From: Icerya purchasi
Lineage: Eukaryota > Arthropoda > Insecta > Hemiptera > Monophlebidae
Direction: 5' to 3'
NCBI GenBank assembly: GCA_039619475.1
Contig: CM077115.1
Span: forward strand, 299,337,756-299,401,755
DNA length: 64,000 nt
The position numbers were made by a program, and so were the translations under genes. The notes under the pieces are model-generated. The model made no database searches. It was given only the letters and a program-made list of their open reading frames with translations, and was not told the DNA's origin. Shown piece after piece: positions 1 to 64,000 of this stretch. Each line of letters opens with the position of its first letter. Within the stretch, counting starts at the first letter, position 1.

Positions 1-2594
1 CGTTGGATTAAGTGAAAATGAGTGAGGGCGGTGTAGGAAATTCAAAGTCGGGTAAGGATGATGTTCTTCTTTTTGCATCGGAAAGAACTGAAAGCAGGGA
101 CTAAGGCATTAGGTTTACTCGTTAAGAGTTGATCAGATATGGTTGAGATGACCAAGACTGTTGCCAGGTGAATGGTGATATCGAAAGAAGTAGACAATAA
201 TTTCAGGAAGGTAGAAAGCGTCCCTGGCTGAATACATTAAATATTAAAAAACACATATTTTTCGTAACTCTTTTAACTAGAATAAACCGTTTTTAAAATA
301 TTGCGATCGATTCAGTATATGTATTTAATTTTCCTCGGTAATTTGTTTAAACTATAAAACCACCGTTATTGCTTCCTGTTTCATTATAAAATTAATAGCC
401 TACCGTGAACCTAGGAATCGCTTCTCAGTAATTTTAAGCTCATGCTCATAAATAATATGTTGTAATTCAACGTTACCATTCTTTCTTTTACAATCTTAAA
501 TATTTTTGACATCTGATATCCGTTAGAATCTATTAAGTTTATCATCTTACATTTTGAACGAGCTTTAAAAGTATAAAATTGTATACTCCGTTTTTTCCTC
601 TTACTTCGAGTAATGCGACTAACCAAAAAATCAAAATAAGAAAAGAAAATGAAATAGCATTTTCTTGTTTGGGAAAATTCTGTGTTAACAAACAAGTGCA
701 CATTGTTTTCACCGGAGCAGCCAGGAGTTTTTTTTTTATTTATTTTTCTTTTTTTTTTGGACTGTTCGTTAACTAGGAATATCAGCGCGTAGGAGAAATT
801 ATTCTATATTCTTAATTTACAAAATCATCAGCTTCTAGCTGAAGAAAACAACGCCGCCTAACCAACTACATTGCTTGGCTAGCCAGGAGTCGCGCATTCC
901 ATCTTTAAATTTTAAGGCAGAACTTTCGACTATCTACAACCAGCTCACCCGCCCTAATTAACGGATTTTAGTTTACAGCCGGTCGTCCGAAACCTTCGCT
1001 CGGAATAAATTATGTCTGGTACAATCAACTCTTCCGGCAGCGGCGGAGAATCAGACGGCGACATTTAAAGAAGAACAGCGAACTTAAGCTGCAACTAAAA
1101 ATATTGACACTGTTGACTTTCGAACATGGCCGTCAATTTTGACCTTTATTCGAAGCAGATGTGTGTAACATTAACGACGATCAGTGTGCCCTTAATGACA
1201 AAGACACACGTTGGCCAGGGACTGACTGATTTGGTTCGGCTAAAAAAAAGAACCTCGCATACCCGACATCACATCATCGCAGGGAATCGATAACTTTTGC
1301 GCCTATGTTACAGTGTTAATGTTATTTTAATTCATATTATAATCGTAAATTTTTACAACAGCACCATTAATGTAAAATTTGGTGAAATGTAATGTGTATT
1401 GAAAAATTACACCACTATGAAACGATATATTAAATTTCTTACTAAATTGTCACCGACACGTTTCGAAGATCTAAGCTTCATGACCATGTTGTTTCGGATG
1501 ATGATAAGTGTAGTCTGCCGGTAAATAGTTTTCCTATATAACGATCGTGCGTGGTTTATTAAATTACTATTCCAAATTTCGGTGCAATACACGTAACCTC
1601 TTTTTTTTTAATCTATTAACGTGTTTCGTTCACAAATTTTTTGGATTGCGGACAAACGGAACTTTAAGTAAAATTTTAAACAGTAACGTGATTTTGACGA
1701 GAAATTTGAATGTTGCTAATTTTTATTTTATTTTGATTAAATGTCATATGTCGAACAAAATTAAGAAATCATGTAAACGCCCTTATGAGAAATTTATCTA
1801 ATTTCGTGAAAAAAGACATAATTAAAACGCATTTTTTTTCCTTCTTTAATTCGGTTCGTCAACATGGATATTGGCACGAGAACTGGAAAATAGAAGAGAA
1901 AGAGAATCAGATTTTTATGAGATGTGAGATAAACATATTATTCTATCAAAGCCGCAAGCGTTCCATGACAAGGTGAATTAACAAAATATATGTAATTATT
2001 TGTTGTTTTTTATTGGGGGGGGGGGGTCATCAATCACGAAACATCACCCATAAATGATTAAATAGAAAGAAAAAAAAACGGTCAGTTATATTTTAATTCG
2101 ATTGGATATTGTTAAATAACGGGAATAGGGAAGGAAGTACATGAGAGGCTGTTAAGCGTCCCTTCGGTTATTCGGGACTCGATCCGGAACTGACGGATTA
2201 TACAGCAATCCGATCTGGATGACAGCAAGACGAAGAGTGATTCCGGAAAACCGCGTCAAATGATTGACGAACTGAAAATAAAAATGATACATATATTTCG
2301 TAAAGATGTACAGTAAAAGAAATATGGATACCGAAAGAATTAATTTGTAGTTTTTCCGCGACGACGACTGGAAAACACGAACGATGAATCTGCAGAGACG
2401 ATGCTGCCCTACCGGAACCGGAGACTAAACTGACGCTGAGGTTGCAGTGACCACGACACAAACGATAAATCTAATACTGTCCAACAGGAATCGGAAGCTT
2501 GTAGCGACGATGCTGCACAACGGGGACCGGAAACCAAACGGCTGACTAGAATAATCAATTCGTAGAATGTCGAAGTAGTGACCAGGTTGTTGAA
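1..2594. other. AT-rich stretch without recognisable genes
   Basis: Short open frames here have no recognisable motif and overlap on both strands, so I treat them as chance. Visible oddities are a run of 12 G at 2015-2026, unusual in such AT-rich DNA, and imperfectly repeated GC-richer segments near 2390-2540. Confidence 0.5.
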
Positions 2595-2640
2595 AACACG
2601 AGCCTTTCGGGAACACACTTGTGCAAGTACAATAATACTC
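2595..2640 (-). repeat. 46-bp inverted repeat, left copy
   Basis: Reverse complement of 4477-4522 with one mismatch. It includes ACTTGCACAAGTGTGTTCCC in its reverse complement. Confidence 0.85.
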
Positions 2641-4476
2641 ATTAGAGTGATAACGATACGTAGCAAAGTATTTAAGAAGAATCGGAATTGGAATTGAATC
2701 GAAATAATTTTTCCTAGATATTTTGTTCATACATCGAATAACTGAATTACCCGATGCGTTATGCTATGGGAGCCAAAAAAAGGGGAAAAAGCTGCATTAA
2801 TTTATGCAGACATTTAATTTTTCAATTACTTAACGTTTTTGTTGTATTTTGATGATTATTATTGTTCAGCTGCGCATATTTTACTATTTTTATTTATTCA
2901 TTAGCTATATTATCTTCTATTATTGTTTATTTTTGTATTCATATTTATATTTCGTGATTTCTATTTGGTAATTTTTGTTCATTTATAGTTTATTTTTTTA
3001 TTTTTGATTTAGTGCTCTTTGATCCAAAACATAATGTACAATAGACAAACAGACAGATAAACATAAATTCTGAAAAATATGGTTTTATATTTTAAGTTAA
3101 TGGTAAATAGTGGTACTAAATGCCGCTGTTTATTTTTCTTTAAATAATTATTTTTTATTCAGCTTTTATTTACTAAAACTATATAGACAAGTAATGCTCG
3201 TTGAAAATAATAGTATAACTATGAATGTATAACGTAAATTTTTAAGGAGGCCTTAATAAGTTTCGGTTCTGAATTGTTAAGAACAAGTTGTAACGTGAAG
3301 TAGCTCACAGTATTAGCCAAATCGCACTTGCAGAGCTTTTGCAACAACTAAAGTGTACCTTCAATTAAGTTCAATGAGGTAGCAAATAAAGCTTGGTTTA
3401 ACAGAACTTAAGTAAATTTAAACTATAACAAATAAAATGATATATTCTTATGATGGCTAATTAAATTATAATTTCAGTATTAGTGCATATTATTTCGAGA
3501 ACGTATTTACTTGAAAAATAAGAAAAAGCTTCGCAAAATTGTCATTTAAAGTAATGTTTAATTTAATTGTTCTAATTGCATGCTATTAGTAAAATGTGAA
3601 ATACACTATAACGATCTGATCCTTTATTTAATGACTGAAATGAAGTCTTCAATAAGAGAAAATTTCTATATAACGTCGAGTCATTTATGATGTTCAAAAG
3701 AGATCGGACAATTTGTGAAATAATATTTTAATTTACAGTTCAATAATTGAATCAGCAGTTTGAATAGGTAATAATATGCAATCGGAGAAAAAATAGATTT
3801 CTTTCGCATATTGTTGAAAACTTTTGTGTTATGTGAAATACTTAACTAATAGTAGTATATATTCAGTGTATTCCAAAAAACTAATAAAACAAATATAATC
3901 TGAATATGTTAATAATTATAGAGAGTAATAGCGACAAACCACTTTTATTACTGTAAAACAATAAACTTTTTTTAGTTCGTAGATTTCTTATTTACATCTA
4001 GTATAGGTAAGTGAACTTTATTTAATATTTTTTTAATGTTGCTATAATCGAAAATATTTACAATGTTACATACAGTTACGAAATTTTATTTATTATGTTT
4101 TACAATGTTATTAAACGAAATTGTTTTGTTACTTTATTTCTAAAGTTCAGTTTAATAAATTTCCTGCATTTTAACGGAAAAATATCTTAATAAAATTGTT
4201 AAAAACTTCCTTTATTTACTTAAATTAAAAATCTGGAAGAAAAAATGACATGTACTTTGATTTGAAATAAACTAAAAGTTAAAAAGTATAGTGCATAAAA
4301 TGTAAATAAACAACAAAAAAATGATTTATTATTAAAAAATTAATAAAAAAAAAAGATTGTGTATTTTTTATTAAGAAAAGTAAAATAATCATTGATTTTT
4401 CAATAAAATTGAAATTTAAAGTGATGAATACTACAAACGATAATCGATTCTTCTTAAGTACTTTTCGATGTTTTTT

Positions 4477-4522
4477 GAGTATTTTTGTACTTGCACAAGT
4501 GTGTTCCCGAAAGGCTCGTGTT
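4477..4522 (+). repeat. 46-bp inverted repeat, right copy
   Basis: Partner of 2595-2640 with one mismatch. Just outside lies a GC-richer stretch (4523-4800) in which I recognise no gene. Confidence 0.85.
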
Positions 4523-4878
4523 GAAAACAATGCTGGTAGCCACGAATGCTGGCGCGCACCTTGGGGACGTGTAGCTCTGAAAACATCTGTTGATCTGCAG
4601 CACAGTCGTGCTGCCCGAACAGGAGAGCTGGAGCGCTTAAGAGCCATCGACCACTGATAATTGAAAAGCCGAAAATGTCGCGAGGGATGGAAATCCAGGT
4701 GTATATGTAGCAGTGCTAGGGCGCTCTGCCGTGTGATTGGTTGTTAGCTGCGGCGAAGCAGCCAATAGAAAACCGGTTTTCATACTTGACATTTGGCGTC
4801 GTGTTCGAAATGAAAGAGTAACTTTAATTTTACACCAAATAAAAATATTTAAACTCGATATCGATATGGTCGACAGGA

Positions 4879-4880
<2 letters not shown>

Positions 4881-4910
<30 letters not shown>

Positions 4911-5850
4911 GGGTCCTCACTTCGGATAATACCGATGAGGCAAATGTATTTGCATTAGAGTAGTACAAATTTTATGATGGTGAGGTTGAAACGACCCATC
5001 GAATTTGAAGTTTTTGGTTTCAGATCATCCTTAACATATTGATTGCGGTTAATTAATACCAGTGTATTATATGTTGCTTACGGAATTTAATTTCTGTAAC
5101 GGTAAAATTGTTAAACATTTGAAAATTTTTAGTTACACTAAATCTTCTGCTGAGCACTGAAAATGGAAATCAGTGTGCTATTACATATCTAGCTAAAATA
5201 TGAGAGTAATCGTATCGGGAAAATTAATCATTCAATACAATTAGGCGAATCAGCAATTTGAAATCGGTGTAGATAGTCTTTAAGATTTCCGTGACCAATG
5301 AGAAATTGTACGTTAAAAAAATTTTGGTATGTAACTTATATTGTTCATTCTATTTAATATGTTATGGAAAAAAGTGTAAATTATAACACTGTTGTTACAA
5401 AATTATCCCACATAGTCCGATATTGCGTTAAGTAATGGTCATGTAAAAAATCTTTTGAACTGATTTACGTTAAAAGTAGTTTTATTCTCATAAGTAAATT
5501 GACCATTTTCGTAATAGGCATTATTGAAGTTAAGCGAGCAAGTAGTAATATTATTTTTAATGCAAATTTATGTGTTTACTAATTTCAAACTGCAGTGGCA
5601 TAATTCCAGCTGTAACCACTGACGCTAAATAACTTACCGTTTTATATGATTTAATTACTTTATTGGCTCTAGTATTCTTTTTGATAACTTGCTAACATTT
5701 TTTTTGAAATCTTTTAAGTTTAAAATCTTATCTGCGTAAATTATGCTACTGTATAGTATATAGGTTTGGTAAAATGACTGCCTTATATAAAATAATCCCT
5801 TTATTATAACTTTGCTGTTATTGTTATTATAAAGTTTATTAAAGGGGTAT
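4881..5850 (-). mobile_element. Decayed non-LTR retrotransposon 3' fragment (family G/F)
   Basis: A run of about 30 T at 4881-4911 is the poly(A) tail of a minus-strand retrotransposon. Reading the minus strand from about 5850 down, broken frames give a reverse-transcriptase connection region, including SYKTVSYLASVVTAGIMPL, typical of the segment between RT and RNase H in R1/I/Jockey-type elements. The same motif (AYRTTSYAASTVIAGSKPL) occurs at 60800-60890 in the related copy at 59620-61600, and the sequences next to the tails also match (GGGTCCTCACTTCGG against GGTCTCCAGTTCG). Many stops and frameshifts make it inactive. Confidence 0.65.
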
Positions 5851-6049
5851 TAGTCGACACAAGATAGCGTGCAAGTCGCATTAAAACTCTTCGCTCAGAT
5901 GTTTTAGACAGTAAAACGTGACCGTGCAAGCATATCGGTGGTCCGTTAGAGAATAAGATAGCTGCTTGTATAATAAAATTCTACAGAAGCGTAATAAGCT
6001 GTAGGAAGATCAAATCTAACGCGGAAAATAGAATTTTCAGAAGAAAGCA

Positions 6050-6256
6050 ATGGACACACCTAATAGACACGTGACGGCCATCGCGAACAAGCCTATTATT
6101 AAAGTGGTGATCATGGTCATGATCGCGAGTGGAATTTTTTCATTAATATTCCCCTTAAAAAGTAATTTATCGCGATATCGTCAGTCTCAGTTGCAGCTTC
6201 GCAGGCCGAAACCGCTAATTAACGGGCTTACACTAAAAAGGCCGACGACGCGATAC
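6050..6256 (+). CDS. Candidate first coding exon, type II membrane protein (unidentified)
   Basis: An ATG in a good context (purine at -3, G at +4) opens 69 codons ending at a splice-donor-like ACAG|GTAAAA (boundary 6256/6257). The predicted peptide has a short polar N-terminus, a hydrophobic segment at about residues 18-37 (IIKVVIMVMIASGIFSLIFP) and then a basic, Gln/Arg-rich stalk. That layout is the signal-anchor arrangement of type II (often Golgi) membrane proteins. I do not recognise the sequence, no downstream exon was found here, and the frame closes at 6262 if the donor is not used. It may equally be a chance ORF. Confidence 0.3.
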
Positions 6257-6606
6257 AGGTAAAATTAGCGTGATGAAAGCGGTTAGAAAAAGAGGTGAAG
6301 AATGCGCACATAGAGCCGTGCACGGTTGACTGGAAATGTAGTGATCTCGTGTTGGTGGTGCAATTTCCGCTGCGCAATGTTCTTTTCGGAACATTTCAGC
6401 GACAATTTTTCTTATCAGAGTAGCGAATTCCATTTCGAGGCAACTTGTGGAGAGGAACGAGCTGGCAGCGAGAAGTGTCGCGCGGAAGGAAAAAGTTTGC
6501 GATGATAGCGATAGTAAATTAGTCGCGTTCCGTGCAGGAAGAAAATTTAATGCAAGTGAAGTGGGACGCAGTTAAAGGCGGCTGGCAAAGAAAATGGAAT
6601 CTTTTG

Positions 6607-6645
6607 TCGGGTTCGGGTTCGGGTTCGGGTTCGGTTTCGGGTTCT
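6607..6645 (+). repeat. TTCGGG hexamer tandem repeat
   Basis: About six hexamer units, one changed to TTCGGT. It falls in overlapping frames on both strands (Ser-Gly or Pro-Glu repeats) with no domain, so I call only the repeat. It is not the insect telomere unit TTAGG. Confidence 0.85.
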
Positions 6646-6849
6646 GTTTTGGTCGCTAGTCGAGGCAGCCGTTTGAAAATTGTTTCACGTAAAGCAAGAA
6701 AATCTGTTGGTTGCACCGGTATCGGCAAGTTGCGCAGTCGCGCCAGCCTCCCGCCTAATCTACTTATAAATTCTTCTGCTCGGCCGACCTTTGTAACTTT
6801 TATTTCGCTCGGCAGTTCCCCGATCGAAATCAATTCAAATTCGTAACAA

Positions 6850-9800
6850 CATTTGCGAAATATTATACTCGCCTAAAAGATTTCACCATTCATCCAATTT
6901 ACCAAGCCTGCTACCAGCCGCCAGAAAATTAACACGCTGAAGCTGAAACTCTTCCTTCACTTTCGAAACATTCTGCTAACAGTTGATTCTCCTAACACGA
7001 ATGACGGAAGCTAAACATTTGTTGCGAACATTTGAAACGAAAATAATAACCTAGACTTACACATTAATACTTTATATCCGGGTTTAACGTGCTTCTTGCT
7101 TAGTATTTCGTTAAATCAATAAGCAGCGTGCTGGCTGTTTTTGCCGGCTAATATAATTAATTAATAATGGCGAGCGATATTCAGTGAGCATGTAAAAAGC
7201 ATGGCGTAACATTGGCAAAGTATGGGTAACCGTTAAGAGACGCCGCTATATGTACTATTTAATCCTTTGTCGACGAAATCAACATTAAGAAAGCGATCTC
7301 TCCCTTATGCGTTCTATCTAGGCGGGAAATTTTTGCCAGGCAAAAAAAAAAGACATTCGATGAGCTCTACTAATGAAGAAATTTCCGAAGAAGAAGAAAA
7401 ATATCATCGAGAATGAAAATTCGGAAAATTGATACGAGGGAAAAATCAAAAGACACGTTGAAGATATTTCGGACTACTTCAGCTGTCCGGAAGAGTTCAA
7501 ACGTCTTGTTATACCGAAATAGTTGCACAGAACACACTTGAAATTCTTCAACAAACCGAACTGCGCAATTTAATACACCTTGTAACTATCATGACTGTGT
7601 GTTAAATTTCGTTATCGAAAAAACCCAAAACACCAATCCGGTGAATGGTATATGTAATTTATCTGAACATTCGGCTTGTTAAAGAATTTGAAGTGTGTCG
7701 CGCCCGACTGTTGGATATATAACGAGACCTTTGAAGTGAAATAACTGAAGTAGTCAGAAGTATCTCTAACAGTAAGCAACGTACGTTGTTTCGCGTGTAC
7801 TGGTTTTTCGGATTCACTCGTGATTCTACTTCTTCTTCTTTCGAAACTTCTTCATTAGTCGTTTCTTCAAATGCCTTCTTCTATTTTTCTTTTGACATAA
7901 ATTTCGGGTATTTAGGCAGTTTTGATGTTGGTTTCAATGTTTCGTCAGCAACAGATAACTCGTGGCGGCAGTGTCTATGATACAAACGAACACAATACCG
8001 GAGACAGATTATCCACGTTTGAAGGCGAATTCGGAGGTTTCCAATACGTTGATACCCGATCGGTGAATTGAATAAAAAGAAACAAAATTGAATTTTTAGT
8101 ATTTCGCTGACAAATAAAGAAGACCATAAATATATTTCGATAAAAAATACATCATCATCACAAATCGAAGTAAATAAATCTATACGATTTTTGAAACGTT
8201 TAATTCTAATAACACAGACCGTAAGTTTCAGTTCTTCGAGCTCGTTCTGGTATCTGAATAAAAAAGTAAAATATAAGAGACAGTAGATATTAAAAAATTC
8301 AGTCCAAATTAATTTCAATTTTACATCCAAGTATAGGCACAGTGTGTTTCAGGCATAAATATTGGCCACATTCATTGCACGTATATTTTGTGAGCCTAGT
8401 CGTTTCGATTATCCGTCCCAGCTAGGTTTTCCGTTTACCAGCGTCAGGAGTTGCAGAGTTGCTTGAAGCCTGCGGTACTTGATCACTCGGAAAATGTTTC
8501 CGAAGTCGTGAGGCCATAGTGAGTGGCAAATTTTTGAGCTGCAATCGCACTAACAACTAGAAAACCCGGGCGCGGTGACACGTTTTGTCCATTCGTAAGA
8601 CAAATTACTTGGCTATTGATTCCAGCAAGATTTAGAATAGTGAAAAATACATAACTTATACGAAGGAAAAGGCGAAAAAAAATCAAACAATACAGAATAC
8701 TTAAATTTTAGCACGCGCCGTATCAGTGAGATACATAGAGCTTAAGTACACCTTCAACTGCACAGGGCTGAAGGAATAGGATGATGGGGGACGATATCCC
8801 CTTCTACACGCTTAACTAGTGATGAAGAACGCTGAACTATGTATCTGTCAGATACAGCGCGTGTAATTCAGTGTTAACTTCACAATCGCGGCGCCCTATC
8901 AAGGGTATGAGACTTACTTTACTTTTACTGTATGTAAAAGCCGACGAAGACACGGAACGAAAGTATACTGTGGACGCAACAAACTGTCTGGTAAATGTAG
9001 GCGATGATGTTAGCTCTAAAGTCATCACGCAAGAATTTAGTTCAAAATCGACGGCATTTGCATAATTTACGAATATTGCGTAAATTTTTTTTGCACTGAT
9101 TTAATAATACAGTAAAAGTGAGTTTGACGTTTGCAATGTATCCAGTCCGACGGTATGAACAGTGTAATTAAATACGGACACCTGTCAATGGTTCCAGCAA
9201 TGCAACAATGAAATAGTGAAAAATTTCGGAAAAAAAAGTAAAATTAAAAACACCAGCTAAAGTACGTACTAAAAAAAAAAATAAAACTGAATAATTTCGT
9301 TAAATATCGTATCAGCTTCTAGAACTGTTTTTCACAGATCCGCTTATGTGTTATATAGTGCCGGTACGTCTATAAACATTGATATACGTAGACGGACATG
9401 AAAATAAATAATAAATGATTATTCCAAGAAAATTTTTTTGTCTTTTAAAATCGATTAAATATTTCCTAGCTCCATTCCGATTTATAACACCATACAGGTT
9501 GTCTTGAAAATTAGTGATTGTAAGATTTTTAATAGCTATAGAAAAGTAAAACTTGTAAGATTTATAAAATGACAAACGTGGATTAATGCATGAATAGAGA
9601 TCACCTGAGTATGTCATGACTTTTTTGTATTGCAAATGGTGTGAACTGCTGCGTAATTTTTCTCAGCGACACTTATACACTCTTTATTATTATTTTTATA
9701 TAGGTACTTCACGTTTTTCGTTCTATAAATCTCACCGAGTTATTTATAGCTATTAAATTTTGTTATCAAACATTTTCAAGACAATCTGTACGGTGTTATA

Positions 9801-10060
9801 GGTGCGAATGGAATCTAGGGAAAATTATTTTATATTTTTTAATCTGTTTCGAAAACGTGTTTTTTTGTTGTTTTTTTTTTTTTTTTAAATTTTATTTAAA
9901 TAATTATTTTCCGATTTGCAGTCCTACGTATATAAAATTTCGCATCTCATCGACTACAGCGACAGCTTAGTCAGAGCGTGCATGTGCCTGGTCGCAAGCA
10001 TTCCATTCAAAAAAATGACGTAAGCAGAAGTACTAAAACCGTGTCGGCGTGACAAACACA
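6850..10060. other. Non-coding or unrecognised stretch
   Basis: AT-rich sequence with short frames on both strands (for example around 7786-8330 and 8837-9065) and no recognised motif. A poly(T) run lies near 9869-9887. Confidence 0.45.
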
Positions 10061-10064
10061 TAAA

Positions 10065-10131
10065 CGCGCATGCGCGCCGGTTACCAATACGCCTTTACTG
10101 TTTATCCTTACGTCAATCATAGCCTAAGAGT

Positions 10132-10162
<31 letters not shown>

Positions 10163-10335
10163 TTCACACGCGTGCATGTAAAAGAAAAAGACAGCGGGAA
10201 AGCAAGCAGCATTGTGTTGGGAGAGCAGAACTGTTGAAGCGAGCGAGACTGTACTCTCGTATACGAAGATCCGCACAAAAGATAATTAATTCGAGAATAA
10301 GCACACTCCTTAGTAAAGCGCGTAGTGACGTCACT
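10065..10335. promoter_or_regulatory. Promoter/enhancer-like cluster: NRF-1/Ewg-like, GAGA and CRE sites
   Basis: Three strong motif classes lie within 270 bp in a locally GC-richer patch. At 10065-10076 is the palindrome CGCGCATGCGCG, an NRF-1/Ewg-type core. At about 10127-10161 is a (GA)n tract, a GAGA-factor-type sequence. At 10324-10335 is AGTGACGTCACT, a perfect CRE palindrome. Promoter function is inferred from the clustering; no gene start could be attached, and about 600 bp downstream the retrotransposon nest begins. Confidence 0.4.
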
Positions 10336-10944
10336 TTGATTAATATCAATATATTATTAATAAATAATATACAATAAATGTGATATTTATATAATAACGC
10401 ATCGTCATCCAGTTCTGAGCTATAAAGTTTACGGCTTACCGAGAAGTTATATTAAAACTGACTATGAAATTCCACCACCCGAACAGACAAGAACGAAAGT
10501 GAGTTATTAAATACATGTTGAACGACGAAATAAAATTTAAACATGTAGAGATCGGCGACAAAATACGAATTAGAATAGACAGGAAGACGGATTTTACCGA
10601 GAATTGAAAACGGAACGAAAAAAAAGAAAAACAGTTATTTAATTTTCGATTTTTACATTTTGCAGTTGCTATCAGGGCACGAAAGTTTTGTCGAATAAGT
10701 TAAATATAAAATAACCAGGTGTGTTCCGCATAATTTAAAAGCGAAACTGACTTACCTGACTATAGTTTTTCGAAATTCGCGGTATTTCAACGGGCAAGGA
10801 CTAATGATATTAGCGACGACTAGTGCACCTGGTCAGCTATGAAAAATGAAAAAAGAAGAAGAACAGAAAAACAATTAAGTATGTTGTGGATTACATTTAA
10901 ATCAGAACACAGAATAAATGGTTTACTGAAAGTAAAATTTACGA

Positions 10945-11079
10945 TTTTTTTTTTTTTTTTATTTAAAAAATAAACTGTGGGTCTCATAGGGCCAAAATGC
11001 CCGTTGTGTGAGTGCCCAACACTCTTATCAACGTTTATTAAACAAAGATACAAATTTTAAAAAATTACAACTATTTTAA
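10945..11079 (-). mobile_element. Element A, 3' end: non-LTR retrotransposon fragment (left part)
   Basis: Poly(T) at 10945-10960 is the poly(A) tail of a minus-strand element. The following 3' sequence, including TGCCCGTTGTGTGAGTGCCC, closely matches 62850-62900 near the tail of a related copy. The fragment ends at the 13-bp duplication ACAACTATTTTAA (11067-11079), where element B inserted, and resumes at 30741. Confidence 0.8.
11067..11079. repeat. 13-bp target-site duplication of element B, left copy
   Basis: ACAACTATTTTAA is identical to 30741-30753. It separates A-type sequence from B's poly(T) tail on this side. Confidence 0.9.
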
Positions 11080-11157
11080 TTTTTTTTTTTTTTTTTTTTT
11101 TTTTTAAATGGGCTCGGTGTTAACACTGACCCAACTACATGGACCTAGATCACCTAC

Positions 11158-11531
11158 TCAGATTCTGAGGCGATCGGAGATAGAAAGTATAAAGGAAAGA
11201 AGGAGGGGAACAACGGCTGGAGATGGGAAGGAAAGGATAAAGGAAGCATTGAAAGGGGTAGGAAGATCTAACGCCAAAAGTTCGGCGTATAGATGAGAGC
11301 ACTGAGGAAAAAGAGCAGAGCATTCGAAAAGGATATGGTTGGGGTCACATATAAAGGGAGGATCAGTTGAGTGGAGAGGGCAAAAGGGAGAAGGTGAAAG
11401 AGAAAAAGAAAAACGAGAAAAGGGAAGGAGGGAATGGTCAAGCCTCAGTCTGATTAAAGAAACAATAGCCGAGCGCCGAGAAAAAGGAAGAAATTGGTAC
11501 CAAGGCTGTGAATTGGAAGTAGGCTGTAGGA
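11158..11531 (-). pseudogene. B ORF2, C-terminal piece (separated by element C)
   Basis: This is the last part of B's endonuclease-reverse transcriptase polyprotein. It carries the C-terminal segment found in related elements: RxxxxSLIRLRLDHSLLP and a late Cys/His zinc-binding-like patch (CPLH...CDPNHILFEC), followed by an alanine/leucine-rich end. The same region is seen at 49041-49300 in element D and at 60195-60680 in fragment E. It is in frame with the 26042-29417 piece once C and one GTAGGA copy are removed, so the split is caused only by C. The first in-frame ATG on this side uses codons from C and is not meaningful. Confidence 0.9.
11526..11531. repeat. 6-bp target-site duplication of element C, left copy
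   Basis: GTAGGA is directly repeated at 26042-26047. It joins B sequence outside to the AGTAGATAG terminus of C inside. Removing C plus one copy restores the reading frame of B's ORF2. Confidence 0.9.
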
Positions 11532-11683
11532 AGTAGATAGAAAACCTGCGTTCTGTGATAAGAACCAATCAGGAGCCAGTATTTTGTTCCGTGACCATGC
11601 CCCCTTTTACTCAACTAATCAAGAGTCAATACTCAATCAAATGACACACCGTTTTTACATCAAACCATCCAGTAAGAGTTCAA

Positions 11684-12095
11684 CGAAAATGCTTCTCTCA
11701 TAGCGCTACATACAAATGCTAACGCTGTCAATCAGTTGACCAATGCATGTCTTTACTTGTACGTAAATTATCGTTATTCGGTAGCGACTGGTTTTGGAGG
11801 ATTATGCACACAATGATGTATATATGGTTACGAGCGTCCATATACATATGTAAAATTAGTTATTACCATTATTGATTTTTGTTGTTATCAATGTTATCAG
11901 TGGTCAGTCTGCAGGAATCGCGGTAAAATACAGGTTTTCGCCGCTCCGGTATTTCTAGGAATCGCGAAGATTTTCGTTCGGTCAGTTGAGTAAAACTTTT
12001 CTTTGTCCGATACATTATGTAGGGGGGTAAGTCTATCTCACACATCGCAAAAGCGAAAATGCTTCTCTCATAGCGCTATACGTAAATGCTAACGC
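11684..12095 (+). repeat. Pair of 42-bp direct repeats in arm
   Basis: A stretch containing AAAATGCTTCTCTCATAGCG occurs at 11684-11725 and again at 12053-12095 with about three mismatches. The pair is mirrored in the right arm. Its role is unknown. Confidence 0.75.
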
Positions 12096-12164
12096 AACCG
12101 TTGAAACCGGATTTTAACGTTCTTATAATTTCTATTCCACTCTATGCCTTATTACGGAACCATA

Positions 12165-12305
12165 CCCTACATGTACACACTAACACAAACATACACTCAT
12201 ACTCAAAGTCCATGACTACTTTATTCAATGCGCATATGTAACCAACTATTCCTGACGGAATGACATTTTTCTGACGTAATATTTCCACTGCCACAACCGA
12301 TTTAA
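12165..12305 (+). promoter_or_regulatory. Promoter-like module, copy 1
   Basis: The block shares with 14640-14766 an ACACTCAAAGTC-like region and a core of TGACGTAA followed by ATTTCCACTGC and CAACCGATT. TGACGTAA is a bZIP (CREB/ATF/PAR)-type site. The other copies precede genes; no ORF clearly follows this one, so it may be a relic of a lost gene. Mirrored at about 25265-25410. Confidence 0.4.
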
Positions 12306-12570
12306 ACCAAGTAAAAGCGAATGCATCGTTCTCGCACACATGTCGATCGTTAGTGATATCGTATTTTTTTTTTTTAAATTAACCAAAGTATAATATTTAA
12401 AGCATAAAACTAACCTGAGCTCCCCATTCACCCGCTTTATACCATTCAAATGTATTTTTTTATTTTTTCCATGCCTAAGCATTATAAAAATTGGTCTAAG
12501 TATATTTCTCATTTTCTACGGTTCCAAAAATTTTTTCTTTATTCTCCGATCGTTACAAAAGTGTACTGAC

Positions 12571-12883
12571 TAGTGATGGGAAACTTCGAAATGTTTCATT
12601 CGAATTATTCGATTGTTCGATAACTTCGAATGCATTCGATTGTTCCACAGTTGCATTCGAAATGTTATTTCATTCGTATAATTCATTCGTATTCACATCA
12701 ATCATTCAAATTAAAATCATTCGAATCAAAATCATTCGAATTAAAATCATTCGAATCAAAATCATTCGAATCAAAATCATTCAAATTAAAATCATTTGAA
12801 TCAAAATCATTCGATTGTTTTTTTTTTTTTGACGATTGTTGATTGTTTCGATTGTAAAAACATTTCTAAATCGCACATTACTA
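12571..12883 (+). mobile_element. hAT-type MITE, copy 1
   Basis: It begins TAGTGATGGGAAACTTCGAA and ends with the inverted match TCGCACATTACTA, terminal motifs typical of hAT non-autonomous elements. Flanking 8-mers are GTACTGAC (left) and GCACTGAC (right), one mismatch. The interior has 15-bp tandem repeats TCATTCGAATYAAAA at about 12705-12810 and a poly(T) run. The reading frames across it encode only repetitive Ser/Phe/Lys. Confidence 0.8.
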
Positions 12884-13166
12884 GCACTGACAGATCACAC
12901 GCTTATATCTACCATAGTGTTAGCCACCACGAAAGCGAACCATTCGATCCCGTGCACACTCTGCTCTCGATAGTTTCCCTATCGTTCATAATAATTATTC
13001 AAAGCCTAAGTATCATAGAATTAGTGCAAGTATATTTATTATTTTTTCTCACTTACGATTATTTTTCCGTCCATAAGTATTATAAAATTAGTCTAAGTAT
13101 ATTTCTCATTTTCTATGGTTCCAAAAATTTTTCCTTATTCTCCGATCGTTACAAAAGCGCACTGAC

Positions 13167-13460
13167 TAGTGATGGGCAACTTCGAAATGATTCATTCTAA
13201 TTATTCGATTGTTCGATAACTTCGAATGCATTCGATTGTTCCACAGTTACATTCGAAATATTATTTCATTCGAATAATTCATTTGTATTCACAACAATCA
13301 TTCGAATTAAAATCATTCGAATCAAAATCATTTGAATTAAAATCATTCAAATTAAAATCATTCGAATCAAAATCATTCGAATAAAAATCATTTGATTGTT
13401 TTTTTTTTTTAACGATTGTTGATTGTTTCGATTGTAAAAACATTTCGACGCACATCACTA
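13167..13460 (+). mobile_element. hAT-type MITE, copy 2
   Basis: Starts TAGTGATGGGCAACTTCGAA and ends GCACATCACTA, with flanking GCACTGAC and GCACTGGC. It has a shorter array of the same 15-bp repeats. It arose with its flanks by the tandem duplication rather than by an independent insertion. Confidence 0.8.
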
Positions 13461-14639
13461 GCACTGGCAGATCACACGCTTATATCTACCATAGCGTTAG
13501 CCACCGCGAAAGCGAACCATTCGATCCCGTGCACACTCTGCTCTCAATAGTTTCCCTATCGTTCATAATAATTTTTCCAAGCCTAAGTATTATAGAATTA
13601 GTCTAAGTATATTTATTATTTTTTCTCACTTACGATTACTTTTCCATCCGTAAGTATTTATGTGTGTTTTCCCTGGTTCTAAAAATAAATCTATCGATGT
13701 CTCGCCTCTCAATGAATGCGCACGCATCATTCTCGCGCACGTGTCATTCATTCGTGTTACCACTTTTTTTCAAAATTAGTCCAAGTATATTTTATTATTT
13801 TTCTCATTACGATTATTTTCAGTCCGTAAGTATTTCTGTATGTTTTCCGAGGTTTTAAAAATTAATCTCAAAAGACATCCAGACTGTTGTGAAAGCACAC
13901 TAACCATTCCCGCACAGATTCTACATTATACGTTACTCTATTACGAGTTCTTCAAAAATTGATTCAAATATTTTTTTCATTTTTTTTTTTCAATCCTAAA
14001 AATTCATTCTTTCTACCTCCGCCCCTCCCAGCTAAAATTACCGATCTTTCATAATCTTTATTTATTTTATCGATTCTAAAAATTAATCAATGGTTCACTC
14101 GAAAGCGTACCGTACATTCCCACACACATATCTTCTATCACGAATTTCCCTATTGATCATGAACATTTTTTCAACGTTAGCCACAATAGCATATCACATT
14201 GGTCTCGCATACGCACCACATGCAGTTCTATATGTTTAATTTTCTATTAACGATCTTTATTTTTTTGTACAGGTATTAATTTTTCCTACACAGTCATGTC
14301 ATCATATACACTTAACATTGTCAAAATAATTTTAACCTTTCGAGAAAGAAAAATCTCCGATCAATAAAAAGTATTTATTAACATCACAATTATTTTTAAT
14401 ATTAATCGTTTCGCTACAAACATAATTTTTTTTATTTAATAAACTCATCAACATCATCAATCGTTTCAAGACATTATTGTTTCAAACATCAATCCCTCTT
14501 TTCCAAAAATTGATAACCTCTGCAGGTACATATCTCGTCGTCGCAACAACCTTTACCTGCATGACTCGTATACCTTCAAGACCACTTGTACATTGCTCGC
14601 ACGCTATTTACCATTATTCGGTACAAGAATATTTTTCAC

Positions 14640-14770
14640 ACTCCCTCACATATACGCATACACTCAAAGTCCTCGATTACTTTGTTTGTATACAAATATA
14701 TTCAGCTTTCTCCGACGGAACAACATTTTTCTGACGTAACATTTCCACTGCAACAACCGATTCAAAGGTA
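14640..14770 (+). promoter_or_regulatory. Promoter-like module, copy 2, upstream of the 339-aa ORF
   Basis: Contains TTTCTCCGACGGAA, then TTTTTCTGACGTAACATTTC and CACTGCAACAACCGATTC. It lies about 210 bp before the ATG at 14975. Between them is a pyrimidine-rich tract ending in AG at about 14944, which could be a 3' splice site of a 5'-UTR intron. Function is inferred from repetition of the module upstream of the paralogue at 17409. Confidence 0.45.
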
Positions 14771-14974
14771 GCTAATGAGATAGACTATCGAACGGAATCA
14801 TTCAAACGGTCAGTATTAGTTTTATGTTAAACATGTGTATTTTGTCGTATCTGTGTTCACGCATTATTAAAAAATTTACGTCAACGTTAAAGAAAATAAT
14901 TTCCTATGTTTTTTCTCTTTCTTTTTCTCTGTATTTTTTTTTAGTGAAAAGTTTGAAATACATATTATTCAATC

Positions 14975-15994
14975 ATGAACGCTAATATAGTTAACGTAAG
15001 CAGCAACTCAAAATCAATTAAGGACGCTGAATTTATTCAGAATTTATTTGCAAGTGATAGCGACTCGCATACGTCTTCGTCACTTCAATTACCGCAATCA
15101 GATGGTGGTTATTCTTCAACAGAATCAACATCTTTTGCACATAAAATCGTTGGTCCAGTATTATTGTCAGATCAGATGGATATAGCGGAATATTTTGTAG
15201 ATTTCAGTGTCCATAAGGATTCTGATTATGGTTTTCTAGTAATCGAACTAGCGATGATTGATATGTCTGGCGGGAGGTGTTTACATACGCTATACAAACC
15301 AAGCAGAGCATGGTCTGCATCAAAAATGCCTCATTTACAATGCTCTTCCGTGAGTCATTACTTGAAAAACCCCTCATTATTTCCCTGTCGGGAAGAAATA
15401 TTCATGGCACGTGATGTATTTACAATATTGTCCGAAAAACCGAAGGCTCGCGTATATATTTTAACCACTTATGCAAAACTTATATTATGGGAACTTAACG
15501 AAAAGTCTGAATTGTTGCGTGACTTGGACTACGAACTCGTTAATATGGAGAAAGTCTTTCGAGTACCTAGTATTGATGATTTATATCAAGAATACTCTGG
15601 TATAAGCAATCTGGTAACTTGTAAGCACCATTATGAGAATGATATTTTTCATTGTGCGGTGAAAAATGTTATGGTGATGAAGACATGGCACGATCACGTT
15701 ATCCATCCGCTGAAGCTTATGAACAATCTCAATATAAATGATTTAAGCCAGTTATTAATTACAGCCACCAAAGAAATGATAATTACATTATTTCCAAGTT
15801 GCATCGGGGACATTTATATATTTTTACCAGACAGATTAAAACAGGATGATACGATAAAATCATTTCTACCATGCTACGATCACGAACATGATAAAGAATA
15901 TTATATCGATGGTGATACATTACACAGGAGTACTCGAAATTGTGTCAAAGTAAAAGATTGCGACGACTGTCAACATTCATTTCATACGGATTAA
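14975..15994 (+). CDS. 339-aa element C protein, left-arm copy (exonuclease-fold-like, probably inactive)
   Basis: Intact ORF. Residues 1-60 are Ser-rich and low in structure. From about residue 69 there is a segment with YFVDFSV, then LVIELAMIDMSGG and LHTLYKPSRAW, which resembles the first strands of a DEDDh/RNase H-like exonuclease, although the usual DxE is DxS. Near residues 228-236, HCAVKNV resembles the last DEDDh motif (H-x4-D) with Asn for Asp. The C-terminus has KDCDDCQHSFH, a possible metal-binding Cys/His patch kept in the paralogue at 17409-18237. I recall similar uncharacterised proteins from ants, wasps and aphids but cannot check. The fold assignment is an inference; an active nuclease is doubtful. 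AATAAA at 16001 may serve as polyadenylation signal. Confidence 0.8.
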   Translation: MNANIVNVSSNSKSIKDAEFIQNLFASDSDSHTSSSLQLPQSDGGYSSTESTSFAHKIVGPVLLSDQMDIAEYFVDFSVHKDSDYGFLVIELAMIDMSGGRCLHTLYKPSRAWSASKMPHLQCSSVSHYLKNPSLFPCREEIFMARDVFTILSEKPKARVYILTTYAKLILWELNEKSELLRDLDYELVNMEKVFRVPSIDDLYQEYSGISNLVTCKHHYENDIFHCAVKNVMVMKTWHDHVIHPLKLMNNLNINDLSQLLITATKEMIITLFPSCIGDIYIFLPDRLKQDDTIKSFLPCYDHEHDKEYYIDGDTLHRSTRNCVKVKDCDDCQHSFHTD

Positions 15995-16239
15995 AAATTC
16001 AATAAAAGACGCGGAATTTGAAAGATGGAGTTGTCTAGATCCTACGGAAGTTGAATATGAACATAACAATTACCTTTCAATGTACCAAAGTCAACTGTCG
16101 CAGTATGTATAATATGTGAAATAAAACCATATTTTTTCTTTTACTCGCATTTTTATTTTTATTATTTCAAAATATTTTACATTGTTTCACATAAATTATA
16201 ATGTATGTATATATGTATGGAATTTTAATATGTAATAAT

Positions 16240-16439
16240 ATACATTTCCTACATTTTATTTTATTTCATGGTCATATAATTACTTTAGAATTATTTAGAT
16301 ACATCGCAGACATTATAGTACGGAACACATCATTTATTATTTCATTCTATTTCAATTAATATGTTGTATGGATGAAATCGAATCAATTTATGTAACTGTT
16401 TATTTACATTTAAATAATCTTTTTCTTTTTCTTTTTCTT
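16240..16439 (+). other. Inner end of left arm, AT-rich, ending in (CTTTTT)n
   Basis: Non-coding, without motifs other than the pyrimidine hexamer run at the arm/spacer junction. Confidence 0.6.
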
Positions 16440-16449
16440 GATTTCTTGG

Positions 16450-16925
16450 GACTGCAAATATGGTGAAATTTATTTAGGAAAAGGAAGTAAGCAAATAAAA
16501 TTTCCTTACACCCCTGGACTCATTCATTTACTAATGGTATCGCATATAGATGAGAATAAATATACAAAATAATGATTTAGATCTATATAAATAAATACTT
16601 GAGTGTACTGGAGCTCATTTACGTGCTACTGGTGTATTAAAGGGTACTACACTTCCTAAATATAGAAAAATAATACATCCAATGTTTCAGTCTAATGGTT
16701 CAAGTGTAAAAATTTACTATGATGGAGCAAAGACTAAGCATTGTGCTGATGGCGGAGTATGTCATGAAGATACATTGATCGATTATTCAGACGATCCTAA
16801 TGAATTGGTTGAATGATTATTGTTATCGCATACATCTAAAAAAGTGTGAAATGCTGGTGTAGATGATGAAATTCGAATGATTGAGGAAAAGTTGGTTGAA
16901 GAAGGATATATTCAGTTAAGTTAGT
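16450..16925 (+). pseudogene. Broken YTPGL...DDPNELV family gene (DUF8207-like)
   Basis: Frames joined by eye but not open: the first gives YGEIYLGKGSKQIKFPYTPG, then LIHLLM and a stop at about 16572. After a shift, DLDLYK and a stop, then LECTGAHLRATGVLKG, PKYRKIIHPMF, DYSDDPNELVE, a stop, and DDEIRMIEEKLVEEGYIQLS. The order (G-rich, YTPGLxxLL, D-L-Y-K-x-IL-x-T-x-AH, DDPNELV, DEIxxIEELxxxG) matches a family of uncharacterised insect proteins I recall as DUF8207. No N-terminal half is present: the gene is cut off at the arm boundary (16439). At least two stops and one frameshift make it a pseudogene. Function of the family is unknown to me. Confidence 0.7.
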
Positions 16926-17109
16926 AGTTTTTTATGTTATCTTATTAGTGATGGAAGACGATATATTAAAATTTAAAAATGAATTAATGTTCTCATTTAC
17001 CATCAATAATGATTATATTAAAAGTCTATCCCTGCATGTACATAGCTGCACGTTAAGATCGTCTGATACAGCTGTTAAAGCCAGATCTTGACCCTTACTT
17101 ATATGTAAG

Positions 17110-17270
17110 ATGTCATGTGTACATGCATACACTACCACAAATAAAATGTATATGTATGTACAAGTTCTTAACAATTTCATTCATCAATGTATGCAATCAA
17201 CTTTCTCCGTTTGAAGGGTATTTTTCTGATGCAACATTTCATTGAATGCATCTAATTCAAAAGTAGACAT
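17110..17270 (+). promoter_or_regulatory. Promoter-like module, copy 3, upstream of the paralogue
   Basis: Diverged copy of the 14640-14770 module: CAACTTTCTCCG, TTTTTCTGATGCAACATTTC, and a TCTAATTCAAAAGTAG end. The core has changed to TGATGCAA, a C/EBP-ATF-type half-site pair. It lies about 150 bp before the ATG at 17409. Confidence 0.45.
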
Positions 17271-17408
17271 AATGCCAACTCTCTGAATAACTGTATTCAC
17301 TCGCTTGTTATTAGTTTCACGAATTAGTGTTCTTCACACGTTTAAATTTTAGTTACTATTAAAAGTTTTAGTTTTTTTTTTCTTTTCTCTTTAATAAGAA
17401 TTGTAACA

Positions 17409-18237
17409 ATGATAGTAGCACGTGAGGTAATTATCGATATTCAATGTTTTAAATATGATAATGATACATACATCATTAAGGAACTTTCAATAATAAGTAT
17501 CGATGGTGAAATTCAATTTCATAGAATTTACAAGCCTCCATTCGAATGGGATGTATTATCCAATAATAAAAAACAAGAAAACATGAGGATAATTCAAAAC
17601 TGTCATTCAATTCCGTGGAATGCAGGAGATTACAATTATGAATCTATTACCGGTGATATAGAAAATGTGTTGGAAGATTTGGAACCATTGAATATTTACG
17701 TTAAAGGAAATGAAAAAATTACCACTATATGGATAAAACTATTTGAAACATCACTTTCAAGATTCAAGATGATTAATTTAGAAAAAGAATTCGGTATACC
17801 CAATTTAGGGAAATTAAATAATATGTATAAAGGAATATCAAGAGTTGTAAAATGTGATGCACACACGGAGAAAAACATACATAGGTGTTCATTGCAGAAT
17901 GTATATGTGATGATGAAATGGTACGATGTAAATGTTAGACCTATTATCATTAGTAAAATATTCTACGTACGACTTGATGCAAAATATTACTGCAGAGATA
18001 TTAATTAATGTATGCCCTCAAAAAATTTGCGATTTTTACAATAAATTACCTGTAGCACTGAAGAATGATCGATGTATCAAACGCTTCTTACTGTGTTTTA
18101 AACATCATAGCTATGATATTCCAGATTCCTTTCCACTCAGTGGAGTACATCTCACCTTAATCAAAGATTGTCCGCAATGCAACCATGCAAGTTTGTTCGA
18201 ATTCCAACATAACCCGATCAAAGGAGCCAATTTGTGA
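17409..18237 (+). pseudogene. Frameshifted paralogue of the 339-aa element C protein
   Basis: Frame 1 runs 17409-18008 and frame 2 continues to 18237; the switch is near 17930-17950. Matching blocks to the 339-aa protein: IDIQCFKYDND and ELSIISIDGE against FVDFSVHKDSD and ELAMIDMSGG; RIYKPPFEW against TLYKPSRAW; NLEKEFGIPNL against NMEKVFRVPSI; HRCSLQNVYVMMKWY against HCAVKNVMVMKTW; and KDCPQCNH against KDCDDCQH. It lacks the Ser-rich N-terminus. Like its relative it has D-x-Q instead of D-x-E and Asn in the last motif. Divergence is large (about one third identical by eye), so the duplication is old. Confidence 0.75.
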
Positions 18238-18512
18238 GCATTGTATGAATCATAATCTTGTAATTTTTCCATCTTTAAATTTTTTGTGATATTTATTTAT
18301 TTTTTAAATTAATTTTCTTTTATTCTTGTTAATCGTTTGTAAATATATTACATGAATTATATATATATTTTACATTTCATAATTTTTTTCGCGTGCGAAT
18401 GGAATAATAAAAATAACTTTTTCTTTTTCCTTTAAATGTAAATATTATCTATATTCAGCTTCAATAATGAGTCTAAACACGTTTTTTATTGTAAAATCAT
18501 ATAGGTTCTAAT

Positions 18513-18956
18513 TAGTGATGGGCAACTTTGAAATGATTCATTCGAATTATTTGATTGTTCGATGACTTTGAATGCATTCAATTGTTCCGTGGTTGCATTC
18601 GAAATGTTATTTCATTCGAATAATTCATTCGTATTCACAACAATCATTCGAAATGTTATTTCTCTCGGAAGAATCTAGTCGATGTTTAACGAATACTTCA
18701 TTCGTTTGTGTTCGGATAGTTTCGGTTTTTATTCGAATAATTCATTCATATTCGCAACAATCATTCCAAATGTTATTTCTCTCGGAAGAATCTAGTCGAT
18801 GTTTAACGAATACTTCATTCGTTTGTGTTCGGATGGTTCCGGTTTTTATTCGAATAATTCATTCATATTCACAAAAATCATTCGATTGTTTTTTTTTTTT
18901 TTTGACGATTATCGGTTGTTTCGATTGTAAAAACATTTCGAAATCGCACACCACTA
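18513..18956 (+). mobile_element. hAT-type MITE, copy 3, in spacer with exact 8-bp duplication
   Basis: Begins TAGTGATGGGCAACTTTGAA, ends AATCGCACACCACTA, and is flanked on both sides by GTTCTAAT (18505-18512, 18957-18964). The exact 8-bp duplication fits hAT transposition. It carries an internal tandem duplication of about 117 bp (units starting near 18651 and 18768) and no 15-bp array. Confidence 0.85.
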
Positions 18957-18964
18957 GTTCTAAT

Positions 18965-21125
18965 ACATGTACATAAGAAAATAATAAAAAACGAGTAACA
19001 AATAAAAAAAAAATAAACAGAGATGATATCAATATGGTGTATTTAGAATTTGCATCATCTAATACCTCAAGCATTGTATGTAGAATATAAAAATGAGTAA
19101 AAATTAAGAAAAATGGTGTAAAAATAGCTATAATTAGAGAGAGTATGAATAAATTTTTAAAAAATAGCAAAAAAAAAACCATGTTATTTTCTGGCGGTGT
19201 TTGAAATTAAAATTTCTACATGTATTTAATGTGATAGTTGACGCAGGTGCGAAAATATGTTTAATTTTTTCAAAATTTAATTCTAAAAAACATTCGTGGA
19301 AAAGTAAATAAATTAAGTAAACGTAGAAATTAGTAGGCATCATATAAAAATTAAAACTTATGATGGAACTTAGAATATAGATGAATGAAAAAAAAAAAGT
19401 TGTAATTGAATAGATTAATGAAAAAAAAAACATAATAGTCTTTGTGTTTACGTTTCTTCTGTTTTTTTTTTTTTCGTTATGTTTAATGCATCATATTGCT
19501 TTTTATGTATAGCCTCTTCACTCTCTTGTTTTCAAAAGTATACTCTTCTGTCAAGTACTTCTTTAAAAAAACTTTCCGAATTTTAGCATTTATCATATTA
19601 TATAGCATGTACAATAAATTAACAGATTCCATATTGGAGTGTAAAGAAAACTATTTCAAAAAATCTCTGAAATAAAAAAATAATATAAAGAAAAAGAAGA
19701 TTGTGAATCAAAGAAAAAAAACAAACAAAAAACAGTGATTCTTCATGATATTTTTACTCCCCACCCTGGGGACATTTATTTTTTGTAGAAGTTAAATATT
19801 GTTGTAAAAGCAAGTATGATGTTATTTTGTATATTATGGGGTGAAAAAAAAAAATTAATAATGCGTTAATCATTGATTTAAAAATTATATTATCATACAT
19901 TTCCGGCATCCGATATTTGCATGCGCTTGTATAGAAAGCGTGTATACACATATATACGAATAAAATATAATACATCCATGGTAACTTGCATATTTCTGCT
20001 GTTGTCTAAAACCGTTAGATTATTAGGTAAAAGATTGAGTAAGATAAATACGATTTATTTTCCATAACACATTGTTTAAAGAAACAAAAATAAAAAATAA
20101 AATAACATGATCGATTTAATTTGAATTTAGCAATATTTTTAGAACTAACATGAATTTTTTTTTGTAAAACGCGAAAGAAAAAAAGAAAGAAAACAACGGT
20201 AAAATTTGTTAGTTTTACGGATAAATCAGTATAGTTGTATTTAACAATGCCTGTGCAGCTAATAATCTTTTGTCATTCATTTAACCGTGCGCTCACACAC
20301 ATGCCCACATACACTTATACCGGTCTTAATGGTATGTGTATTATAATCAACCATCTCATTCATCTAGTTTTAAAGCTAATTTTCGGCTTTTTTTATAAAA
20401 CTGCCTCGAAAAGGATGCTAACGGATATTTAATGTCTGCCACTGCAGTGCAGTTCTGCAATAATAGAGGTACATAATTTATCTCACTCTCACTCTCTTAT
20501 TCTATAAGTGGATCTCTACCTGTCGTTGCGATTTAACGGTTGTTTCTTATTAGCCATTTCGCACATTTCAAGCATACATACACACACATGTTCACACATG
20601 TTTACACATATTCACACATATTTACTCACCCTTACGCGCATGCAGTGTCGATACATGATCTGCAGGTGCTTCTATAATGACGAAGACTATTCGTAGACGT
20701 TCCTGTAGATTTCGAAATATTTTCGTATTGAAAAATTTTAAATGTAAAAAATGAAAAATCTTAGAACGAAATATTGTATAAAAAATTTCCTTCATAATCT
20801 GTATTCCAAATAATAAGACTCGTACGTTTTCATCAGCTCCCTCCCTCACGTGTAAAAATTTAGCTTTTTATTTTCTCTCTCTGTTGTATCAGTCTATTTA
20901 AACGATATGAATAATAATGAATTTTTTTTTTTAAAGATAATAAGTGTAAACTGAACGTTTTACGGAAATTTCCATCAAAGTTTGAAATCTATGTATCAGG
21001 TTTTGACCGTTTTTCAAATAAAGTCGTAGATTTACCATTCATATCGAGGAAAAAACAAAAAAATAATTTTTTTCATACTTGTATATGTAAGCATATACAC
21101 GCATGCATATGCTGAGAGATAAAAA
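18965..21125. other. Right half of element C spacer, no recognisable gene
   Basis: Very AT-rich with many poly(A)/(T) runs. Open frames here (up to 99 aa) are Phe/Ile/Tyr-rich translations of AT-rich DNA. No polymerase, integrase or capsid motif is visible in any frame I read. Confidence 0.55.
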
Positions 21126-21570
21126 AAGAAAAAGAAAAAGAAAAAGATTATTTAAATGTAAATAAACAGTTACATAAATTGATTCGATTTCATCCATACA
21201 ACATATTAATTGAAATAGAATGAAATAATAAATGATGTGTTCCGTACTATAATGTCTGCGATGTATCTAAATAATTCTAAAGTAATTATATGACCATGAA
21301 ATAAAATAAAATGTAGGAAATGTATATTATTACATATTAAAATTCCATACATATATACATACATTATAATTTATGTGAAACAATGTAAAATATTTTGAAA
21401 TAATAAAAATAAAAATGCGAGTAAAAGAAAAAATATGGTTTTATTTCACATATTATACATACTGCGACAGTTGACTTTGGTACATTGAAAGGTAATTGTT
21501 ATGTTCATATTCAACTTCCGTAGGATCTAGACAACTCCATCTTTCAAATTCCGCGTCTTTTATTGAATTT

Positions 21571-22590
21571 TTAATCCGTATGAAATGAATGTTGACAGTC
21601 GTCGCAATCTTTTACTTTGACACAATTTCGAGTACTCCTGTGTAATGTATCACCATCGATATAATATTCTTTATCATGTTCGTGATCGTAGCATGGTAGA
21701 AATGATTTTATCGTATCATCCTGTTTTAATCTGTCTGGTAAAAATATATAAATGTCCCCGATGCAACTTGGAAATAATGTAATTATCATTTCTTTGGTGG
21801 CTGTAATTAATAACTGGCTTAAATCATTTATATTGAGATTGTTCATAAGCTTCAGCGGATGGATAACGTGATCGTGCCATGTCTTCATCACCATAACATT
21901 TTTCACCGCACAATGAAAAATATCATTCTCATAATGGTGCTTACAAGTTACCAGATTGCTTATACCAGAGTATTCTTGATATAAATCATCAATACTAGGT
22001 ACTCGAAAGACTTTCTCCATATTAACGAGTTCGTAGTCCAAGTCACGCAACAATTCAGACTTTTCGTTAAGTTCCCATAATATAAGTTTTGCATAAGTGG
22101 TTAAAATATATACGCGAGCCTTCGGTTTTTCGGACAATATTGTAAATACATCACGTGCCATGAATATTTCTTCCCGACAGGGAAATAATGAGGGGTTTTT
22201 CAAGTAATGACTCACGGAAGAGCATTGTAAATGAGGCATTTTTGATGCAGACCATGCTCTGCTTGGTTTGTATAGCGTATGTAAACACCTCCCGCCAGAC
22301 ATATCAATCATCGCTAGTTCGATTACTAGAAAACCATAATCAGAATCCTTATGGACACTGAAATCTACAAAATATTCCGCTATATCCATCTGATCTGACA
22401 ATAATACTGGACCAACGATTTTATGTGCAAAAGATGTTGATTCTGTTGAAGAATAACCACCATCTGATTGCGGTAATTGAAGTGACGAAGACGTATGCGA
22501 GTCGCTATCACTTGCAAATAAATTCTGAATAAATTCAGCGTCCTTAATTGATTTTGAGTTGCTGCTTACGTTAACTATATTAGCGTTCAT
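21571..22590 (-). CDS. 339-aa element C protein, right-arm copy
   Basis: The predicted protein is identical over all 339 residues to the one at 14975-15994, with the same upstream pyrimidine tract and promoter-like module (about 22797-22925). The two genes point toward each other across the spacer. Identity at the protein level with almost no nucleotide change outside means recent insertion or arm-to-arm conversion, not necessarily selection. Domain remarks are given under the left-arm copy. Confidence 0.8.
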   Translation of the reverse strand: MNANIVNVSSNSKSIKDAEFIQNLFASDSDSHTSSSLQLPQSDGGYSSTESTSFAHKIVGPVLLSDQMDIAEYFVDFSVHKDSDYGFLVIELAMIDMSGGRCLHTLYKPSRAWSASKMPHLQCSSVSHYLKNPSLFPCREEIFMARDVFTILSEKPKARVYILTTYAKLILWELNEKSELLRDLDYELVNMEKVFRVPSIDDLYQEYSGISNLVTCKHHYENDIFHCAVKNVMVMKTWHDHVIHPLKLMNNLNINDLSQLLITATKEMIITLFPSCIGDIYIFLPDRLKQDDTIKSFLPCYDHEHDKEYYIDGDTLHRSTRNCVKVKDCDDCQHSFHTD

Positions 22591-22796
22591 GATTGAATAA
22601 TATGTATTTCAAACTTTTCACTAAAAAAAAATACAGAGAAAAAGAAAGAGAAAAAACATAGGAAATTATTTTCTTTAACGTTGACGTAAATTTTTTAATA
22701 ATGCGTGAACACAGATACGACAAAATACACATGTTTAACATAAAACTAATACTGACCGTTTGAATGATTCCGTTCGATAGTCTATCTCATTAGCTA

Positions 22797-22925
22797 CCTT
22801 TGAATCGGTTGTTGCAGTGGAAATGTTACGTCAGAAAAATGTTGTTCCGTCGGAGAAAGCTGAATATATTTGTATACAAACAAAGTAATCGAGGACTTTG
22901 AGTGTATGCGTATATGTGAGGGAGT
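22797..22925 (-). promoter_or_regulatory. Promoter-like module, right-arm copy of module 2
   Basis: Mirror of 14640-14770; TTACGTCA at 22827-22834 is the core. It precedes the right-arm 339-aa ORF. Confidence 0.45.
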
Positions 22926-24104
22926 GTGAAAAATATTCTTGTACCGAATAATGGTAAATAGCGTGCGAGCAATGTACAAGTGGTCTTGAAGGTATACGAG
23001 TCATGCAGGTAAAGGTTGTTGCGACGACGAGATATGTACCTGCAGAGGTTATCAATTTTTGGAAAAGAGGGATTGATGTTTGAAACAATAATGTCTTGAA
23101 ACGATTGATGATGTTGATGAGTTTATTAAATAAAAAAAATTATGTTTGTAGCGAAACGATTAATATTAAAAATAATTGTGATGTTAATAAATACTTTTTA
23201 TTGATCGGAGATTTTTCTTTCTCGAAAGGTTAAAATTATTTTGACAATGTTAAGTGTATATGATGACATGACTGTGTAGGAAAAATTAATACCTGTACAA
23301 AAAAATAAAGATCGTTAATAGAAAATTAAACATATAGAATTGCATGTGGTGCGTATGCGAGACCAATGTGATATGCTATTGTGGCTAACGTTGAAAAAAT
23401 GTTCATGATCAATAGGGAAATTCGTGATAGAAGATATGTGTGTGGGAATGTACGGTACGCTTTCGAGTGAACCATTGATTAATTTTTAGAATCGATAAAA
23501 TAAATAAAGATTATGAAAGATCGGTAATTTTAGCTGGGAGGGGCGGAGGTAGAAAGAATGAATTTTTAGGATTGAAAAAAAAAAATGAAAAAAATATTTG
23601 AATCAATTTTTGAAGAACTCGTAATAGAGTAACGTATAATGTAGAATCTGTGCGGGAATGGTTAGTGTGCTTTCACAACAGTCTGGATGTCTTTTGAGAT
23701 TAATTTTTAAAACCTCGGAAAACATACAGAAATACTTACGGACTGAAAATAATCGTAATGAGAAAAATAATAAAATATACTTGGACTAATTTTGAAAAAA
23801 AGTGGTAACACGAATGAATGACACGTGCGCGAGAATGATGCGTGCGCATTCATTGAGAGGCGAGACATCGATAGATTTATTTTTAGAACCAGGGAAAACA
23901 CACATAAATACTTACGGATGGAAAAGTAATCGTAAGTGAGAAAAAATAATAAATATACTTAGACTAATTCTATAATACTTAGGCTTGGAAAAATTATTAT
24001 GAACGATAGGGAAACTATTGAGAGCAGAGTGTGCACGGGATCGAATGGTTCGCTTTCGCGGTGGCTAACGCTATGGTAGATATAAGCGTGTGATCTGCCA
24101 GTGC

Positions 24105-24397
24105 TAGTGATGTGCGTCGAAATGTTTTTACAATCGAAACAATCAACAATCGTTAAAAAAAAAAACAATCAAATGATTTTTATTCGAATGATTTTGATTC
24201 GAATGATTTTAATTTGAATGATTTTAATTCAAATGATTTTGATTCGAATGATTTTAATTCGAATGATTGTTGTGAATACAAATGAATTATTCGAATGAAA
24301 TAATATTTCGAATGTAACTGTGGAACAATCGAATGCATTCGAAGTTATCGAACAATCGAATAATTAGAATGAATCATTTCGAAGTTGCCCATCACTA
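24105..24397 (-). mobile_element. hAT-type MITE, copy 2 in right arm
   Basis: Mirror of 13167-13460, present by duplication of the arm. Confidence 0.8.
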
Positions 24398-24680
24398 GTC
24401 AGTGCGCTTTTGTAACGATCGGAGAATAAGGAAAAATTTTTGGAACCATAGAAAATGAGAAATATACTTAGACTAATTTTATAATACTTATGGACGGAAA
24501 AATAATCGTAAGTGAGAAAAAATAATAAATATACTTGCACTAATTCTATGATACTTAGGCTTTGAATAATTATTATGAACGATAGGGAAACTATCGAGAG
24601 CAGAGTGTGCACGGGATCGAATGGTTCGCTTTCGTGGTGGCTAACACTATGGTAGATATAAGCGTGTGATCTGTCAGTGC

Positions 24681-24993
24681 TAGTAATGTGCGATTTAGAA
24701 ATGTTTTTACAATCGAAACAATCAACAATCGTCAAAAAAAAAAAAACAATCGAATGATTTTGATTCAAATGATTTTAATTTGAATGATTTTGATTCGAAT
24801 GATTTTGATTCGAATGATTTTAATTCGAATGATTTTGATTCGAATGATTTTAATTTGAATGATTGATGTGAATACGAATGAATTATACGAATGAAATAAC
24901 ATTTCGAATGCAACTGTGGAACAATCGAATGCATTCGAAGTTATCGAACAATCGAATAATTCGAATGAAACATTTCGAAGTTTCCCATCACTA
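24681..24993 (-). mobile_element. hAT-type MITE, copy 1 in right arm
   Basis: Mirror of 12571-12883, present by duplication of the arm. Confidence 0.8.
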
Positions 24994-26041
24994 GTCAGTA
25001 CACTTTTGTAACGATCGGAGAATAAAGAAAAAATTTTTGGAACCGTAGAAAATGAGAAATATACTTAGACCAATTTTTATAATGCTTAGGCATGGAAAAA
25101 ATAAAAAAATTAAAAAAATACATTTGAATGGTATAAAGCGGGTGAATGGGGAGCTCAGGTTAGTTTTATGCTTTAAATATTATACTTTGGTTAATTTAAA
25201 AAAAAAAAATACGATATCACTAACGATCGACATGTGTGCGAGAACGATGCATTCGCTTTTACTTGGTTTAAATCGGTTGTGGCAGTGGAAATATTACGTC
25301 AGAAAAATGTCATTCCGTCAGGAATAGTTGGTTACATATGCGCATTGAATAAAGTAGTCATGGACTTTGAGTATGAGTGTATGTTTGTGTTAGTGTGTAC
25401 ATGTAGGGTATGGTTCCGTAATAAGGCATAGAGTGGAATAGAAATTATAAGAACGTTAAAATCCGGTTTCAACGGTTGCGTTAGCATTTACGTATAGCGC
25501 TATGAGAGAAGCATTTTCGCTTTTGCGATGTGTGAGATAGACTTACCCCCCTACATAATGTATCGGACAAAGAAAAGTTTTACTCAACTGACCGAACGAA
25601 AATCTTCGCGATTCCTAGAAATACCGGAGCGGCGAAAACCTGTATTTTACCGCGATTCCTGCAGACTGACCACTGATAACATTGATAACAACAAAAATCA
25701 ATAATGGTAATAACTAATTTTACATATGTATATGGACGCTCGTAACCATATATACATCATTGTGTGCATAATCCTCCAAAACCAGTCGCTACCGAATAAC
25801 GATAATTTACGTACAAGTAAAGACATGCATTGGTCAACTGATTGACAGCGTTAGCATTTGTATGTAGCGCTATGAGAGAAGCATTTTCGTTGAACTCTTA
25901 CTGGATGGTTTGATGTAAAAACGGTGTGTCATTTGATTGAGTATTGACTCTTGATTAGTTGAGTAAAAGGGGGCATGGTCACGGAACAAAATACTGGCTC
26001 CTGATTGGTTCTTATCACAGAACGCAGGTTTTCTATCTACT

Positions 26042-26047
26042 GTAGGA
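26042..26047. repeat. 6-bp target-site duplication of element C, right copy
   Basis: GTAGGA, identical to 11526-11531. The base pair before it closes the CTATCTACT terminus of C. Confidence 0.9.
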
Positions 26048-29000
26048 GGAGGTAGAAAGAGGAGCGATTGGCAAAAAAGGAAGGGTAGATGTCAACCCAC
26101 AGTCTGGTATGGAGACTTGCGGAGAGGAAAAGGATGTCTGAGGCAGGAAAATGCGGAAGGAATGGACCATTGAGAGACGCTGAGCGAGCTAGGAAGTCAG
26201 CTGCTTCGTTGCCCTCAATGCCAGAGTGGCCAGGAACCCATAAAAAGTCAATAAGGATAGAACGTGCTAAGCGCAAGTTGGAGATAGAGGCACGAACAGA
26301 AAGAATAATGTCATTAGTCGAGTGGGAAGGAGGAGAAGAGATAGCTTGCAGCACGGATTTGGAATCAGTAATAATGAGAAACTTACAGATCCCTCTTGAA
26401 GAGGAAATAAAGGAGACAGCACGGAGAATGGAGACTGCTTCAGCAGAAAAAATGGAACAAAAGGAAGGAAGTTTGAAGGATTCCGAGTGATTAAGCGAGG
26501 GGGCTGTAAAAGCACCGCCCACCCCGCAATCATTTTTGGAACCATCAGTGAAAATTTTTACATGACGGGGAAATGAAGAATTTAATATGTGGACATATTC
26601 ACTGACCACTGTGCTCTGAGGAGTGGAGTTAGCACGAAGAGGAAGAGAGGAGAATGAGACGGGAAGACATGTACTATTGAAATCAAAAGAAAAGTAAGGA
26701 AGCTTATTGCGGGAAAAGACATAAGGAGAGAACTTAGAGACCCGAGCAGCTATGTGCGCAAGAACCGGGATTTTGTGAGGAACGAAGCGCCAGTGTTCAT
26801 TGATATACAGATAGGAAGAAATAAGTTTAGATGAAGAGATCGGGAGGCGTTTAATTAGAAAACGGTAACCAAGCAGAGATCTGCGGATTAACAGGGGTTT
26901 AATATTAGATTCAGACAAAATGGCAGGAATGGAAGAAGACTTTAGGGCCCCAATGCAGAGCCGAAGACAGGAGTTTTGGATTCTATCAAGTTTGCGCAGG
27001 AGGGAGTTTGAGGCATTGCCGTATAAGAAGGAACAGTAGTCTAGTTTGGAACGAATGATGGATTTGTAGAGAATTATGAGAATATATGGATCACCGCCCC
27101 ACTTGAGAGGACATAAGGCTTTCAGGAGATTTAGTCTCTTAAGACAAGATATATAAAGGTACTCGATATGTTCTTGGAAAGAGAGTCGACTGTTTAGGAA
27201 AAGACCAAGATAGCATATGGAATTAACAATAGGAATAGGATAGTTGGAGGAGATGATGTTTACCAGAGCACGATTATATGGGCGGAGGGAGAAAATAATA
27301 GAAGAAGACTTGGAAAGAGAAAGAGAAAGAAAAGCACTGGAGAGGGAACTACTGAGGACTGATAGAGAACAATTAATCTCCTCGTAAGCTGTAGCTAGCA
27401 CGTCTGAAGTGGAGTAGATAAGGATATCATCCGCAAAAAGGAGAGAAGAAGAAGGAATGCGAAGAGTAGCGATATCAAGGAGATAAATATTAAAAAGAGA
27501 AGGACTAAGACAGGAACCCTGAGGCAAGCCGCGGTAACAACGTCTGATTGTTGAAAAGGAGGGAACAGAAAGAAAAAGAGATCTATTTTGGAACAGATTA
27601 AGAATAATGGTAACGAGAATAGGAGGAATATTGAGGGAAATGAGCTTAGAAGCCAGTGAAGGAAGATGAACATTATCAAACGCAGATGCGACGTCGACGA
27701 ATGTGGCAATAGTAAACTTTCTATCTAGGAATGATTTGTAGATGTCCGATAGAAAGGTACTAATGCAGTCGATTGGACCAAGACCAGGGCGAAAACCAAA
27801 CATATTGGGAGGGAGGAGATTGTTATGCTCCAGCCACCAGACTAAACGATTGTTGATTAAGCCTTCGAAAAGTTTTCGAAGACAAGAGGCGAGGGAGATA
27901 GGTCGGAAAGAAGACTGGTTTCTTTTAGGAATAGGAATGATTATAAAATCATTCCAGGATTTAGGAGTGTGACCAGAGATTAGAAAGGAGTTATAGATAG
28001 CTAAGAGAGAATGCAACGAGGAAGAGGAGAGATTTTTAAGGATTGGATATGAGAGGCCATCTAGTCCGGGGGTGGAGTTAGTGGATTTGTTAAGAACGGA
28101 TAGGAGCTCATCGTAACGAAAAGGAGAGGAAAGAAAATGGTCTTCAGAGGTAGAGTAGTAAGAGGGGGAACTAATTTCTTCAAGAGAAGGAACATAAGCG
28201 GGCGAGATAAAGTCCAAAAAGGAATGAAGATGTGGCAACGCAGGAGTAGAATGAAGAGGGCGCTCGGAGGAGGGAAATCTAAAGGCCCTAGCTAACTTCC
28301 AAATTTGAGAGAAGGGCGTATCTCTAGAAAATGAGAAACAGAAACTTCTCCAAGAATTCCTCTTGGCAGCCTTTAGGATGCTACGGGCTCTAGCGTTAGC
28401 TTCTTTGTGAGCTAGGAAGTTAGACATAGAAGAGCAGGAGCGAAAAGTTCTAAAAGTGTCGGTACTCTTCCTGAAGGCTGCTTTACACTCGTCATTCCAC
28501 CAGAGTGAGGAGGCAGCAGAAGTTTTACGACAGTTATTAGAAGGGAAGGGAGGGGATGAGAGGGAAAGAGCAGAATAGAGAGACTGGGTGAAAAGGTTGT
28601 ATTGAGATAGAGGATCGGAATCAGCCTGAATAGGAGAGAGAGAGGAATCGACTAAAGAACGAAATTTGCCCCAATCAGTTTTGGAGAGAAGCCAATGAGG
28701 AGAATGAAGAGGTTTGAAGCATGAAGGAGGTAGGACGTCATTAAGAGTTAGAACAATAGGAGAGTGATCACTGCCAAAAGTACCATCAAGAGTTCTCCAA
28801 GAGCAGTTTAGACCAAAATTGGGAGAAGAGAAAGAAAGATCGACTGCACTAGGAGATGAAGGGTTTTTGAAGCAGGTAGGAGAAGAATCATTAAGGAGGA
28901 AGAGGTTATGATTTAGGATGAAGTTTTCAAGGATAGAGCCATTGCTGTCGTGACCAGAGCAGCCCCAGAGTGGAGAATGGGCATTCCAATCACCCCCAAT

Positions 29001-29417
29001 GATGAATGGATTTGAAAGAGTCGAAAGGAATGGGTGAAGGGGAAGCTGAGCAAGACTAGAATTTGGTGGATTGTACACACAAGCGATGTGAATAGGGGTA
29101 GGAAGGAGATTTGATAGAGAAATATGTGCCATATTAGGGAGATTAGGATAAGGAGGAGGAAGGAAGGAAATACTGTGCGACTGGTATGGTAAGTCGTTTC
29201 TAACAAGAATAGCCACTCCACCATACCCGTCTACACGATCAGAACGTACTATGAAGAAGTCTTTGAAGTGGATTTTTGAAGTGGATTTTAACCAAGTTTC
29301 AGACAACAATGCTACTTGAATGTTGTAGAGGTCTAATAGCCCCTCTAACGCTTGTTTATTTGCATGTATGCTACGACAGTTCCACTGAAAAATATTTAAA
29401 GAATTATTCTGAGACAT
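26042..29417 (-). CDS. B ORF2: endonuclease-reverse transcriptase-RNase H, interrupted by element C
   Basis: Domains in order: AP-type endonuclease at about residues 1-230 (NIFQWNCRSI near 8, SETWL near 40, GDWNAH near 141, SDHSP near 215); reverse transcriptase at about 440-760 (FRPISLAS, FVDVASAFD, GLPQGSCLSP and the catalytic FADD near 660); RNase H at about 945-1080 with all four acidic positions visible (TDGSK, AEAV, TDSKS, GNEAAD). No stop or frameshift over 1125 codons, so B was young when hit. The reading frame then runs into C, whose first bases supply a TAG. The missing C-terminus is at 11158-11531; the whole would be about 1,250 residues. Start chosen at the ATG nine residues before the endonuclease motif. 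Confidence 0.92.
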
Positions 29418-29893
29418 GTGGTTTAGGAGGTGGAGAAAGGTAAGGAATGAGTGTTATAGGAAAAGGAATGCAAGGAGGAATGGAATCGTAACAATAAAAA
29501 TAATTTAAGGCGATGAAAGAAAAAAAAAAATGGGCTCGCGGAATCTTGGTTATGTGCCAGTTTAGCAACCTTCAAGTTTAATTGCGGCCAAATTCGGAAC
29601 AGAGTGAGCGAAAGCAAGAATAGAATAACCTGCACGAACTGGTGTAGGACCAGTTTGTAGGCCTCCTTCTGCTTAACGCCATCACCAACGAGATGATAAT
29701 TTTCTGGAATGAACCGTAGCGTGGAAAATTCCATATGTAAAGCGTGCAAGTAAGCAATTGTACTGAACTGTAAGAAATACAGAAAGAAGAAGAAGGGTAT
29801 TGAAGGGTAGAAGGAGAAAAAGAAGAAAAAGAAAAAAAAAAGAAAATAAAAAATAAAGGAAGTAGAAAACAAGAGAAACAAAAATAGGTTGAA

Positions 29894-30740
29894 TTATTTG
29901 AAGTTAACGCTGTTAGACAACAAGGATGAAAGACTGTCGATGAAAGAAGAGGACGAAGGTATATTGTAAGATGCAAGAAGCTCCATAATAGCAGCAGAGA
30001 GACTGGAGATGGTTGAAGTGAACTCTGTGGGAGAGGGCGAAGTGTTGGAAAGAGGAACAGATGAGGGACAAGCAGGCAAGAGTGGATTAAAAGAGGGGGA
30101 AGAGACTTTATTTAGAGCCCATCCAACTGAGGGTGAATGAGGGTGATAAGAAGGGATAGAAGGAAATTGGGGGAGCGGTTTATGATGCGGTTTAGACTTG
30201 TGAAATTTATGGAATGTTGGAGATTTTGGACGAGGAAGAGAGGGAACCTTAGAAGAGTTGATGGACATGTTTTGAGAAGGAATGGGGGCTGCAGCCCGGT
30301 TGGCATATGAAACGGCTTGAGTTACAGAATTAGACGATTTGATCTTGACGGCTTCATGGAAAGAGATATTTTCAAAGGCCATGATCCTTTTTATATCTTT
30401 TTGTCTTTGCCACTCTGGACAGCGACGATCTGAGGAAACATGGGAACCTTTACAGTTGCGACAGAAAGGAAGTTCCTGTAGATTGGGGCATTCCGAGAAG
30501 GAGTGTTTGGATGCACAATGGGAGCAGATGGAGTGGGAGCTGCGACAATTGCGTGCAATATGTCCGAAAAGAGAACAATTGGAACACTGGGTGGGAGAAC
30601 GAATGCTAGGAGAGACTGAGAAGCGAAGTCCATATATGGATACGAATTGAGGGAGGTAGGATTTGGCGAATTTCAGTTCGACACTTCTAGTCGGAATTTT
30701 AGAACCTTCTGAAGAGCGGAGAATACGTCGTAATGAAATG
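29894..30740 (-). CDS. B ORF1, 5'-truncated: CCHC zinc-knuckle RNA-binding protein
   Basis: Open for 282 codons without a start because the element is truncated. Three zinc knuckles stand near the beginning (C-x2-C-x4-H-x4-C, then CSHCASKH...C, then CRNCKGSH...C), followed by CPEWQRQKDIKRIMAFE and a Pro/Ser-rich tail. The same block is in D ORF1 (52902-54620), where the full N-terminus is present. Such ORF1 proteins bind element RNA and act as chaperones in the ribonucleoprotein particle. The first in-frame Met (30382) lies after the knuckles and is not the true start. Confidence 0.85.
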
Positions 30741-30753
30741 ACAACTATTTTAA
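30741..30753. repeat. 13-bp target-site duplication of element B, right copy
   Basis: ACAACTATTTTAA, identical to 11067-11079; it borders B's truncated ORF1 on one side and A sequence on the other. Confidence 0.9.
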
Positions 30754-31576
30754 CTTATTCCATAAATATAACAATACTAATAAACCTAGCATAATATTTA
30801 ATTAAGAGTAGTATATATATGCATATTACAATAGCATATCGCGTAATATGCATCTGTACACCGGTACGTGCAGACTGCTTAATATTTCCAGATCGAAAAT
30901 CCTCTGAAAGAAACTTCAAAACCAGGAAGGATAAAGTGTCAAAACCAAAATCCATAAATAAAAAACCATCAAAGAGTAGCGAGATATAAAACGTAACTTG
31001 ATCTTCAATCTTTGCACCATTCCTTCAGCCATTCTTGCACCTCCTTTTTCCACACACCAACTTTTTTTCCCCCCTCTAGTATATCATTAGGGATTGTACT
31101 TATTTAAATTAATTAAAATTGAGTCATCAGTGTTATCAATTCGCAGATTTACACTATGGGGATAAATGTAATATGTATTACTTTGATTTCCCTGGATGGT
31201 AATTTTATATTTTTAACATTAAATTCTAGTAATCTATAATAGAAATAATACATATCTTAGGGGGGACATTTTATCGTTTTCCTTCCATACATAATTGATC
31301 CAGAGTCGTTTTTCTTCCAGTAGGGGAGTATAAGTTCCAAACACCTCTTCTGTATTTTACTTATTTTGTTTATTTCTGTTTTCTTAGCCTCACATAATAT
31401 ATTTTAATTCCGTATAAAATTCTAGACATTATTATTTAATTATATAGTATATACGTAGTGTTTAATACTACCTGCTTTATTTTATATAAAGCTGGAATTG
31501 TATGTCTTATTTTCGAGTTTAACTTTGAATGTGTTTTTCCAGTTCAAGGATTTATCAATATATATATATATATATA
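30741..31576 (-). mobile_element. Element A, main part: non-LTR retrotransposon 3' fragment
   Basis: Continues the A sequence from 11079. About 31000-31560 is collinear with 63190-63760: shared stretches include GATCTTCAATCTTTGCACCA and TTCAGCCATT. Minus-strand frames give the RT thumb (SRILYGI, QKRCLK-like) and the C-terminal NTYYIYP...NLRIDNTDD block, with stops. Collinearity with the other copy is lost at a (TA)n run near 31560-31576. RT-like motifs further right (KWALDKRL, FKYLGII, 32465-32700) may be A's upstream part beyond an insertion of about 0.9 kb, but I cannot fix the join. Confidence 0.75.
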
Positions 31577-32464
31577 CTGTCATGAGCCTACAGTTGAGTA
31601 ACGTAAATAAAATATTGATTTTGTGATTGGAATTCTGGTTTTACTATGCTGTGGGAAATGAAAAACATGGATTAAATTTTATATTTTTATTTTATTTCTT
31701 ATAGATCAACACACAGCATAGTATTCTGTATATATATTTCTCTAGTAATGTTCGGACCGGGTAAAGTAAAGTAGCTGATTAAATGGTTCGAACGGTTGGG
31801 AAGTCGGAATCTAATTCCGATGCCGTACCAACACAATTATAATAACGTAAAATTAACAAAGGCTAGACGTACTGCCTGACTAATGTAATTTTGCCAAAAT
31901 TACGTAAGTAATAAGAATGATGTGTCGGTGCGACTGGTCGGGCAGTACCGACAGTTGATCGACTACCTGGGTTTTCGCGAGTCTTTCGGTTGATCGGTGA
32001 TTTATAATGAGTTGAGAATCCGTTTTGCTCTAAAAGAGTTACCGTTCGAAGCGATCGCGTAATCGACGGACTCTCATTAACTTTAAAAATAAACTTATTG
32101 TTCGTCGTCGTAATCATTATTATTACGAGTGGAAGAAATTTTTATGTATATTTATTATTTTCTGCTTTTGTTTGCCGTGCATATTTTGTGTTTTTATGTT
32201 ACAATTGTATAATCACAGTGCAAATTTCTTCTAGTCATCGCGTGTGTCGTAAATTATCAATATATATATATATATATATATATATCTATTATTTTTATCA
32301 AGAGTCATATTTTTATTTATGATAATTGGAGAGGACATCCGAACCGCTGTGAAATAGCTAAATTCTAGCTTGAATGGTTTTGTTCATTTGTTTTTCGTCT
32401 CGTTCAGTTGTGATTTTGAAAAGTGTCGAGAAGTCGACATCCAGAGCTACAAAGTTTGAGCACA
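31577..32464. other. Unassigned sequence between A and further RT remnants
   Basis: Interrupts similarity to the copy at 62790-63841. It lies between two (TA)n runs (31560-31576 and about 32258-32285). I see no ORF or terminal repeat. Confidence 0.35.
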
Positions 32465-32790
32465 CGATAATACCTAGATATTTAAAGCCATTTACGTTCT
32501 TTAACGGTGGACAAAAATATAGATAAATATAATTATTTAATGAAGCTCATGAAGAGACAATCGTTATTATGAAGGTCAATTCGCGGGTCACTTATCTTAC
32601 GTTTAGAATTGCTCCGAATGTGTAATACTTTGGATTTGTTTATATTTCTACATAATCTCTTATCAAGTGCCCATTTACTCAATACAATCGCGCAACATGG
32701 TCTACTAATGTTACTAGGCTTAACGAGTGATTCAGCGGTAATGTCATTAATACACTGTTGTTTAACTTGTATACGCGATTTTCATAATTT
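32465..32790 (-). pseudogene. Reverse-transcriptase remnant
   Basis: Minus-strand frames give FKYLGIIV and, upstream, ALDKRLCRNINKSKVLHIRS, the RT segment that normally precedes the YLGI motif in CR1/Jockey-like elements. Stops interrupt it. It may belong to element A. Confidence 0.5.
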
Positions 32791-32819
32791 GTTTACGCTG
32801 AATTCTTTCAAAAAATAGT

Positions 32820-35800
32820 CGCTTTCAATAAAAAATGTTTTCGCTACGATCGAAAAATTTACCGAACTGGTAAACACAATTTATAGTGTTTTTTTAAAGC
32901 ATGTTTTCCGTTACGACTTTGATAACGCACTTTTGTAACGTAAAAAAGGTTAATATTTAATATTATTATTGTATTTGTTTTCATTCTTTATTAATACAAT
33001 TTAATAAACCGAATAATCTCGTACTACTATTACGAGGTTGTGACGTTTTAATTTACAATAATAACGGCATATTTTACAGAACTTTTACCAGCTAATTTCA
33101 ACAAGTACCAGTGCGTAAAATAGAACAGAAATAACAATGATAACCGGATGATATAAATAAATGTATACGGGGTTAATTTAAAAAGAGTCGTCGTTAATTC
33201 GAAAGAAGGGAATCTCACACTGTTAAAATCAACATTAAGACTCATTTCCACATTCTCTCGGAGGTATTGCAAAAATGCTTGACCGAACTCGATGCAAATT
33301 GTATTACATCGTTTGCTGCTCCAGTTTGATATAAAAATCTGGTATTCCGACGCTGTTGCATTATTTTCAATCTTATTTCATTACTTTTTCCGTAATTTTT
33401 TTTTACCATTTGCTAAAATTGTCTTTTGGCGGCATCTCATTGTAAAAGGTAAGCGTGTTTAGGAAAAAAACTCGAAGCATCATGAATTGTACTTTTTCTG
33501 CTGTTTGTCCGACGAAAAACATTGGAATCTCACGGTCTAGCACAGTTTCTTCTTTGTCTTTTTTTTTTTTTTTTTCTTCTTTTTATCGTTTATACAATCA
33601 ATACTGACATTGAGATGTTCACATCCGCTGTAATCCAATTTAGCAGCCCGAATGGAAACCTACGGTACTGTTTTCCGATAGTAGATTATTTACTCTCTAA
33701 GTTATAGTTTTTAGAATCCACTCTTCTCCACTTTCGTCACTATTTATCGTTGTAGTCGCTCCACTCTCCCCTTATTTCGAAACTATCACGCTATGATGAA
33801 CTTCTCCAGTGATTTCACCCTCTTGGAAGTAACAAATTGTGAATTTTCACGTCTGAAAACGATATTTTGTTTCTATCCTTGTTGCAGTAGATGGGGTCTC
33901 TAGTTTTTAGATTTCAGACGGTTGCTAGACGATTTTAACTATTCATCAAATTACCGTTAAACATTAAGAACGATTGTAGCGATGAAGACTTGTTTTCATT
34001 GAAATAAGAGTTACCTATATTTTACATATACGTATATTAATATGTTTTGTTTTTTTTTTTTAATATGCCCGGTGGTGATTTTAATCGTAATATAACAAAA
34101 AAAAAAAGAAAAAAAAAGAATCTCGAAAGTTGACGTTCTCCTGATCCTTGTACTCGGTGATTTTGAAGACGAGAACTGGCAAGAGCGTTTTGTATTGAAA
34201 TTAGAATTTCTGTAGAAACCGAAAAATAAAAAAGTCTCTTCCACATACATGCAAGCCTACATTTCTCTCGTTGAAATTAAATTCCCGTACAAGTACAGAA
34301 AATCTGTTTCTAGCAAGGGCTGCGTACGAGAAACAAAAGTTTATTCAGTTTTTGATTTCGACCGATAGATAGATAGAAACAATTGCGCAGCACTGAAGCC
34401 AAAAAACAACTTCAGAAAGAGCTGAAAGGAATGGCAGAAGCTCGGATCCTTTTAAAAATCGGTGTAATTTTATTCGGAAAAATAATTTTTTAATTGTTTT
34501 TTTTTTTATAGGGGTTCATGTAATGTTCGACAGAAAACGATTACGTAACCGACCTTATTAATCAATGAGACGAAAAGTTCTCGATGACCACCGATATAAC
34601 GATGACTGACTCTGAACATAAGAGACATATTCACGTGAAGAATATCAATCATAGAGAGAGTGTTTAAGGCTTTTCTCGCTGATATCGCGATGTTTCGGAT
34701 CGAATGATCGGTAAAATTTTTTTCGTCAAAATTTCATTTTTGGAAAGGCATCGAATAATTATTATTTCAAAGGGAAACAATGGCAAATTAGAAACGTAAA
34801 TAACGAATACCTTGAGAATAAACAATAATCAGGGGATACATATATATTCACATTGAACGCGTTTTCAGGATTGTCCCCTCTCTATCGTCAACTAAAGAAG
34901 AGGAAAAAAAAAACATGGAAAAATTACATTGATATATATATATATATTAAATTGTAACGTATACTAGTGTATAACTCGAATAAATTTAGGTGCATAAACG
35001 ATCATACTACTTAGAAACGTTTTATAGTCCATCATCAGCGAAAATCTATAAAAAAAACGTTTCTAAAATGGTTTATAAATTTAAATTTGTTTGTGTCATA
35101 TTTGTATTTGTTACAATTTAATATATTTTTATACTTTAACGAACTTTACGAACTAATTACCGTTAGCAAGAACAAAGATGTGGGAGCAAACGGATAAATA
35201 TATTAGAACTCAGATGTTGAATAAAGTACCCAAAGAAATAATAGAGAAGGAAAAAATAGGGGAAAGAAAGAGGAAATTAAAGGAATGGCTTCAGGAAGAA
35301 GAAAATATAAAAAAAATAATAAACATAAAATAAAATGGCAAGGCGCAACAAAAAAACTGGAAAAAAAACGTTGAATATAGAAGATAGAAATAGATTATTA
35401 AGTATTGATAAGTAAAAAGATAGATTAAGATTATTAAATATTACACGATTATATGTATATATGTGTTAATTTAAGATGGTGTAAAGTGTTCAATAGGATA
35501 ATTCGTCGACAAGCGTTTTGACGAAAGTTTTGTATGTAAAAAATAATAACTACATATATTTTTCACAAAAAAAAAGAAAAAAAAAACCAGTATGTTAAAG
35601 GATTATACATAAAAAAATACAAACCAGAACAACAACAAAACACGTACTGATTTTCTTTTTTAAACGTTATATTATAGTAATATAAGTATAACATTCAATT
35701 TTCAAACTTCGACGCATCGGTAAAGAACGTATGACCAAGGGGGAGGTTTACATTAGATCAGTTCATTTTGCTGCTTTCTAAAGTTCATACTGATACATAA

Positions 35801-36650
35801 TAAGCCGCTGCTTTATGGTTCGTTTCTAGTTTACTCGATTAATGAATAAATTATATCTCGAATATTTACTTTATACCTTTTGCTGAAAGTTAAATAAAAT
35901 TGTGAAATCTTAAAATTTAAAAATTACAAGTTTGGTTTTTATTCTTTTATTATTCTTCTTCTTTTTCTTGTTTTTATTCGTAATTACGTAATTACGTAAT
36001 TATTTAAATTGAATATCGATATAGATATTTTGATTCACACCAGCTACCACTCCGATTTTTTTAAAAAGAGTTACTGGTCACCACTATCATTCTCGGCTCA
36101 CTTGCATTCCACAGTTATGTAGGTCCTTATTTTACGATTGGATTCGCGGAATTAATAAATTCGGTTATATAATCGTCATCATGGTCTTCCGCATTTCAGG
36201 TTATAATTCATTTTTACGGATTTATTTGTTTTACGTGTTTTTTCTTTTAAACTATTTTTGCGGTACTTTTTTTTTTTTTTTTTTTTTTATCGAGTACAGA
36301 ATTAGCCGAAAAAACTAACGAAAATAGGCAAATACATTTAAGATTAAAAAAATGATGCGTATATCAGGGTGTACACGCGGAGGAAGTAAAACTTCTTTGG
36401 CTTATATGTATTACTATAATAAAGTTTTATTTTAAATTAATTTTTAGGATGGAAAAGGTATCTATATAAACAAACTTTTCATTTTCAATAAATGATAAAT
36501 CCAAAAAATTGTATTATATACATTTATAAAAAAATGTATCATTATCGTTGGTCTATTTCAGTTATGCTTATGAGTGTTTGAGTACGTACTTTTGTTATCA
36601 AAAGGCTTGTGGTAACTGAAATAAGAAATATAAGTTTTGCACTCAATATC
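32820..36650. other. AT-rich stretch, no recognised gene
   Basis: Contains poly(T) and (TA)n tracts (33559-33574, 34052-34062, 34932-34947, 36269-36288) and a 22-bp palindrome of ATTACGTAAT units at 35981-36002. Nothing else recognised. Confidence 0.5.
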
Positions 36651-36699
36651 ATCTAAAAGTCTTAAAAACACTGCATCAAGAAAAAACGCGTGGACTAGT

Positions 36700-37780
36700 G
36701 TTTACAAGAAGACACAATTTAACGTCCCCGCCCGGATACAAATTGAAAACAAAACAATTCAGTTTTGCACGGCACACAAATATTTTGGGGATTATATTCG
36801 ATACTAAAATGAGTGTTGCTGTTATGAAACTAATAACATTTTCAGGAAATTCGAAAAAGTAATAAATCTAATTAGAGCAATTGCGGGGACTAAATGGGGT
36901 GCGGGCCCACAGTTAGCAAGCGTGATATACGAAGCATTAATAAAAGCGCACATGGACCATGTAGCTCCGTTTACAAATTTTAGTCAAAGTAGTATGAAGA
37001 AGTTGCAGACGACTCTAAATAAGGCATTGAGAATGTGTGTAGGAGTTATGGCGTCTTCTCAGTTACATTGTGTTTTAGCAGAAGTGGCTGAGATGCCTCT
37101 GGATTTATTTTCGCATGCAATATGTCTCAGATAAGTTTTACATTAAAATCAGGGAACAAAGATACCGTAAGATTGACAACCGGATACTATAATAGTTATT
37201 GAAGGCATAAGAAGACCTGTCCTTTAATCACAAAACATTACCACATCTAAATATTATTTCGAATATTAAGTTTCCCACCGAATTATTTGAGCTGGAATGA
37301 GCGTTGTATATCAATTTCAATAGAGACATCGAGGATAATTAAAAATTATACAATAAATAATCAAATAAATATACTTGTAATTTGAAGAAATTCTAAGAAA
37401 TTATTTAGATTACGAATATACGTATACACACTGATGGATCAGTGGACAAGGCAAAAGATTCGGCCGGTTTTTACTACAGTAATCTACAGATTAACAGGGT
37501 TTAAAGGCTCGCATATTTTTGGACCTCGTCTATGATGGAACTTTATGCAATAGTCCTGGCACTGGAAATTTTAATCCTATCAGATTCGCAGGCCAGTTTA
37601 ATTAAATTGAAAAATGCAAACCAAAATAAAGCGTACAGTATTGAACAAAAAAGATTAGAAAATTGACGATGAGATTATATAAATGAAATAACATAGTCAA
37701 ATTTAAGTGGATCCCTTCACGTAGAGGAATTGAGAGGAATGAAATAATAGACAATTTATATAAAAACAGAGAGACTAAGT
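36700..37780 (+). pseudogene. Decayed non-LTR retrotransposon: RT end and RNase H (plus strand)
   Basis: Frames give KYFGDYI (YLGI-like motif), LIRAIAGTKWGAGPQLASVI and YEALIKAHMDH (RT thumb), then TDGSVDK, MELYAIVLAL, LSDSQASL and WIPSRRGIERNE, which are RNase H core motifs in order. Several stops and frameshifts. The I/R1-type order identifies it as a non-LTR element. Confidence 0.75.
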
Positions 37781-37799
37781 TAAACCGGCAGGAATATGT

Positions 37800-39810
37800 C
37801 CTTATATAAGAGAGAATTTAACTAGAAGGTAAAGGGCAGAGTATAGAAACAGGAGCGAAATAAATGGAAAAATATATTACTCTATTAAGAGCAAAATAGA
37901 GAAAGATCCTTGGTTTAAGGGAATTTAAAGCGAGATTATATTTGTACAATATTTCGTATAAGATTGGGCCGTCACCGGACGCCGTTACATTTGACAAGAT
38001 TAGGAATAATAAATAATAATAACTGCAATGAAGATTGGAATGGTTGATCATACATACAGTATGGCCCCAGTGTGAGAGATATAAAAAGGAAAGAGAAGAA
38101 TTGCTGAAAGGAATTTTAAATAAATTTTACACATTACCCCGATGATATCTGTATACCGAATAGTTAAGGGAAGTCAGTTTCTTTAGAATGTAACGCGTTA
38201 TATTATGCTTTTTTTGGAAACTGCTAATGTTAAAATATAATAACAGACAGGTAATTATTAACTAAATCTAGGTATAGACTGGCCAAAAAGCGAAAGCTGA
38301 GCCAAAAAAAAAAGAAAAAAAAAACAAACAAAAAACAAACAATTTTGTACATTTGCAATCTGGTAAACATGGCCGCAATGATTTAACATAGGCTACCGGA
38401 TTTGATAACAGCATTAGGATACAAAAGAATATGTTTTTGACCCCTGCTATCTAATCAGCAAGTACCGTGAATTTTTCAATAGCGCCGAAAAAATGTATCC
38501 AGCTCATTAACGCCGGTAAATTTGGTCTATTCAGCGCCTTTAAAATTACTACACATTTATTATTTATCGGTATTATTTTAACGTTTGTTTTAAAATTTCA
38601 TCGCTTTTTTTCGCGCCATATTCTTCTTTAGTAATAATTTCAGTCCACCGGTTTTTGCTAATATTCATAGTTTCGCATTTTATGAATAACAGCAAAAACG
38701 ATTAGGATCAAAAATGAACTGGACTGATATGTTCACCCGAGTGTCGGTTTGTAAGAATGAATATTGAATCTATCAGTAATGTAGAATAATTTTGAGTTAA
38801 TAAATTTTCTCCTTGTTTTTGGACACACTGCCTTTGGAGACGACGATCAACACGTTATAGTCCTTGTTACATTTTACTGGCACTTACCCGATTCGATGAT
38901 GTTCACATTCTTTAGTACTGTTCTCTAGCGTGTCCTAAGACATGCAGTTTAGTTTACGTAGGCATGTTTTCTTTGAATGTACCATGGATTTTTGACACTT
39001 CCCGGTGTATGATACATTCGTTCAAAATCCATTTTTTTGTTTATTTGTTAATTAATCTAGTTTTAATGGCTTGGGAATCTGCCCGACGGTATTTGATTTT
39101 CGTTCGCATTTTCGATTTTTCGGCCAGACTTTCCTCGTTAGCTTGTCAACGAATTTATTTTCCTCTATTCCGACAACCGTTTGAATATGACGTGATTACT
39201 TTTGCAGATCCAATCTTTTCTTTCATCTTAGAGAGTAATACTATTAAAATTTTCGCCCACGTTGTCTATTAATAATAATACGCTTAGTAAATCGGTTAAT
39301 ATACCAAAAAATTATGATTTTTATTTTTGCTGAATTCATCGATCGCTTGATAGAACAATGTGATGAATACGCCTTCAAAATTCAAAATGTTCGATAATTA
39401 TTCGTAGTTTTATTAAATATCGCACATTTTTGTCTCGGTATTTCATTATCGATCGGTGTAGACTATAGCATTCTTTTATTACAATGTCGTACTATCTTTT
39501 CGTTATGTTCATGGTAAACCGTTTTAAATTCGTTATGAGATTTTTCAAATAGATCGATATCGATTATGTCTGCTGGCGATCAAAACTGGTATACTTCTAT
39601 TATACCGGTAATTATTGTTATTATTGAGTTTAATCAGTGTTAATAAGCTGTTGTTAAAGTGACGATTTCGAAAAATTAATCAACTGTGAATTGTGTTCTT
39701 AAATCGATAGTAATCGGCTAGGGGTTGTTTTAAAAATGCCTGTTATTAATTGTATGCTTTGTACTGTATGCTGTTTTTCCAATTTTTTCGGGTCACGGCT
39801 TGTTTTTTTG
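37800..39810. other. No recognised gene
   Basis: The first 250 bp may be the 3' end of the preceding element. The rest is AT-rich without motifs. An ORF at 38964-39272 has no recognisable features. Confidence 0.45.
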
Positions 39811-39811
39811 T

Positions 39812-39900
39812 TTTGTTTTTTTTTTTAATAATAATTTGCGGGTCCCACAAGGCACTAGCCCGTCTGTGGGTTCGCAACACAATTATATAATTTATTTGTA
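39812..39900 (-). mobile_element. 3' end of an A-like retrotransposon
   Basis: Poly(T) followed by GGGTCCCACAAGGCACTAGC and GTGGGTTCGCAACAC resembles the tail-proximal sequence of element A (10975-11020). Extent to the right is unclear. Confidence 0.45.
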
Positions 39901-41480
39901 CAATATAACATCAACTTAAGTACTACTTTCTGTTACAGCATAAAAAATGTTAACTTATATATATATATATTACTATACTATAAAATCCACACTCTCATTA
40001 TTTATCATTTATATTACATTTATACCATCATCTAAAATAATATTTCCTATTGCAATAAACTTATATATTATAATAATGCAATAATATAATTTTTATACAA
40101 CTACCAATTAGCTGTGCATAGTATTTTATTATTGCAATACTGTTGTCCACGCTGGTGGCTATTAGGCTTCGTATATATTAAATCAATGTCATCGGTGAAC
40201 TGCGATAATTCTCTTCGGAATATATTGGCCAATGTGGTAAGGCGAACATGTAAATATTCCATTATTACATGTCGATCGTGTGTAATTTTAGACTTAACGG
40301 TTCCCTCCGTTAAACACGCGTTAGACTGTCGCGTAAACTGCCGTTATGGTTATCGCCGTACTTTTCAGTACATCTACATCAATACAAATTATTTGCTCTT
40401 TGTTATGAGCGTTTTCTGTAAAATGAAGTTTACATGTGTAGGAGGATTACGAGCAGCAATTCCAGCGCCGACTAATTTAGATTTATCGCCCGAATAACAT
40501 TGTAATGTTTAAGTTTAAATGTACACGTTTCATTCTTAGTCAAGTTTTGCATAATATCTCGATTAAGGTATTTCGTTGATAACACGTTCAAGTTCTTTTA
40601 CGTTTCAGTGTATATACTGCGGTAATTTACGATATTATCAGGTAATATGTGTGTATTAGCGGTACTTTTAAGTTCCAAAATGTTATTTTAGAACCAAACA
40701 TGATCTTTACTATTTTTATTTTTTAATCATATCGTAAGTTCTGGTAGTGCACGTGAGCTACTATTACTGTTATTCTTCTTCTTCTTCTTCTTCGTACAAC
40801 CCGATTCGGGTATAGCTTCACCACTTTTCATGGATTCAACCATATGACGAAACGAGTCTCGATTTCTTGCAATCTGGAACACAATTATCCTACTTTTGTA
40901 ACTCCAGTCCATTGCTTAATATTTTGGAGCCAAGAAATCCTTCACTAATACTTATGTTTAATATTAGTTTTATTGTATTTTCTTTCTTTTTTGTTATGGC
41001 TTCTCATAATCTTCTCCCGTCTGCAGTTTTAAAAATCGGCAGTCATGCGCTCTGACTTTGACATAGTTCGCGGTTCAATCGTTTCATGTAATTTTACAGT
41101 CGTTTAATTTAATATTAAGTTCGCGCCATGGTGCAACTCCGGTACAGTTTAAAATATATAAATTAAACGGAATTTCGCAAAACGAGTCGTGAAGGAAAAA
41201 AAGGGAAAAAAGGGGAAAAAAGGGAAAAAAATGAAAAAAAAGGGAAAAAGGCCTAGTGCCGGAGCTGGCTTGAATTTCCGGGCGAAGTGACTGGAATCTG
41301 ACGAATGTTGGCAGTCGAAGAAGTGGCGCGGCGTCCTTTCTTCGTCGAGTGGAACCAAACAGGCTCGATCTTATATTTTATTTTCACCTTCATGAATTTT
41401 GTACAGTTGTATTCGTGTAATTGGGTAAATGAACGAAGTTGATTGTGAATTGTGTATTCTATGTCGTTTATTTAGTCGCT
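39901..41480. other. No recognised gene
   Basis: A 127-aa frame at 40114-40497 has no motif I know. (TTC)n lies at about 40773-40792 and a G-interrupted poly(A) microsatellite at about 41190-41245. Confidence 0.4.
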
Positions 41481-41484
41481 CTTT

Positions 41485-41800
41485 TACACAGAAGGCAATG
41501 GCCAAACACCACGTATACCATTATATGCGCGTTAGTTAGTATACTGCAGACACACACGGGACTGCATTTGTATATCGATAAATTAAACATTTACAATCCG
41601 TCCCGAATGTAGTCTTGGGTTTCTGTACATTCGCGTTGCATATAACAATTGTCTAATATACTACCATTCTCTGTACAGCTAAAATGTATGAACAGGTAGT
41701 CGTCGTCGACGCTTAGGAATTAAATACGGCGCTATGATGATAATGTTGATAATGATGATGATGATGATGATGATGATAATGATGATGACAATGACATCGT
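41485..41800 (+). mobile_element. SINE, 5'-truncated copy, with (GAT)n tail
   Basis: Body matches the SINE at 57787-58157: AAGGCAATGG, ACACACGGGACTGCA and TGAACAGGTAGTCG-like blocks in the same order, without the tRNA-like head. It runs into (GATGAT)n at about 41735-41790. Confidence 0.7.
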
Positions 41801-44210
41801 ATATTATGTGATTATTACCATAACTTGTTTTTTTGTACGCTTGCATTTTTATAGTTATTCTGTTGTAAAGAATATATTAAATTACTAAAATAACATCGAA
41901 TTTTATCACGAAATAAACTTATTGTTGTGTGAAGAGTACAGTGGCCATCTGAGGAAAAAGTGTTTTCGCGCGGTACGTAATTGGTACTGCAAAAGAGCGA
42001 TAGCACTTCCGCGGCTCTATCATATTAACAGGCACAGAAATAATAATAATAATAATATATAACATGTTATTAAAACAAAAACTTTCAGCATTTTGTCAGA
42101 GATAAATCTTGAATTTAGACATTTAATTATTACCCAACTAGCCGTTCTAGACGGTTAGATGCGATATGTGTTGTAGAAGACATAAATATGATAGATGAGG
42201 ATGTACGAAATTTCTATGCGTTCTGAACTACACAAATTCGTTTTGTTTCTATTGATCTATATCATTACTGAGGAAATATACAGATGATAACGGAACAGTG
42301 TTCTTTTTTGAGTGAAGTAATTTGAAAACTGATTTACTGAAATACACTTAGACTTGTTACGTATGGAGAAGGTACGCTAAGAAGGAATGTAAAATGTGCT
42401 ACAAGAAACGTGTCAGAGATAGTGGAAGATAGGGCGATGGAAAGGCGTAATTTATAAGAAGTAGTCAAGTTTCCATTTTAACTCAAAAATAAAAACATCA
42501 GCTTGGTGCAAAAACCTGGCAGCCGAAAGATTGTAGGTCAATAAAAATATTTGAATGTTTAGGGGTGAATAGGCGAGCACAGGCTAATAAGGACCTTCAA
42601 ATAATTATAAACACTACTAGGTCGACTCGACTGTTTTATAACAAGGAGAATCGAAATTTTTTGGTTGACCGACCGCGGCTTAATAAAAGGGATCCAGGAA
42701 AATACTGTACCGCTCTCGCGGTAATCAGATATCGTTTAGGAGGTCAGTAAATGTCTGCGAATTATCCAATTACAGAATAAGCCCGGTCTGTATAGTAGCC
42801 AATCTGAAATCTAAAAGAGGAAAATAAGCCACTTTGCCGAACCGAAGATCATTCGATAATACGTTACGAATATATGTAGAATAAGCGGATTACGAGGAAC
42901 ACCGGAGAACGAGCATTAAACTAATGAAGCGCGACTGAATACGGGAGATTTCTAGTTTTAACGGTTTAGCGAGGTTAACCGTTTACACGTTGGATGGATA
43001 AAATAATGATTGCAGCTTCTTTATAGCGAGAAAGAATATTTTTTAAAAGGTAACGGTCAGCGAATACGAAACGGAAATATTAACAGATAAACCAACAAAT
43101 AAATCACTAATAAAGATAAAAAAGAAAAGAAGCCGACCGAATAGGCTTTTTTTGTCCTTTTCTCCGATCGGCCATTTGGCCTGTTCGCATCGTCCGAACT
43201 GTAGTAAGCGTGATAAGAATAGTCGCGGAAGTCTTGGCGCGACGTTACCGTTTTTACCTCTCTGTCGTATTATCGACGTATACAACTGATACCTATTTTG
43301 TTACCGCAGTTGTGTTATATCCATCCCCTTGATTGTGGTTAGCTAGATTCTTTTTAAACTGTACGGTGTATTTCTGTATAACTTCAGGATCGCACACGCA
43401 TAGCTGCGTCACGTTGATAACTAATACCTTTTGAAGTCTATTTTAATACGTACCACGGCTCCAATATGACGTACAATGTTTAAATTAACACCTGCACAAC
43501 GTCTGCAATGAAAATTCAAATGAAAACGTTTTATTTTACACAGTTTGACGTAAAGTTCAAATTATCGAATAAACGAGGTAGTTTAATTAAAAGAATGTTA
43601 GATGAAACACTGAAATAAATATTCCATGTTGTTATCACTTATGACTCGGACAGATAATACATTAATCTCGACAATATATTACTCTTCTGAATGCGAGGAG
43701 CATAAACTGCAAAATGTTAAATTTTCGTACGCATGCTGTCTGCTAATAGTTCGCTCATTATTAGTATTTTTTTTTGGTTTTTTTTCTTTAGGGTGCGTCA
43801 AGTAAAAGTTTTGGAAGTTTCAATGTATGAGTGAGGAGTATCAGACCTTACCCGAATAACTTAATAATAATCAATAAATGAATAAACACTGCAACCGAAT
43901 AACAATCAGTTAAAATACATAATAAATATTCAGTTTCGGAAATTAAGAACGTCATTAGGCAAAAGAAGTAGGACTCTAAGTATAATAAGTTAATAATAAC
44001 TGATATAATAAACAATTATAACGAACGATAAATTTCTTACTTAGTAACGTTTTTGGACGTTTTGTGAAGAGAGTGATAAAATACCAAGGATACGTTATTT
44101 TATTAAATTTCAGTCGCCATTCTATGTGCCATGTATCACATCCTAGGCTAGGAGCGCGTGTTTGGGAAAGAGTTTCTTCTTCTTTTTTTTTTTTTTTGAA
44201 CATAATTGTA
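41801..44210. other. No recognised gene
   Basis: AT-rich, short frames only. Confidence 0.4.
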
Positions 44211-44214
44211 CTGA

Positions 44215-44420
44215 TGTAGGCCTCCCTTAATATTTTCCATCCCCTTCTATTCGGTGTTGTCCGAAACCACTGGTTCCCAACAGTATTATCTGTCCATTCT
44301 GCTGTAAGTGTCTCTATACCACCAGCGCTTTTCTCTATCTTCCATCAGATTGTATTTCAGTATGCCCAGCCCATGCCCATTTATTCACCGATCTTCAAAC
44401 ATCGTTTTTTAAGATTTGTA
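44215..44420 (-). pseudogene. C-terminal remnant of an RTE-like retrotransposon
   Basis: Minus-strand frames give GHGLGILKYNL, then TAEWTDN and NQWFRTTPNRRGWKILREAY. This resembles the conserved end of RTE-like elements (GHV...RP...W...V..A..R..WR.L). Frameshifted. Confidence 0.5.
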
Positions 44421-44951
44421 AAAACAAGTTAGCTGTTTTGAGGAGTGTTAGGTTTTGGACGCGTTCCTTTGGGAGTCAGAAATAATATTATGAAGGGTGA
44501 GAAGAAAACCGAGAATATTTCTGTAGGACTTTTGTGCAGTCATTTAGGATAAGGTGACTGAGGTTAATTCTTGGAACCAGGATGTAGCATACTGAGGCTA
44601 ATTTTAAAGATTTGATAGAAATACCGAACGCGTTCGGATGGGCCGGAAAAAGAGGATTGAGCTTAGCCACAAAAAAAAACAACAAAAAAAAACAAAAAAA
44701 AAAAAAACGAAAAAAAAAACGAAAGTTTTACTTCACGCATCGGGTTGAAGAAATCGGTTAACTTCTGGTCTCTAAACACAGTTTTTCATTTGTAACGTCA
44801 CAGGGGGGCCACATCTTTCTACTTCTCTTTACTTATAAGCGTATACTAAAAAACAGTAAGTTATTTATAAGTGGTGTGCATGTATGTGTGTGTGTATGAG
44901 GGTAAAATTGAAATTATGCAGCTTTTATTACTATAAGAAGAAGAAAAAGAT

Positions 44952-45034
44952 GAATACTCAGCCATCATCGTTCGGACAAGGCAATCGTTTTTAAATAACT
45001 ATTGCCTTGTTCGAACGATGATCGCTGAGTATTC
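44952..45034. repeat. 34-bp stem, 15-nt loop perfect-type hairpin
   Basis: 44952-44985 and 45001-45034 are inverted copies with two mismatches, containing ATCATCGTTCG and ACAAGGCAAT. The size is that of a small pre-miRNA or a tiny foldback element. No expression evidence can be seen from sequence. Confidence 0.85.
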
Positions 45035-47580
45035 GAATGAAGACAGCAGGCACAAGTGTGCATATGTGAATACATGTAATGGAGTGAATTTGTGCGCATT
45101 AAAAATTGGTGAAATTTTCAATAAATGTCTGGCGAAGGGGTCTGTGAGAGGGAGAACTATTGAGCTGCACGTACTACGCGAAGGAGAGAAATGAAAATAA
45201 CTCGACAATCATTGAATTTCTCAAATAATGCTAGTACTAACCGCCTTGCCGAAAGAAGCAGATTTTCAAAATAAAAAAGCTGCTCAATTAAAAATTTTAA
45301 AAAGAAAAAAAAAACCCAACTAGAACCTGTTTCAGACGCTGTTTCGTAAATTCGTCATTTAAATGTTAAATTTGATCGGATTTAATAATAATTTAATTAA
45401 AATAAAATTTATTCAAAAAATTAGGGGAAAAAGAAACGCATTCACGCACGCTGCCCCCTAAAGGGGATAAATTCAATTCCGACTCGGAGATTAAATAATA
45501 AATTTAAGCGGGTTAGAGGGCAAACATTTGGATAAAGCTAGGCGCGAATTCGGATGTAAATAATTGAGAACACGTTCCGCCGTGACGTATATTTCTTTAA
45601 TTTGTCGATGTTTTGTCAGGCTGCGATTCCGAGCAAAAAAACAAAAAACGAAAAACGAAAAACAACAACAACAACAACTAGCGAATGAGATAAATGTCTG
45701 AGAGACATGTCGACCGATGGAAAGGAATGGCCCCGTTGAAGATCCGTGTTGTTGTTATGGTAAGGAGTAAGAGAATTCAATAGACATCCATCAGTGTCGC
45801 GCTGAATGACAACTCCATCTTTATTTATTTCGCAACCGCTCTATGGCTCTCCAGTCAGCCACTCCAACACACTAATCCAGATTAGCTCACCCAGATCCTG
45901 CAACGCAATCTATTTTCAATCTCGATTTTCCACTGTTTCTTCGTCCGTTTTTCCTTGTTTTATTCGACGGCCGCCCGCCTGTTCTTCGTCACTATTACTT
46001 TTCAATTCCCTGCGCAGTGGTAGACGCGCTTTTGCAAGAAAACGAGCCGAACAATATCGCATTATGTGTACACCGACTGCCGTCGAATCTGTCAGAAAAT
46101 AAAGTGTACCTGTACGTTTCGAGCAGAGGCGAGAATGTTCAGCATGCAGAAAAATCTTTAAATTTTGACATTCAATCTTCCACCGCTTTTCCATTTGCCC
46201 TGCGGCTCAGCCGAAGCGCGCTCCTCTCCAATGCGTCCCGGAATATTCGATAGCGCGCACAGTAGTAGCGCGTAGGGGAATTTCCTTTTCAAGAAGAGCC
46301 GGACTATTTTTCATGAAATTCAAACGAGAACGAGTTACCCGAGAACAATTTACTCATTTATATGTTGGAAAACTCTGCACATAGTGAAGTGGAAAACGGT
46401 GGAAGGAACCGAAGTGGAAATGTAATTCGGAGATTGTTCGAATGGCAGTGTATTAAATTTTCCGGCCTATCTAAATGGAAAAACAAAAACACAAAAAGGA
46501 AAAACGCAAAAGTCAGACAGCGACCTGCGCTTCATTTCTCATCTGCACTCTATCAATTTTCCCATAATTTTCCAGCCACATCATCGGAAATCGTGTTTTT
46601 CGGTCATTTTTTACTGTCGCTCCGATAAGTTTACAACAAATCAATTTTTCCGTCCATTACAGAACACTGAATCAGTCCCCCTCCCTATTTCTGACCGTAA
46701 TAAACTCGTGTCAAGAAAATCCGGCAAACGATTTATACCGAATGTAGCCCGACTAATTCTAACAATTCACATTTAAAATTCGTAAGTAAGGAAAACTCGA
46801 AAAAAGGGTAATATAAAAAATGTTCAGAAATTACGCAAAAATTGTTAATACGTTACGGAATTATTAGCTTACCGCAAATTATTAGCTCATCGAAAATGAG
46901 CATTTAGTCACATAACCATATCCGCGTTTACATTAAACCCTCCGATAAGACTTCGCCACTATAACTCCATATTCTATGCCAACTATACAATCCCTTGCTT
47001 GTTGTATATACATGTCTTCAGTGTTATGAACTAAATGTACCTCCGTAACTTTCAAACCTCCATGCATCTTAAATGCTTTCTCTGTGAACATCGTTATGTG
47101 AGCAGTTTCAGTCGGTAACATCGCTTGACCAAAACATGGATTGGGGGTGGCCTCAACTAACCAATTTTATAACTTAAGTTACTCTATACGTTCACAGTAT
47201 TAAGGCGTGCTTTTGACTATACACTTGGTATTTTCTAATCAACATAATCATTTGTTTACTAATCTGTTATGTTTTTATGTTTGCGTCTGCTCTTAACATT
47301 ATACTTTCCATTATATCTAACCAATGCTAAAACCTTTGTTTATCAATGTATACTTTTGAGAATGTATTTCATTGTACGTGTAATTTTACCAACTGCTAGA
47401 AACTTACTAACTCAATATTCACATGTTTTACTTGTTTGTCCGAATGAATAATTTCCAAGAGCGGCTCTGATGCGAGAAATTAACTTAAATTATTACTAAG
47501 CTCTGTTTTCATTACATGTTTAAGGATGTAATTTTCACCATATTTCATCGTTAGTTGAAATATTTATTGTGTTTATGCGA
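45035..47580. other. No recognised gene; locally GC-richer at 45800-46650
   Basis: Overlapping frames on both strands at 45806-46640 show no domain. This patch has more CpG than its surroundings and may be unique host sequence. Confidence 0.4.
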
Positions 47581-47584
47581 TTTA

Positions 47585-47810
47585 AAAAATGTATAACATC
47601 CAGAAATGTAGAAATGCGGAAAAGATTAATAAAAGTCTACATTTGGAGTGTGCTTCTGTACGGCGCAGAGGACTATAAATAAAGGAAGACAAAAGGCAAT
47701 AAGAAGCGTTTGAAATTTGGTGTTGGAGGAAAATGCAAAAAATCACCTGGTTAGATAGAATTAAAAATACAAAAGTACTCAAAAATATTAATGAAGATCA
47801 TTGGGTAATC
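47585..47810 (+). pseudogene. RTE-like reverse-transcriptase fragment
   Basis: Frames give RKRLIKVYIWSVLLYGAED, EAFEIWCWRKMQKITWLDRI and LKNINEDHW, the well-known thumb segment of RTE-clade reverse transcriptases (usually SVLLYGCETW...EAFEMWCWRRM.KISW). One frameshift. Confidence 0.8.
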
Positions 47811-47852
47811 GTCCGTTGTTGACAAGCCCAGGGAAAACCCAAACAAGAAAAA
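47797..47852 (-). repeat. Inverted short copy of the 48270-48330 repeat
   Basis: TGGGTAATCGTCCGTTGTTGACAAGCCCAGGGAAAACCC is the reverse complement of the sequence at 48280-48325 apart from one base. It directly follows the RTE-like fragment and ends in poly(A). Confidence 0.8.
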
Positions 47853-48261
47853 AAAAATCGTAAGTAAAAGAAAATGTGCAATAGGAAATAAGAAATAACA
47901 GGTATTTAACATTAGTAATCAAATGACTAATAAATGGTAAAAGACACGGGGGGAAGACTGCGGCAAAAATTCACTTCACAAGTAATGGAAGATACAAAGA
48001 TGAACAAGCACCAACTAATGACAGAATTAGAGATGCTTAAACGAAACGCGGTTCTATGTACTTTTCAGATCATTGATCAATAGTCGAAAGATTGAGGAAT
48101 AAATGAAAGACCGCGATGTACATATATTAAGTCAAAATAATTACGGTAGCAAAGTATGCGAGGGAATGTTTAACGTTTACCAAACCAAAATAACCATACT
48201 ACTAACCCTTTATCGGGGTGTTATGCTTCTGGTGAGATGATTTCTGTTTAAGTGACTATTT

Positions 48262-48620
48262 TTTTTTTTTTTTTTTTTTCTTGTTTGGGTTTTTCCCTGG
48301 GCTTGTCAGCAACGGACGATTACCCATCAACATGTGTACATAGCAGCAATTAGGAGTAACAAGGAATGGAATCTGATAAAGAATGCTATACCAAAGATGG
48401 AGAAACAATAACAATCAACGTCGAAAAATGCCAAACGTATGTATCCTGAAAAGAAAAGAAATGACGAAGGTAAGAGCAAAAGGAGTTAGCTGTCCCATAC
48501 CATGGCCACATCTGCAATTACAGAGCCCACAGTACAAACGGACAAAGGAATCTGGCTATAAATAATTAAGAAAGAAGAAACACGGGATGTTTAAAAAGCA
48601 GTTAGATCCATCAAGCACGA
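48262..48620 (+). repeat. Dispersed repeat, empty of SINE
   Basis: Matches the reverse complement of 57613-58340 in order: CCTGGGCTTG, GACGATTACCCATCAAC, GGAATCTGA, CCATGGCCACATCTGCAATT and GATGTTTAAAAAGCAGTTAG. It lacks the 371-bp SINE seen in the other copy. The parent element is unknown. Confidence 0.8.
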
Positions 48621-48624
48621 AACC

Positions 48625-49030
48625 TATATAGAACACAGTGCTTAGCGTCCGTAAACAATTATCCGAAAGTTCAATGACTTTCTCCATCACTATAAAGCAA
48701 AGTTTATAGTTCTTAATTATGAAACATTAATCATATTTATGGCGACGACTGCGAAAACAGCGCCTACCATTCTGTTAAAAGGAAATGAGCAGAATTTACA
48801 CCCAACACTATGGCCACACTGCAACAGCAGCGCCCGCAGTGCCGGCTGACAAGGAGTTCACCTATCTACCGTTAGGGCCGCAAATGCGACAGCGAGCCCG
48901 TAAAATTAACTGCGAGCTGTGCCTGTTTGTAACTGTAACTGCAACATCAGTGCGTGTTCTTCGTTTAGAGAGGAGTTCATTAGAAATAACTGGACACGAT
49001 AAATTAGGAATGCCAAAGTGAAAGAGAACT
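48625..49030. other. No recognised gene
   Basis: A 78-aa frame (48785-49021) in a GC-richer patch shows no motif. Element D's 3' end should lie near 49020-49040, but no poly(A) tail is visible. Confidence 0.35.
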
Positions 49031-49040
49031 ACTGAAAGGA

Positions 49041-52000
49041 TTAGATCTTAATATAATGAAGTACAGAGGATAGGAATTTTGCTACAATTGGTATGATCAA
49101 CGTTGACTGTAGTGAGAGAATAAAGGACACACAATATGAAGTTGAAACATCATGTGAGAGAAGCTCCGCGTATAGAGCTGCCATTTCCGATGATAAAGAG
49201 GAGCATTCAAAGAATACATGATCAGAGTCACATACAACTGTGTTACCGATACACAGCGGACAAATAGGAGAGGACACTATGGAGAAACTATACATTGAAG
49301 CAGGAAGTCGACTGTGACCAGATCGAAGACAACAGATAGCAGACATGATGAATCGGGGAAGGTGCGGAAAATGTAGATACCATGGTTGAGTAGGTGGATT
49401 GGGGTGAATGGAAAAATATTGTGAATTAGGACTGGAGAAGGATGATTTATAAAAAGATTTCCAATTGGCCTTTTGGATACTTTTTGCTATATTTAATAAT
49501 TCATGAGAAGGAATCCGTCCGACTGGCCGCCCAGAAGAAATAGCCGAACGAGCAAGATAATCCGCCTTTTCGTTGCCCGCAATTCTGGCATGACCAGGGA
49601 TCCAAAGAAAGTCGATCGTTAATGAGTGCAATCTGCAAAGGCTGAAAATCAGTGATCGGATGCGCAGAATAATAGGATCAGAGTAAGAAGGAACATATGC
49701 AGAGGATATACACTGAAGGGCGCTTTTGCAATCAGAAATTAGGAGGAACATTTTACATTGAGGAAAAGATGGAATGAGCTCAATGGCACGTAGTAATGCC
49801 AATGTCTCCGCATAATAAATTGAACAAAATGCAGGAATTTTGAACAGGCTGGAATGGTCAAGAGCAGGAATGTAGATAGATGCACCCACTCCGTGTGCCA
49901 TTTTGGACCCATCCGTAAAAATTAGGGTATGGTTAGCAAAGAATGATGAAACTGCCTGGTTAAATTCATAAACTGTTGCATGAGCAGGGAGATATTTTAC
50001 ATAAGAAGGCAAAGAAAAAAGATTAGGAGAAGGAATAACATTTAATATCTCAAACTGGAAAAATGGAAGTTTATCGAAAGTTAGGATGAAGGGCGAAAAC
50101 TTAATAAGACGCTAGGCAATGTGGCAGAGAATGGGAACCTTATTAGAGGAAAAACGCCAATCTTGCAAGAGAGAAGAATATGCAGGGACAAGATTGTTTG
50201 GGTAAATATGTAGACGTTTAATAAGGAACCGATACGCGAGATAGGATCTACGAATGGATAAAGGAGCCACATTAGCCTCTGCTAAAATCGCAGGAATAGG
50301 CGTGGATTTTAAGACTCCTAGACATAAGCGCAGGGCTGCATTCTGAACTAAATCTAATTTAGCTAGGGGAGAACGAGCAGCAGTACCATACAGAAAACAA
50401 CAGAAATCAAGTTTGGATCGAACAATGGATTTGTAGAGCATAAGAAGTATCATAGGATCACCTCCCCAATGGGAAGAAGATAAAGACTTTAAGATATTCA
50501 AACGTTCTAGAGTAGACGAATGGAGGTAATTAATGTGCTCAGTAAAGGATAAACGGCTATTCAGAAAGATTCCTAAGTAGCGGAAGGAGGAAACAACAGG
50601 TATAGGTGTATTGTCGATATTTACGTTGATTGACTCAGGATTATAGGAACGAAATGTGAAAACAATGCATGAAGATTTTGGAGGAGAGATATATAGATGG
50701 ATTTGAGAAAGAGAACTCTGCAGAATGTACAAGGATTCTTGCATGTTATTGCAAGCATTTAGAATGCTAGGAGCAGTTGAAAAAGTAGAATGTCATCTGC
50801 AAAAAATAAGGAAGTAGAAGGTAGATTAAGAGAGGCGACACCAAGAGAATAAATATTGAAGAGCGTAGGACTAAGACAGGAACCTTGCGGGAGGCCTCGA
50901 AAAACCTTTCGTGACTCTGAAAAGGAAGGAAATCTTAGAGTAACAGTTCTACTTAGGAAAAGACTCATGATTAAGGATGTGAAGTGAGAAGGTAAATTAA
51001 TAGATAACATTCTGCTCTTAAGAGTTGGAAGGTGGACGCTGTCAAAGGCACTATAAATATCAACAAAGGTAGCTAGGGTATAATTTTTCTGGATAAACGA
51101 TTTATAGATGTGGGACAAGAAGAAAGAAACACAATCAGTCGGACCTCGACCAGAACGAAAACCATACATGTTGTTAGGCAAGACATCATTGTTTTCCAGC
51201 CACCAAACCAGCCGCCGGTTCAAAATGGATTCGAAAAGTTTCCTCAGACAACTTGCAAGAGAAATGCAACGGAAGGACGAGGAATTAATACCCTTGGGGA
51301 TGGGAACGATGATAAAGGATTTCCATGACGGAGGAGCGGAACCTAGATGGAGAATAGAGTTAAATATATTTAAGAGTATTTTAAGATAATATTCAGGAAG
51401 ATTCTTAAGAACAATATAAGATAATCCATCTATCCCTGGAGAAGAGTTAGGATTTTTCGGGAACGCTGATAATAATTCATTGAAAGTGAACGGAAAAGTT
51501 AGAAAATGCTCAGAATGGCTTGCGGCAGAGATAGAAAGGTCAAATTCCTCAAAGTTAGGAACATAGGGCGGAGCAACACAATCAAAGAAAGCAGCTAGCT
51601 TGTTCTCCGAAACGCCGGAAGTAAAGGGATTTAAGGACTGAGGGTTTCGGAAAGCCTTAGCCAACCTCCAGATTTGTGAGAGAGGAGTAGATGTAGAAAA
51701 GGAAGAACAGAAAGCAGCCCAAGACGCCTTTTTAACCTTTTTGAGAGTAAATCGGAATTTGGCATTAGCTCTTTTGTGAGCTAGGAAGTTTTCCAGGAAG
51801 GAGCAGCTCGAAAAATACGAAACGTGGATACACTGGCTTGGTGTGCAATTGAACATTCCGCATTCCACCATAAGGACGAGGCATAGGACCGCCTGATGCT
51901 CCCAGAAGGAGATTTTTGTGGAGGAGAAGACAAATCTAAAGCTGATGATATTAACTGAACGAAGTTTTCATACTGAGGCGTAACATCTAAGTTAGGATCA

Positions 52001-52790
52001 AATCTGTAGGAAGAGGAATCCAGGAACGAACGAAAATCAGACCAATTAACCTTTGAAACGTTCCAGCTAGGAGAACGGGATTCTTTTTTTACATGAGAGG
52101 AGGAAGTCCCATGAACGGACACAATGATAGGAACATGGTTACTACCAAAGGTTCCATCAAGGGTATTCCATACACATTTCAGGCTTAAATTAGGAGAGGA
52201 GAAAGTTAGGTCTATAGAACTGTAGGAATTTTGGTTTTTGAAATATGTAGGAGAACCGTCGTTGAGAACCACAAGGTTGTAGTTTGAGAGTAGAGTTTGA
52301 AGGAAGGAACCATTTCTATTTAGTGACGAACTACCCCAGGCGGGAGAGCAGGCGTTCCAATCCCCGCCTATGATAAATGGGTGAGGTAAGGAGTCAAGAA
52401 GGGAGGAAAGTGAAAGATCCTTTAGGTTACACAGGGGAGGAATGTAGACAGATACAAGATGAAGGGGATGAGAAATATTAGCGAATGTGTGTGAGATAGA
52501 AATATGAACAAAGTTGGGAGAGGAAGAAGGACTAGAGCCACCTGGGATGTCTAAATTGTGGGAAGAAAATGGAATGCCGAACCTAATGAGGATAGCTGCA
52601 CCACCATAACCATCTTCGCGATCTGATCTAATTACATGAAAACCCCTAATTGAAAAAGTTGATGATTTCGGAAGCCATGTTTCAGACAACAATGCTATAC
52701 TTATATTATGTAAATTTAGCAAGCCTTCTAAGGATTCGCCCGGATGCTACGACAGTTCCATTGAATAATATTAAGTACAGGCGTCATTTA
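49041..52790 (-). pseudogene. D ORF2: endonuclease-RT-RNase H with several frameshifts
   Basis: Endonuclease part in 51781-52722 (SETWLPKS, GDWNACSPAW, GSNHVPI); its first residues (NIIQWNCRSIRAN) sit upstream in another frame near 52740-52790, so a frameshift lies at about 52735. RT part in 50759-51871 (FRCISLAS, FVDIYSAFDS, GLPQGSCLSP, FADDILL). After a shift near 50755 the thumb continues in 50112-50744 (FRYLGIFLNSRLSF, SKLDFCCFLYG). RNase H and C-terminus in 49041-50012 (FTDGSKM, YAETLALL, SDCKSAL, GNEKAD, then CPLC...CDSDHVFFEC). At least four lesions make it inactive, while each block is otherwise well kept. Confidence 0.88.
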
Positions 52791-52901
52791 TAAGATAAGA
52801 AAAAAGGAAGAAAAAGAAGAAGAAAACAAAAGAGATGGAAGATTATGTAAGGAGGGCCAATGAAAAATTTGGCTAAGAAAAGTGTAAAGAGAGAAGATAA
52901 T

Positions 52902-54620
52902 TTAACTAAACTGGACATTGTTGGACAAGAAGGATGCAAGGTTATCAACAAAGGAAGCAGAAGAAACTATGTTAAAAGAAGAAAGGAGCTCCGTAATTGC
53001 TGTAGACAATCTGGAGATATTGGAAGAGATATCGGAAGAAAGATTGTTAGAATTTCTGTGTGAAGATGTGGAGTGTTCAGAAGGTAAGGAAGGGTTGGGG
53101 AGAGAAGAACTATTCAGAGCCCATCCAACTGGGGGAGAAGGAGTATAGTAGGATGTGACAGTTGGAAATTGAGGAAGAGGTTTGGAATGAGGTTTAGACT
53201 TAGGTAATTTATGGAAGGTGGGGGATTTTGGACGAGGAGGAGAAGGTACCTTGGAAGCTACATTGGAAATATTCAAAGGGAGAGTAGATGATGCGGCTCG
53301 ATTAGCATAAGTAAATGCCTGAGTAGCAGCGCTGGAAGATTTAAGCTTAGCGGCTTCTTGAAAAGATACATTTTCAAAAGCCATAATTCGCTTGATATCT
53401 TTTTGCCTTTGCCATTCTGGGCAGAGACGGTTCGAGGAACTGTGACTTCCTTTGCAATTACGGCAAGAAGGAGGCTCTTGGAGATTGGAACATTCATTGA
53501 AAGAATGTTTAGCTGAACAGTGAGAGCAAATAGAATGTGAACTGCGACAATGAAGCGCTATGTGTCCGAAGAGAAAGCATTTGGCACACTGAGTGGGGGA
53601 GCGGATGCTGGGAGAGACAGGGAATCGAAGTCGGTAAATGGAAATGAATTCAGGCAGGACGGGTTTAGAAAATTTTATTTCAACACTTCTGGTAGGAATT
53701 TTGCCATCTTCAGAGGAACGCAAAATTCGTCTAACAGATTGTACCGGAATACAAGATTCAATTCCTTCTTTTATATCCTCTTCGGAAAAGGAGGGATGAA
53801 CTCCGGAAATTACTCCAATTCTGTATACAGAGTTGTGAGGGATAAAAGCAATTAAATTGTTGGATTCGAAAAAAGAGGAATTACTTAGAAAAGCATTGGC
53901 AGTGGAAGCGGAAGGGAAAAAAATAGCAATACGCCCTCTGCCTCGAGGCTTGATGTCAGTGAAAGAAGTAGAGTTTTTGCTGATGGCTTTAGCCAATGCA
54001 AGTGGATGAAAGTTACCTAAATTCTGATCGGCGGAACTACTTTCAACGAAAACAGTAAAAGGACCCGGGTGATCGGAAGAAAAGTTTTTAACATGATCAG
54101 TGTCGAAGTTATTATTCTTTGAATTATTTTTATCATTATTATTATCGTTAGCATTATTATTATTACTCCTATTATTATTATCACCACTATTATTATTAGC
54201 ATCATTATTATTACTGTTATTATTATGATGATGATGATTATTATCAGAAATAGTATTATTATTATTATTATTGTTATTATTATTGTTATTGTTATTGTTG
54301 TTGTTATTGTTATTATCATTTTTGTTATTATTACTAATAATATTGAGGTTAGTGTTGCTGGTGATATTAAAATTAGGGTTGCTATTATTACTGCTGCTGT
54401 TGAGCTCGGGGGCACAAGACGGAGCCGGTATAGCGAGATCAGCCTGAGAAAGCCTGATTTCCTTTGGTAGAGTGGTGGAAATCGGTGAAAGGGGATCAGC
54501 CGATTTACGTTTAGAGTTGAGGTCTATGTCCATGTTTATGGACAAGTTGGATGGGGGTTTAATTGATTTAGTCGGGTTTTGGGAGGAGGCCGCTGAGCGG
54601 CCTCCTTTAACTACGCTCAT
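52902..54620 (-). CDS. D ORF1: CCHC protein with long poly-Asn tract
   Basis: 572 residues, intact. The N-terminal 75 residues are Ser/Pro/Lys-rich; about residues 75-165 are almost pure Asn with some Asp/His, encoded by AAT/AAC repeats. An RRM-like segment follows (FTVFVESSS, IAIFFPSASTANAFL, VRRILRSSED), then three zinc knuckles (C-x2-C-x4-H-x4-C near 335; CSHCSAKH; CRNCKGSH), CPEWQRQKDIKRIMAFE and a Pro/Ser tail. As ORF1 of a non-LTR element it should bind RNA. The start codon lies next to a 21-base near-perfect palindrome (54585-54605). The Asn run is not in B as far as B is preserved. Confidence 0.85.
   Translation of the reverse strand: MSVVKGGRSAASSQNPTKSIKPPSNLSINMDIDLNSKRKSADPLSPISTTLPKEIRLSQADLAIPAPSCAPELNSSSNNSNPNFNITSNTNLNIISNNNKNDNNNNNNNNNNNNNNNNNNNNTISDNNHHHHNNNSNNNDANNNSGDNNNRSNNNNANDNNNDKNNSKNNNFDTDHVKNFSSDHPGPFTVFVESSSADQNLGNFHPLALAKAISKNSTSFTDIKPRGRGRIAIFFPSASTANAFLSNSSFFESNNLIAFIPHNSVYRIGVISGVHPSFSEEDIKEGIESCIPVQSVRRILRSSEDGKIPTRSVEIKFSKPVLPEFISIYRLRFPVSPSIRSPTQCAKCFLFGHIALHCRSSHSICSHCSAKHSFNECSNLQEPPSCRNCKGSHSSSNRLCPEWQRQKDIKRIMAFENVSFQEAAKLKSSSAATQAFTYANRAASSTLPLNISNVASKVPSPPRPKSPTFHKLPKSKPHSKPLPQFPTVTSYYTPSPPVGWALNSSSLPNPSLPSEHSTSSHRNSNNLSSDISSNISRLSTAITELLSSFNIVSSASFVDNLASFLSNNVQFS
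54100..54345 (-). repeat. (ATT)n/(AAT)n trinucleotide tract inside D ORF1
   Basis: Interrupted trinucleotide repeat on the plus strand (ATT, GTT, ATC variants), read as Asn with Asp/His on the minus strand and kept in frame. Confidence 0.85.
54585..54605. repeat. 10-bp inverted repeat with 1-nt centre at D ORF1 start
   Basis: GGAGGCCGCT G AGCGGCCTCC, starting 15 bases downstream of the ATG in mRNA sense. A very stable, GC-only-type stem in an AT-rich setting. Confidence 0.85.
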
Positions 54621-55330
54621 TTGTGACTAAACGATTGATAACTTTTTCTATGTTGTCTATTGTAATTGTATATTTCTAAGTTTTTCTTTGATCCGTGTTC
54701 AACTCGAACTGATTAACTCGATAACTTTTATTGCTGTACAACATATTTCAGTTGCTACAAAGGATGGATTATTTGATGTCCATTTTTTTATCAGAGTCGA
54801 TTTCTTAGTGTGTGTTGTGTTTACTAATTTTTACGTGTCGTAAAATAACTTTTAGAGTATGACTATGCACGAACGTGTGCATAGGCTTATACATATATGT
54901 TCGATGGAGCATTTACCGTGTATAGCATAATGGTATGCATACAATATACTGCTGTTGTTGCTGCTGATGATGATGATGATGTTGCTGTGTGCGATATGTA
55001 TACTTTCTGTACTGTTTGTATGTTGTATGTTGTATTTGTCGCGTTCAGTTAGTTTGTTCATTCGTTATTAATCTGCATCACCAAATCATCACTAGGCTGG
55101 TAAGGTCGTCTCTTCTCTTCTGGCGATATTATTAATTAACCATTATTATTGTTCATTGATTCTTATCTCCCGTTCGACTTCCGATGATACACGTTAGACG
55201 TGCGCGAGTGTGCACTTGTTTCGCAGAACTCGTAATTTTCGATTATCCGAGCAAACTCTCTCATACAAAGTTTCCTATCTTAGTCGTCAACCAGTCATTT
55301 CTTAAGTATATTAAAAATTAATAGCGGTTC
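54621..55330. other. Probable D 5' UTR, then unassigned DNA
   Basis: The D 5' end is not recognisable. A CTG/GAT-type microsatellite lies at about 54949-54985. Confidence 0.4.
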
Positions 55331-55334
55331 GTAT

Positions 55335-55745
55335 GTGCCACTAAATTCTGGGCCGATATTTAGAGAGCTTCAACTGGTAAGTGCAGATGCAGTTAGGATG
55401 GGCAGTCTAGATGATCTATATAGGCGCCTTACTCGCATATGCGAATTGAACAGTGCGACACTAGCAGCGTCTTCAAACAACAGAAGAACAATATCGGAAA
55501 ATATGTACATCTGTGAGATTGATACCATTGTTGCGGAAGCGCATGTTAATACTAAAGAGTTAGGAGAAATTATCGATTCCACTAGAAAGGAACTTCATAG
55601 TACAGTCTGCTCAGTGCTGCACCCTAGTAGTAATGGTAGAGGAGTTGGTTATCGTAATGCGGCGCCAAACGAGGAAACAGTTCAAAAAAATAAACATACA
55701 TTAAAGTCCGATAATATTGACAACGTTGAAAAGGAGCCAAAATAA
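55335..55745 (+). CDS. Unidentified 136-aa ORF
   Basis: I do not recognise it. The composition is protein-like: balanced charge, and a likely helical stretch at about residues 30-95 (LYRRLTRICELNSATLAASS; EIDTIVAEAHVNTKELGEII), suggesting a coiled or helical protein. The codons are not the Phe/Ile/Tyr mix of chance AT-rich frames. The frame is open upstream only briefly, and GGTAAGTG at about 55376 could be a splice donor. It may be an exon or a transposon relic (the antisense remnant at 55800-57330 starts beside it). Confidence 0.3.
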   Translation: MPLNSGPIFRELQLVSADAVRMGSLDDLYRRLTRICELNSATLAASSNNRRTISENMYICEIDTIVAEAHVNTKELGEIIDSTRKELHSTVCSVLHPSSNGRGVGYRNAAPNEETVQKNKHTLKSDNIDNVEKEPK

Positions 55746-55799
55746 AAAATTAATCCATGTCCAGGATTAACGTAACCTTTTATAACAAAATTAACAATA

Positions 55800-57330
55800 A
55801 TACGTGCATAATCAATATAGCCACTAAACAAGATCAAATTAATCTTACCTCCGAGAGATAAACTCAAAAATTGCCAACTGTAGAACTCCTTGTTTTTTTG
55901 TTTTTTTTTTGATCCATCAATAAATATCATCTTACGATGAGTGTATCGAGATATCATCATAAAAGTTTACTGGACTATGTTTAAGGGTTTTCGTGTTTTG
56001 CATACTGCATGACTAAGATTTATTGGAACTGTATAGTTACTCCAGGGTGGGGAATGATGCGAGGGATGAGAAAGGTAGGATGGAGGCAGGAGCTTAGTGA
56101 GCAGAGCGAATCTTGTATCTGTTAAGAGGAGGAACGAATAGCTTGAAAAGCAGAGTTAGGAAAAGAGGAGGGAGCGTTGTCTGTATAAATTGAAAGAGAT
56201 AGAGTTTGCCAGTTTCAACTAAAAGGGGCTGTTTATTGGAATGGTGGTAGGGAAGGCTTCAACTGCAAGTCTGCTGAATGGAATTTAGCGTAAATAGAAG
56301 ACTTCCCCATTGGCGGAACTATACTACTTTATAGTTCATTTTTGATTTGACAAAAGGAATGATATATTTTTAGTAGCGATGTTCGATTGGAGTCGTAGCT
56401 GGTATGTTCAAGTTTTCTAATTAGATTGTTGGTAGTACATATTTAAAAGTTGTGAATCTAAAGTCTCCGCCTTAGTTATCGAAGATTAGTCCGAGGTATT
56501 TTGCAGTGGTTGCTATTCTGATGTGTGAACTATTTAATGGAAGGTTTAGCTAATTTGACATAAGTATGGACTGCTATTGTTTTGGAGAAAGAAATTTCAA
56601 AATCGAATTTGTCAAACACGAATTGACTAGTTCGTTGGCGGTCGCTTGCAGTATTTCCCCATCGAGAGAGACGTATGAGGCGGAGATGGTGAAATCATCG
56701 ACATTTACAGTTAACCGGGGGAGAAATCTGCTTTACAATATCGTTGATTGCGATGTTGAATACTTCAGATCCTTGGGGTATTCCGTTAGGGAAGCTGTAA
56801 CATGATGAGACTTAATGTTTAATTCGGACGTAACGCCGGCAAAAGCTGAAAAAATTCTGGACAGAAAATATCAGGCGGTGTTGCATATTCCAGTTTAACA
56901 ATTCAGATTTGATCGGACGTTTTAACAAAATGGAAGAAAAAAAGTGAAATAGCGGTATTTGTCAGAAAACGACTTCTCTGAATGGAATGTCAACTGATCG
57001 ATAGAGTGTATCGAGAGCGGTTCTGAAGCCGTATTGGTATGTGTAGGTTTCTTGTTTCGAGGACTCATAAAAATCGTTAACGTTATCGATATTAGAGAGA
57101 TGGGTTGATAGTTGTTGATGCAAGTCGGATATCTGTTAAGGACTGAAATGATTTCTTCTAAATTTCGCGAATGTATGTGTTATTATCCGAATTTTATTAA
57201 AAGCAGAAAGGAGAAAATATTTATTGCAAAATCCGAGGAATTAAATGGACTTTGTTCGGGACAGATAATGAAATTTTGATGTCTCTAATAGCACGTTTAA
57301 GTTCGTCGATTGCGATGATACAGTTGTATG
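55800..57330 (-). pseudogene. Decayed non-LTR retrotransposon: RT and start of RNase H (minus strand)
   Basis: Reading down the minus strand: YQYGFRTALDTLY near 57000-57045 (RT domain 2-type QFGFR motif), PNGIPQGSE near 56765-56790 (GxPQGS motif), AKYLGLIFDN near 56470-56510 (YLGI motif), and MIFIDGSKK near 55900-55930 (start of RNase H). Numerous stops. Confidence 0.75.
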
Positions 57331-57612
57331 GCTCGTTGTTTAATGGAGAAAAGTGAGGAAACGAAACGATAGGTAGGTAATTAACTTACCAATAGTGAAT
57401 GATAATAGATTACGATTACGCTAAGGCAGCGGACGCAGTACGAACTGAGCGACTACGAAAAACTCGAATTACTCCTCTAGAACGCAAACACACCAGCGCG
57501 TGACGATACTAACAGGTGAATCTAATTTCTCTTTTACAAAAACAATTAAAGAACGGTAAAATGAAAATTTTAAATTCCGATGACACTTTAAAACAATGAA
57601 CAATTATTAAAG

Positions 57613-58340
57613 ACTCTAACTGCTTTTTAAACATCTCGTGTTTCTTTTTCTTTAATTATTTATAGCCTGATATTCCTTTGTTCGTACAGTGGGCTCTGTA
57701 ATTGCAGATGTGGCCATGGTATGAGACATCTAACTCCTTTTACTCTTATCTTCTGCACTATCCTTCCTTCTCTTTTCAGGATGCATTCTTCTTCTTATAG
57801 TGCCATACTTAATTCCTGAGCATCGGCGACTACCTATTCATACATCTCAGCTGTACAGATATAGATAGTGTACTAGGCAATTGTAATATGAAACGCGAGT
57901 GTACACGCGCAAGACTTCATTCGGAACTGATCGTAGCCGCTTATTATCGCGCTACGAGTGCAGTCCCGTGTGTGTCTGCTGTGTACTGACCTAGTGCGCA
58001 TATGATGTTGTACGTGGTGGTTTTCCATTGCCTTCCACGTGATTATTAGCGAATATTTTATTTAATTTAATTCTTTGTTAGAAGTTCTGTCGTCGCCCGC
58101 GATCGAACCCGTGACCTCCGTAACGGAAGCCAAGCGCTCTAGCAACTAGGCTATCGCGATGCATATGTTTGGTATTTATCGACGTTGAATGTCATTGTTT
58201 CTCCATACTTGGTATAGCGTTCTTTGTCAGATTCCATTCCATGTTATTACTCCCAATTACTTCTATTTACACGTGTTGATGGGTAATCGTCTATCATTGG
58301 CAAGCCCAGGGAAAGACCCAAACAAGAAACCCAGCATTAG
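57613..58340 (-). repeat. Dispersed repeat interrupted by a SINE
   Basis: Reverse-complement match to 48262-48620, split by the SINE at 57787-58157. Confidence 0.8.
57787..58157 (-). mobile_element. tRNA-derived SINE, full copy
   Basis: On the minus strand it starts with a tRNA-like head: A-box-like TAGCCTAGTTGC and B-box-like GGGTTCGATC (58095-58150), i.e. an RNA polymerase III promoter. A 300-bp body and an (AGA)n tail follow. Both sides have GATGCAT (57780-57786, 58158-58164), a 7-bp target duplication. The paralogous site near 48437-48444 is empty. Confidence 0.85.
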
Positions 58341-58344
58341 ATTA

Positions 58345-59615
58345 TATTAGTGGAAGAGAACAACCAAATGCCAATTTATTATTCCTCCTAAAGAATCGTA
58401 TAAAATTCGGAACCGGAAAAATCTGCGATATATTTCAGATGTTTCTGTTGCGACGTAGAAATTTTATCTTCCTAAACTATTCCGTTTATTTTCAAAACGG
58501 ACTTTTTGTACTCGTTTTACCAGCAGCGGGCAATGTCGGCTTTCAAATCGGGCAGAATTTCAAAAAGATCATGGCCATCTGCGGCGGTGCGCAAACTACA
58601 GTATCATTTCAATGCGGAAGTATTAAAGATATACACATGCAGGCCTCGAGAAATTACGATTTGAACTGGAAACGCGAGATAGTTTATTATTATTGCGCGT
58701 AAAGGTACGATTTTTGGTCGAGATAGTGCGCTTTACACGGGAACCGGTACCAGTCATTTACACAATAAACCGTCGTTAGCTGCGACACATAATGGTGTCA
58801 TGCATAGACGACGTACGAATATATACACGCCGTTAAGGCGAGAATCATTTCGGGTTAATATTACAAACGAATGGAGCAGCACGCCTGTTAGCGAATGCTC
58901 GCAATCTGAATGGAAATTTGGGATAAAGCCAGATGATAAATTTGCAATTTTTTCACTCGACAAATTTTAACATTCGTAAAAGTTCGCAATTTAACCGAAT
59001 TAGCGAAGAAAAAAATTGTTGATAACAAATTGCCACGAAATTGCTTAGTGGTCCGGAATGTTACAGCACTCTTTCAAAAAACCGCGCCGACCATCATTCG
59101 AAATATACTGTATAACATTCGATAACGTCGAAGCGTAATTTTGCAATTATCGCCGCTGAACCGCGAATTCGTCTTTCGTCCAGCCGAGATTTCGAAATCG
59201 TTTTAAATATACCAGCGCGGCCAACTCCTCTGCTACTTCCGTTGTCGTGCGAAGAAGAACCTACCGGGGGGGGGGGGGAATTCCGGAAGAAACAAATTTT
59301 TACAATTCTCTTAAACGTACTGCCATGCCACCTCTCAACAAATTGCAGACAGCAGTAACGCGTGGACAAAGCAACCGAGATTCAGTTTTCTTAATTAAGT
59401 TCCCGTGAAAATGACTGGGAAATGTGCGGTGTGTACTAGTTCATCTCGCTCGGTACCTGCACGTTGTCGCTGAAACAGTCTCCATCGAAATAACTCGCGT
59501 ACAACTAACACCAGACTAGCAAAATTTGATCAGAATCCGCTTCGATGCTAATATTTCTCTCGATGAAGAGAGTAAATAGTTCAGATTAGCCCCTAGGGAT
59601 GTAGCGTAATATGAC
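58345..59615. other. No recognised gene; G13 run
   Basis: Moderately GC-richer DNA. A run of 13 G is at 59266-59278. Frames on both strands lack motifs. Confidence 0.45.
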
Positions 59616-60194
59616 ATGTTTCTTTTTTTTTGGTCTCCAGTTCGTAATACGATGGGATAAATATATTTAGAAAATGTATACCAATAGTTTATATAAATAA
59701 CAGGTCTGTAGTCCGTCCATTTAAGTTTATGGAACCCTGACAGACTGTTTTACAATGTTAATAATAATTAGTATTCCTTAAATATTAATATTAATACAGG
59801 TGTAACTTTACGGTGATTTATTCCGGCTTTCGTAAAACTACTGAACATATTTTAAATAGCTTAGTTACTAATTGACTAATATTGCTAAAATCTGTATTAC
59901 TAACAGCCGGTAAAGATATGCTTAATATTATCAGGAAAGTTACACGTTATACGCAGTTATTTGAGTGTGCAATTTTATATTTATGTAAATAATATTTAAA
60001 TAGGTCGTGTCCAGTAAGAAATTGTAGATTAAAAAACATTTGGCGTAAAAACTTTATTATGTAGTCTATCATCTATGGTTGGAAATTTTTTTTTAGCTAT
60101 ACCGTTATTATATTCGTCTCAATGCGCCTGAAATTTATTATTATAATGCTTATCTAATATATAAGTGTTTAAACTGTTTAAGCGTTAACGAGGT

Positions 60195-60680
60195 TTATTC
60201 GCCAGACTTTGGCGGGATATTTATCCCTCCCTATTTTCTAATCGTCATTCGCATTGCCGTTTTATTCAGCCGATTCCTCGTTTCCTGTCTTGGTTCCATT
60301 CTACTCCTTTCGGTCGTCGCTCTTCCATTGTCTCCCTAATTCGTTTCCGGATCAATCATTCTCTTCTCCCCTCCTCTCGCTTTCGATTTGCTCTGTCGCC
60401 TTCTCCTTATTGTTCTCTTTACGATTGTGATCCTTCTCGTTCATGTGATGCTGATCACATTTTCTTCGAGTATCCTGCTCTTCGTAACGAACGCTCCCTT
60501 TTATATAGTCAGCTCCTGTCATTAGGTCTACCTGCTCCCTATAATAACTCTTCCTTTATCCCCTCCTTTTCTTCATTTTCTGTGGTAGCCGCACTGCTGT
60601 CCTTTGTTGCGTCCATTTCGGACCGCCTAGTTATCTCGTTTTTTAGCTTAGTTTTCTTGTTGTTGAGTCAATACCGCTAG
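60195..60680 (+). pseudogene. Fragment E: C-terminus of a B-like ORF2
   Basis: Open for 161 codons with no start codon. LFARLWRDIYPSLF aligns with B's LHTRLWVDIYPSFF, and SSIVSLIRFRINHSLLP with B's SAIVSLIRLRLDHSLLP; the zinc-like patch DADHIFFEYPAL has lost its last Cys (Tyr instead). It spans the very point at which element C interrupted B and thus shows the uninterrupted arrangement. Confidence 0.85.
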
Positions 60681-60712
60681 CGCGCCCACAAAAAAAAAAA
60701 AAAAAAAAAAAA
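60195..60712 (+). mobile_element. Fragment E: 5'-truncated B-like retrotransposon with poly(A) tail
   Basis: A poly(A) run at 60690-60712 follows the stop by 9 bases. The left boundary is the point where similarity to B begins. No clear target duplication. Confidence 0.8.
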
Positions 60713-61599
60713 TGGTTGTGTTGATAATGAAGTAAGGTTTGATGGTACTGTACGTTATGAAATTCATGATTTTTAATATTATTTTTATTAAAAATATATT
60801 AATATGTTTCTGTATTTCGTAAGTTAATGGTTTAGAACCTGCAATGACGGTGCTTGCCGCGTAGCTGGTAGTTCTATAAGCTTTTATCATTTTTATTGCA
60901 ATAGTAAAACTTTTTAATATATTTTGAAATCATTTAACTTTTAAAATGTCTATACATATATATTACACTACCATAAAGTACTCGTATGTTAGGCAATATT
61001 ACGCTTTTATATAATGTTATTATTCCCTTCTTGTAATTTAATCGGTTATTATTATTATATAATTTGTTAAATATAATTAAACATGTATCTATTTTTTTAG
61101 TGATATAGTGAAAATGATTATGAAATTTCCAAATTATTGTCTATTAATATACCTAAGTGTTTGGTTTTGACTAACCGTACTAATATTTGATCCGTATTGG
61201 AGCAAATTTCATCTTTTATCCTTTAAATTTTTGTTAAACAACATGTAAGTTGACTTAGATTCGTTAGTATTTAAATTAAATTGTTCTAACCATTTCACGA
61301 TTTTTGTATAAACCTGGTGAACTTTATTTTCCAATACATTTTCATTCTTGTCGGGGCTATAACTATTGCAATATCATCTACGAAAGTGAAAATGTTGACC
61401 CATTAATAGGTAATAATCTGATGTTGTACATTTGAGAGAAAACTATGTTCCACAAGTACGGTCCTAAAACAGACCCTTGCGGTACTCCCATAACGGTTTC
61501 TTGTTTTTTTTTGAATAATTACGCGTTGCCGGTGCATTGTACCGTTTTATGTTATCAAAATAAGCGCTAGAAAATAAGTATGGAACGCCTAATCAAAAT

Positions 61600-62245
61600 A
61601 AACTCGGATAAACAAGTAGAACATAATGTTCGCTGACAATAAGCAATGTTATTATTAAAGCAATAGAACGAAATAATACATGCGCACAGAATTTAATTTG
61701 ATTAATAAAATAGAGAAAATGATATGCTACGCGATTTTCCCATTAATTGGACACATCTGCATGGAACGCAGCAACAAAATCGCTCATAAACCGACCTCAC
61801 GGCAGATTCCTGTGACGACAGCAGTTGGGGACAGTACGGCGAAATTTTAAAACATCTCAATATTCTATAACTTAATGCGTAGTAAACTGAAATGCAAACT
61901 TCGAGAATAAAGTATTCTTAAGTGAACTTTTGCCGATGATGTATCTTTTTATCAGCAAGTATCATCATATATCGCTGTGCGGAGCGTGAGAAATCGATGC
62001 AAGAAAAAAACTTTGATATGACTTCTAAAATCGAAGGGAAACTATTACAGTAACCCCGCGAAGGGAAAGGAAATAAGTATATCACTTAATTTAGTCAAAA
62101 TTGTAGTGTTCTAAAAAATTTGTCTTGTTTCTAATTTCTCTCTTCCTCTTCGTCTGTTAAATCACTACCATTTGATAACAATAATTTCTCGAAATACATT
62201 CGGTTCCTTATTGGCCTTTTACACCAGCCGGTTATTGCTATTGGT
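61600..62245. other. No recognised gene
   Basis: AT-rich, short frames only. Confidence 0.4.
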
Positions 62246-62249
62246 GTCG

Positions 62250-62475
62250 TCGCGTTTAGCCTAGTGGCTAGAGCGCTTGACTTCCGATCCGGAGGTCTCA
62301 AGTTCGATACTGGGCGATGACAAAAATATACGGCGCTAGTTTTGTACACAGCAGCTTAGACACATTTGGGCTGCATTTGTATATCGATAAATCAAGCGAC
62401 TATAGTCAATTCCGAATGTAGTCGTGTGTATTAGCGTCGTATAGAAATATTCAGCCGGCGAACAATCGCATCAAC
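62250..62475 (+). mobile_element. tRNA-derived SINE copy
   Basis: Head with A-box-like TAGCCTAGTGGC (62257) and B-box-like AAGTTCGATAC (62300-62310). The body matches the SINE at 57787-58157 (CAGCAGC, CATTTGTATATCGATAAAT block as at 41485-41800). Internal differences suggest a subfamily. Confidence 0.75.
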
Positions 62476-62789
62476 GTGAGTAAAGGCCAGTCGTCTTGGT
62501 TTTGGTACCTTTCTCACGTTGTCGGCAGCACGAAAGCTAGCTTGCGCTCCTACCTCAATCGTCTCATTTAAGTGTGTATCATTGATTTAGGTGACGGTCG
62601 TAGGTGTAGGCGTGCAACTACACTTCCGATAATCACACGCACTGCAAGATGCACATCTTAATACATGTGCATCTGGAGCTACTCGGATACGAGTTCCAGC
62701 TATAGAGATTGCTATTGGTGTGGAAGTTTCGAATAGATTATTTCTGCTTACCTTACTGTCGCAATTGAAATACGTATAAGTTATATTTT

Positions 62790-63841
62790 CTACTTCTTTT
62801 TTTTTTTCTTTTTTATTTTTTTTATTTTATTTTTTACAATAAGTTGTGGGTCTCACTGGGCAAATATGCCCGTTGTGTGAGTGCCCAACACTCTTATTAG
62901 CGTTTATTTAAGATAGGAACAGAATACAAAAATTAAAACTGAACTTATTCTATAAATCACAAGAATTATTTAAAACATTAGTTAATAGTATACATACGCA
63001 TATTGATACATAAGACGCCACGTAATATATATATATATATATATGTGTGTACACCGGAAATGCAGATAGCTTAATATTTTAAATCGATAACGTGATCTTC
63101 TGTGGGATATTAGGATAGACACGATAAAAACAAGGTTAATGTCCGTAAATAAATAAAAATAAAGGGTGGTGGGCTATACTTGATCTTCAATCTTTGCACC
63201 ATTCCTTCAGCCATTTTTGAACCTCCTTTTTCCACACACCAATTTTTTTCCCCTCTAGTATATGATTAAAGATCGTACTTATTTAAATTAATTAAAACTA
63301 AGTCATCAGTATTATCAATTCGTAGATTTACACCGCGGGGATAAATATAGTATGTATTACTTTGGTCCTTTATTAACCGAATCTTTTTCCTGGATGGTAA
63401 TTCAATATTATTGACCTTAAATTCTAGTAATCTATAAAAGAAATAGTACATTTTTGGAGATATTTCATCGTTTTCCTTCCACTATGTCAAGACCCAGCAT
63501 TGTTTTGTTTCCAGTGAGGTAGTATAGGTTTCAGACACCTCTTCTGTGTTTTACTTATTTTATTTATTTCTGTTTTTTTAGCCTCTCCCCATATTTGAAT
63601 TCCGTATAATATTCTTGACCTTATTATTGAATTCTAATATGTACGTAGTGTTCGATAATACGTGCTTTATTTTATATAAAGTTGGAATGGTCTGCCTTAT
63701 TTTATAAACTTTGAATGTGTTTTTTCCAAATTTTTATCAATATATATATACCTAGATATTTATAATCATTTAGATTAAGTATGTTTCTACAATTTTTGCG
63801 GGACCATGTCAATGTAATTTCTAAGAGTTTCTGTATCTTCA
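62790..63841 (-). mobile_element. Second copy of an A-like non-LTR retrotransposon (3' fragment)
   Basis: Tail poly(T) near 62798-62835, then the GTGGGTCTCACTGGGC block and TGCCCGTTGTGTGAGTGCCC. Minus-strand frames from 63841: LLEITLTWSRKNCRN, DYKYLGIYIDKN, SRILYGIQIWGEAKKTEIN, RCLKP, and NTYYIYPRGVNLRIDNTDD (frame 63266-63451). Stops and frameshifts. Cut off 5' at about 63841. Confidence 0.8.
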
Positions 63842-64000
63842 CCTTTTAAACGTGCCCTTTTAGCTGCTTACTACGATTTACATGAAGCTCGCCTACGCTT
63901 CGTGTTTGCGTTTGCACTCAATTAAAATAAACGAAAACTAAATTATCACGAACTTGAATGATGTTACCACAGTTTGGAAAGAGCGCTACCAGCAGTTATT

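Follow-up and report, generated by a model that had tools for sequence, protein, structure and literature searches.

Probable Maverick-like elements that are high-copy, nearly perfect palindromes in the scale insect Icerya purchasi

The inserted element and its target site

The stretch of Icerya purchasi DNA analysed here (the window, 64 kb) carries a 14,510-bp insert at positions 11532-26041, whose features are collected in Table 1. An initial annotation of this DNA described a 14.5-kb element with AG...CT ends, GTAGGA on both sides and near-identical 4.9-kb arms containing one intact gene each. All of these are present, the gene being the same ORF (ORF A) in each arm. The left arm starts with AGTAGATAGAAAAC, and the 14-bp end is identical in 27 of the 28 ends of 14 other copies. 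Set against the reverse complement of 21126-26041, the left arm (11532-16439) differs by one substitution and two indels (of 9 and 1 bases). Joining the flanks and removing one GTAGGA restores a continuous LINE frame; in another LINE piece of the window (60189-60680) the frame, followed by eye, reads across the equivalent place. Restoration of the frame shows that the element did insert here, duplicating its target.

Table 1. Features of the window element
Feature	Position	Strand	Description
Target-site duplication, left	11526..11531		GTAGGA
Left arm	11532..16439	+	4,908 bp, 99.8% identical to right arm (BLAST)
Internal arm repeats	12527..13658	+	blocks at 577-596-bp spacing, 93-94% similar, containing 15-bp tandem repeats
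ORF A	14975..15994	+	339 aa, intact, left arm
Spacer	16440..21125		4,686 bp, unpaired inner arm
ORF C, remnants of third gene	16447..16813	+	two frames
ORF B, first part	17409..18008	+	199 aa, frame broken in window copy
ORF B, second part	17932..18237	+	101 aa, different frame
117-bp tandem repeat	18610..18885	+	2.4 copies; related to arm repeats
Right arm	21126..26041	-	4,916 bp, mirror image of left arm
ORF A, second copy	21571..22590	-	identical protein, right arm
Target-site duplication, right	26042..26047		GTAGGA

The spacer aligns with both arms of a 20-kb copy, E1 (98.4-98.7% identity). Judged from this alignment, the window element therefore derives from a larger palindrome and has become asymmetric, its spacer being unpaired arm sequence and no separate core. 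The annotation had supposed that the repeats expanded to take in genes; for this copy the direction is the reverse, the arms being shortened relative to the family, from ~10 kb to 4.9 kb.

A family of palindromes

Sixteen copies from the I. purchasi genome were examined, the window copy and E1-E15, and all 16 share the termini AGTAGAT...ATCTACT adjoined by a 6-bp target-site duplication (TSD). Inverted arms of at least 4.9 kb are found in 12 of the 16, the collinear arms of the other four (E7, E10, E12, E14) extending for just 0.7-2.7 kb. Five copies of 19-20 kb, read across the centre, are almost pure palindromes with arms of 9-10 kb and a centre of 0-1.5 kb. Spacers measure 268 bp in E11, 348 in E3, 613 in E8, 857 in E4, 983 in E6, 1,494 in E9, 4,686 in the window copy and ~5.1 kb in E5 (those of E5 and E6 by subtraction); alignment resolves none in E1, and at the very centre of E1 the palindrome is inexact. 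In E3, E4, E8, E9, E11 and the window copy the spacer has counterparts in the arms of other copies, in both orientations over all or part of its length; ~280 bp of it are single-copy in E4, E8, E9 and E11. Bases 15-19 of the termini exist in two variants (CTGCG or GTTAC), and the two ends of a copy agree in 14 of 14 copies. The family is probably one of high-copy, ~20-kb, nearly perfect palindromic, Maverick-like elements, of which the window copy is an asymmetric member. The annotation had hesitated between a non-autonomous Polinton-like derivative and an undescribed class of giant palindromic element. The latter was the better half of the guess, many copies being of ~20 kb and nearly all palindrome.

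Fold-back chimeric reads can produce palindromes, and an artefact of reads or assembly would account for mirrored arms. Against this, the outer flanks of TSD-bearing copies are unrelated (8, 20, 13 and 10 of 54 positions identical in E1, E9, E11 and E6, respectively) and the arms themselves differ: in the seven copies compared, the outer arms are separated by 13-40 substitutions and indels in E1, E3, E4 and E13, and by 1 to 5 substitutions in E9, E11 and E15. Misassembly, which the annotation had named as a danger, is largely refuted and extremely improbable.

How the arms came to be so alike is a separate matter. In the gene region, which is wholly present in 20 of 32 arms, the nearest neighbour of an arm is its partner in 18 of 18 comparisons (ties counted). 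In the first 920 bp, for which 29 of 32 arms are usable, this holds in 22 of 26 comparisons (ties counted), an arm of another copy being closer in the remaining four. Conversion between palindrome arms is known in other systems, and gene conversion after insertion, in place of copying beforehand, might have evened out the arms; the slightly lower identity within copies of the first 920 bp (99.0-100%, vs 99.4-100% in the gene region, in differing sets of copies) fits that account. However, copies at different sites have the palindromic plan in common, which implies that the palindrome predates the insertions, and arm divergence varies from copy to copy as would be expected from age of insertion. 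Conversion as the source of arm identity is thus unlikely.

Coding content and its relatives

A genome-wide first look for ORF A gave 3,557 candidates, of which the best 119 were scored; all are at least 96% identical. Fifty-two facing pairs no more than 30 kb apart take up 104 of these 119 loci, 45 of the pairs having equal bit scores; among neighbours there are no divergent and six same-strand arrangements. ORF B is paralogous to ORF A but has diverged to 24% identity (E 3e-18); it is open in E8 and E11 and not open in E1, E2, E4, E5 and E9; a 119-aa piece of ORF C is open in E1, E4, E8 and E11. Values of pN/pS, from sums in which branches are shared between comparisons and stop-bearing copies are included, are 0.49 for ORF A (10 copies; E4 excluded for an indel) and 0.375 for ORF B (4 copies; E1, E4 and E9 excluded for indels), and both genes seem, on these sequence comparisons, to be maintained by selection.

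Neither ORF A nor ORF B has a homologue in 5.8 billion predicted proteins or in viral contigs; PDB sequences give weak, unrelated rows at most, and Pfam yields no match at its curated cut-off. Structure prediction assigns ORF A, with low confidence, a DnaQ-like (RNase H-type) fold; its weak structural matches are to DnaQ folds and also to ASV integrase. The top Foldseek matches of ORF B (best 50 of 59, E<=1e-3) are DnaQ-type exonucleases, and the models of both proteins look like DnaQ-fold proteins. ORF C we presumed to be akin to a Maverick-associated insect protein; a Pfam search without a match lent this no support.

Maelstrom, a protein of the piRNA pathway, has a DnaQ-like fold, which ORF A and ORF B may share; Maelstrom chains stand at ranks 4, 7 and 15 of the Foldseek matches of ORF A and at rank 19 for ORF B (best 50 of 59). 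Residues E25, H38, H66, C149, H152 and C160 of ORF B, read by eye, fall in the order of the E-H-H-C-H-C set known from the Maelstrom domain (PMC2628886); ORF A is without the second H. Identity with Maelstrom is unsupported by sequence: none of 11 proteins matches the Maelstrom family PF13017 at E<=10, a genome-wide search with that family finds three pieces at one place only (interpreted as the host gene), three of four shuffle tests gave nothing (best 40 of 2000), and there is no Maelstrom row among the 50 matches listed in one further search.

Could these proteins suffice for movement? If ORF A and ORF B, with their putative RNase H-type fold, were the mobilising nuclease, the elements would form a new, self-standing class for which a Maverick helper is unnecessary. 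Of the 119 ORF A loci scored (the best of the 3,557 candidates), 117 are free of stops; this and the weak match to ASV integrase are in keeping with such a role, but the best ORF B matches being exonucleases, and the existence of copies with ORF A or ORF B broken in both arms (ORF A has a stop in both arms of E1, E3 and E8), make it very unlikely. The latter copies suggest movement in that state or later evening out.

The search for a helper and a second palindrome

The annotation saw no polymerase B, integrase, ATPase or capsid genes, and Pfam searches agree: six frames of 11532-21121 give no match at E<=0.1 to polymerase, integrase, capsid, ATPase or protease, Pfam coverage of insect Maverick proteins being uncertain; in the other copies integrase was judged from the ORF listing alone. 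The autonomous partner with the same termini that the annotation proposed to look for was not found: the 80 family termini available have no PolB within 25 kb, as judged from 89 PolB loci, scoring having covered 91 of 638 PolB candidates. Its suggestion of a non-autonomous Polinton-like element thus stands as regards TSD length, AG/CT ends and absence of polB, and lacks the partner.

The same genome does hold a PolB palindrome of 19,146 bp (arms of 8,888 and 8,889 bp, a 1,369-bp spacer and PolB in each arm) with AGTAGT...ACTACT ends and the 6-bp TSD ATCGTC. Six facing PolB pairs occur among the 89 PolB loci. Of the 18 facing terminus pairs of this palindrome's own terminal family, that one alone contains a listed PolB, so that in this family, too, PolB may be carried only rarely. 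In the pieces compared, the PolB palindrome has neither protein nor DNA similarity to the window family.

The PolB palindrome also bears on whether these are Foldback-type or other cut-and-paste transposons (Foldback, Galileo/P, Mutator-like) that lost their transposase and have internally repetitive terminal inverted repeats (TIRs) of great length. Internally repeated arms and a variable middle are indeed reminiscent of Galileo and Foldback, and are shared with Tetris as well. However, Foldback, Galileo/P and Mutator-like TSDs are of 7-10 bp (7-9 bp in Foldback and Galileo), against 6 bp in all 16 copies; the AGT...ACT ends differ from those of Foldback, Galileo and Tetris, as does TSD length; the Icerya arms, unlike theirs, carry an intact gene and reach ~10 kb; the window element has no transposase match (Pfam, E<=0.1); and a PolB element built in the same way resides in the same genome. 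Such an origin is decidedly improbable.

A snap-back route to palindromes

We favour, with somewhat better than even confidence, non-autonomous Maverick-like elements that are replicated as snap-back molecules. The mobile form would be a single DNA that is self-complementary (snap-back) and therefore bears one end in duplicate. A protein-primed polymerase of Maverick type, acting in trans, would start copying at this end, each arm hence being a copy of the other. A Maverick-type integrase would then insert this DNA by way of its AGT...ACT ends. Where sequence close to the fold was lost or left uncopied, the result would be an asymmetric element whose 'spacer' is unpaired, as in the window copy. 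Similar palindromic genomes occur in adenovirus. The helper is unproven, since no polymerase, integrase or capsid gene was detected in the window element and none of the 89 PolB loci falls near the 80 termini.

A broader and more tentative proposition, which we hold possible though somewhat doubtful, is that the unit of inheritance in this class of mobile elements is the self-complementary palindrome of ~20 kb, both of whose ends are the same. Maverick-like viruses would have left snap-back genomes that became fixed and integrated and gave rise to a successful transposon lineage. A single insect would hold two or more such families, one of which encodes proteins with an RNase H fold that may be Maelstrom-like and act against piRNAs.

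Instability is the rule for long palindromes, yet one of 20 kb thrives here as a mobile element at high copy number. If the snap-back route is true, its copies constitute a genomic record of Maverick-like virus replication and defective-genome formation, which are otherwise hard to study. From mirrored genes, transcripts that fold back on themselves could also arise, a point of relevance to host RNA silencing.

Comparison with known systems

Literature searches touching palindromic or non-autonomous Mavericks gave, in titles and the beginnings of abstracts, nothing describing such elements. The window family shares with Maverick/Polinton elements a 6-bp TSD, AGT...ACT ends and TIRs, and its size (~20 kb) falls within the 12.7-24.6 kb reported for intact vertebrate Mavericks (PMC8097293). 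The same paper reports TIRs of 46-1,447 bp, in contrast to arms of 5-10 kb here, and (AGT)2 as the commonest end, whereas the window family ends in AGTAGA. Also unlike Maverick/Polinton, full copies are almost entirely palindromic, and the window element is without a match to polB, integrase, capsid or ATPase.

The other likeness is to adeno-associated virus (AAV), whose snap-back genomes have a duplicated end and come in symmetric and asymmetric forms (PMC8235507), as do the Icerya elements. Mirrored genes are a further common feature; the AAV genomes are those of subgenomic virus particles, whereas the Icerya palindrome is an integrated, high-copy form.

Structure and distribution of the family

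The palindromic element in the window has arms of 4,908 and 4,916 bp, which differ by one substitution and two short indels, around a spacer (the unpaired middle) of 4,686 bp. It splits the last part of a LINE, and when the flanks are fused minus one copy of the target-site duplication (TSD) the reading frame is open through the junction. The assembly comprises 1,103,370,081 bases, with two large sequences of 601,656,059 and 497,304,701; the published Icerya purchasi genome is described as 1,103.38 Mb in two chromosomes, from HiFi reads, with a scaffold N50 of 601.66 Mb (PMC11183206).

Features read in the window and elsewhere in the assembly (G000; C1 and C2 are its sequences)
Feature	Location	Strand	Description
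Window element	window 11532-26041		ends, GTAGGA duplication and arms, each arm with one 339-aa ORF, as in the initial annotation
Interrupted LINE	window 26037-30754 and 11158-11531	-	endonuclease, reverse transcriptase and RNase H domains
Related LINE, second copy	window 49041-54626	-	broken (by eye)
Third LINE	window 60189-60680	+	3' piece (by eye)
PolB palindrome	C2:167988700-168007845 (pieces L049-L051)		19,146 bp; one facing PolB pair, read in pieces
PolB cluster	C1:427202338-427223292		four PolB loci, two facing pairs ~12 kb apart; perhaps two adjoining palindromic Mavericks
Neighbouring terminus pairs	C1:561105324-561147760		pairs of the PolB palindrome's and the window's families, 3.6 kb apart
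Maelstrom	C1:38848205-38862933		presumed host gene, split in exons

With the element's first 600 bp as genome query, the best 40 of 1,200 candidates were scored, at 95-100% identity. Fifteen further copies (E1-E15) were sampled at their ends, and eight of them in the middle as well. In all 16 copies, the window's included, 6-bp duplications directly flank AGTAGAT...ATCTACT, with 15 different 6-mers over the 16 sites (TATATA twice). Exact matches to the 19-base terminus number 56, against none for its reversed control. Two terminus searches, one by exact pattern, together list at least 80 termini, among them 24 facing pairs (13 spaced 18-21.5 kb) and 32 termini without a partner.

For five copies 19-20 kb long, the sequence obtained spans the middle. 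E1 aligns with itself over 7.7 kb across its centre (99.5%) without a spacer, its very centre not being an exact palindrome; the spacers of E11, E8, E4 and E9 are 268, 613, 857 and 1,494 bp, so that their arms are ~9-10 kb. The spacer of E3 (16.0 kb) is 348 bp; arms measure 5,832 bp in E6 (12,647 bp), 5.1 kb in E5 (15,380 bp) and, from ends only, at least 5.9 kb in E13 and E15; collinear arms extend just 0.7-2.7 kb in E7, E10, E12 and E14. Each E1 arm matches the window spacer within the E1 middle piece, one over bases 2-3741 and the other over bases 2-3127 of the spacer's 4,687 (98.7%), and the remainder of the spacer aligns with the E1 end pieces (98.4-98.5%). Some 280 bp close to the centre are present once in E4, E8, E9 and E11. 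Between the arms of E2 (pieces L030-L031) lies a LINE with a 1,268-aa ORF.

Likeness of the arms

Judged by their sequences, the two arms within a copy are duplicates of one another. The partner arm is the nearest neighbour, ties counted, in 18 of 18 cases for the gene region (held whole by 20 of 32 arms) and in 22 of 26 for the first 920 bp (covered in 29 of 32 arms). Within copies the arms are 99.0-100% identical; arms of different copies average 96.2% at the ends and 98.0% in the gene region. In all 14 copies compared, the two ends agree in their variant of terminal bases 15-19, and the stops that interrupt ORF A, the 339-aa gene, in E1, E3 and E8 are found in both arms of each.

A genome-wide ORF A search gave 3,557 first-look candidates, of which the best 119 were scored, with identities of 96% or more throughout; 117 are free of stops, an intactness favoured by the scoring of best candidates only. 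Of these 119 loci, 104 face a partner, making 52 pairs with a median spacing of 12.7 kb; in 45 of the pairs the scores are equal, and neighbours within 30 kb include no divergent and six same-strand pairs.

That the palindromes are an artefact is unlikely, because flanks beyond the TSD are unrelated in four of four copies compared and the arms differ by substitutions in seven of seven, and also by gaps in six. On the simplest account, the mobile form would be a self-complementary molecule whose two ends are alike: it would be copied starting at that end, and the palindrome would be the form inserted. We infer the enzymes that would carry out copying and insertion.

Relation to Mavericks and other systems

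PolB (PF03175) gave 133 matches, from 91 scored of 638 candidates, reduced to 89 loci; 12 of these form six facing pairs 2.2-6.4 kb apart, and two neighbouring pairs within 60 kb are divergent. The PolB palindrome is of Maverick type, with ends AGTAGT...ACTACT, TSD ATCGTC and arms of 8,888 and 8,889 bp (99.86-99.94% identical), each with a long PolB frame, around a 1,369-bp spacer. Its terminal family has 18 facing pairs among 40 scored termini, 16 at 17-20.2 kb; only one, the PolB palindrome itself, encloses a listed PolB.

Since Pfam gives no match to Maverick genes in the window element, and the at least 80 window-family termini compared have none of the 89 PolB loci within 25 kb, the family's putative Maverick link is based on its ends, its TSD and the common plan, and not on genes. 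Among titles and abstract openings, no paper describing palindromic Mavericks was found.

Vertebrate Mavericks are described with terminal inverted repeats of 46-1,447 bp, and their (AGT)2//(ACT)2 ends and 6-bp TSD are the same in the PolB palindrome (PMC8097293). For AAV, snap-back genomes, both symmetric and asymmetric, are described (PMC8235507).
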